A stretch of DNA of 37,804 nt from an uncultured Acholeplasmataceae bacterium (GTDB lineage: Bacteria; Bacillota_I; Bacilli_A; Acholeplasmatales; Acholeplasmataceae): contig CAKMKH010000003.1 in assembly GCA_927441705.1 (NCBI GenBank), positions 1 through 37,804 of the forward strand. The letters run 5' to 3'. The notes beneath the pieces are model-generated. The model worked only from the letters and a program-made list of their open reading frames with translations, had not been told where the DNA came from and searched no databases. Shown one piece after another: positions 1 to 37,804 of the stretch. The position numbers and the translations under genes are program-made. How positions within the stretch are numbered: position 1 is the first letter of the stretch; each line of letters begins with the position of its first letter.

Positions 1-1043
1 TAATAAGCTTCTGCACCATCAAGTGCAAAATTGACCGTTTTCCTTAATTCGTGAAAACTGTCTTTATATTGATCAGATAATCTGTATGTAATGTTATCTT
101 TAATGTCGAGCTTTGATAAATCTGTTAATAGTCTATTCATTGGATTAAATATATGTTTGAAATCCATCCAAATATAAGTTACTCCGATTGCGATAATGAA
201 AAACAATATGATTGCAACAAAGTTGAAAAACTGTTCTTGCACTAAATAGAACTCTTCATTTGGCATAAATATAATCAATTCATATGTTCCATCAAACAGG
301 CTAGTATGAATCATTGAGCCAATCTGTGAATCAATTGAAAAATTTGTGTATAAAACATCATGCTTATATAAATCCAAGAAAATGTCTAAATCGTTTTTAT
401 GGATTAACCCATCATTTATATCAAGTAAATCAGGATGTGCTATCAAATAACCATCTTGATCGATTAAAAGAGCAAATCCTGTATTCCCAATAGCCCTATC
501 TAAAATATAACTGTTAATTGTATCAATCTTTATATCAATAGCCAAAACACCTAGTAAGTTATCATCACTGTCATAAACAGGTTTTGCAACTGTAGTGATC
601 ATATGATCTTGGGTTGCATTCATAAATGCAGGTGTAATGATTGGTTTATCTTCAATCATCGCTAATTGATACCAAATTCGCGTTCTAAGGTCGAATTCAG
701 CATCCGAGATAAATCCTGTCGAGTTATACATAACATTGTCTATAGTTCCAAAATAGATGCTTTGCATATCATCATGATGTGAATTGATCTCAACAAGAAA
801 AGTAGTTAGACTATCAGTTCCAAATAATGTTATATAATCAGAAACATCATTCAATTTAAAGTAATACTCATTGTAAAAATTTTCTATATCAGTTTCAATA
901 TTTTCTAATTCTAATGTCAGAAGATTTTCTTGTCTATCTAATATTGTCTTTGATGCATATAAATAAATCGCTAGGAAAAGCGCTAATGATAAAACTAGAA
1001 AAATAACCGATAAAACTATTTGTCTTCTAGCGAATTCTTTCAT
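1..1043 (-). CDS. dCache-type membrane sensor protein, C-terminus beyond window edge
   Basis: An open frame runs from an ATG at 1043 to the window edge with no stop (347 codons visible). A good Shine-Dalgarno (AAGGTGG) sits 8 bases upstream of the start. Residues about 10-32 form a membrane anchor, about 35-250 look like a double-Cache extracellular ligand-binding domain (the stretches TVAKPVYD and LLGVLAIDI are typical of dCache_1), and a second membrane segment follows at about 275-298. About 45 cytoplasmic residues are then visible before the sequence ends. Proteins of this design sense small molecules outside the cell and signal through a GGDEF, histidine kinase or methyl-accepting domain. 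Which one is present cannot be seen. The GGDEF genes nearby make a diguanylate cyclase plausible, but that is a guess. Confidence 0.75.
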   Translation of the reverse strand, partial: MKEFARRQIVLSVIFLVLSLALFLAIYLYASKTILDRQENLLTLELENIETDIENFYNEYYFKLNDVSDYITLFGTDSLTTFLVEINSHHDDMQSIYFGTIDNVMYNSTGFISDAEFDLRTRIWYQLAMIEDKPIITPAFMNATQDHMITTVAKPVYDSDDNLLGVLAIDIKIDTINSYILDRAIGNTGFALLIDQDGYLIAHPDLLDINDGLIHKNDLDIFLDLYKHDVLYTNFSIDSQIGSMIHTSLFDGTYELIIFMPNEEFYLVQEQFFNFVAIILFFIIAIGVTYIWMDFKHIFNPMNRLLTDLSKLDIKDNITYRLSDQYKDSFHELRKTVNFALDGAEAY

Positions 1044-1193
1044 GATCGTACCACCTTTTTCAGCCTCATTATATCATAATGATTTTTGATAACTATTGAT
1101 TATACGTAAATGTCATAAATTCTTAAGAATTGAGACCACCTAAAATCTAGAATACTTATGTGTTAAGAATAAGAATTAAGATTTCATATATTC

Positions 1194-1223
1194 AAAAACC
1201 CTATTTTCACAAATAAGGTTTTT
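1194..1223 (-). terminator. Rho-independent terminator after the small membrane gene pair
   Basis: A 13-bp stem with one mismatch (AAAAACCCTATTT against AAATAAGGTTTTT) encloses the loop TCAC. On the minus strand the stem ends in five Ts. It lies 70 bases past the stop at 1293. Confidence 0.6.
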
Positions 1224-1292
1224 AGTGTAATTAATAACTATATAAAATTCTATTTTGTAGTTCTATAAATTATCTAAATTACTATTAAATTT

Positions 1293-1754
1293 TTATTTTG
1301 CTTTATTAAACCTGTAAAAGCCTAATACTGCACCAACTATTGATAACGCCGCTGCAAACATTAACCCAATTCCATATGTCCATTCTACATCGATTTCATT
1401 AGCATTCCCTAAAACAGTAACTGTTACTGTAGTAAATTCAGGAATCATGAAAACTAAAAATGCAGCAATAACATATAATACTGTTGATACTAAATATCCT
1501 TTACTTGTAAATAAGGGTATAAGAGCACCAATAAGCGGTAAAACAAATGCTAATAAAACAAGAGGATTAAAAGCAATTTCACCACTAGCTAGCGAGCCAA
1601 GACTAGCAAACTCGCTACCAAATGAAATTTCTAATCCTGTAAAAAATGTTTCCGTGTCTTTTAAAATTAAGACGGGTAAAAAAATCATTGCGGCTGCCAA
1701 AAATCCTATAACTAAATTTAAAAACTTAAAATCTAAGAAGTCTTTTTTATTCAT
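1293..1754 (-). CDS. Small four-helix membrane protein of unknown function
   Basis: This 153-residue protein has four predicted membrane segments, at about residues 12-31, 62-81, 86-106 and 128-147. Short extracellular-type loops rich in Thr, Val and Glu lie between them. I do not recognise a named family. Small proteins with this outline are common in Acholeplasma-like genomes. It starts 5 bases after the stop of the upstream gene (1760-2014) and has only a weak ribosome site, so translation is probably coupled to that gene. A terminator follows at 1194-1223. Function unknown. Confidence 0.6.
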   Translation of the reverse strand: MNKKDFLDFKFLNLVIGFLAAAMIFLPVLILKDTETFFTGLEISFGSEFASLGSLASGEIAFNPLVLLAFVLPLIGALIPLFTSKGYLVSTVLYVIAAFLVFMIPEFTTVTVTVLGNANEIDVEWTYGIGLMFAAALSIVGAVLGFYRFNKAK

Positions 1755-1759
1755 CTAAT

Positions 1760-2014
1760 TTATCTTCTGCCTGTAAGTGCTGTGATAATTGCGATTAATA
1801 ATGCTGCGCCACCTACTGAAACTAACATCCCAACTAGTGAAAATGCATCAGCAGTTCCAAATCCTAGAAGTTCCATTAACCATAAACCTAGAGCTGAACC
1901 AACAAGTCCAACAATAATATTAGCAATTAAACCCATACTGCGATTTCTCTTCATAAGAATACTTGCTACCCAACCTATAAATGCACCAAATAATAACCAT
2001 AATATAATATACAT
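1760..2014 (-). CDS. GlsB/YeaQ/YmgE-family small membrane protein
   Basis: The ATG at 2014 is preferred over an upstream in-frame ATG at 2041 because AAGGAGG lies 8 bases before it and the product then begins directly with a membrane helix (MYIILWLLFGAFIGWVAS). The 84-residue protein has three membrane segments and the glycine-rich pattern of the transglycosylase-associated family, with N-I-I-V-G-L-V-G-S-A-L-G near the middle and a short basic end. In other bacteria this family is stress induced (YeaQ/YmgE of E. coli, GlsB of enterococci), but its biochemical role is not established. It is the first gene of a two-gene unit with 1293-1754. Confidence 0.8.
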   Translation of the reverse strand: MYIILWLLFGAFIGWVASILMKRNRSMGLIANIIVGLVGSALGLWLMELLGFGTADAFSLVGMLVSVGGAALLIAIITALTGRR

Positions 2015-2197
2015 CTTTAAATCCTCCTTGTAAATCATCAATTCTAGATGGAAGCCATTTGATAGTCTTCTTCCCTTGTTGTTAAGAGTTTGTCTAGTCT
2101 TTAATTTTTATAATTGAATGAAAAAGTTGCACTAGCATAAAAGATTCTCAACTATTACAACCCTTTACTTAATACTTATTTCTAAATACAATATAAA

Positions 2198-3508
2198 TTA
2201 CGGTTTTGTAACAGTTGTTGCATCAAGGGAAACATCTGTTTGAGCGTAAATCATACCAGTAATAGTAGATCCTGTGCCCATACTAACATTTGTCATTGAA
2301 AGAATAACACCTTTAAAATCTGCTCCAGTACCAACTGCTACTGTATCTGCAACAACCCAAAATACATTTGCAGGGTTAACTCCACCTGATAAAATGATTT
2401 GTGTATTTGCTGCCATACTTAATGTCCCAGCAATTTGGAAGATAAATACATCTGTCGAGCTGCCATCAAGTGTGAAATCCGTGTTAATTAAAACATCATT
2501 ACTCCACATGTATACACCACTAGTAAGTGTTCTACCACTTAGATCACCAGTATATAATTCTGTATAATCTGCAGTTCTTCCAGCTCCATCATTATATGCA
2601 CTAAGTACATCTGCGATTGCTGCTGTCAATAATGCTGGTGTCCCAAACTGATAATCAGAAGCAAATACTTGTCCTGTGACCATTGATGAAGTGGAAAATT
2701 CATTTCCACTATCCATTGTAAGTCCAAAACCAGTAATATATGATGCTGATACTGGGCTGACTCCTATGTCACCAGTAATCATTGTCACTCCAGTAGTTGA
2801 TATACCAGATTTAGCTAAAATAACAAAATTTTCCGCAGATCCTAAATCAATATTTTCTGATTCTTTAGTTCCATCTTGTTTACTATCATTAAATACATTC
2901 GTTGCAATTTCTAAAGCCTCAACAGCATCTTCAACTTCACTATCCGTGAGTGGTACTTGAGATAATGTTGTTTGTGCATTAGTAATTGCTAATTGATATG
3001 CAGCTTGAGCAGCTGCTGTTACCCATTTTACGCCTGTAGCAAACTCATCCGCACTTGCACCAACCATTGTTTGATCGATGTTTTGATTAGAAGTTGTTAT
3101 CACAGCTGCCAATGGTGCAGTGTTATCAGTAACTTGATTACTAATTGTAATCACTAATTCTGCACTTACTGATGAATTACTTTTTGAAACAGCTTTTGCT
3201 GTTACAGTTCCATTTGCTTCTGCAGTTACTAATCCGTTTGGATCAATACTTGCTGAACCTGTACCATTTGAAACTGACCAAGTAATAAGCTTGTTTGTTG
3301 CATTTGTCGGAGCAATTGTTGCAACTAATTGTAATGTTCCAATATGCTCTGTAATCGTTGTAGCAGAATCTACACCTGTCAATGTAATACCTGTAACCGA
3401 TATTGAATCATCAGTATCCTCAGTACAACCCATGATTGTAAATAACAAACTGATGGAAAGTATTACCGTTAAAATTTTCAAAACTACGTTCTTTTTTAAT
3501 ATATTCAA
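2198..3508 (-). CDS. Lipoprotein with bacterial Ig-like and ice-binding-like (DUF3494) domains
   Basis: The start is TTG at 3508, supported by AGGAG eight bases upstream. The 436-residue product has a lipoprotein signal with the lipobox ending at Cys28. Residues about 36-125 form a BIG2-type Ig-like domain (Val-Thr-Gly-Ile-Thr-Leu opening, LITWSVSNG core). Residues about 135-212 are a helical, FIVAR-like spacer. Residues about 218-435 are a DUF3494 domain, the beta-solenoid fold of bacterial ice-binding proteins, recognisable by NFVILAKSGIST, VTMITGDIGVSP and the closing VIYAQT-like turn. It is surface anchored. The fold is known both in antifreeze proteins and in adhesins of non-cold organisms, so ice binding is not implied. 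It has no obvious functional partner nearby. Confidence 0.85.
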   Translation of the reverse strand: MNILKKNVVLKILTVILSISLLFTIMGCTEDTDDSISVTGITLTGVDSATTITEHIGTLQLVATIAPTNATNKLITWSVSNGTGSASIDPNGLVTAEANGTVTAKAVSKSNSSVSAELVITISNQVTDNTAPLAAVITTSNQNIDQTMVGASADEFATGVKWVTAAAQAAYQLAITNAQTTLSQVPLTDSEVEDAVEALEIATNVFNDSKQDGTKESENIDLGSAENFVILAKSGISTTGVTMITGDIGVSPVSASYITGFGLTMDSGNEFSTSSMVTGQVFASDYQFGTPALLTAAIADVLSAYNDGAGRTADYTELYTGDLSGRTLTSGVYMWSNDVLINTDFTLDGSSTDVFIFQIAGTLSMAANTQIILSGGVNPANVFWVVADTVAVGTGADFKGVILSMTNVSMGTGSTITGMIYAQTDVSLDATTVTKP

Positions 3509-3856
3509 AATATATTCTCCTTTGTAAACATTAATGAAAATATTTGCTCATTATGTTCACCTTAACTCTACCATGTATCGGACAATAAAAAACATTTCCC
3601 CTATTATGTGTTTTTTTACTTAATAAAGAAAATGGTGTTGTTTATATGTATATTGTTCCAAAAAAAGAAAACGAACACTAAGTCCATTTCCTTCTATATT
3701 CTTTTGGTAAAAATTTTAAAAAACTGTTTATAATCTTATTTTCTATATATATTATCTATCATTAAAGTTTTTTTATAGATAAGAAAATTTATGAATTCAA
3801 TTCACTTATGCCCATATTTCTTTTTTTTAAGCTGATGAACTTGAAAAAAACTATTC
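3509..3856. other. Noncoding gap between two minus-strand genes
   Basis: No credible gene lies in these 348 AT-rich bases. The part next to 3508 holds the ribosome site and must hold the promoter of the lipoprotein gene. I do not see a convincing -35/-10 pair or a strong terminator for the gene ending at 3857. Confidence 0.5.
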
Positions 3857-5758
3857 TCATTTATTATTCATCTGTAATTTATTTTCATACATCATCTTTT
3901 CTGCTTCAACAAGACAAGTATTAAGGTTAATTGAAGTATCTTTTTTACTTGCATGTCCAAATGCAATGGAGATTGCGCCATGTTCAAAATTCGTTTGTTT
4001 TGCATCGTTGCATATAAACTCTACATATGTCTTTGCATCATAATATCCTGACTTCGGTTTAATGACAACAAACTCATCTCCGCCCCATCGAGCAACTATA
4101 TCTTTTGAAGAACTATGTTTTTGTATTAATTCACTTGTTTTTTTCAACAATTCATCCCCGTGTATATGCCCATAATTATCATTGATCTCTTTAAGTCTAT
4201 TAACATCAGCAAACACAATTGATATTGGATGATCTTGTTCATGATTAAATTCTTGGATTCTCTCTTCTACATATCTACGATTATATAATCCTGTTAAGCT
4301 GTCATGATAGCTTAGATATTCAATTTGTTTTAAATAATTCGAACGATCAATCATTGAAACAAAACCAGAAATTAATATCGATATTTGTGTGATATCATCT
4401 TCTGCATAAGTAGATGGTTTATTTGCAATCAATGTGTAAAATATATCATCAGTCTCAGTTTTAAAAGATAATACAGCTGCACGCTTGACTTCATTTAAAC
4501 ATTCTATATTCAGATTTGGCAAATATTTATCTGTCTCAAAGTAATTATATACATATTGAATTTGAGTTGACTTGACTAGTGAAATGTCAATAATTTTCGC
4601 AATTATTTCTTCCATCTCTTTTTGATTATACGAAACGTTAATTTCTTCAAAATGATAAGCATTAATGCTTATCTTTCCTTGATTATTAATCGTAAACATA
4701 ACCCCGTCATGACTCTCACTTAACTTAAGTGCTTCTTCTAAGAAATAAGTATAACGTTCTTTTTCTGAATCAAACTTCTTTTCAAAGGCTTCTAGGATTA
4801 CCTGATTACTCATAGATGCCTTAACAATTTTTTCGGTTTGCGTTTTAACTTGTTTTCTAACAGTCAAAATTGATACCCCAAGAGTTACTATAATTAAAGG
4901 AACAATAAATGCAATAATGATGCCTAATAAATCTTCTATCGATCTTGTGTTGTCAATCAAAAAGGGAAACCACTCACTATAAAGTCTGTCATAAGTTCCA
5001 TTTGCTGAAACAATTGACAAACCTTCATTTAGAATTGATAATAACTCATCGTCACCTCCAACAACTGCAAAACAAAATTTTTGTTCATATCCCTCAAGGT
5101 TTAGTTTAATTTTACTAATTCCATCATCATCAAACACATATACAGGACTTACATTTGAAATGCCTTCATCAGAAATTATTTTTTCGCCAACTAATCCTTG
5201 TGCTAAAACTGCATCATAATGACCATTTGATAAAAGTCGAAATGCTTCTTTATAAGTTTGAGTAGTTGTAAGTTCTTCATCTAATCCTATTGATCTTGCA
5301 TATTCCTCTGAGTTATCACCAGATAAAACTAAAACTTGTTTTCCATATAAATCATCAACGGACTGAATTGTATCTTCACCATCTCTTACAAAAATATTTC
5401 CCCGCATCACTATATAAGGAACAGTAAAATCTAAAACCTCATCACGCTCAGGAGTATAGCCGACCAAAGGTAATATATCAAGCTCTCCATCAATTAACTC
5501 CTGTTTGATTGTTGCCCAATAATCCATTTTAAATTCTATAGTAATACCCATTTCAACAGCAACCTCTTTGAGTAACTGAATGCTAAACCCATCAGCTTCA
5601 CCATTGGTTTCCATAGAAAATGGTGGATATCCATATTCTGCAGCACTTAGATAAACCACATGATCCGATTCTGCTTTAATATTTGGATTCACATTAAAAA
5701 TAAAAACTAATGTAGATACAAATAAAAAGGCTAGTATTTTTTTTACAATAATAATCAT
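3857..5758 (-). CDS. Diguanylate cyclase with extracellular solute-binding-protein-type sensor
   Basis: The 633-residue protein has a signal/anchor at 1-29 and a family-3 amino-acid-type binding domain at about 32-262 (GYPPFSM opening, GFSIQLLKEVA, then DGELDILPLVGYTPERDEVLDFT). A membrane helix lies at 277-299 and a GAF-like region at about 334-470. A GGDEF domain follows from about 480 to the end, with the intact active site GGDEF at 559-563 and the DSLTGLYNRR entry motif. The product c-di-GMP would be made in the cytoplasm in response to an external amino acid or similar ligand. The usual inhibitory RxxD site five residues before GGDEF reads SSKD, so product inhibition through that site is unlikely. 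Start ATG at 5758 has AGGAG nine bases upstream. No EAL domain is present. Confidence 0.9.
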   Translation of the reverse strand: MIIIVKKILAFLFVSTLVFIFNVNPNIKAESDHVVYLSAAEYGYPPFSMETNGEADGFSIQLLKEVAVEMGITIEFKMDYWATIKQELIDGELDILPLVGYTPERDEVLDFTVPYIVMRGNIFVRDGEDTIQSVDDLYGKQVLVLSGDNSEEYARSIGLDEELTTTQTYKEAFRLLSNGHYDAVLAQGLVGEKIISDEGISNVSPVYVFDDDGISKIKLNLEGYEQKFCFAVVGGDDELLSILNEGLSIVSANGTYDRLYSEWFPFLIDNTRSIEDLLGIIIAFIVPLIIVTLGVSILTVRKQVKTQTEKIVKASMSNQVILEAFEKKFDSEKERYTYFLEEALKLSESHDGVMFTINNQGKISINAYHFEEINVSYNQKEMEEIIAKIIDISLVKSTQIQYVYNYFETDKYLPNLNIECLNEVKRAAVLSFKTETDDIFYTLIANKPSTYAEDDITQISILISGFVSMIDRSNYLKQIEYLSYHDSLTGLYNRRYVEERIQEFNHEQDHPISIVFADVNRLKEINDNYGHIHGDELLKKTSELIQKHSSSKDIVARWGGDEFVVIKPKSGYYDAKTYVEFICNDAKQTNFEHGAISIAFGHASKKDTSINLNTCLVEAEKMMYENKLQMNNK

Positions 5759-5981
5759 TGAGTCACGCTCCTATTGCTATTGTTCAATACAACTTTGAAA
5801 TATATAAAGGCTAGTCATCATCATGAAAACGCTTTATTATTTATCATTTAATTATACACCTTCAAAAGTGTATTTTCCAATGACTTAAGATATTTGTAAT
5901 AAAAATGAAGTATACTTTGAACTAAAAAAATTCAAAAGGTTGTTATAAATTATCATTAGATGCTCAATCATATCTTTTTTA

Positions 5982-6020
5982 TAAAAAAAGACATATCTCA
6001 AAATCTTGAAATATGTCTTT
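5982..6020 (-). terminator. Rho-independent terminator of the ato operon
   Basis: Perfect 10-bp stem AAAGACATAT/ATATGTCTTT (5988-5997 and 6011-6020) with an inner TCAA/TTGA extension. On the minus strand it is followed by a run of seven Ts. It sits just past the thiolase stop. Confidence 0.8.
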
Positions 6021-6036
6021 GTTCATCTACTAATCT

Positions 6037-7242
6037 TTAAACATTCTTAACAATAATTGCAGTCCCCATACCGCCACCTATACAAAGTGATGCTAAACCT
6101 AAATCATCCTTTCGTTTTTTAAGTTCGTGTATGAGTGTTACAACAATGCGTGCTCCACTACATCCAACAGGATGACCAATCGCGATTGCACCACCATTGA
6201 CATTCGTTTTACTTAATAAGTCATCATAGCTCACACTAAGATCAGAAGATAATTCTTTCATTACCCCGATACTTTGTGCGGCAAAAGCTTCATTTAATTC
6301 TAATAATCTTATATCATCTAGTTTTAAACCTGTACGATTTAATACATTTTTAACTGCACCAACAGGTCCTAACCCCATAAATTTAGGATCAACACCCGCT
6401 TGATCAACATCAATAATTTCGACCAATGGTTTTAAATTATATTTTTTAACTGCTTCTTCACTTGCTAGCATTACATAAGCAGCACCATCATTGATACCAG
6501 ATGCGTTACCAGCAGTAACTGATCCATCTTTTTTAAATGCTGGTCTTAATGTTGCTAGTTTTTCTAATGAAGTTTTCCTATTAGGATATTCATCCTTATT
6601 AAACAATACTAATTCTTTACCGATTTTTACCTCAATACCAACGATTTCATCATCAAAGCGACCTTCATCAACTGATTTGATTGCTTTTGTCTGTGAACTA
6701 AATGCAAACGCATCTTGTTCATCACGTGAAATGCCATGTTTTTCAGCAATATTTTCAGCAGTAATACCCATATGAATACCATCATAAGCATCGATTAATG
6801 CATCGTAAATCATATGATCGATTACTTCTAAATTTCCCATTTTATATCCGCTTCTTCCTTTTGCGGGTATTAAATGTGGTGCTTGACTCATTGATTCAGT
6901 ACCACCAGCAATAATGACATGATTCCATCCAGACTTAATCTTTAAAAATCCGTCCATAATTGCTTTCATACCAGAACCACAAACCATATTAATTGCATAA
7001 CCTGGAATTTCAACAGGAAAACCTGCTTTGATAACTACTTGACGACCGATACCTTGGCCTTGTCCAGCTGGTAATATATTTCCTGAAATCACTTCATCAA
7101 CATGTGCTGGATCAAATTTTGTATCTTCTATCAATTGTTTTACAACTTTCGCTCCAAAATCAGCGGGATGAACATTTGATAATGATCCTAAAAAACTTCC
7201 TACTGCAGTACGCTTAGCTGCAACTATATAAACCTTAGACAT
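6037..7242 (-). CDS. atoB: Acetyl-CoA C-acetyltransferase (thiolase)
   Basis: This thiolase interconverts two acetyl-CoA and acetoacetyl-CoA. The family signatures are present: the acyl-accepting Cys in NMVCGSGMKA near residue 90, NGGAIAIGHPVGCSGAR with catalytic His, and the C-terminal CIGGGMGTA with the second catalytic Cys. ATG at 7242 gives 401 residues, normal for the family, and the protein then starts MSKVYIVAAKRT as expected. An in-frame GTG at 7257 would add only five residues and overlap the previous stop. It is the last gene of the atoD-atoA-atoE-atoB run and is followed by a terminator. With the CoA-transferase it would split acetoacetate to two acetyl-CoA, or work in reverse during fermentation. 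Confidence 0.93.
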   Translation of the reverse strand: MSKVYIVAAKRTAVGSFLGSLSNVHPADFGAKVVKQLIEDTKFDPAHVDEVISGNILPAGQGQGIGRQVVIKAGFPVEIPGYAINMVCGSGMKAIMDGFLKIKSGWNHVIIAGGTESMSQAPHLIPAKGRSGYKMGNLEVIDHMIYDALIDAYDGIHMGITAENIAEKHGISRDEQDAFAFSSQTKAIKSVDEGRFDDEIVGIEVKIGKELVLFNKDEYPNRKTSLEKLATLRPAFKKDGSVTAGNASGINDGAAYVMLASEEAVKKYNLKPLVEIIDVDQAGVDPKFMGLGPVGAVKNVLNRTGLKLDDIRLLELNEAFAAQSIGVMKELSSDLSVSYDDLLSKTNVNGGAIAIGHPVGCSGARIVVTLIHELKKRKDDLGLASLCIGGGMGTAIIVKNV

Positions 7243-7256
7243 ATGATTACCTATCA

Positions 7257-8621
7257 CTAGATAAACATCAAGCCTAAACCAATAATAACACCTGAGTATA
7301 ATAAAACTACTAAACAGTAACCCATAATGTTCTTAGCACCAAGTTTAGCAATACCTAAAACTGGAAGTGCCCAGAAAGGTTGAATCATATTTGTCCAAGC
7401 ATCGCCCCAAGCAATTGCCATAGCAGTTCTTGCTGTGTCAACACCTAAAGTAATACTTGCTGGCATCATAATAGGAGCTTGAACTGCCCATTGACCACCA
7501 CCTGATGGAACGAATATATTTACAATACCTGCAGATAAGAAACTAAATAATGGGAATGTTGTTCCATTAGATACATTAACGAAGAAATCAGAGATAGCAC
7601 CTGCTAATGAAATATTATTTTCTAAACCTTTAAATGTCATCATACCCATAATACCTGCATAAAATGGGAATTGTAATAAGATGCCACCAACACTCTTAGC
7701 AGCGCTATTAACAGCTTTAACGGTATTAATAGGTGTGCCATGTAATGCAATAGCTCCAAATAAGAATATAAAGATAACGATATTTAAGTTTAAATCAAAT
7801 CCGTTTTTAACGAAATAAGCAATGATTAAAGTGAATCCCATAGCTGCCAATACATAGTTAACAATCTTAGAATTTTCTAATTTTTCAGCTGGAGTCATTT
7901 CACTTCTAGGTTTCATAGGTTCAACTGGTTCATCTTCTAATAAAGCAGGATCAACAGTCTTAACTTTGTCACCTTTTGGATGCATAAATGCTAATAAAAT
8001 AGGTAGAGTTAAAATGATAATACCAACAATAATCAAATTATAATATGAAAAAATAGTTTGACTCGTTGAGATTGCATCAACAACAGCACCGCCGGTTTGT
8101 ACAGCAAGATTTGGACCACCTGTAGCTAGTGTTAATGGAATAGATCCAGACATACCAGCATGCCAAATCAAGAAACCTGAATAAGCAGCAGCAATTAATA
8201 ATGGATAATCAACACCCTTAACGCGTTTTGCTACTTCTTTAGCAAAAATCGCACCAATAACTAGACCAAATCCCCAGTTAATGAAAGATGCAACTAAACC
8301 AATTACTGATACCCAAATAATAGCTTGAATTTTATTCTTAGGAATCGATGCTAGTTTACCTAAACCTTTTTTAAATAAAGGTGCAGTTGCTAATATTGTT
8401 CCTGTTACTAAAATCATAGCCATTTGCATTGAGAATGCTAATAAACTCCAGAATCCACCATACCATGCTTCAACGATAGTAAGTGGTGATGATTGAGTTG
8501 TGATCATCGCAATAATAAATACTATAAACGTTAAGATAATCGCAAAGATGTAAGGATCTGGTAAAAATCTTTCAACGAGTTTAACAGAACCTTGTGTAAG
8601 CTTGTCAAATACTTTTTTCAT
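7257..8621 (-). CDS. atoE: Short-chain fatty acid transporter, AtoE family
   Basis: This 454-residue polytopic membrane protein has about 12 hydrophobic segments. It shows AtoE-family stretches: the N-terminal LVERFLPDPYIFAIILT, the conserved loop IFVPSGGGQWAVQAPIMMPA, and AIAWGDAWTNMIQPFWALP near the C-terminus. AtoE proteins carry short-chain fatty acids such as acetoacetate or butyrate across the cytoplasmic membrane. The gene lies between the CoA-transferase subunits and thiolase, the usual ato arrangement. AGGAG lies seven bases before its ATG. The transported acid and direction cannot be told from sequence. Confidence 0.92.
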   Translation of the reverse strand: MKKVFDKLTQGSVKLVERFLPDPYIFAIILTFIVFIIAMITTQSSPLTIVEAWYGGFWSLLAFSMQMAMILVTGTILATAPLFKKGLGKLASIPKNKIQAIIWVSVIGLVASFINWGFGLVIGAIFAKEVAKRVKGVDYPLLIAAAYSGFLIWHAGMSGSIPLTLATGGPNLAVQTGGAVVDAISTSQTIFSYYNLIIVGIIILTLPILLAFMHPKGDKVKTVDPALLEDEPVEPMKPRSEMTPAEKLENSKIVNYVLAAMGFTLIIAYFVKNGFDLNLNIVIFIFLFGAIALHGTPINTVKAVNSAAKSVGGILLQFPFYAGIMGMMTFKGLENNISLAGAISDFFVNVSNGTTFPLFSFLSAGIVNIFVPSGGGQWAVQAPIMMPASITLGVDTARTAMAIAWGDAWTNMIQPFWALPVLGIAKLGAKNIMGYCLVVLLYSGVIIGLGLMFI

Positions 8622-8631
8622 GTTTCTTCTC

Positions 8632-9282
8632 CTAATTTTCCATATTTTTTAAATTCTCACTAATAATTAGTGTTGCTTCTGTAACTGCTTGTATTTCTTC
8701 AACTGTAACACCTGGAGCAATTTCTGTTAACAAAATACCTTGAGGTGTTATTTCCATGACACCAAGTTCAGTGACAATCATGTCAACTTCATTAACTGCA
8801 GTGAAAGGAAGACTACATTTTTTTAATATCTTAGGTTTACCATTTGAAGTATGTTGCATTGCAACGATAACTTTTTTAGCTCCTACTAATAAATCCATAG
8901 CACCACCCATACCAGGTACCATCTTTCCTGGAATAATCCAGTTTGCTATATTTCCTTCTTCATCTACTTGAAGTGAGCCTAATACTGTAGCATCTACATG
9001 CCCGCCGCGAATAATACCAAATGAAGTTGCACTATCGAAGAAAACACCACCGATAGTCATTGTAACTGGTCTACCACCAGCATTACTCAAATCATAATCC
9101 TCTAGACCTAATTCAGGTACTGGGCCTAAACCTAACATCCCATTTTCTGATTGAAAAGTGATATCTAAATCATGATCAACAAAGTTAGCTACCATTGTAG
9201 GAAGTCCAATACCTAGGTTAACAACATCTCCATCTTTTAATTCTTTTGCGACTCTTCTAGCAATTAATTCTTTTGGATTCAT
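8632..9282 (-). CDS. atoA: Acetate/acetoacetate CoA-transferase, beta subunit
   Basis: This is the 216-residue subunit B of a family I (3-oxoacid type) CoA-transferase. The catalytic glutamate is in [11 protein letters not shown] near residue 46, the typical S-E-N-G motif. Other family stretches are [14 protein letters not shown] and [15 protein letters not shown]. It transfers CoA between acetyl-CoA or a related thioester and acetoacetate or another short-chain acid. It overlaps the alpha subunit gene by four bases (ATGA), which fits stoichiometric synthesis of a heteromer. Exact acid specificity (acetoacetate, butyrate, 3-oxoacid) is not readable. Confidence 0.93.
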
Positions 9283-9938
9283 TGTTTACCTCCTTCAATA
9301 ATGTGATCTATAAAAATGTGCGGTGTGATGATGTGATCTGGATTGATTTCACCAATCTCTACTACTTTTCTTGCCAAAACAACTACATGTTCAGCTGCTG
9401 TTGCCATCAAAGGATTGAAGTTTCTAATTGTTTTACTATAAACAACATTTCCTTTCTTATCAACAACATGCCCTAGAAGAAAAGCAAAATCAGCTTTTAA
9501 TGGTTTTTCGACGATATATTTCTTACCATCTATTTCCATAATAGGTTTGCCTTCTTGAACAATAGTTCCAATACCAGTTGGTGTTAAAAAGCCACCTAAC
9601 CCTGATCCACCTGCTCGAATACGTTCCGCTAGAGTTCCTTGAGGTATTAACTCAACTTCCATCGAGCCATCTGTCATCTTTTCACCAGCAACAGGATTCA
9701 ATCCTATGTGTGAAGCGATTAGTTTTTTGACTTTACCAGCATCAATGAGTTTTCCAACACCAATACCCGGAAGTCCTGCATCATTACAAATGATTGTTAA
9801 GTCACGAACATCGGTTTTTAACATTTCATCAATAATTTCTTCTGCAGTTCCGATATTCATAAAGCCACCAACCATGATGCTTGCACCATTTGGAATCATA
9901 GAAACAAATTCAGCTTTTGAAATTAATTTGTTCTTCAT
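9279..9938 (-). CDS. atoD: Acetate/acetoacetate CoA-transferase, alpha subunit
   Basis: This is the 219-residue subunit A of the same CoA-transferase. It has the glycine-rich [19 protein letters not shown] near the N-terminus, [12 protein letters not shown], and [25 protein letters not shown] in the middle, all characteristic of AtoD/ScoA. It is the first gene of the operon. A TATAAT promoter and a palindromic operator candidate lie immediately upstream, next to a TetR gene. Confidence 0.93.
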
Positions 9939-9966
9939 TTCATCTTTCCTTTCTTATATGTAAATA

Positions 9967-9984
9967 TGTAAGTGCTTACTTACA
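9967..9984. promoter_or_regulatory. Palindromic operator candidate at the ato start site
   Basis: TGTAAGT, four bases, ACTTACA: a perfect 7-bp inverted repeat lying directly on the expected transcription start, just downstream of the -10 box. Size and position fit a TetR-type repressor site. The neighbouring TetR gene (10064-10624) is the natural candidate binder. Confidence 0.6.
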
Positions 9985-10012
9985 TTATAGCGAAATTGTT
10001 TTTCAGATACAA
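9984..10012 (-). promoter_or_regulatory. Promoter of the ato operon
   Basis: On the minus strand TTGTAT (10012-10007) and TATAAT (9989-9984) are separated by exactly 17 bases. They lie 46 bases upstream of the atoD start. Confidence 0.75.
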
Positions 10013-10021
10013 GCGTTTTCA

Positions 10022-10065
10022 TAAAAAAAGTAAAAAAAAAGAGTTGTTGGTTTAACAGCTCTTTT
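10022..10065 (-). terminator. Rho-independent terminator of the TetR gene
   Basis: Stem AAAAGAGTTGTT (10037-10048) against AACAGCTCTTTT (10054-10065), 12 bp with one G-T pair and a five-base loop. A long T run follows on the minus strand. The stem overlaps the TetR stop codon. Confidence 0.75.
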
Positions 10066-10624
10066 AAACACAATATAATTTAATTACATCTTGAACAAAT
10101 CTATCAATTAATTCTCTATAATCTGTATCATGGTAGATAGATGCAGCATGCACTTTAAGTGTAAATATACCCATAATAAATGATACAATGCTGTTTGAGA
10201 TTAAGTTAGGTTCACCCTTAAACTTTCCCTCTTCAACTTTTTTAGTAAAATACTTTTTCATAAACTCTGTATAATCAATTGTATTTGTAAATTTTAAACC
10301 TTCTTCATCAATTTCACGTATCTGAATCAAATACATTTTTATATTATTTTGCAAAAACATATAGTATGTGTCTGAGAATATTTGTATATCTTTTTTAATA
10401 TCTCCCGTGATTTCATGAGCTACTTTTTCAACGATATTACCCTCAAATGCAAAATACCTAATAACAGCTTGCAACAAGTTACTTTTACTTTTGAAAATGC
10501 GAAATATAGTGAGCTCATTTACGCCAGCTTGTTCTGCAATCTTTCTTGTAGATATTCCAGAATATCCAAATTCTGAAAATAATTTAGTTGCCGCAACTAG
10601 AATTTTTTTCTCTGATGTTTTCAT
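10064..10624 (-). CDS. TetR/AcrR-family regulator, likely of the ato operon
   Basis: This is a 186-residue TetR-type repressor. The N-terminal helix-turn-helix (ISTRKIAEQAGVNELTIFRIFKSKSNLLQAVI, about residues 24-55) is clear and canonical. The rest is an alpha-helical ligand-binding region that I cannot assign to an effector. It sits directly upstream of the ato operon on the same strand, and a perfect palindrome lies on the ato start site. I infer that it represses atoDAEB and is released by a CoA ester or short-chain acid, but this is not shown by sequence. It has its own terminator. Confidence 0.85.
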   Translation of the reverse strand: MKTSEKKILVAATKLFSEFGYSGISTRKIAEQAGVNELTIFRIFKSKSNLLQAVIRYFAFEGNIVEKVAHEITGDIKKDIQIFSDTYYMFLQNNIKMYLIQIREIDEEGLKFTNTIDYTEFMKKYFTKKVEEGKFKGEPNLISNSIVSFIMGIFTLKVHAASIYHDTDYRELIDRFVQDVIKLYCV

Positions 10625-10675
10625 ATGCTATTTCCTTTCTCTAAACTCTACTTCGAATCGTTATTGTAACATAAT

Positions 10676-10689
10676 TATAACATGTTATA
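10676..10689. promoter_or_regulatory. Palindrome at the TetR gene promoter
   Basis: TATAACATGTTATA is a perfect 14-bp palindrome. It overlaps a TATAAT-like -10 on the minus strand about 50 bases before the TetR start. It could be an autoregulatory site, but its half-sites do not match the ato palindrome and AT-rich DNA gives such palindromes by chance. Confidence 0.3.
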
Positions 10690-10758
10690 TATATGTAAAT
10701 AAAGTCATTTGTGAGTGTTTAAAAAATAATAATCATGCTTTTTGTTATATTTTTAGGT

Positions 10759-12171
10759 TTATTTAGTTTTTAAATATTCATTTTTGAGTTTAAAGATGTA
10801 GTTTTTTGGATTTCTTACATAATAGATGCGTTTAATGAATTTCATAATATCATCAGGATTATTAGATGGAATCACAAAATCAGCAACTTCTATAGCTTCA
10901 GGTTCTGCATTCATTAGTGCAATAGAGTAATCGCTGTTTCTCATCATATCAACATCAAATGATTTCGAACCAAAAGCAATCACAAGTTTTTCTTTATGTT
11001 TGCTTAAAAAATCATCAAGTGCAATCTTTTTTGATGTTTTTGATGCAAATATCTTTAAAAAATAATAACCATCTTTTAAAGAATATGGATAGATTTGACA
11101 AGAAATATCATTCTGGTATAGTTTTAATAAATCCTTTGAATATTGATCAACTTTTGTCTTTTGATCAATTAAAATATAAAACACAACTTCTTCTGTGTGA
11201 CTCACTCTACCTTTAATATGATTTCTAAAATAGTCATTTTTTCGATCTAGATAAAATTTTTCTTCAGCTTCATTTTCAAATATTGTATGATATATAGATA
11301 AAGCTTGATCGACAATAGAATAACTAAATATATTACGATTTATTATAGAAAAATAATCATCTATACCTTTTTGTGTATGTTTCGGTATATGTTTTACATC
11401 AAGAAATTTTTCATTTTGCATGTCATAACTAACAGCACCATTCATAATCATTAATTCTAATTTTAATGGAATACCATATAAAATCTTGGATAATGATGCT
11501 GGTGTTCTCGTTGTTGAAATCGTAAAATTAAGACCATCCTTAAGTAATGTAGTTAATGTATAAGTCGAAAATGGTGTTAACTTTTTATCAGCTGTCAATA
11601 AGCATTGATCTAATCCACTAACAAATAATATATCTTTATTTCTAAACCTAATTAGATGAAAATTATTGATCATTAAAGTTATTAAAACTCCTATGATTGT
11701 TGATGAAATACGATTAATTGCAAACGGCACGACAGGTAAATTATTTCTTAGCGATATAGTGACACTCAAATATGTAAGTGCAGCTACAAATACAAGATCG
11801 TGTTGTTTAAATCTCACAAGTATTGAGATTAAAACAATAATAAACAAAGCGGCAAACATATACAGTACAAACATATTCATAAAAGATCCATATCTATCTA
11901 ATATGATGTCACTTAAAACTGCTTCATAAAAGAGTATAAGACTCATACCAAAAAGACCTCCAAAAATGGATCCTAAAGATCTTATTTTTGCAAGTGCAAA
12001 TGATTTCGAGTTTTCACGCTGCATTGAATAAACCGCAGCTATTCCAGCAAAAAATGGTGAATACCATGTGGACGCAAATTCAGGTGAAATCAAATATAAA
12101 ATAAGATTTATGATTAATGTTATAAGTACTGCTATAGCTGTTTTTATGTTACGTTGCCCAATTTTTAACAT
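10759..12171 (-). CDS. FUSC/aromatic-acid-exporter-type membrane domain fused to a degenerate HAD domain
   Basis: Residues 1-170 of this 470-residue protein carry about six membrane helices in the pattern of the ArAE/FUSC family (Y-S-P-F-F-A-G-I-A-A-V-Y-S near residue 37-49, then a repeated NRISSTIIGVLITL). Residues about 178-460 follow the layout of a Cof-type HAD phosphatase, but the catalytic signature is lost. Motif I reads SGLDQCLL at 185-192, so the nucleophile Asp is Gly186. Motif IV reads FGSKSFDVDMM near 400-410, so GDxxND has become GSKSFD. The Thr of motif II (220) and the Lys of motif III (378) remain. I infer that the HAD part is a ligand-binding or regulatory module. The gene is divergent from the B12/GGDEF pair at 12361. 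Confidence 0.75.
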   Translation of the reverse strand: MLKIGQRNIKTAIAVLITLIINLILYLISPEFASTWYSPFFAGIAAVYSMQRENSKSFALAKIRSLGSIFGGLFGMSLILFYEAVLSDIILDRYGSFMNMFVLYMFAALFIIVLISILVRFKQHDLVFVAALTYLSVTISLRNNLPVVPFAINRISSTIIGVLITLMINNFHLIRFRNKDILFVSGLDQCLLTADKKLTPFSTYTLTTLLKDGLNFTISTTRTPASLSKILYGIPLKLELMIMNGAVSYDMQNEKFLDVKHIPKHTQKGIDDYFSIINRNIFSYSIVDQALSIYHTIFENEAEEKFYLDRKNDYFRNHIKGRVSHTEEVVFYILIDQKTKVDQYSKDLLKLYQNDISCQIYPYSLKDGYYFLKIFASKTSKKIALDDFLSKHKEKLVIAFGSKSFDVDMMRNSDYSIALMNAEPEAIEVADFVIPSNNPDDIMKFIKRIYYVRNPKNYIFKLKNEYLKTK

Positions 12172-12360
12172 ATACCCTCCGAAAGTTGATATATCATAAT
12201 AAACAAGAACATTATAGCACTTATCATCACTCTTTCAAGACAAAAAATCATAAAAAATGAACACATACAATAAAGTCTGTTTATTACAATTTCATTAAGT
12301 TTATAATTTGGTAAAGTCATTGTGATAAAATAAAGATAGAATATCAGGAGGTATAAAGTT

Positions 12361-13392
12361 ATGGATAAATATATGTTACCTATGGACATTTTCAAAAATA
12401 AAGAAGATATTGCCATGCAAATATACAAACAAGATTTAGCAAGTAATCCCTCTTTAGTCCAAATAAAAGATAAATACTTACAAGATACCATCTATACACT
12501 GAGATTTCTAAGTACTTCACTTGAAGTTGGAGAACCTCTAATTTTTGCTAATTATATGAAATGGTTTGGTTCATTAGCTAATTACTTACATTTTAATCTA
12601 GATGCAATGAAGCACCATTTCGAAATATCCACAAATATCTATAAAAAGTCATTTAGTCAAGAATTATTAGAATTAAGCATGCATACCTATAAATTAGGTA
12701 TAGACTCATTTGAACAGTCATTTTTATTAAATAAACCTACAGTGGTTGATTATGATGACTTTCTAAATTATCTAATTGCAATGGATAGCGACCAAGCCTA
12801 TCAATATGTGTTAAAACATGTTGATGCTGGTATGGATTTAAAAGAAGTTTATTTAAATATATTGCAACCAACTTTATACAAAGTTGGTGATTTATGGCAG
12901 CAACGCGTCATCACAGTCGCTAAAGAACACTACATAACAGCAGCAATTCAACATATCATCGGTAAACTTTATTCTAAACTCTTCACATATAAGGAATCTT
13001 CTAGATATTCAATGACTGCAGTATGTGCCGGAAATGAACTACATGAAATAGGTATGCGTATGGTTGCAGACTTCTTTGAATTATCTGGATGGGATTCAAT
13101 CTATTTAGGTTCTAATATTCCAGTTTCAACTATTATTGATCAACTCTTAGAAAGACCGACGCACTTAGTCGCAATTTCAGCAACGACTTCTTCTCAACTC
13201 ATTGAAGTAAGAGATTTAATAAGAAAAATCAAATCAAATCCTAGTCTAAAATATACTAAAATCATTGTTGGTGGACGAGTTTTCAATGAAACGCCACTTT
13301 TATGGAAGACACTTGGCGCTGACGGTAACGCACTTGATGCAGAACAAGCTGTTATTTTGGGAGCTCTTTTAGTTGGTGAAAGCTATGAGTAA
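12361..13392 (+). CDS. CarH-like cobalamin-binding protein, putative B12 photoreceptor
   Basis: Residues about 1-120 of this 343-residue protein are a helical domain that is not a MerR DNA-binding domain. Residues about 130-205 form the four-helix B12 cap, and about 215-340 the Rossmann-type B12-binding domain. The signature W-x9-E-H of the CarH photoreceptor family is present exactly (Trp179, Glu189, His190). The lower-ligand motif reads ELHEIG with His228, like the E-x-H-x-x-G of CarH. In CarH these residues hold adenosylcobalamin and allow green-light sensing. The residue after the Trp, which is the His used for the photoproduct in Thermus CarH, is Gln180 here. The gene overlaps a diguanylate cyclase gene by eight bases, so it probably controls c-di-GMP synthesis. 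Start ATG has AGGAGG nine bases upstream. Confidence 0.85.
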   Translation: MDKYMLPMDIFKNKEDIAMQIYKQDLASNPSLVQIKDKYLQDTIYTLRFLSTSLEVGEPLIFANYMKWFGSLANYLHFNLDAMKHHFEISTNIYKKSFSQELLELSMHTYKLGIDSFEQSFLLNKPTVVDYDDFLNYLIAMDSDQAYQYVLKHVDAGMDLKEVYLNILQPTLYKVGDLWQQRVITVAKEHYITAAIQHIIGKLYSKLFTYKESSRYSMTAVCAGNELHEIGMRMVADFFELSGWDSIYLGSNIPVSTIIDQLLERPTHLVAISATTSSQLIEVRDLIRKIKSNPSLKYTKIIVGGRVFNETPLLWKTLGADGNALDAEQAVILGALLVGESYE

Positions 13393-14362
13393 ACCAAATA
13401 TTAAAGATTTTATGTTAGTCATTGATGAATCAAATATTATTGTTTCTGTATTTCCGAGTGAATCAGAATTTTCGAGTTTTATCAACAAAAAAGTTGAATC
13501 AATCATTACTCAAGAATCAATAACTGATTTCCAAAATTTTATTCAAGATCTTAATCAAAAAAATGCCGCACTCCATCATCAGATAATACTGAATTTTTCA
13601 GACATAAACTACAGTTGCCATATTAACGGCTATAAAGATGAAAAAACAAGCCTTATATTCGCTTTATTTAATACATCAAGCGATGAAGAAATATATAAGA
13701 AAATGATGCATCTAAACAGCCAGCAAGTTAATGAACTTCGTATGTTAAGAAAAAACATGCAGCTACAAGAAAATCAAATCTATGATGAAATTTCAAAATT
13801 AAACAGTGAATTACTTAACTCAAAACGCATTATTGAAAAACAAAATTCAGAACTGCAAAGATATAATAAATTATTGAAACAAATGTCAATCGAAGACTCT
13901 TTAACAGGATGTTATAATAGAAGATACTTCTACGATTATATGAAAGAATCTATACTTCCATCTCAAAAAGATGTAATTCACAGTTTAGTTATGATAGATT
14001 TTAATAATTTTAAAACAGTTAATGATCAATTCGGACATGATGCAGGTGATCGCCTACTTATAAATTTTGTAATCCTTACAAAAGATGCTATCAAGGAAAA
14101 AGGTGAAATTTTTCGAATAGGCGGAGATGAGTTCATCATTATTTTTTATGATATGGATAAAGAAGAGGTATCTACTTATATGACTAAAATCAATAATACA
14201 TTCTCATCTAACTCAAAAATAGCTAGTCTTTCATATGGTATTGTAACATTTAATGAAAGTGAGCTTAATCATGAATTTGATTTATCAAATTTGGTAAATA
14301 AGACTGATGAATTGATGTATATAGATAAAAAATATTATAAGAAAAATAAAGAATCAAAATAA
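13385..14362 (+). CDS. Cytoplasmic diguanylate cyclase with PAS-like domain
   Basis: ATG at 13385 is used; it overlaps the preceding gene in ATGAGTAA, giving 325 residues. An in-frame TTG at 13373 is less likely. Residues about 5-100 look like a PAS-type sensor fold, 104-165 a coiled coil, and 165-320 a GGDEF domain with DSLTGCYNRR and the intact GGDEF site at 246-250. The inhibitory RxxD site is absent (KEKG in its place). There are no membrane segments, so signalling must come from a soluble partner. The overlapping upstream B12-binding protein is the obvious candidate. A bidirectional terminator follows. Confidence 0.9.
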   Translation: MSKPNIKDFMLVIDESNIIVSVFPSESEFSSFINKKVESIITQESITDFQNFIQDLNQKNAALHHQIILNFSDINYSCHINGYKDEKTSLIFALFNTSSDEEIYKKMMHLNSQQVNELRMLRKNMQLQENQIYDEISKLNSELLNSKRIIEKQNSELQRYNKLLKQMSIEDSLTGCYNRRYFYDYMKESILPSQKDVIHSLVMIDFNNFKTVNDQFGHDAGDRLLINFVILTKDAIKEKGEIFRIGGDEFIIIFYDMDKEEVSTYMTKINNTFSSNSKIASLSYGIVTFNESELNHEFDLSNLVNKTDELMYIDKKYYKKNKESK

Positions 14363-14376
14363 ACTCTAATACTAGT

Positions 14377-14412
14377 AAAAAAATATCACCCAAATTGGAT
14401 GATATTTTTTTA
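14377..14412. terminator. Bidirectional terminator between the GGDEF and helicase genes
   Basis: A 14-bp near-perfect stem (AAAAAAATATCACC against GGATGATATTTTTTT) lies between convergent genes and has T runs on both strands. It overlaps the helicase stop codon at 14410-14412. Confidence 0.85.
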
Positions 14413-16044
14413 TTTTTTATTTGTTGAATATGTACGGTTTTGATTTGAACTATTTTTCCCTCTATATCCTTTTTGTTGATCAGATGACGTTTGACTTTGT
14501 CCAGAATTATAAGGTTTTTTGTTATATGAACTACTTGAAGAAGATTTTGGCGCATACGGTTTTTTTGAGTCTGAAAAACTACGATCGCTTTTTTTATAGC
14601 TTCTTTCGTCTTGGTCATAGTCACGAGGTTGATAACCTTTTTTCTTGTTATCAAAAGATTTTGCTCCATATTTTGGCTTTTCAGCCTCTTCTTTAATAAC
14701 TATTGGTTTTTTTCTTGGTTGCTCAGAACGTTTAAATACTTCTTTTTTAGTATCTTGTTCTTCTAGCAATGCATGATATGATTTTTTTTGTTTTCCTTTA
14801 GTAATAGTTTTCAATGTTTTAGAAGTGTCCTTTTTAGTTTTATTTTTTAATCTGCTTCTTTGTTGTTTCTTCATTGGTTGATCAGATGGAAATACCGTTA
14901 ATCTTATTTTAGCATGAAATGAGTGATTTTCTTCAACTGGAATTGACATTCTTATATGTTTTTCAATAGAAAGTAGTAAATGATTCTCATCTTGGCTGCA
15001 AAATGAATAAGCTTCACCCGATAATCCTGCTCTACCTGTTCTACCCATACGATGTACATATGTCTCAGGAGTTTCTGGTAGATCATAATTGATCACATGT
15101 GATAATTCATTAATATCAATGCCTCTTGCTGCAATATCAGTAGCAACCAACACTCTTAGTTTTTTCGTTTTAAAAGCTAATAAAGCTGCTTGACGCTTTG
15201 ATTGAGATTTATTACCATGAATTGCATCAGCCTTAACACCATATCCTTGTAATTCTTTTACTAGTTTATTGGCACCATGTTTTGTTCTTGTAAATATTAA
15301 TACAGATTCTAGTTTTTGATTAACTAGCAAATCAAGAAGTAAGCTTGATTTATCCTTTTTCGCAACATGGAATACAGATTGTTTGATTTTATCAATCATC
15401 GCTTCTGGTGGTGTGACTTCAATACGAACTGGATTAACTAATAAATCGTTGGCTAACTTTAAAATCTCATTCGGAATAGTTGCCGAAAATAACATAGTTT
15501 GTCTTTCTTTTGGCATAGATGAGACAATACGTTTTACATCATGAATAAAACCCATATCTAGCATACGATCTGCTTCATCTAATACAAAATATTTGACAGA
15601 ATTAAGGTTTACAAGCCTTTGATTCATTAAATCGATTAATCGTCCTGGTGTTGCAATCAACACGTCAAAACCTCTATTTAAGGCTGTCTCTTGATTTCTT
15701 TGAGAGACTCCGCCATAAACTACTTCTGTTTTAATACCTAAGTTTCTACTATAATTTCTAAAGCTATCTTTAATTTGTTCAGCCAACTCTCTTGTTGGCG
15801 CTAAAATTAAAGCTTGAATGTGTTTTTTATAACCTGGATCTTTATCTTGGTTATATAACCCTTGAATAATTGGAACAGCAAATGCTGCAGTTTTACCTGT
15901 TCCTGTTTGTGCACTTGCAAGAATATCTCTACCTTCCAGTAAAACTGGTATAGATTGTTCTTGGATAGGTGATGGTTCTAAGTAGCCCTCGTGAGCAATT
16001 GCTTTTAATATTGGGGCAATAATATTTAGTTCTTCGAATTTCAT
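14410..16044 (-). CDS. DEAD-box ATP-dependent RNA helicase
   Basis: This 544-residue helicase is close to CshA/DeaD types. The Q motif is at Phe3 and PSPIQEQ (25-31), Walker A AQTGTGKT at 45-52, PTREL at 83-87, and DEAD at 156-159 in VLDEADRMLDMGF. SAT lies near 188 and YVHRMGRTGRAG near 320. After about residue 375 the protein becomes a long basic, low-complexity tail rich in Lys, Ser, Tyr, Gln and Asn, typical of RNA-binding tails that recruit the enzyme to structured RNA or ribosomes. It probably acts in RNA decay, ribosome assembly or cold adaptation. It has its own promoter at 16247-16275 and a structured leader of about 195 nt ending in an intrinsic-terminator-like hairpin. Confidence 0.93.
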   Translation of the reverse strand: MKFEELNIIAPILKAIAHEGYLEPSPIQEQSIPVLLEGRDILASAQTGTGKTAAFAVPIIQGLYNQDKDPGYKKHIQALILAPTRELAEQIKDSFRNYSRNLGIKTEVVYGGVSQRNQETALNRGFDVLIATPGRLIDLMNQRLVNLNSVKYFVLDEADRMLDMGFIHDVKRIVSSMPKERQTMLFSATIPNEILKLANDLLVNPVRIEVTPPEAMIDKIKQSVFHVAKKDKSSLLLDLLVNQKLESVLIFTRTKHGANKLVKELQGYGVKADAIHGNKSQSKRQAALLAFKTKKLRVLVATDIAARGIDINELSHVINYDLPETPETYVHRMGRTGRAGLSGEAYSFCSQDENHLLLSIEKHIRMSIPVEENHSFHAKIRLTVFPSDQPMKKQQRSRLKNKTKKDTSKTLKTITKGKQKKSYHALLEEQDTKKEVFKRSEQPRKKPIVIKEEAEKPKYGAKSFDNKKKGYQPRDYDQDERSYKKSDRSFSDSKKPYAPKSSSSSSYNKKPYNSGQSQTSSDQQKGYRGKNSSNQNRTYSTNKK

Positions 16045-16240
16045 TTTATCTCCTTATGATAAGTTATTGATGATACCAATAAAAAAAAGCGCTATTGGTA
16101 AAAGCTATACAGCGCTATTTTGAATCGAATAAGATTAAGTAACTTGTTTCACAAGGCATTTAATATGATCAAACTATCTAAAAAGATAGGCGTTGATTTA
16201 ACTTTGGCTCCTAACAATTTTTGTTCATCTTTTAGGAAGC
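16045..16240 (-). ncRNA. Structured 5' leader of the helicase mRNA, attenuator-like
   Basis: From the predicted start near 16240 the leader contains in order: a hairpin GCTTCCTAA/TTAGGAGC, a small hairpin CTATCTTTTTAGATAG, a small hairpin CTTGTGAAACAAG, and an AGCGCT/AGCGCT hairpin followed by a T run (16080-16116). The SD sequence AAGGAG and the start codon come last. The terminator-like hairpin lies within the leader, not at the end of a gene, so read-through must be allowed or controlled. I do not recognise a known Rfam class. Autoregulation by the helicase itself or cold-dependent folding would fit. Confidence 0.5.
16080..16116 (-). terminator. Terminator-like hairpin inside the helicase leader
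   Basis: On the minus strand AGCGCT (16116-16111), 17 bases, AGCGCT (16093-16088), then eight Ts. A competing pairing exists: ACCAAT in the loop with ATTGGT just after the T run. That pairing would trap the second AGCGCT in a loop, giving a terminator/antiterminator layout. Confidence 0.55.
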
Positions 16241-16246
16241 ATAGTT

Positions 16247-16275
16247 ATCATATCACAAATAAGATTTAATAACAA
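16247..16275 (-). promoter_or_regulatory. Promoter of the helicase transcript
   Basis: On the minus strand TTGTTA (16275-16270), 17 bases, TATGAT (16252-16247). This places the start near 16240, at the edge of the first leader hairpin. Confidence 0.6.
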
Positions 16276-16302
16276 CGATAATAAGAATAAATCTTTAACT
16301 TA

Positions 16303-16345
16303 TTGACAGAGTGATTAGACTCGTTATATAATGTGAGTAAACTCA
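16303..16345 (+). promoter_or_regulatory. Promoter with two operator-like inverted repeats before the TetR-ABC operon
   Basis: TTGACA (16303-16308), 18 bases, TATAAT (16327-16332). GAGT-N6-ACTC (16309-16322) fills the spacer and TGAGT-AA-ACTCA (16334-16345) follows the -10. The shared GAGT/ACTC half-sites on both sides of the -10 suggest repression by the TetR protein encoded next. Confidence 0.7.
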
Positions 16346-16362
16346 TATAAAAGGAGAAACTG

Positions 16363-16974
16363 ATGTCTAGAATAACAAAAGAGCTAAAACTTGAGACAAG
16401 AGAAAACATTATCAAAGCAGCAACAGATTTATTTGGTCAAGTAGGTTTTGATCAAACTAAAACTAAAACTATAGCTCAAAAGTGTGATATTGCTGAAGGG
16501 ACACTCTTTAATTATTTCCCAACAAAAGATGATTTGTTAATCGCAGTTTTTGAGAATATGGCCATAAGTCATGACTTATATGATACTGAAAAGATGCCTG
16601 ATGTATTAGAGAGACTCATCTTCTTAGCTTTAGACCCCATAAGACAACTGCATAAAATTCCTAAAGTTTTTTTACTAGATCTTTTCATATCTTCCATCAA
16701 ACTTGCAAAGAAAAAACCTAAACTATTTCATAAATTAGCTGCACTTGATATAAATTATATCGACCGTCTAAAAGAAAAATTAGAAATTTATGGCGATTTT
16801 AAAGATTCACTAATTACTGCAAATGACCTTGCTGAAATGATCTATGGTGTTGTCGCAACCGATTATATGTTACATCTATATCAACAAGAAAAAAGCTACG
16901 ATGACTATGTTGAAAAGTTACTACCTAAACTTAAAGCATTAATCCAACCATATCTTAAGGAGGAAGTTAAATGA
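16363..16974 (+). CDS. TetR-family regulator of an ABC exporter operon
   Basis: This 203-residue protein has a canonical TetR helix-turn-helix (KTIAQKCDIAEGTLFNYFPTKDDLLIAVF, about residues 34-62) and a helical effector domain with no match I can name. It is the first gene of an operon with an ABC ATPase (four-base ATGA overlap) and a large FtsX-type permease. Its own promoter carries repeated GAGT/ACTC half-sites, so it very likely represses the operon, probably in response to a compound the transporter handles. AAGGAG lies six bases before the ATG. Confidence 0.88.
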   Translation: MSRITKELKLETRENIIKAATDLFGQVGFDQTKTKTIAQKCDIAEGTLFNYFPTKDDLLIAVFENMAISHDLYDTEKMPDVLERLIFLALDPIRQLHKIPKVFLLDLFISSIKLAKKKPKLFHKLAALDINYIDRLKEKLEIYGDFKDSLITANDLAEMIYGVVATDYMLHLYQQEKSYDDYVEKLLPKLKALIQPYLKEEVK

Positions 16975-17669
16975 TTGAACTAAAAAACGTAACTAAAACC
17001 TACATCAATGGAGAAATAGAAACACATGCGCTCTCAAATGTTTCATTAAGCATTAACGATGGAGAGTTCATAGTCATTCTAGGTCCCTCGGGCAGCGGAA
17101 AATCTACATTGCTAAACCTTATCGGAGGACTCGATCAACCAACTTCCGGTTCGATTGAAATCTCTAGTCAAAAGATTTCTAATATGAATCACAAAGAGTT
17201 AACTTCATTTAGAAGAGAAAACCTTGGTTTTATTTTTCAGCAATATAACTTGCTTTCTACACTCACAGTTAGTGAAAATGTGGCCTTAGGATATTATCTT
17301 GGTCATAAAAAAATTGAAGTTGAAGATATGCTAGAATCTGTTGGTATAAAATCCCATAGTGATAAATATCCCCATCAACTCTCAGGTGGTGAACAGCAGC
17401 GAGTCTCTATTGCACGTGCATTAATAAAGGAGCCATTGATATTATTTTGTGATGAGCCAACAGGTGCACTAGATGAAACAAACGGAAAACATATTCTTGC
17501 GCTATTGCAAAAATTAAACAAAGAATTTCAAACCACAATTGTGTTAATTACGCATAACCCAGCTATATCACTTCTTGCTGACAAAGTAGTTAAGATGAAT
17601 TCTGGAAAAGTTATAGATGTTTCAGAAAACAAAGAAAAAGCAGATGCAAAAAGCATCAATTGGAGTTAA
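16971..17669 (+). CDS. ABC transporter ATPase, MacB/LolD type
   Basis: This 232-residue ATPase has Walker A GPSGSGKS at 38-45, Q-loop Gln90, signature LSGGE at 137-141, Walker B ending CDEPTGALD with Asp161-Glu162, and switch His in LITHN near 196. The wording TGALDETNGKHIL is typical of the MacB/LolD/FtsE subgroup, whose partners are FtsX-type permeases. This is confirmed by the permease gene starting two bases after its stop. These systems often export peptides or drugs or extract lipids by mechanotransmission instead of importing. Substrate unknown. Confidence 0.92.
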   Translation: MIELKNVTKTYINGEIETHALSNVSLSINDGEFIVILGPSGSGKSTLLNLIGGLDQPTSGSIEISSQKISNMNHKELTSFRRENLGFIFQQYNLLSTLTVSENVALGYYLGHKKIEVEDMLESVGIKSHSDKYPHQLSGGEQQRVSIARALIKEPLILFCDEPTGALDETNGKHILALLQKLNKEFQTTIVLITHNPAISLLADKVVKMNSGKVIDVSENKEKADAKSINWS

Positions 17670-17671
17670 GT

Positions 17672-20014
17672 ATGCTTTATAAAAGTGTTTTTAGACATCT
17701 AAAAAAACGTATCTTTCAAGTGATACTTCTCTCAATGATCATGATCATGAGTGCTTTTATCTATGTTGTTATTGAATATTCCATCAGTGCTTTAAAAGAC
17801 CCTGCAGAAGATTTTTTTGAAATCTATGTGCAAGAAGATTTTAATGTAGTATTATCTGAACAAATATTACCGTTTGATCAAGAAGTATTAGATGCTTCTA
17901 GTATCAATGATATTTTTACATTATCAGAACTTTATCATCAAGATTTTGATAGTTATGCAGCCTTGATGGATCATAGAATCACTGCATTTTCTAATACTTT
18001 TGAATCTACTCAACTTGAAGCAAGACTTCACAAAGATATTTATTATACGCATTATGATGATCAACATCTTATGCGCGTATTAAAAGATATGGAAGAAATT
18101 AATCAAAGCTTTATAACTTCTGGTCGAAAACCTGAAACATTAAACGAGATTGCACTTATAGAGGTTTATGCAGAATCTAACAATCTTAATATTGGAGACT
18201 CTATTTCAATTTTGGATCATACCTATTTGATTACAGGCTATGTTTTATTTCCTGATTATACTTTAAGTATTTTTGGTAATGATTTTATTATCAATAATCA
18301 GACACGCACATTAGGACTCTTATCAGATGAAGCATTCGATGAGTTGCCTCAATCAATGCATGCAACTCTAGGTGGTATCTTTACAGATGAAGAAAAACCT
18401 ACTAGCTATTTCAATCAGCACGACTTACCTTTTGTGTTAAGTATCACGCTAACAACAAACACCATTAGAAGTGGTGCAATCTATGATGAGATTGCTGGCG
18501 CTGAAGCAATGGGACTCATGATAAGCTTAGTCATAGCTTCTATTGCTGTCATCATTGTCGCTTTAATGATTTCAAGAATGCTTTATGAACAAAGAGGCGC
18601 GATAGGCATTTTAAAAGCATTAGGTTATAGAAAACTAGAAATAGCAATACCTTATTTGTTATTTGTTCTTCTAATTGCCTTACCTGGGCTACTTATTGGC
18701 TATAGTATAGGCCTTTATCTTGCCACACCAATGAAAGATTTATACGCTAGTATTTACCTACTCCCAAATGTTTTAATTGAACCATCTATTTGGGTATTTG
18801 TTCAAAGTATAATTTTTCCACTTTTATGCTTAATGGGACTTGGTTACTTGGTCGTTTATCGACTATTGCAAACACATCCAGTTGAGTTAATGAGACCACC
18901 TATAGAAAAAACACCAAAACGTATGTGGAAATTACCAAAAATCATAAAAAACTTATCTCTTTTAAAACGTATCAAACATGCCTATGTTTGGAGGAATAAA
19001 AGTAGATTCATGGTATTTTTCATAGGTGTTTTCACTTCTGTATTTCTAGTTCTTATTGCATTTTCTATGATGGGTGTATTTGATAAAATGTTTAATGATT
19101 ATTATGAATCAATAGATGCTAAATACATCGCGTATTGTGAACAACCATTTGTATGTGATGCACCTGATGTTACACATGATAAAGTTTTAGAATTACCTTC
19201 AGTCATGTTAGATGATCAAAGTGTTACAGTGATTGGTCTTGATCCAAACAATCAATTTCATCCACTATATCAAAATGGCAATGACATCACTCAAAAGCTT
19301 TCACAAGAAGGTATCATTATCACAAAAAGCATTTCAATGGAGAAGCGATTAAACATAGATGATGAAGTTAAACTTTCCTATGGCAACATGTCATTGACCA
19401 CAAAAGTAATTGGTATACAAGATGAACTGGGTTCATCAAAAGTATATGTTAACAGAGATGCTCTTTCATTATATCTATCTATAGGAGAAAATCAAAACCT
19501 CTACAATACGATATACTCAGTGGATAAACCTGTTGGAAACTACATTTCTATCATAGATATTGATGATCTACTTTCTCAATCTGAAGATATGTCACAAATG
19601 ATGATTGTCATGTCAATAGCAATGACCATTTCAGCAATATCTATAGGGGTTATAGTACTCCTATTAATCATGATATTAGCTATCGAACATTATTTCTACG
19701 ACATTAGTCTTTTTAAAGTCATCGGTTATAACAATGTAGAAATAAAAGGCATTTTTATTAATGGCTATTTATTCTATATCATACTAATCTTCTTTATGAC
19801 TCTACCTATAGCACTAATTAGTTTTGAAGTTATGATGTGGTACATGTCAACGCAATACTCAATGATTTTTCCAATGTCTCTTGATCTCGTAAAAATCGGA
19901 ATCTCATTACTTATTACAGTTAGCGTGTTCTACATAGTAACTCCACTAGCATATAGAAAAATTAATCAGATGTCCTTAGCAGATGCTTTAAAAATATATC
20001 AAAGTGTTTCATAA
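17672..20014 (+). CDS. FtsX/MacB-type ABC permease with large extracytoplasmic regions
   Basis: ATG at 17672 is chosen because TGGAG precedes it at good spacing, giving 780 residues. The in-frame TTG at 17660 overlaps the upstream gene. The protein is a duplicated FtsX permease. A first helix near 15-40 is followed by a long extracellular region to about 275, then three helices (about 280-305, 330-360, 375-405). A second anchor lies near 450-475, followed by a smaller extracellular region and three final helices (about 645-670, 695-720, 735-765). It works with the ATPase encoded just before it. I cannot tell whether it exports a drug, peptide or lipid. TetR control makes a toxic compound likely. 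Confidence 0.88.
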   Translation: MLYKSVFRHLKKRIFQVILLSMIMIMSAFIYVVIEYSISALKDPAEDFFEIYVQEDFNVVLSEQILPFDQEVLDASSINDIFTLSELYHQDFDSYAALMDHRITAFSNTFESTQLEARLHKDIYYTHYDDQHLMRVLKDMEEINQSFITSGRKPETLNEIALIEVYAESNNLNIGDSISILDHTYLITGYVLFPDYTLSIFGNDFIINNQTRTLGLLSDEAFDELPQSMHATLGGIFTDEEKPTSYFNQHDLPFVLSITLTTNTIRSGAIYDEIAGAEAMGLMISLVIASIAVIIVALMISRMLYEQRGAIGILKALGYRKLEIAIPYLLFVLLIALPGLLIGYSIGLYLATPMKDLYASIYLLPNVLIEPSIWVFVQSIIFPLLCLMGLGYLVVYRLLQTHPVELMRPPIEKTPKRMWKLPKIIKNLSLLKRIKHAYVWRNKSRFMVFFIGVFTSVFLVLIAFSMMGVFDKMFNDYYESIDAKYIAYCEQPFVCDAPDVTHDKVLELPSVMLDDQSVTVIGLDPNNQFHPLYQNGNDITQKLSQEGIIITKSISMEKRLNIDDEVKLSYGNMSLTTKVIGIQDELGSSKVYVNRDALSLYLSIGENQNLYNTIYSVDKPVGNYISIIDIDDLLSQSEDMSQMMIVMSIAMTISAISIGVIVLLLIMILAIEHYFYDISLFKVIGYNNVEIKGIFINGYLFYIILIFFMTLPIALISFEVMMWYMSTQYSMIFPMSLDLVKIGISLLITVSVFYIVTPLAYRKINQMSLADALKIYQSVS

Positions 20015-20040
20015 AAAAATGCGCCAAAACGGCGCATTTT
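20013..20040. terminator. Strong bidirectional terminator
   Basis: Perfect 10-bp GC-rich stem AAAATGCGCC/GGCGCATTTT (20016-20025, 20031-20040) with loop AAAAC lies between convergent operons. T runs are present on both strands. It ends the ABC operon and the sulfoquinovose operon. Confidence 0.92.
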
Positions 20041-20069
20041 ATATTTTCTAGATATCATTTCTTAATATT

Positions 20070-20858
20070 TTATGTTGGATTTTCTTGATAATACTTAAGT
20101 AATTCTCCCCTAGTGATTAAAGCTTGAAAGTAATAGCTACTTGTCGTATGACTACAACCAAAATCAATTAATCGATTTTCTTGATCATAGACTCTATTTG
20201 TAGATTGAATACTTGCTGCATGTTTACGTTCACCTAAAAGTAATGCAAGGTCATCTGTTAAATTAACTGCTTTAGTAATACGACGTGATAATTTAGCTTT
20301 AATATTATATTCTTTTGCGATATATGCATTAAGCGGTTCAGTTCCATTAAACTTCTTATCCATATCTTTAAATATAGATAAAGGTAAGTAGTTTTCTAAA
20401 ATGATAATTGCCTTATCGTTTCCCTTATATATACGATTAATATAGAGAAATGTTTCGTTTGTCTTAAATCCCATTTCTTTACATTTTTCATCACTAACAG
20501 TGATGACTTTTTTTTCTAAACACTCAATTGAAGGTTCCATACCTAAAGCTTTAATAGCATCATAGATGGCAACATTTCGATAAAAGAAATAATTTGTTAG
20601 TTCATAATAAGCTACTAAATAAACATCTGAACTGACTTTTTTTAAGAAACGTTCTTCTACCAATTTGTCATGTGCCAATTCTACTAGTGATACATCAACT
20701 TTTAAACTTTCCGCTAATTGAATAGGTGATGGTACTTGTGACTGATAATAAAATGTCTGATCTAAAATGTTAGCCTTAATGCTCTCTTTAATTTGTTCAT
20801 TAATAGGAACCGATGAACGTCTATCAATGGTGATAAAATCCACTCTATTAGATTGCAT
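20070..20858 (-). CDS. GntR/UTRA-family protein with degenerate DNA-binding domain
   Basis: This 262-residue protein has a GntR-like N-terminus and a UTRA ligand-binding domain at about 85-245 (FLYINRIYKGNDKAIIILENYLPLSIF, then SIQSTNRVYDQENRLIDFG). The winged helix is poorly conserved. The recognition helix reads VDVSLVELAHDKLVEE, lacking the usual SRxTVRxAL arginines, and the wing SSDVYLV replaces G-K-G-T-F-V. It may bind DNA weakly, recognise an unusual site, or act with its neighbour as a heterodimer or sensor. It overlaps the second GntR gene by 11 bases and is the last gene of the sulfoquinovose run. Confidence 0.85.
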   Translation of the reverse strand: MQSNRVDFITIDRRSSVPINEQIKESIKANILDQTFYYQSQVPSPIQLAESLKVDVSLVELAHDKLVEERFLKKVSSDVYLVAYYELTNYFFYRNVAIYDAIKALGMEPSIECLEKKVITVSDEKCKEMGFKTNETFLYINRIYKGNDKAIIILENYLPLSIFKDMDKKFNGTEPLNAYIAKEYNIKAKLSRRITKAVNLTDDLALLLGERKHAASIQSTNRVYDQENRLIDFGCSHTTSSYYFQALITRGELLKYYQENPT

Positions 20859-21591
20859 GAACCATCACCTCGAATTCTGTAAATTCTCCAGGGAAATAAT
20901 TCGAAACATATCCAATGATTCGATCTTGTTCATCAATCATATTTGAACGGACAAAATAGATTGCATCATCAGTATTTACTCTTAATAATAAAGCTTCATC
21001 TGAAGAGGCATTAATAGGATTAAACGTATTATGCATATGCTTAATAGGATAACCATATTTCAGTTCTACTAAATCAAAAAGACGATCCGATGATTCAAAT
21101 CGGTGATTCAAATCCGGAAAATATTTTTGTGGGAAATATATTTTTTGAAATAGGACTGGATTTTGATTTGCTTTGATAATGCGTAATATTAAATAGCATG
21201 GTTCATTTCTATCTAGTTTAAGCATCCGATAAGCAACAATATCATAATCGATCAAATCGACCATAATAAGTTGATAAGTATAATTCATAGCACTTTCTGT
21301 CATACGACCATCAAATTGATAAAATTCATTTAATGGTGTATGCAAGTGATAACGATTTGTAACAAAAGTACCTTTACCTTTGATACGCTTAATCATCTGT
21401 TCAAAGATTAATGTCTCATATGCCATCTTAACAACAGTTGGACTAATCGAAAACATGCGACAAATTTCCTTTTCTGTCGGAAGACGATCATTATACTTAA
21501 GCAAGCCTTGATGAATCGCATCAGTAATGGAATTTGATATTTGCTTGTAGATAGGCACTTTTAGTGTCTTGTCAACGAAAATATAATCCAT
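20848..21591 (-). CDS. GntR/UTRA-family transcriptional regulator, likely of the sulfoquinovose operon
   Basis: ATG at 21591 (MDYIFVDK) gives a normal GntR start of 247 residues. An in-frame ATG four codons upstream has no ribosome site at proper spacing. The winged helix is intact (VPIYKQISNSITDAI, LPTEKEICRMFSISPTVVKMAYETL, wing IKGKGTFVTNR). The UTRA domain covers about 80-240 (YLILRIIKANQNPVLFQKIYFP). UTRA domains bind small metabolites, often sugars. I infer that it responds to SQ or an intermediate and represses the operon. A possible own -10 (TATAAT) lies in the 68-base gap before it. Confidence 0.88.
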   Translation of the reverse strand: MDYIFVDKTLKVPIYKQISNSITDAIHQGLLKYNDRLPTEKEICRMFSISPTVVKMAYETLIFEQMIKRIKGKGTFVTNRYHLHTPLNEFYQFDGRMTESAMNYTYQLIMVDLIDYDIVAYRMLKLDRNEPCYLILRIIKANQNPVLFQKIYFPQKYFPDLNHRFESSDRLFDLVELKYGYPIKHMHNTFNPINASSDEALLLRVNTDDAIYFVRSNMIDEQDRIIGYVSNYFPGEFTEFEVMVHAI

Positions 21592-21659
21592 GATTATACA
21601 CATCCTATTCTAAAAACCCGAATTACAACTTAAAAACACTTATTTATATTATATATGAT

Positions 21660-22553
21660 TTAAATAGTTTTTGGAACATTTAGTTTTTCAAGAAGCTTGC
21701 CAACCATACGAGGACGTTCAGCAACTAATGCCCCTGCTTCAGTTAGTGCTTTCACCTTATCTTCTACAGAACCTTTGCCGCCTGTAATAATAGCTCCAGC
21801 ATGTCCCATTTTTTGTCCTTTAGGTGCTGTTCTACCACCTAAAAAAGCTACTAAAGGTTTTGTGAATGTACCATTTGTGATAGCCTCAGCCACTTCTTCT
21901 TCCATAGTACCACCTAATTCGCCAATAATAACAACAGCATTGGTTTGTTCGTCTTTTTCATAAAAGGGTAACATCTCTGCAAAACGAGTTCCAGGCACTG
22001 GATCTCCACCAACACCAATAAGTGTTGATACGCCATATCCTGCTTCTACAATCATCGCAGTTACTTCGTTAGTTAGTGATCCACTTCTAGTCATCACTCC
22101 AATATTACCTATTTTATAAACTCGATCGATCCAATGTGGAAAACTTCCCATCATCGCTACTTCTGGTGAAATAACACCAGATGTATTTCCACCTACAACA
22201 AATGCATTGTGTTCTTTAGCTGCTTGACGAATAAGTATCATATCATGTAGAGGAATGCCATCTGCAATCGTCACAATCTTTTTTATATCAGCATCTAAGG
22301 CTTCCATAACCGCATCCTTAGTGAGTCTCGGTGGTACAAATAACATCGTTGCATCTATATCATGATTTTTCACTGCGCGTTTAACTGTATGATAAACTGG
22401 TAATCCTTCAACAGTTTGTCCTTCTTTACCTGGGGTAACACCACAAATAACTTGTGTGCCTAGATCAATCATATGTTTAGTCCAAAAACTACCTTCTGTG
22501 CCAGTGATTCCTTGAACGAGAACTTTTGTTTTTCCATCAATGAATATACTCAT
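21660..22553 (-). CDS. SucD-like acid-CoA ligase alpha subunit, putative sulfoacetate-CoA ligase
   Basis: This is the 297-residue alpha subunit of an ADP-forming acyl-CoA synthetase. The CoA-binding Rossmann part has VQGITGTEG and VICGVTPGKEG. The phosphorylated His is His251 in MGHAGAIITGGKGS. Relative to true succinyl-CoA synthetase, the usual N-C-P-G loop near the active site reads N-T-S-G (about 123-126), which could mark a different acid. It follows the acylating aldehyde dehydrogenase and SucC-like gene with a four-base overlap and no other citric-acid-cycle gene is nearby. I infer conversion of sulfoacetyl-CoA + ADP + Pi to sulfoacetate + ATP, as in the SqwKL pair I recall from the sulfo-TK pathway. 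Confidence 0.82.
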   Translation of the reverse strand: MSIFIDGKTKVLVQGITGTEGSFWTKHMIDLGTQVICGVTPGKEGQTVEGLPVYHTVKRAVKNHDIDATMLFVPPRLTKDAVMEALDADIKKIVTIADGIPLHDMILIRQAAKEHNAFVVGGNTSGVISPEVAMMGSFPHWIDRVYKIGNIGVMTRSGSLTNEVTAMIVEAGYGVSTLIGVGGDPVPGTRFAEMLPFYEKDEQTNAVVIIGELGGTMEEEVAEAITNGTFTKPLVAFLGGRTAPKGQKMGHAGAIITGGKGSVEDKVKALTEAGALVAERPRMVGKLLEKLNVPKTI

Positions 22554-23674
22554 GATTGGTCTCCTTTCGAAAGCTTCACTGCTTTTCTAACTGCTTCTTC
22601 AGTATCAAATAAAGGTTCTAAACCTGCTGCTCTTAACATTTCAACTGCTTCTTGTTCATTAGTACCTCTAATACAGGTAACAATTGGGCGATCTGGTTTT
22701 AAACGTTTAATAGCATCGACAATACCTTCAGCCATAACGTCAGCTCGTGCTATTGTTCCAAAAGTAACGATTAAAATTACTTTTGAAGGTACTTTTAAAC
22801 ATATTTCCATTGCTTTTACAGCTTTTTTATAATTAGGACCACCAAATTCCAAATAATTTGCAACAGTCCCACCTTCATAATTAATTAAATCATAAACTGT
22901 TGTAGTTAATCCTGCTCCAGCGCACATCAATCCAATATCACCATCAAATTGTATAAATGGAATGCCTTCTTGCATTGCATCAAATTCAGCTTCAGTGCGA
23001 TAATCTTCAATCGATTGTTGATAACGCTCATGTCTAAAAACTGAGTTATCATCAATCATCAATTTACCATCACCAGCAACTAATGCTTTATCTTTTGTTA
23101 TAAATAAAGGATTAACCTCTACCAATTCACAATCATATGTTCTAAACACATGATATAGTTTCATTAAAAACTTTGACATTAATTTTGCTAACTCTGGATT
23201 AAATCCTAGATCATAAGCTACTTGTAAAGCTTGAAAAGACATAAGTCCATATCTTAGATCGATAGGTTGTTTAATAATTTTTTCTGGTTGTGTTACAGCT
23301 AATGTTTCAATATCAATACCACCTTCACTACTTGCAATTAAAAGACCTGTTGCTTGGTAAGGATCAACTGTTATAGAAACATATATTTCTTTATCGATAG
23401 CAATTGCTTGTTCGATAAGTAATTTCTTAATTTTTAAAGGATGTTCAAAAAGTCTATTAACTTCATTTTTCGCATCTTCTTTTGTTTTAACAAAGGAAAT
23501 TAATCCAGCTTTACCTCTACCGCCACTTAAAACTTGTGATTTCACAACTAATGGTAATCCAACTTGCGTAATTGCATCATCTAGTTCAGAACTTGATTCT
23601 ATTAAAACACTATTAGGTATGGTAATGCCTGCTTCTTTAAAAACTTCTTTTGCTTGATATTCATAAAGTTTCAT
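22550..23674 (-). CDS. SucC-like acid-CoA ligase beta subunit, putative sulfoacetate-CoA ligase
   Basis: This is the 374-residue beta subunit partner with an ATP-grasp domain: YEYQAKEVFKEAGI at the start, KSQVLSGGRGKAGLI for nucleotide binding, VEVNPLF for magnesium, and the CoA-ligase domain with GDIGLMCAGAGLTTTVYD. The length is normal for SucC-type subunits (about 380). It forms a heteromer with the SucD-like protein. Position after the acylating dehydrogenase points to substrate-level phosphorylation from sulfoacetyl-CoA. Ordinary succinyl-CoA synthetase is the alternative but does not fit the neighbours. Confidence 0.82.
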   Translation of the reverse strand: MKLYEYQAKEVFKEAGITIPNSVLIESSSELDDAITQVGLPLVVKSQVLSGGRGKAGLISFVKTKEDAKNEVNRLFEHPLKIKKLLIEQAIAIDKEIYVSITVDPYQATGLLIASSEGGIDIETLAVTQPEKIIKQPIDLRYGLMSFQALQVAYDLGFNPELAKLMSKFLMKLYHVFRTYDCELVEVNPLFITKDKALVAGDGKLMIDDNSVFRHERYQQSIEDYRTEAEFDAMQEGIPFIQFDGDIGLMCAGAGLTTTVYDLINYEGGTVANYLEFGGPNYKKAVKAMEICLKVPSKVILIVTFGTIARADVMAEGIVDAIKRLKPDRPIVTCIRGTNEQEAVEMLRAAGLEPLFDTEEAVRKAVKLSKGDQS

Positions 23675-23683
23675 AGCATCCTC

Positions 23684-25087
23684 CTACTTAGTTTTTTTTA
23701 AATATGATCCAAAAATATCATCATCACTTGGGCGTTTAGGCTCAAAATACTCAGAAAGCCAAGTCACGTTAAGGAAATGTTTGTAATTAATATTTTCTGT
23801 TGTAATATTACCACCCCATGAACCACAACCTAGCGACACTGTCGATGGCATGCCGTTAAAAAACGCCCCACCATTTGCAGGTGCTTGTGCCTGGTTAACA
23901 ACGATTCTACTAGATTTCATATAGACTCCAAGATGATGAATATATGCTTGATTATTCGTGTGAATACCACAAGAATGTCCTGTACCATAATTATCTGTTA
24001 GACGTTCAAGCATCTTAAATCCCTCTTTAAAAGTATCATACTTAAATACTGTTAAAACTGGAGATAGTTTCTCTTGAGAAAAGAAATCTGATTCAATATC
24101 ATCTGCACCTTTTACTAAAAGCACTTTAATGTCATCGCCAACTTGTATTCCAACTTCACCAGCTATTTTTTTTGCAGATTGTGCTACTATTTGTCCATTA
24201 ATAGAGCGATATCCTTTAGCATTTGTTGGCCACATATACCAAGAAAGTAATTCTCTTTCTTTTTCATTAGCCATATAGCTACCTAATCTTATTAATTCTT
24301 CAATCAATTGATCATATATTGATGAGTGAATAATGATTGAATTTTCGCTTGAACATGAAGTTGCATAATCGAATTTTTTACTCAAAAAGATTTTTGCAGC
24401 AGCATCTTTAACGTCTGCATCTTCTGCAACAATTTGAACTGAATTTCCTGGTCCTACGCCATAAGCTGGACGACCTGATGAATAAGCAGCTTTGACCATT
24501 GCTCCACCACCTGTCGCAAGCACAACATCTACTTGCTTCATTAATTCATTAGTAAGTTCGATTGAAGGTTCTTCTATAATTTGGATTAAATCCATTGGTG
24601 CATTAACTTTTTTTAGTCCATCACGCATAAAGTCAACGGCCATTTTAGAAGAAATTTTAGCTTTTGGATGCGGAGCGAAAATAACAGCATTTCTACCTTT
24701 TAGAATAGTCACTGCATTACTAGCTGGTGTAGCAGTAGGATTAGTTACAGGAGTAAGAGCCCCGACAACACCAACAGGTTTTGCATATTTTTTTATTTTT
24801 TTAATCTCATCAGTTTCTATTAAACCAACAGATTTTTTACCTCTTGTATCATCTAGTACGCCAAGTACTTTATTTTTATGTTTTGCGATTTTATCTAATA
24901 CATTCCCCATGCCAGTCTCTTCGACAGCTTTTTCAGCTAGTTTAGCAATATTTTCATCATTGTATACTTCCCAACCTATCGCTACACACACCTCATCAAT
25001 TTGTTCTTGAGTGTAATGTTCGATTTGTTGTTGAGCAATTCTAGCTTTATTTATATATTCTTGAATAATAGTTTTTGCGTCTTGCAT
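23684..25087 (-). CDS. sqwD: CoA-acylating aldehyde dehydrogenase, putative sulfoacetaldehyde dehydrogenase
   Basis: This 467-residue member of the EutE/AdhE-N/SauS group oxidises an aldehyde to its acyl-CoA with NAD(P). Visible are GALTPVTNPTATPASN (109-124), the GPGNS turn near 212-216, and the catalytic Cys245 in YATSCSSENSI. No alcohol-dehydrogenase domain is fused. No microcompartment shell genes or encapsulation peptide neighbours are present, so it is not part of an ethanolamine or propanediol organelle. Between the transketolase and the SucCD-like ligase its expected substrate is sulfoacetaldehyde, giving sulfoacetyl-CoA. The symbol follows my memory of the sulfo-TK literature. Substrate is inferred. 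Confidence 0.82.
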   Translation of the reverse strand: MQDAKTIIQEYINKARIAQQQIEHYTQEQIDEVCVAIGWEVYNDENIAKLAEKAVEETGMGNVLDKIAKHKNKVLGVLDDTRGKKSVGLIETDEIKKIKKYAKPVGVVGALTPVTNPTATPASNAVTILKGRNAVIFAPHPKAKISSKMAVDFMRDGLKKVNAPMDLIQIIEEPSIELTNELMKQVDVVLATGGGAMVKAAYSSGRPAYGVGPGNSVQIVAEDADVKDAAAKIFLSKKFDYATSCSSENSIIIHSSIYDQLIEELIRLGSYMANEKERELLSWYMWPTNAKGYRSINGQIVAQSAKKIAGEVGIQVGDDIKVLLVKGADDIESDFFSQEKLSPVLTVFKYDTFKEGFKMLERLTDNYGTGHSCGIHTNNQAYIHHLGVYMKSSRIVVNQAQAPANGGAFFNGMPSTVSLGCGSWGGNITTENINYKHFLNVTWLSEYFEPKRPSDDDIFGSYLKKTK

Positions 25088-25099
25088 ATTTTTGCCTCC

Positions 25100-26341
25100 T
25101 TATAATATAATGTTTAACATGTTCATCAGCCATAAGAGCAAAGCAACAAATATCAATGCTAAAAATGACGCAATGAATAAATCTTTAAATAACTTCTTTT
25201 TATCAACAGTTTCTGGCGAACTAGCAAGAGCTAGAGCACCCATTGTTGAAAAAGGACTAACGGTTACAATATGTGAAGCAACCGCAATTGTAATTGTTAA
25301 GACAGTTGGTGAAACAACTTGACCAAGTTCACTAGATAATTGAACTGTTGTAGGAATAAGGGTTGGCATTACTACACCGACTGCTGAAGAAAATATTGAC
25401 ATAACACCTGATAAAACTGCTAGAATAGGTACTGCGGTTTGCTCGCTCATCAAACTAGCTAAAAAAGTAGTTAATAAACGTACTCCACCTAGTTCATCTG
25501 CAACTCGTATTAATACTGCAGTTCCACAGATTAATAAAATTGTAGACCATGGCACATTTTTAATTGCTTGATTTTGATCAGCTGTTTTAAACAATAACAG
25601 AAATGCTGAAAGTGCAAATGCTGCGAAACCTACATTCACTTTTCCTATCATAACCCAAGCAACCAAAACTAAAATAGTAACTAGCGTAAGTATTTGGTGT
25701 TTGTTAAAACGTCCTGGAGTTTCTACTACAACTTTGTCTCCTCTAAGTTTAAGTCCACCTAATACTATGAAGACTAAAGCAGAAAATAAAGTCATAACAA
25801 GTACATTATTAAAATAAATATGAAATCCTAAATCTCCTACACCATTTGCTTTAGCAAGTTCAAGTGCCACAATTCCATTAGGAGCTAATGGTGATAAACC
25901 TCCAGCAATTGAACCTAAAATAATCAAAATACTCACCATTAATACTGATATGTTAGCTGAAAAAGCTATGATTAATCCAATAGGTAGCAACAAAGCACTT
26001 GTTGAAATATTCCCAGGACCAACAGAAGCTAAAACTAAAGCTAAGATATAAAAAATTATTGGAATAAGGATTTTTTTACCACGACTTTGATTGATAATTG
26101 TCTTTGATAATTTTTCTAGTGTCCCATTCAATTTTGCAATACTAAATAAGAATGTAATCCCAAACGTTGTAAAAAATAATGACATAGGCCAATAAGAAAT
26201 AATAGTATTGATTGGGATACCACCGAGATAATATCCGACGAACAGTGCAAAGACTAATGCAATCAATCCAACGTTTATATCTTTCCAAAATCCGATGATA
26301 ATGGCAACGACGATGGCTAATAAAGAGATAATTTCAATCAT
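25100..26341 (-). CDS. SLC13/MatC-like anion transporter, candidate sulfoacetate exporter
   Basis: This 413-residue protein has about 11 hydrophobic segments and a MatC/SLC13-like pattern: an N-terminal block with FFTTFGITFLFSIAK, then ASVGPGNISTSALLLP and SIAGGLSPLAPNGIVA. The matching second half has FSSAVGVVMPTLIPT and SHIVTVSPFSTMGALAL. The family carries dicarboxylates and related anions. It sits in the middle of the catabolic genes, after the RpiB-like gene and before the acylating dehydrogenase. The only organic product of the inferred pathway that needs disposal is sulfoacetate, a dianion. I therefore infer export of sulfoacetate. Uptake of an anion is the alternative. Confidence 0.72.
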   Translation of the reverse strand: MIEIISLLAIVVAIIIGFWKDINVGLIALVFALFVGYYLGGIPINTIISYWPMSLFFTTFGITFLFSIAKLNGTLEKLSKTIINQSRGKKILIPIIFYILALVLASVGPGNISTSALLLPIGLIIAFSANISVLMVSILIILGSIAGGLSPLAPNGIVALELAKANGVGDLGFHIYFNNVLVMTLFSALVFIVLGGLKLRGDKVVVETPGRFNKHQILTLVTILVLVAWVMIGKVNVGFAAFALSAFLLLFKTADQNQAIKNVPWSTILLICGTAVLIRVADELGGVRLLTTFLASLMSEQTAVPILAVLSGVMSIFSSAVGVVMPTLIPTTVQLSSELGQVVSPTVLTITIAVASHIVTVSPFSTMGALALASSPETVDKKKLFKDLFIASFLALIFVALLLWLMNMLNIIL

Positions 26342-26367
26342 AGTTGTTAAATCCTTTCAAATTTGAT

Positions 26368-26847
26368 CTATTTATGGAAACTACGTTTTTCGATCTCTCT
26401 AACAATAACGCGAGCTTTTTCTAAATTTTTTGCACGCCAGTCTTCAAGATTTTGTGTGAATGAAGTATCTAAAAATGCTTTTGTCATCTCAACACCCATA
26501 ATCGGAGCAATTAGCCATCCACCCATACATAATACGTTTGCATCATTTATAGCACGACATTTTTCTGCTGCATAAACAGACTCACATGCTGCTGCGTATA
26601 CGCCTTCATGTTTGTTTGCGACAACAGACATACCCATGCCTGTTCCACAAATCAAAATGCCACGTTCATAAGTTTTATTTTGAATCAAATGTGCACCTTT
26701 TTCTGCTACTTCAAAGAAAGGTAGTGCATTCTCTTCATCAATAGTTCCAATATCTTCAACTTCATAATTATTTTCATTAAGATAAACTTTAATTGCTTCT
26801 TTAAGAGCAAATCCAGATTTATCAGATCCTAAAAATATTTTTTTCAT
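26368..26847 (-). CDS. sqwI: RpiB-family isomerase, putative 4-deoxy-4-sulfoerythrose isomerase
   Basis: This 159-residue RpiB/LacAB-fold enzyme keeps the catalytic base region CGTGMGMS with Cys67. Two residues used on ribose-5-phosphate are changed. The DHxG motif is Asp9-Lys10-Ser-Gly, so the usual His is Lys. The HND motif is Ile100-Asn-Asp, so the His tied to sugar ring opening is Ile. Both changes fit a substrate without phosphate and unable to form a furanose ring, as 4-deoxy-4-sulfoerythrose is. It overlaps the transketolase C-subunit gene by four bases. In the sulfo-TK pathway SqwI converts sulfoerythrose to sulfoerythrulose between the two transketolase steps. The symbol is from memory. 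Confidence 0.82.
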   Translation of the reverse strand: MKKIFLGSDKSGFALKEAIKVYLNENNYEVEDIGTIDEENALPFFEVAEKGAHLIQNKTYERGILICGTGMGMSVVANKHEGVYAAACESVYAAEKCRAINDANVLCMGGWLIAPIMGVEMTKAFLDTSFTQNLEDWRAKNLEKARVIVREIEKRSFHK

Positions 26848-27815
26848 TTCAATTTATCTCCTTTGCAACAATGATTTTTTCTATCAAGAACTCTTAATGC
26901 AGCATCAACGATGTTTTGTGCTTTAAGTCCAAATTTTTCCATAAGAAAGTCTTTTTTACCAACTTCACCAAAATGATCTTTAACACCAACACGTTCCATT
27001 GGTGTAGGACAATTTTCAGCTAAAACTTCAGCAACAGCACTACCTAAACCATTAATAATATTATGGTTTTCTGCAGTAACTACAGCTTTAGTTAATTTTG
27101 CTTCTTTGATGATTGCTTCAGCATCAATTGGCTTAATGGTGTGAATGTTAATTACACTTGCAGAAATACCTTTTTCTTTTAATATTGCTTGTGCATCTAA
27201 TGCTTCTTTGACCATAATCCCTGATGCAAATATTGATAAGTCTGTTCCTTCAATAATAGTTGTAGCTTTACCTAATTCAAATTTTTGATTGTCTTCAAAT
27301 ATTTCGTCAAATTCTTGACGTAATAATCTTATATACACTGGTCCATTATGTTTGATAATTTGAGGGAACATTGCGGCAAGTTGAACACCATCAACTGGTT
27401 CATAAATTGTCATCCCTGGTAAATTTCTCATTAACCCTACATCTTCTAATGACATATGAGTGCCACCATTAAGTTGTGCCATGATTCCAGGATCTGACCC
27501 TACCATTTTCACATTAAGTTGTGCATATGCAACCGATAATGTTACTTGATCAAATACACGACGTGTTGCAAATGGTGTGAATGTATGCGTAAATGGTAAC
27601 TTACCCATATTAGCTAATCCAGCAGCAACCCCAATCATATTTGCTTCTGCTACTCCAACATTAATAGATCGTTCTGGAAATGCTTCAAAAAAAGCATTTG
27701 TTTTTAAAGCTTTCATTAAATCAGCTTCTACGATAACTAGTTCTGGATATTCTTTCGCATATTTTATAAGTAAATCAACATAAATGTCTCTTAATTGTCT
27801 ATTTCTAAGTTCCAT
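26844..27815 (-). CDS. sqwH: Transketolase C-terminal subunit, putative sulfofructose transketolase
   Basis: This 323-residue subunit holds the pyrimidine-binding and C-terminal domains of a split transketolase. The TPP-activating glutamate is Glu57 in NVGVAEANMIG, and THTFTPFATRRVFDQV is typical of the Pyr domain. The last third is the transketolase_C domain (ALDAQAILKEKGISASVINIHTIKPID). Both halves together match the usual length. In this operon it should act with the N-subunit on sulfofructose and then on sulfoerythrulose, moving two-carbon units to glyceraldehyde-3-P. Letter assignment between the two subunits is from memory and may be swapped. Confidence 0.85.
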   Translation of the reverse strand: MELRNRQLRDIYVDLLIKYAKEYPELVIVEADLMKALKTNAFFEAFPERSINVGVAEANMIGVAAGLANMGKLPFTHTFTPFATRRVFDQVTLSVAYAQLNVKMVGSDPGIMAQLNGGTHMSLEDVGLMRNLPGMTIYEPVDGVQLAAMFPQIIKHNGPVYIRLLRQEFDEIFEDNQKFELGKATTIIEGTDLSIFASGIMVKEALDAQAILKEKGISASVINIHTIKPIDAEAIIKEAKLTKAVVTAENHNIINGLGSAVAEVLAENCPTPMERVGVKDHFGEVGKKDFLMEKFGLKAQNIVDAALRVLDRKNHCCKGDKLK

Positions 27816-27817
27816 AA

Positions 27818-28630
27818 TTATTTCAGCCCTCCAATTGCTTCTTCTGCCATTTCTTTTGTAACTGGCATGTTGTGTGATCCTGCTGTATTTTCACAGAATG
27901 CTGCGCCTTTGCCTTTAATCGTATTACATATGATCATTGAAGGTTTTCCCTTTGCAGCTTTTGCATTTAATATTGCTTGTTCTATTGCGATAACATCATG
28001 TCCATCAATAACTTGGACATGCCAGTTAAATGCTTCCCATTTTTTATCTAATGGATAAACATCGTTAACTTGATTTACAGCACCATCAATTTGAAATTTA
28101 TTATAATCTGTAAATGCGATTAAATGATCTAATTTTCTATTTCCAGCAAACATTGCTGCTTCCCAAATTTGACCTTCTTGAGATTCACCATCTCCAATGA
28201 TTGCATAAACTTTAAATGGTGCGTTATCTATTTGTGCTGCAGTTGCCATACCAACTGCTGCTGAAAATCCTTGACCTAAAGACCCTGTTGTCATATCAAC
28301 ACCAATCGTCTTATTTTTATCCATATGTGATGGAAGGTCTGTATTTGAAATATTTAATGTATCTAATAATTCAATTGGAAAATACCCTTTTAATGCAAGT
28401 GTTGAATATGCCGCAGGTCCACCATGACCTTTTGATAGAACAAAACGGTCTCTATTTGGCATTTTTGGATCTTTTGGATCAACATTCATTTGATCAAAAT
28501 ACAATACTGTAAGAATATCAGCGATTGAAAGACTTCCTCCAATGTGACCAACACCTAATGTTGCAATACAATTAATCGTTAACTTTCTAATCTCTCTTGC
28601 TTTTTCTTCTAAAAATAATCTTTTATCCAT
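27818..28630 (-). CDS. sqwG: Transketolase N-terminal subunit, putative sulfofructose transketolase
   Basis: This 270-residue thiamine-diphosphate (PP) domain subunit has GHIGGS with His29, SKGHGGPA with His69, and the TPP/Mg motif GDGESQEGQIWEA at 146-158 ending with Asn177. It is separated by two bases from the C-subunit gene, so the two form one split enzyme. Two-subunit transketolases are common in Firmicutes for specialised pathways, while the housekeeping enzyme is usually one chain. Position between an SQ isomerase and an RpiB-like isomerase supports use on sulfonated sugars instead of the ordinary pentose phosphate cycle. Confidence 0.85.
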   Translation of the reverse strand: MDKRLFLEEKAREIRKLTINCIATLGVGHIGGSLSIADILTVLYFDQMNVDPKDPKMPNRDRFVLSKGHGGPAAYSTLALKGYFPIELLDTLNISNTDLPSHMDKNKTIGVDMTTGSLGQGFSAAVGMATAAQIDNAPFKVYAIIGDGESQEGQIWEAAMFAGNRKLDHLIAFTDYNKFQIDGAVNQVNDVYPLDKKWEAFNWHVQVIDGHDVIAIEQAILNAKAAKGKPSMIICNTIKGKGAAFCENTAGSHNMPVTKEMAEEAIGGLK

Positions 28631-28639
28631 GTTCTCCTC

Positions 28640-29980
28640 CTAATATTGAACGATTTCTATGTTGAGCATTTCTGCCAAAATAACTAGTGAATCATAAACA
28701 TCCCCATATAAAACAACAAAATGTGGTTCCCAGCCTTCTTTGACCATCTTTGTAATCATTGATTTTACTTCATGTTCCATTTTAACAACGACTGAGGTTC
28801 CTAAAAACTGTTGTGGTTTATCTAAAATTTCACCCTTTGCAATGAAAAATCTAAATGATCCATCTGGTTTTCTACCAATTCTAAAGATTGTAGAAAATTC
28901 ACTTGGCTTTAATCCAAACTCCATCGTTGGACCGATCTTTCTATTTGGATGCACTCCAGTCATCGCTCCAAAATCGGTTCTAGCTAAAGAACAAGCTGCT
29001 GTTCCACAATGCCAGAATGTTACTGTATTCTCAGTTTCATCCAATGATACTGGATCTCCTAAATACGTTGGTTGTTTACTTAATTGACCACCAACATACA
29101 TCGATAAAGCTCCATAAGCATCTGCTTCACAAGCTGCAGCTATCTGATTATCATTTAACATTCCTAAAACTCCACAGACTGGAGTTCCATAATCAGTAAA
29201 GAAATCTGGCCAACATCTAGATGCTACTGCTTTAATGTTATTAGATTCTATATAATCCTTATAAACCTTATAGAGTTTAACAAAATCTTCTCTATTCTTT
29301 TTAGGTGTTTGATCAAGTGAAACCATCTTTTGATTTGTTTCTGATTGCTCTTTTTGAGCATTTTCTAAATCTAGTTTTTTAGCTAATTGAGTCAATTCTC
29401 TAGATTCTATATTCATTAAATTGACTCCAAAGACAGATGCCATTTCTGAATCTAATGCTCGACCAAAACCAAAACCAGTTGGTGTATCTCCTATCACTAA
29501 CAAATTCATATCTTTTAAATCATGTTTCACTTTAGCAGCTTCAATTACATTTGATAATTGATTCTTAATCACCTTTTCTGATGGTGAACCAAATATATAT
29601 TGTAGCGGCTTATCATAACTTTGACGATATGCATAACCTGCAGAAAATGCTCCAGTCAAAGAATTCAATCTTAATCTTCCACCATCAATCACAGGTTCTC
29701 TTAATGTCCATAGCAACAAATCTGCTTTAGATCTTTTTAATATTTCAGTCACATATGCACTATTTGCAAATGTCACATTTTGAACAATAATTAAATCTGC
29801 TTGATGTTGTTCTATAAATGCTTTCATTTTATCTATCGAAAGTAACATCTCATCTGGAACAATGACATCTGCATATATTTCTTTAAGCAAGTCTATAGAT
29901 TCGTTGAATAATTTCCCTGCAGACTCTAAATGAAATGTAGGCACACCAATAGGCACATATATCACATTAAATTTTTTCAT
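28640..29980 (-). CDS. sqvD: L-fucose/L-arabinose isomerase-family protein, putative sulfoquinovose isomerase
   Basis: This 446-residue aldose-ketose isomerase of the FucI/AraA fold shows the C-terminal metal-site region AAACEADAYGAL with Glu285, LGDPVSLDET with Asp309 or Asp314, and FWHCGTAACSLA with His324. These are the usual Glu, Asp and His ligands of a divalent metal. In the transaldolase and transketolase sulfoglycolysis pathways an enzyme of this family (SqvD/SftI) turns SQ into 6-deoxy-6-sulfofructose. Next to a sulfoquinovosidase and transketolase that role is the best reading. A true pentose or fucose isomerase is less likely because no kinase or aldolase partner is present. AAAGGAG precedes its ATG. 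Confidence 0.8.
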   Translation of the reverse strand: MKKFNVIYVPIGVPTFHLESAGKLFNESIDLLKEIYADVIVPDEMLLSIDKMKAFIEQHQADLIIVQNVTFANSAYVTEILKRSKADLLLWTLREPVIDGGRLRLNSLTGAFSAGYAYRQSYDKPLQYIFGSPSEKVIKNQLSNVIEAAKVKHDLKDMNLLVIGDTPTGFGFGRALDSEMASVFGVNLMNIESRELTQLAKKLDLENAQKEQSETNQKMVSLDQTPKKNREDFVKLYKVYKDYIESNNIKAVASRCWPDFFTDYGTPVCGVLGMLNDNQIAAACEADAYGALSMYVGGQLSKQPTYLGDPVSLDETENTVTFWHCGTAACSLARTDFGAMTGVHPNRKIGPTMEFGLKPSEFSTIFRIGRKPDGSFRFFIAKGEILDKPQQFLGTSVVVKMEHEVKSMITKMVKEGWEPHFVVLYGDVYDSLVILAEMLNIEIVQY

Positions 29981-30003
29981 ATAATCTCCTTTTCTTTTGG
30001 GTT

Positions 30004-30041
30004 GTTTGCTTAACCAGAATAGATATACTGGCTAAACAAAC
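30004..30041 (-). repeat. Intercistronic hairpin 2, before the isomerase gene
   Basis: A 14-bp stem (GTTTGCTTAACCAG at 30004-30017 against 30028-30041) with two positions that are G-U or mismatched and a 10-base loop. It lies shortly before the isomerase ribosome site. Confidence 0.65.
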
Positions 30042-30060
30042 AGTCCAAAATTTAATCGAT

Positions 30061-30086
30061 GGGTGTCATTATCTTTAATGACACCC
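30061..30086 (-). repeat. Intercistronic hairpin 1, after the binding-protein gene
   Basis: A perfect 10-bp stem GGGTGTCATT/AATGACACCC with a six-base loop. It lacks a real T run on the minus strand, so it is more likely an mRNA stabiliser or weak terminator, as seen after many binding-protein genes. Confidence 0.75.
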
Positions 30087-30113
30087 AAAGATCTCATTTT
30101 TTATCAATTTAAA

Positions 30114-31319
30114 TTAAGGTGCAACGTTTTTTAATTCTGTTTCTAGATCAGTTAATAATTCAAGAGCTGTCTTAGTGTTAGCTGGATTAGCTGCATCTTC
30201 AACTAATTGGTTGATAATTGGATACATACCAGGAATCATAACTTGATTTAACCAGTCTTGAACAAATTTTTCGTCAGTAGCTGCAATTTCATCTAAGAAT
30301 ACAGCATATTGATCAGCAAAGTCACCATAATTAACTTCAGCACCAAGTCTTGGAGTTAAATAAGGAACGCCACCAGTATATGCATCATGTTGTTCACCTT
30401 CAGCCATCCATTCGATGAAATCTTGTGCTCTCTTTTCAGTTCCACTGCCTTGGAATGCTGCTAATGATTTACCACCAAGAATAGTAGCACGATTAGTGCC
30501 TTGTGGCATAGGTACAACTGCCCATTCAAAACCAAGATCTTGATAACCACTTACATTCCAGTTACCTGAAACATGGAAACCATAAGTTCCTGTACGGAAT
30601 AGAGATGCTGAATTCTTAGTTACATAAGTTTGATCACCAAGGAATCCTTCATCATAGAAATCCATCAACATTTGTAAAGCTGAAACAGCTTGAGTTGATT
30701 TTAAATTACTTGTAGTATATGGAGTGTCCCATAATTCAACGCCATGTTGATAGAAAACTGCCATGAAACGGTGTGCTTGATGATCAAATAGACCAGGAGC
30801 AGTAACGCCATCTTTACCTTTAAGCTTGTTCATTTCTGTTTCGAATTCTTCCCAAGTCCAAACTGGATCGCCTAGTTCAGGATAATTCACATTGTTTGCT
30901 TCTAATAAATCAACGTTAACAAACAAACCATTAGCAGTAATGTCCATAGGTAATGAGATAACTTCGCCATCCGCATTGTAGAATAAGTTAGTGTATCCAG
31001 CAGTATCATAAACATCATCAAGTGGAATTATTTGTTCCTTGAAGTTATTTAAATGTCCTTCTGTAACACGTGCCAATGCTGGAGCTTCTCCACCACTAAT
31101 CATCGTTGCTAGTCTTGTTTCATAATCATTATAAGGAATGCTAACTAATTCAATAACGATTCCCTTTTCTTCCTCGTACTGATCAAGTAAATCTTGCATA
31201 ACTTCACCTTCAGTACCATCGCTCCACCATAACATTTGAAGTGTTTTTTCTTCTTGGTTACAACCAACAAGAAGCACTAAAGTCATGATGACAAACATAA
31301 ATCCTAATACTTTCTTCAT
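30114..31319 (-). CDS. ABC sugar-binding lipoprotein, candidate SQ/SQ-glycoside receptor
   Basis: This 401-residue family-1 extracellular solute-binding protein has a lipoprotein signal ending LLVGC with Cys20. The mature part shows QMLWWSDGTEGEVMQDLLDQYEEEKGI and the hinge-region pattern TRATILGGKSLAAFQGS followed by AQDFIEWMAEGEQ, typical of carbohydrate binders. It follows the two permease genes and precedes the SQ isomerase. I infer that it captures SQ or sulfoquinovosyl glycerol, like SmoF of other bacteria, but the sulfonate-contacting residues cannot be placed without alignment. A stable hairpin follows its stop. Confidence 0.85.
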   Translation of the reverse strand: MKKVLGFMFVIMTLVLLVGCNQEEKTLQMLWWSDGTEGEVMQDLLDQYEEEKGIVIELVSIPYNDYETRLATMISGGEAPALARVTEGHLNNFKEQIIPLDDVYDTAGYTNLFYNADGEVISLPMDITANGLFVNVDLLEANNVNYPELGDPVWTWEEFETEMNKLKGKDGVTAPGLFDHQAHRFMAVFYQHGVELWDTPYTTSNLKSTQAVSALQMLMDFYDEGFLGDQTYVTKNSASLFRTGTYGFHVSGNWNVSGYQDLGFEWAVVPMPQGTNRATILGGKSLAAFQGSGTEKRAQDFIEWMAEGEQHDAYTGGVPYLTPRLGAEVNYGDFADQYAVFLDEIAATDEKFVQDWLNQVMIPGMYPIINQLVEDAANPANTKTALELLTDLETELKNVAP

Positions 31320-31366
31320 ACTTTCCTCCTAAATTTTTTTATAATTAACTGTGAAATTCACAGCGA

Positions 31367-32182
31367 TTACCCTTTCATACCGCTCTCAACGGTCCCTTGA
31401 ACAAACTGTCTTTGGAAAATCACAAAGATGATTAGCATCGGAATCATTGAGATTGCCGAAACTGCTAAAATAGAATTATAATCAGTCCCAAACTCACCTG
31501 TAAAGTTAGCAATTGCAAGTTGTAATGTGTATTTTTTAGGTGAATTGATTGCGATTAACGGCCATACATAGTCATTCCAACGCCACATGAAAGAAAATAT
31601 TGCAAGTGTTGCGATTGCTGGTTTGGCATTTGGTAATATAATACTATAAAATATTTTCCATTCAGATGCACCATCAATACGAGCTGATTGGATGATTTCA
31701 TCTGGAATAGTTAATAAGTATTGACGCATTAAAAATATACCCGTAGGTGTCGCAGCAGGCGGTATGATCAATGCCCAAAGCGAATTGTATAAACCAAAGA
31801 AACGTAAAACTGAAAAAATTGGGACCATAATAATTTCTAGCGGCAACATAATGGTAGATAAAATGATTAGCATAATAACTGAATCGCCTTTAAATCTAAA
31901 TTTTGCAAGTGCATATCCAGACATTGAATTAATCACTACCGCAAGAATTGTTGAACTAACTGCTACAATCAATGAGTTGAAAATGTATCTAGAAAAATCA
32001 CCTTTTGCAAGTGCATCTATATAATTATCTGTTGTCCATTGATTCGGAAAAAATGTTGGTGTCGTAGAAAATAATTCATTCATCGGTTTAAATGAGGACA
32101 AAATGATGTAAATTACCGGAATAAGAAACACTAGCACTAATACTCCAGCTATTGAGTATTGAGTCAGGGTTGCTTTTTTCAT
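31367..32182 (-). CDS. ABC sugar permease, MalG type
   Basis: This 271-residue inner-membrane protein has six membrane segments and the EAA loop ESARIDGASEWKIFYSIILPNAKP-like region near residues 180-205 (here QSARIDGASEWKIFY). The C-terminal FQRQFVQGTVESGMKG is a hallmark of MalG-family subunits. It pairs with the MalF-type permease encoded just upstream with a four-base overlap. No ATPase is encoded in the operon, so a shared MsmX-type ATPase elsewhere must drive it. Confidence 0.9.
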   Translation of the reverse strand: MKKATLTQYSIAGVLVLVFLIPVIYIILSSFKPMNELFSTTPTFFPNQWTTDNYIDALAKGDFSRYIFNSLIVAVSSTILAVVINSMSGYALAKFRFKGDSVIMLIILSTIMLPLEIIMVPIFSVLRFFGLYNSLWALIIPPAATPTGIFLMRQYLLTIPDEIIQSARIDGASEWKIFYSIILPNAKPAIATLAIFSFMWRWNDYVWPLIAINSPKKYTLQLAIANFTGEFGTDYNSILAVSAISMIPMLIIFVIFQRQFVQGTVESGMKG

Positions 32183-33081
32183 TTGTTCTCACCTCGTTTC
32201 GACATGAAGAAATTAAATGCTGTAAATATTGTAACTAGTATAAGCATCATTACTGACATCGCACTAGCTAATCCAACTTGATATTTTTGGAACGCTGTTT
32301 CATAAATGTATTGAACAGTAAATGTCGTTGCATCAAATGGTCCACCACCAGTTAGTGTTACAACTAATGGATAGGTTTTGAATATCTCCATCGTTACCAA
32401 AATAAAAACCATAAGTCTAGCAGCTCTTAGTGATGGATAAGTAACAAACAAGAATTTTTGAACTTTTGTTGCACCATCCATTTCAGCTGCTTCATATAAT
32501 GTTTCAGGAATACTTAATAAAGCTGCAACGAAAATAATCATATAATAGCCTGATCTAGACCATAATATTGCAAATACTACAGACCACCAAGCAAAATCTG
32601 GATTAATAAAGGTTTGTATTGGATTGATGCCTAAAGCTTTTAAGGTTGTATTAAATAAACCAAAATCACCAGATAAAATCCATTGCCAAATAATCCCTAC
32701 AACGATAGCAGAAATCATAACTGGCCAATAATATACTGCTCGGAAAAATCCCTTAGCTTTAATTGGCTGAACAATTAATGTAGCAATCAATAGAGCTGCA
32801 CCAAACATTAACGGTACAGTTACTACTACTAACTTAATTGTGTTCCACATTGCTGCCATAAAATCTGGGTTTGAAAACATTGTTTTATAATTCTCAAGAC
32901 CTATCCAATCTGGACTACCAAATGTGAATAGTGTCATATCTGTAAATGAATAATAGATACCAATTAAAGCAGGTAAAATGATAAATATCGCAAATATTAA
33001 TAAATTAGGTAACAGAAAAAGATATGGTACAATTTTCTGTTTCATGATATATGCACGATATGATTGTGTTTTCTGTCTCAT
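32179..33081 (-). CDS. ABC sugar permease, MalF type
   Basis: This 300-residue six-helix permease has PYLFLLPNLLIFAIFIILPALIGIYYSF at the N-terminus. The EAA loop reads LYEAAEMDGATKVQKFLFVTYP at about residues 198-219, and GGPFDATTFTVQYIYETAF lies near 247. It is the first permease of the SQ importer and overlaps both neighbours by four bases (ATGA), showing tight translational coupling with the sulfoquinovosidase gene and the second permease. Confidence 0.9.
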   Translation of the reverse strand: MRQKTQSYRAYIMKQKIVPYLFLLPNLLIFAIFIILPALIGIYYSFTDMTLFTFGSPDWIGLENYKTMFSNPDFMAAMWNTIKLVVVTVPLMFGAALLIATLIVQPIKAKGFFRAVYYWPVMISAIVVGIIWQWILSGDFGLFNTTLKALGINPIQTFINPDFAWWSVVFAILWSRSGYYMIIFVAALLSIPETLYEAAEMDGATKVQKFLFVTYPSLRAARLMVFILVTMEIFKTYPLVVTLTGGGPFDATTFTVQYIYETAFQKYQVGLASAMSVMMLILVTIFTAFNFFMSKRGENK

Positions 33082-35093
33082 AAACTACCCCCTTTGTTGT
33101 GGTATTCTTTCGTAATATTATCAAATAGTTCTCTAAATTTTGAATTTTTTCTGTAGAATACAGGTGGATATCCAATTGGACAACCCACATTTACTCTTTG
33201 CTCACCTTGATAATGAGTTCCAGTCCATAAATGAATCCAGTCATCTTCAGGTAGATATACCTCTTGTGTGCTTTGTTCAGAATGTACGACCGGTTTGACC
33301 ATAACATCAGCTCCAAATAGAAATTCATATTGTAAATTATATGCAGTCGAATCTTCTGGATAATGCATAAATATTGGTCGTTGCACTGGATATCCATACT
33401 CCATAGCTTCATCAACGAGATGTAGCATATAGGGTTTTAGTGCAACTTTAATTGATGTCATACGAGCCATTAAATTCAATGTTGAATCGTCTTGATAAAA
33501 CTGGAAATTAGTAGATGGTCGATTTCCTTCATGAGTACGCATATAAGATGAGAACACATTCATTTCAAGCCATCTTTCAAATAGTTCTTTAGTTCTAATG
33601 TTTCCATGTAGACTAGTATATCCACCAATATCACTATGTGTAAAAGGATTACCAATAATACCTGTAGATAGTGCTGAAGGTATAACAGATGCTATACCAT
33701 CATGTGTTTCCCAATTTACACTTTGGTCTCCTGCCCACATAGATGTAGAGTAATGTTGTGATCCATGTCCACCCGCACGCATGAAATAAAAAACTTTTCC
33801 TAAATTTTGGGTTTCTTCTACTGCTTCATAATTACATTTAGCCCACAAAACTGGCCAAGCATTGTGCATTAACTTTGCGTCAACTCCATTATGAAGAACA
33901 CAATCAACTGGTAGATATTCTCCAAAATCTGCCATCCATCCTTTTATGCCTAAATCAATAATATTATGCTTAATAACATTTTTGTACCAATTAAAAGCTT
34001 TTGGATTTGTTAAATCAACGATGCCACAATCAAATTCTCCAAAATCTAAAATATATGAATCACCATCTTGATTAAGTGCAAGATAATGATTGTCTTTTGC
34101 TTCATTAAAAAGTGTTTCATTTTTAAGCAAGAATGGACATATATAAGTTAAGAAAGCAACATTTTTCTTGTCTAATTCTTTGATAACGTTTTTTAAATCA
34201 GGATATAACTTTTCATCTAATCTCCAATTCCAGTATAATCTTTTACCAAAAGAAGTATAGTTATGTCCTGCCCAGTCTTGACACCATAGTCCAGATACTT
34301 TTACACCATGTGATTCTGCTTGTTTCAAGTATCCAAGAACTTTTTCTAAGCCTCCTTGAACACCTAAAATAATACCATCATGTAAAAATTCAGGAAGTCT
34401 TGGTGGTCGTTTTGTGTATGATGTTAAATCCTTTAAAATATCCTTATAATCTTGTTTAAATGAGATAACCATTGATTTTGGTACTTCCCAGAAAAACAAT
34501 TCATGATAATCTGAATGTTTAAAGTCAAAAATAGCATATGCGTTTGAATCTACATGTAACCAATATCTTCTGGTTGAAACAAATGTAGGTTCTGGGTAAT
34601 ATGTTGTATAATAATCTCCACCTGCTTTGTCAAACAGATTAGCATAATATGTTGTTAATGAGTGTTTATCTCTTCCAACACCTGGCTCTGATGTCCACAA
34701 AGGATAATCACGGTTTCTTAAATTAAAATACGATGCCTGTTCTCCACAACCATAAACTTTCTCTTCTGGTGTCGCATAAATGCGCATCCAAAATCGATTA
34801 ACTGGTTGGTTTGATTTGAAATCAACGATTAATCTATCATCAACTTCTGATAAAGATATTGAAAGTGATAGCATATAATAACTAAATGTAATCTCATAAT
34901 CTTGGCATTGAAAATCAATAAGTGGAATTCTACTTTCAATATAATCATCAATCTCGTAGTTTCCTCGATAATTTTCAATATGTGCAGTTCCAGAACCAAG
35001 ATAGAATGCAGGATTAGTATCAGTATGATGAATCACCAACTGATCATTATGATAAATCTTTAAATTGTGGTCTTTTTGTTCTATTTTGATCAT
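33078..35093 (-). CDS. yihQ: GH31 sulfoquinovosidase (YihQ-like)
   Basis: This 671-residue GH31 glycosidase has no signal peptide, so it is cytoplasmic. Catalytic residues are Asp389 in WMADFGEYLP (nucleophile) and Asp456 in MWAGDQSVNW (acid/base). The sulfonate pocket known from E. coli YihQ is reproduced: Gln272, Arg285 and Trp288 in CQDWAGHNYTSFGKRLYWNW, and Tyr492 in SDIGGYTS. All six positions have a constant offset of 16 from the E. coli numbers as I remember them (288, 301, 304, 405, 472, 508). This strongly separates it from plain alpha-glucosidases. It releases SQ from sulfoquinovosyl glycerol or diacylglycerol-derived glycosides after ABC import. Confidence 0.93.
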   Translation of the reverse strand: MIKIEQKDHNLKIYHNDQLVIHHTDTNPAFYLGSGTAHIENYRGNYEIDDYIESRIPLIDFQCQDYEITFSYYMLSLSISLSEVDDRLIVDFKSNQPVNRFWMRIYATPEEKVYGCGEQASYFNLRNRDYPLWTSEPGVGRDKHSLTTYYANLFDKAGGDYYTTYYPEPTFVSTRRYWLHVDSNAYAIFDFKHSDYHELFFWEVPKSMVISFKQDYKDILKDLTSYTKRPPRLPEFLHDGIILGVQGGLEKVLGYLKQAESHGVKVSGLWCQDWAGHNYTSFGKRLYWNWRLDEKLYPDLKNVIKELDKKNVAFLTYICPFLLKNETLFNEAKDNHYLALNQDGDSYILDFGEFDCGIVDLTNPKAFNWYKNVIKHNIIDLGIKGWMADFGEYLPVDCVLHNGVDAKLMHNAWPVLWAKCNYEAVEETQNLGKVFYFMRAGGHGSQHYSTSMWAGDQSVNWETHDGIASVIPSALSTGIIGNPFTHSDIGGYTSLHGNIRTKELFERWLEMNVFSSYMRTHEGNRPSTNFQFYQDDSTLNLMARMTSIKVALKPYMLHLVDEAMEYGYPVQRPIFMHYPEDSTAYNLQYEFLFGADVMVKPVVHSEQSTQEVYLPEDDWIHLWTGTHYQGEQRVNVGCPIGYPPVFYRKNSKFRELFDNITKEYHNKGGSL

Positions 35094-35104
35094 GATAACC
35101 TCGT

Positions 35105-35782
35105 CTAGTATTTGATTTCTATGTTATTTCCTATAAGTCCCACATACGCACCCATATCAATCATCTTTTGATGTTCTTTATGAGCAATTAACCATTTATT
35201 TGTTTTAAAAAGTAATTGATTTTCTTTAATACTTAAGTTTTTAGCTTTTACAAATTCCATGTTAGTTCCCATTGGTAAGACAACACCACATTTAAACCCA
35301 GCATCTGAGACCTTGCACGGAGAAAAATGCAAGGTCATCGGATGAAGCTCAACAACCGATCCTTTAGGAAGAAAAAATACTTTAACTCTTGCAGTAGTTA
35401 GTTGATTGTCGACCAAATCGGATTGTAATGCTAGGATAAGCACTAAAGGAGTTAGTGCAATATTGATTTCTGATGATTTATGATATTCAAGTGCATTAAG
35501 TTTTGAGTTTTGACCATTAACATAACCTGTTTGAAGATCAATGTTACCAAATACATCATGCATTGCATCTATATCTGTACAAACACTCGCGATACCTGGA
35601 TCATGTGCTATATAGTTATTACCGAGCTCAGGAATTTCTGTTTGATTTTCCAAATAATCAAAATAATTGGAAAATTGCTTTTCTTCTAAAACATTCCCGT
35701 AAATACTAAAATCCGAATCATTAATAGAATAAATATGAAGCTGTGGATTTGCTTTTTTTAATCTTTCAAGTATGTCGTTCAT
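35105..35782 (-). CDS. DUF4867 cupin-like protein
   Basis: The middle of this 225-residue protein looks like a cupin barrel (TTARVKVFFLPKGSVVELHPMTLHFSPCKV, then GFKCGVVLPMGTN), matching the DUF4867 family, whose biochemical role I do not know. DUF4867 genes occur in sugar and sulfosugar clusters. It is the first gene of the operon and 11 bases before the sulfoquinovosidase gene. A sugar-binding or epimerase/mutarotase-like role on SQ or its glycoside is possible but unproven. Its ribosome site is weak, and a hairpin with a T run lies in the leader before it. Confidence 0.75.
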   Translation of the reverse strand: MNDILERLKKANPQLHIYSINDSDFSIYGNVLEEKQFSNYFDYLENQTEIPELGNNYIAHDPGIASVCTDIDAMHDVFGNIDLQTGYVNGQNSKLNALEYHKSSEINIALTPLVLILALQSDLVDNQLTTARVKVFFLPKGSVVELHPMTLHFSPCKVSDAGFKCGVVLPMGTNMEFVKAKNLSIKENQLLFKTNKWLIAHKEHQKMIDMGAYVGLIGNNIEIKY

Positions 35783-36256
35783 ATTATGTAACCGCTTTCT
35801 TCTGTTATAAAAAAAATAAAGTCTATCATTCTGACTTTAGTTAAAAAAATACTGTGGTTCAGTTGTCAGTGCACTTGTGTTTTCGCTATGGTCTCTACAC
35901 AATATGAGCTTGTCTTTATAGGTATTATATCATCTTTTTTTTAATTTGGAAGAGCAAAATCATATTTTTTTACGTATATATAGTACTTTTTTTAGTAAAA
36001 TCATTGTTAGTTCAGCTTTTATACTAATTTGCAGCTTTTTATTTACTTATAGAACAAATTTATTTATATATGTGTATTTTATGACTTATTATAATTTTCC
36101 TACTTTTTTTATCTATATGATTAATAGAAATTTATCCCTAGTATTGTCTTATTTTATAATTTAGATAAATAATGTAATACATTTTTGATTTCATAGTATA
36201 ATAAGAATATTGTGTTTTAAGAATAATTAAACTATTGAACAAAACAGGAGAATAAC
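35783..36256. promoter_or_regulatory. Divergent noncoding region holding the operon promoter
   Basis: These 474 very AT-rich bases separate the sulfoquinovose operon from the plus-strand membrane gene. On the minus strand GATATAATACC (TATAAT near 35925-35930) is the best -10 for the operon, with only a weak -35 (TTCCAA). Between it and the first gene lie an 8-bp palindrome AGTGCACT at 35868-35875 with partly symmetric TGTC/TGTG flanks, a possible GntR site, and the hairpin at 35808-35839. On the plus strand TATAAT near 36197 could serve the 36257 gene. I see no real gene here. Confidence 0.45.
35808..35839 (-). terminator. Terminator-like hairpin in the leader of the sulfoquinovose operon
   Basis: On the minus strand TAAAGTC (35839-35833), nine bases, GACTTTA (35823-35817), then eight Ts. 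No minus-strand gene lies upstream, so this sits inside the leader if the promoter is at about 35920-35940. It may be an attenuator. The stem is short and AT-rich. Confidence 0.45.
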
Positions 36257-36964
36257 ATGAACAGCACCTCAATAAAAGAACCAAAAAAACTATCATATTT
36301 GCTATTTGCACTCATCGCATTTGGATTTCTAGGATTAGAATTCGGAGTTTTATTCATTTCAAGGATTATCGATGGTAGAAGTATGAATGAAATAGGCAAT
36401 TGGCCGATTCATTGGTATGGCGCAATCGCACATTGGACTTTAACCATTATCGTTTGGTTTATTGGAGTTCTATTCATTTATTTTTGGGCAAAGAGAAAAA
36501 ACATCCTTAGCACTCTAGTAGATTTTAAAAAAAATAAACACACTTATCTAATGATTTTTATATCAATTATCGTAGTAATATTATCAGTTGTTATTCAAGT
36601 ATTGTTTAATAATGCAGAAATTCCACAAATTCTATTTGAGTATAAGGGATTTGTAAGCATGTATCCCAATAATGCTTTAATTGTAACTATTTTTCAAGTA
36701 TTGTATTATTTTGTTGAGATGCTACTTGTTTTCATTATGATTGTACTTTTTCAAAGATTTGGTGAACTCGTATTCAAAAACAAATACATTCCTTATGGAA
36801 GTATTGGATTGATGTTAACTTGGGGGATGATTCATTTTGTCTCACACCCATCTGGTGCCTTAGGCGTTACCATCTGGGCATTGATACCTGGACTGCTTTA
36901 TATTTTTGGAAAGAAAAGTTTTTGGCCCGTATATATTCTATTAGTTCTTGGTTTTCTTATCTAG
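36257..36964 (+). CDS. Polytopic membrane protein of unknown function
   Basis: This 235-residue protein has about seven membrane segments. Conserved-looking polar residues lie in helices (GNWPIHWYGAIAHW near 48-61 and TWGMIHFVSHPSG near 193-205). The last stretch recalls the FxxxH and HxxxB parts of CPBP/CAAX-protease-like proteins, but the essential EExxxR motif is not present, so I do not assign that family. AGGAG precedes the ATG at six bases. Three internal pieces of this gene (36534-36556, 36558-36613, 36735-36762) reappear shuffled at 37472-37571. Confidence 0.75.
   Translation: MNSTSIKEPKKLSYLLFALIAFGFLGLEFGVLFISRIIDGRSMNEIGNWPIHWYGAIAHWTLTIIVWFIGVLFIYFWAKRKNILSTLVDFKKNKHTYLMIFISIIVVILSVVIQVLFNNAEIPQILFEYKGFVSMYPNNALIVTIFQVLYYFVEMLLVFIMIVLFQRFGELVFKNKYIPYGSIGLMLTWGMIHFVSHPSGALGVTIWALIPGLLYIFGKKSFWPVYILLVLGFLI
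36534..36556 (+). repeat. Source segment A of the mosaic patch
   Basis: 23 bases identical, same orientation, to 37496-37518. Confidence 0.95.
36558..36613 (+). repeat. Source segment B of the mosaic patch
   Basis: 56 bases whose reverse complement is identical to 37516-37571. It begins one base after segment A. Confidence 0.95.
36735..36762 (+). repeat. Source segment C of the mosaic patch
   Basis: 28 bases whose reverse complement is identical to 37472-37499. Confidence 0.93.
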
Positions 36965-37000
36965 AAAGTATCAATTAAACTGTAAAAAGGTGGCATGTTT

Positions 37001-37483
37001 ATGACTGGTTTGATATTATTTCTATTGATGGTTGCTATTGAGTTTATATTACTTTTCATACAGATTAAAAATGATAATTCACCATACATGATAAAAAGAA
37101 CTTTTAGATTTTCTATTTTATTAATACTTATTATATTAACTCTTTTCAATGTTTTTGAATGGGGATTTAGATATTATTTATTGCTATTCATATATTTTTC
37201 AATACTTCTTGTTAACGAACTGTCCTATTACAAATCTAAACAAAAAACTAATACATTAAATAAATCACAACTTTTCAGAAGATTTTTATCCTTAGTTCTT
37301 ATTATTGGGTTTTCATTTATACCATCACTTATGTTTCCAAAATATATGCCCCTTGGTACAACTGGAATATATGAAGTGCAGGTTAGCAAAGAAATATTAA
37401 TTGACGAAACACGCATAGAAACATTTAACACTAATAATGAATTTAGACAGATAGGTATTCATTCGTGGTCTCCAAATCTTTGA
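37001..37483 (+). pseudogene. Truncated membrane-anchored alpha/beta-hydrolase (acetylhydrolase-like) gene
   Basis: ATG at 37001 has AGGTGG at ideal spacing; an ATG two codons earlier is too close. Residues 1-108 give four membrane helices. Then comes PLGTTGIYEVQVSKEILIDE followed by TRIETFN and a final HSWSP. This resembles the start of the lipase domain of platelet-activating-factor-acetylhydrolase-like proteins, where a catalytic domain of about 300 residues should follow (normally opening VQIWYPA). Here the homology stops at residue about 157. The frame ends at a TGA inside the mosaic patch that begins at 37472. I read it as a gene cut by that rearrangement. Family assignment is moderate. 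Confidence 0.55.
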
Positions 37484-37571
37484 AAAAGTACAATCATAAA
37501 CACACTTATCTAATGATTATTAAACAATACTTGAATAACAACTGATAATATTACTACGATAATTGATATAA
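37472..37571. repeat. Mosaic patch of three shuffled copies from the upstream membrane gene
   Basis: All 100 bases are explained as C inverted (37472-37499), A direct (37496-37518) and B inverted (37516-37571). Shared bases are ATAA at the first inner junction and ATT at the second, which is microhomology. The patch lies exactly where the hydrolase-like gene loses its frame and where the HAD gene on the other strand ends. Confidence 0.93.
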
Positions 37572-37804
37572 TGCATATTCATTTTCGTAGTCTTGGATAT
37601 TTCTCAATCCACGAATCATTAAATCAATATCATTGGCTCCATCACCAACACTGATAAGGCGATAATCACTTTCATGTTCTAGACATTTTTGAATGCCTGA
37701 TGCCTTACTCATATTTAAATATGTAAAATCTACGCCACCTAATGCAAAAATGCCGATTTCCCCGGTTTGTAATAATTGATTTTTCATATAAAAATCCTCC
37801 AGCA
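37554..37804 (-). pseudogene. HAD-type hydrolase fragment, partial at window edge and truncated at its 3' end
   Basis: The minus-strand frame is open to the window edge, so the ATG at 37787 is probably internal despite a GGAGG-like stretch before it. Visible are FALGGVDFTYLNMSKASGIQK (motif III Lys) and ISVGDGANDIDLM (motif IV Asp pair), the C-terminal signatures of a Cof-type HAD phosphatase. After motif IV a further 30-40 residues including a G-V/I-A-M-x-N-A stretch are expected, but the frame instead runs into segment B of the mosaic patch and stops at TAG 37556-37554. The last five or six residues come from the patch. The gene is therefore broken, or the sequence is chimeric here. Confidence 0.65.

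Follow-up and report, generated by a model that had tools for sequence, protein, structure and literature searches.

A photocobilin-like globin-B12 receptor gene overlapping the gene of a GGDEF-domain partner in a Mollicute

The two-gene locus

The window, by which we mean the whole stretch of 37,804 nucleotides analysed here, belongs to an uncultured member of the Acholeplasmataceae (Mollicutes), in agreement with the Mollicutes-like organism proposed by the first-pass annotation. It carries an isolated unit of two co-directional genes, with an ArAE/HAD gene diverging on one side and a DEAD-box helicase gene converging on the other. The first gene (12361-13392, + strand), referred to below as the receptor, encodes 343 aa and is preceded by AGGAGG, a good Shine-Dalgarno sequence. 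The second gene, its partner, extends from an ATG at 13385 to 14362 (+ strand, 325 aa), the ORF list beginning at an upstream TTG (13373), and overlaps the end of the receptor gene by 8 bp. The following features were located:

12361..13392, + strand: photocobilin-like receptor gene, 343 aa (globin, four-helix cap, B12 Rossmann domain)
12361..12744, + strand: N-terminal photoglobin/phycobiliprotein-type globin domain, residues 1-128 (family profile)
12475..12486, + strand: Y39-L-Q-D42, where the CXRD/CXQD bilin motif would lie, Cys absent (alignment)
12562..12564, + strand: W68, invariant (35/35), aligned with SasPcob Trp296
12754..12969, + strand: four-helix cap, B12-binding_2 (Pfam)
12895..12930, + strand: W179-x9-E189-H190, with Q180 at the CarH His132 position (sequence motif)
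12997..13374, + strand: B12-binding Rossmann domain (Pfam, model, fold comparison)
13036..13053, + strand: E226-x-H228-x-x-G231, lower axial ligand motif (sequence motif)
13385..14362, + strand: partner gene (PAS-like, coil, GGDEF), overlapping the receptor gene by 8 bp
13406..13669, + strand: PAS-like domain, homologous to that of the histidine-kinase partners (model topology, hhalign)
13682..13891, + strand: conserved coiled coil, NSQQVNELR ... LNSELLNSKRIIEKQN (sequence, hhalign, model)
13892..14332, + strand: GGDEF domain, catalytic GGDEF at 14120-14134, K-E-K-G at the RxxD site (Pfam)

The flanking gene at 10759-12171 (- strand) encodes a fusion of an ArAE_1/FUSC (aromatic acid exporter-like) membrane domain and a HAD-type hydrolase. 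Also on the - strand of the window are a GGDEF domain fused to a family-3 solute-binding domain, a candidate ligand-sensing cyclase (3857-5758), a bacterial Ig-like domain on an ice-binding-like protein (2198-3508), and a sugar/dicarboxylate catabolic cluster (20070-35782) that includes two GntR/UTRA regulators in tandem as well as a DUF4867 protein (35105-35782).

B12 and globin domains of the receptor

The Pfam domains B12-binding_2 (residues 132-203, 3e-14) and B12-binding (residues 219-330, 1e-16) both match the receptor well over their cut-offs. The two motifs on which the first-pass annotation was built, W-x9-E-H and ExHxxG, are present as W179-x9-E189-H190, with Q180 following the Trp, and E226-L-H228-E-I-G231. 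W-x9-EH was conserved in all 35 full-length relatives, whereas some 33 other B12 domains from the same searches (non-family proteins, of short corrinoid-type and mutase size) and 580 non-B12 ORFs all lack it; it is thus not a chance occurrence. From the light signature defined by SignatureFinder, the receptor carries GxxW (G176-x-x-W179), EH (E189-H190) and GxxxP (G250-x-x-x-P254); the GxxH element is lacking, as its Gly, present in some relatives, is replaced by N225. Relatives of the receptor were absent from viral contigs, and the matches in phage collections cover only the B12 domain. The genome also encodes a second B12 protein of 216 aa (L032, G000:C23:8982-9536), which has ExHxxG but lacks W-x9-EH, adjoins a permease-like gene and is conserved in the genus.

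The protein had been described as CarH-like with a helical, non-MerR N-terminus. A B12 domain of photoreceptor type was confirmed, but its closest kin are the photocobilins: the model of the B12 domain is nearest to them in VIA-align (Z 25.0 and 24.5, versus 19 for CarH), a comparison that bears on the B12 part, its list being filled by B12 domains. Membership of CarH was rejected based on the missing MerR domain, on Q180 in the place of His132, which forms the bis-His light state of CarH, and on a NCBIfam CarH score of 38.6 bits against a cut-off of 400. The same Gln had been read as a hint of different photochemistry. This reading was not retained: SasPcob, a proven AdoCbl photoreceptor with an aquo/hydroxo light state, has Gln at the equivalent position (PMC11796333, PMC10979010), and Gln180 therefore needs no unknown photochemistry.

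The N-terminus is all-helical in the predicted model, as annotated at first; what had been missed is its identity as a phycobiliprotein-type globin. A family profile built from 34 relatives and compared with the PDB matched, at E < 0.01, only the globins of SasPcob (2.4e-5) and AbDPcob (2.2e-4) and allophycocyanin-type phycobiliproteins (best 6.8e-5), and a smaller profile gave the same matches. Pfam PF00502 (Phycobilisome) matches five of the 34 relatives singly (best 1.9e-8), and gave no match with the window protein or in a search of its own genome; the sequence of this globin has diverged too far to be recognised by Pfam on its own, and the case for a globin rests on the family profile. 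By sequence and model, the receptor is thus photocobilin-like with the globin in front of the B12 domain, and not a CarH protein.

According to the alignment, D42 corresponds to Asp270 and W68 to Trp296 of SasPcob, residues that bind biliverdin and corrin, Trp296 contacting both the corrin and bilin ring D. W68 is found in 35/35 and D42 in 30/35 relatives, while the bilin-attaching Cys is absent from all 35, with Tyr (Y39) in the window protein. We infer that covalent bilin use is absent from the Mollicute and anaerobe branches, in which the globin would be kept mainly for the corrin and possibly for partner contact. Unlike these 35 proteins, the globin-B12 receptors of Azospirillum and Skermanella (L086, L087, L088) keep the Cys of the bilin motif as CVED; L087 is located on a plasmid of Azospirillum brasilense Sp7 (3947-6316).

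The GGDEF partner and conservation of the gene pair

The overlapping gene was correctly recognised at first pass as encoding a soluble PAS-GGDEF protein. Its GGDEF domain matches Pfam PF00990 with 96.6 bits (2e-27), and the metal/GTP motifs and signature of a predicted diguanylate cyclase are intact (DFNNFKTVND, GHDAGD, GGDEF); the RxxD product-inhibition site is absent from the sequence, which reads K-E-K-G. No PAS family of Pfam matches the partner, and the PAS-like assignment is based on its AlphaFold model, which displays the topology b-b-a-a-a-b-b-b (pLDDT mostly 82-90) followed by a long coiled coil and the GGDEF domain. The best fold match of this model is a LOV-activated diguanylate cyclase (PDB 8C05), followed by SiaD (PDB 7E6G).

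The gene pair, which the first-pass annotation had proposed to look for elsewhere, recurs in other genomes. An adjacent co-directional output gene, mostly overlapping, accompanies 32 of the 35 full-length receptors, and encodes a GGDEF-domain protein in 27 cases (16 with GGDEF, 11 with A/SGDEF) and a histidine kinase in five; of the remaining three, one has its partner cut by the contig end, one is followed by a coil protein only (L047) and one has no recognisable partner (L049). The partner is a GGDEF protein in Acholeplasmataceae and other Bacilli, and mostly a histidine kinase in archaea, Chloroflexi, spirochaetes and Azospirillum, including A. brasilense Sp7, where the receptor is paired with a kinase; the Skermanella receptor has no partner downstream. 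Outputs were exchanged, judging by the receptor tree, where the clade with kinase partners includes an actinomycete whose partner is a GGDEF protein. The front ends of the two partner types are homologous (hhalign probability 99.4, E 2.5e-21 across PAS-like domain and coil), and the swap of the output while this front end stayed is as expected of a docking surface. The recurring pair and its homologous PAS-like/coil front point to direct protein-protein control with an exchangeable output; these comparisons of sequence support direct docking, without proving it. The genus itself shows decay or loss of the pair: a close congener (G004) has a receptor gene interrupted by in-frame stops and a truncated partner (L012, L060).

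The genome of 1.76 Mb yielded 21 GGDEF and six EAL matches, from which we conclude that this Mollicute has a dense c-di-GMP network, and no PilZ effector was found in it.

Proposed switch, alternatives and known systems

On balance we favour the view that the receptor and its GGDEF partner probably constitute a split, two-protein photocobilin-type switch, in which cofactor binding, light response, contact and cyclase control are predicted properties. In its favour are the conserved motifs, the photocobilin-like fold of the B12 domain, the globin homology, the recurring gene pair with its homologous partner fronts, the co-occurrence with the AdoCbl-forming enzyme PF01923 detailed below, and the published photocobilin control of a cyclase. 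The receptor would bind AdoCbl between the helical cap and the Rossmann domain, with His228 below the corrin, Trp179 and Glu189-His190 around the adenosyl group, and the front globin packed through W68 over the corrin edge; bilin would probably not be used. In the dark, the AdoCbl form may hold one oligomeric state and dock on the partner at its PAS-like/coil front. Green light, or a lack of AdoCbl, would remove the adenosyl group and change the assembly of the receptor, thereby shifting the coiled-coil register and, with it, GGDEF dimer activity. Light cleavage of AdoCbl is reported to alter the assembly of photocobilins and the rate of a cyclase, whether fused to them or supplied separately (PMC10979010). 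Fused AbDPcob gives a light-activated cyclase, by more than tenfold, and AdoCbl-only SasPcob, acting in trans, activates the cyclase in the dark and inhibits it in the light (PMC10979010). As the latter is the nearer analogue, dark-active c-di-GMP synthesis would be at least as likely here as light-active synthesis. Several observations speak against this split switch: the GxxH element of the strict light signature is replaced at N225, light is of doubtful relevance for the methanogens and sediment anaerobes that have the same pair, and partners can be incomplete (L049, Skermanella, the coil-only L047) or the pair decayed in a congener (G004).

Methanogens and other anaerobes, which may live without light, also have relatives of the receptor. 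This would suit a sensor of AdoCbl level, in which the receptor reports AdoCbl supply, binds no other cobalamins and sets c-di-GMP, light sensitivity being incidental. Such a sensor would also fit the strong co-occurrence with the AdoCbl-forming enzyme PF01923, which is present in the window's own genome; among the class genomes, 22 of the 24 that carry the receptor encode this enzyme, compared with 74 of the 371 that lack the receptor (Fisher p 7e-13, genomes being counted as independent despite their kinship). We regard an AdoCbl-level sensor as unlikely, though it is the most serious rival, since the receptor shares its motif with proven light receptors, the other B12 proteins compared do not have it, and photolability is expected of AdoCbl bound in this way. 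Still less probable is a dual-chromophore photocobilin, whose globin would take up biliverdin or another linear tetrapyrrole as well, obtained by scavenging or from an unrecognised enzyme, and which would respond to red as well as green light. Asp42 and Trp68 match the bilin contacts of SasPcob, but the bilin Cys is missing from all 35 relatives, and AbDPcob keeps its globin though bilin binding is weak. Heme oxygenase PF01126, through which alone heme degradation was sought, went undetected in all of the roughly 36 genomes encoding a globin-B12 receptor (25 + 13, two counted twice; Azospirillum and Skermanella left out), which makes a biliverdin supply for the receptor globin doubtful. In two genomes with heme oxygenase, the B12 protein at this locus has no globin (L051, L054).

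That the two proteins are co-transcribed yet independent, the partner sensing its own ligand untouched by the receptor, seems very improbable: the PAS-like domain could bind such a ligand and a few relatives are without a partner, but the pairing was kept through output swaps across Bacilli, Chloroflexi, archaea, spirochaetes and Proteobacteria. We give hardly any credence to a corrinoid methyl carrier serving a methyltransferase, with the GGDEF gene as chance neighbour. NCBIfam matches to MttC/MtbC-type corrinoid proteins are weak, and this class was rejected at 49.5 bits where the cut-off is 215.3, with GGDEF, ArAE/HAD and helicase genes as neighbours; W-x9-EH is present, a methyltransferase gene is absent alongside, and the GGDEF/kinase pairing is conserved across phyla.

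Beyond this locus, we tentatively suggest, with somewhat less than even confidence, a widespread, exchangeable two-protein module of anaerobes, Mollicutes and archaea, in which the globin of a photocobilin-type receptor, without covalent bilin and either bilin-free or carrying an unrecognised tetrapyrrole, would serve as corrin cover and docking part and steer PAS-like/coil kinase or cyclase partners. Photocobilin control of diguanylate cyclases, fused or in trans, has already been published (PMC10979010), which lowers the novelty of the pair; the same paper groups photocobilins by the position of the B12 domain at the N- or C-terminus, so the globin-B12 order is not new either. A two-protein B12-globin sensor in genomes without detected heme oxygenase appears to be new, and its novelty lies in the two-gene form with interchangeable output, the occurrence in a Mollicute and in methanogens, and a globin without detected heme oxygenase. 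The pair would extend B12 photobiology to Mollicutes and to methanogens, poses the question of what a phycobiliprotein-type globin does in such genomes, and, as a natural two-component (trans) photocobilin-cyclase, would be easier to test and engineer than fusions. A. brasilense Sp7, with its kinase pair and kept bilin Cys, offers a cultured host for comparison.

Among known systems, the photocobilins SasPcob and AbDPcob (PDB 8J2W/8J2X/8J2Y; PMC10979010) share with the receptor a B12 domain with W-x9-EH and E/DxH, a photoglobin and the absence of the bilin Cys; SasPcob also shares the Asp and Trp of the bilin pocket and the Gln after the Trp. Diguanylate cyclase control would also be shared, by fusion in AbDPcob, in trans with SasPcob and presumably in trans here. 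In contrast to the receptor, their globin follows the B12 domain, the cyclase of AbDPcob is fused instead of being a separate, co-translated PAS-like/coil/GGDEF protein, and here the genome has no detected heme oxygenase. The photoglobin family (Schneider et al. 2022, PMC8717448, as described in PMC10151467) also combines a globin of the phycobiliprotein branch with a B12 domain, and has a CXQD motif where the receptor, having lost the Cys, has YLQD. CarH/LitR proteins have the same AdoCbl pocket (W-x9-EH) and His lower ligand, but differ by their MerR HTH, bis-His partner and DNA output, the receptor having neither a MerR HTH nor the bis-His pair (Q180) and a predicted enzyme output. Similar to the SiaC-SiaD system (PDB 7E6G), a separate small protein would act on a coiled-coil/GGDEF cyclase, although SiaC is not a B12 protein. 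The LOV-activated diguanylate cyclase (PDB 8C05) has the same layout of PAS fold, coil and GGDEF as the partner, whose PAS-like domain lacks the flavin-binding NCRFLQ; the chromophore would sit in the other protein, the receptor.
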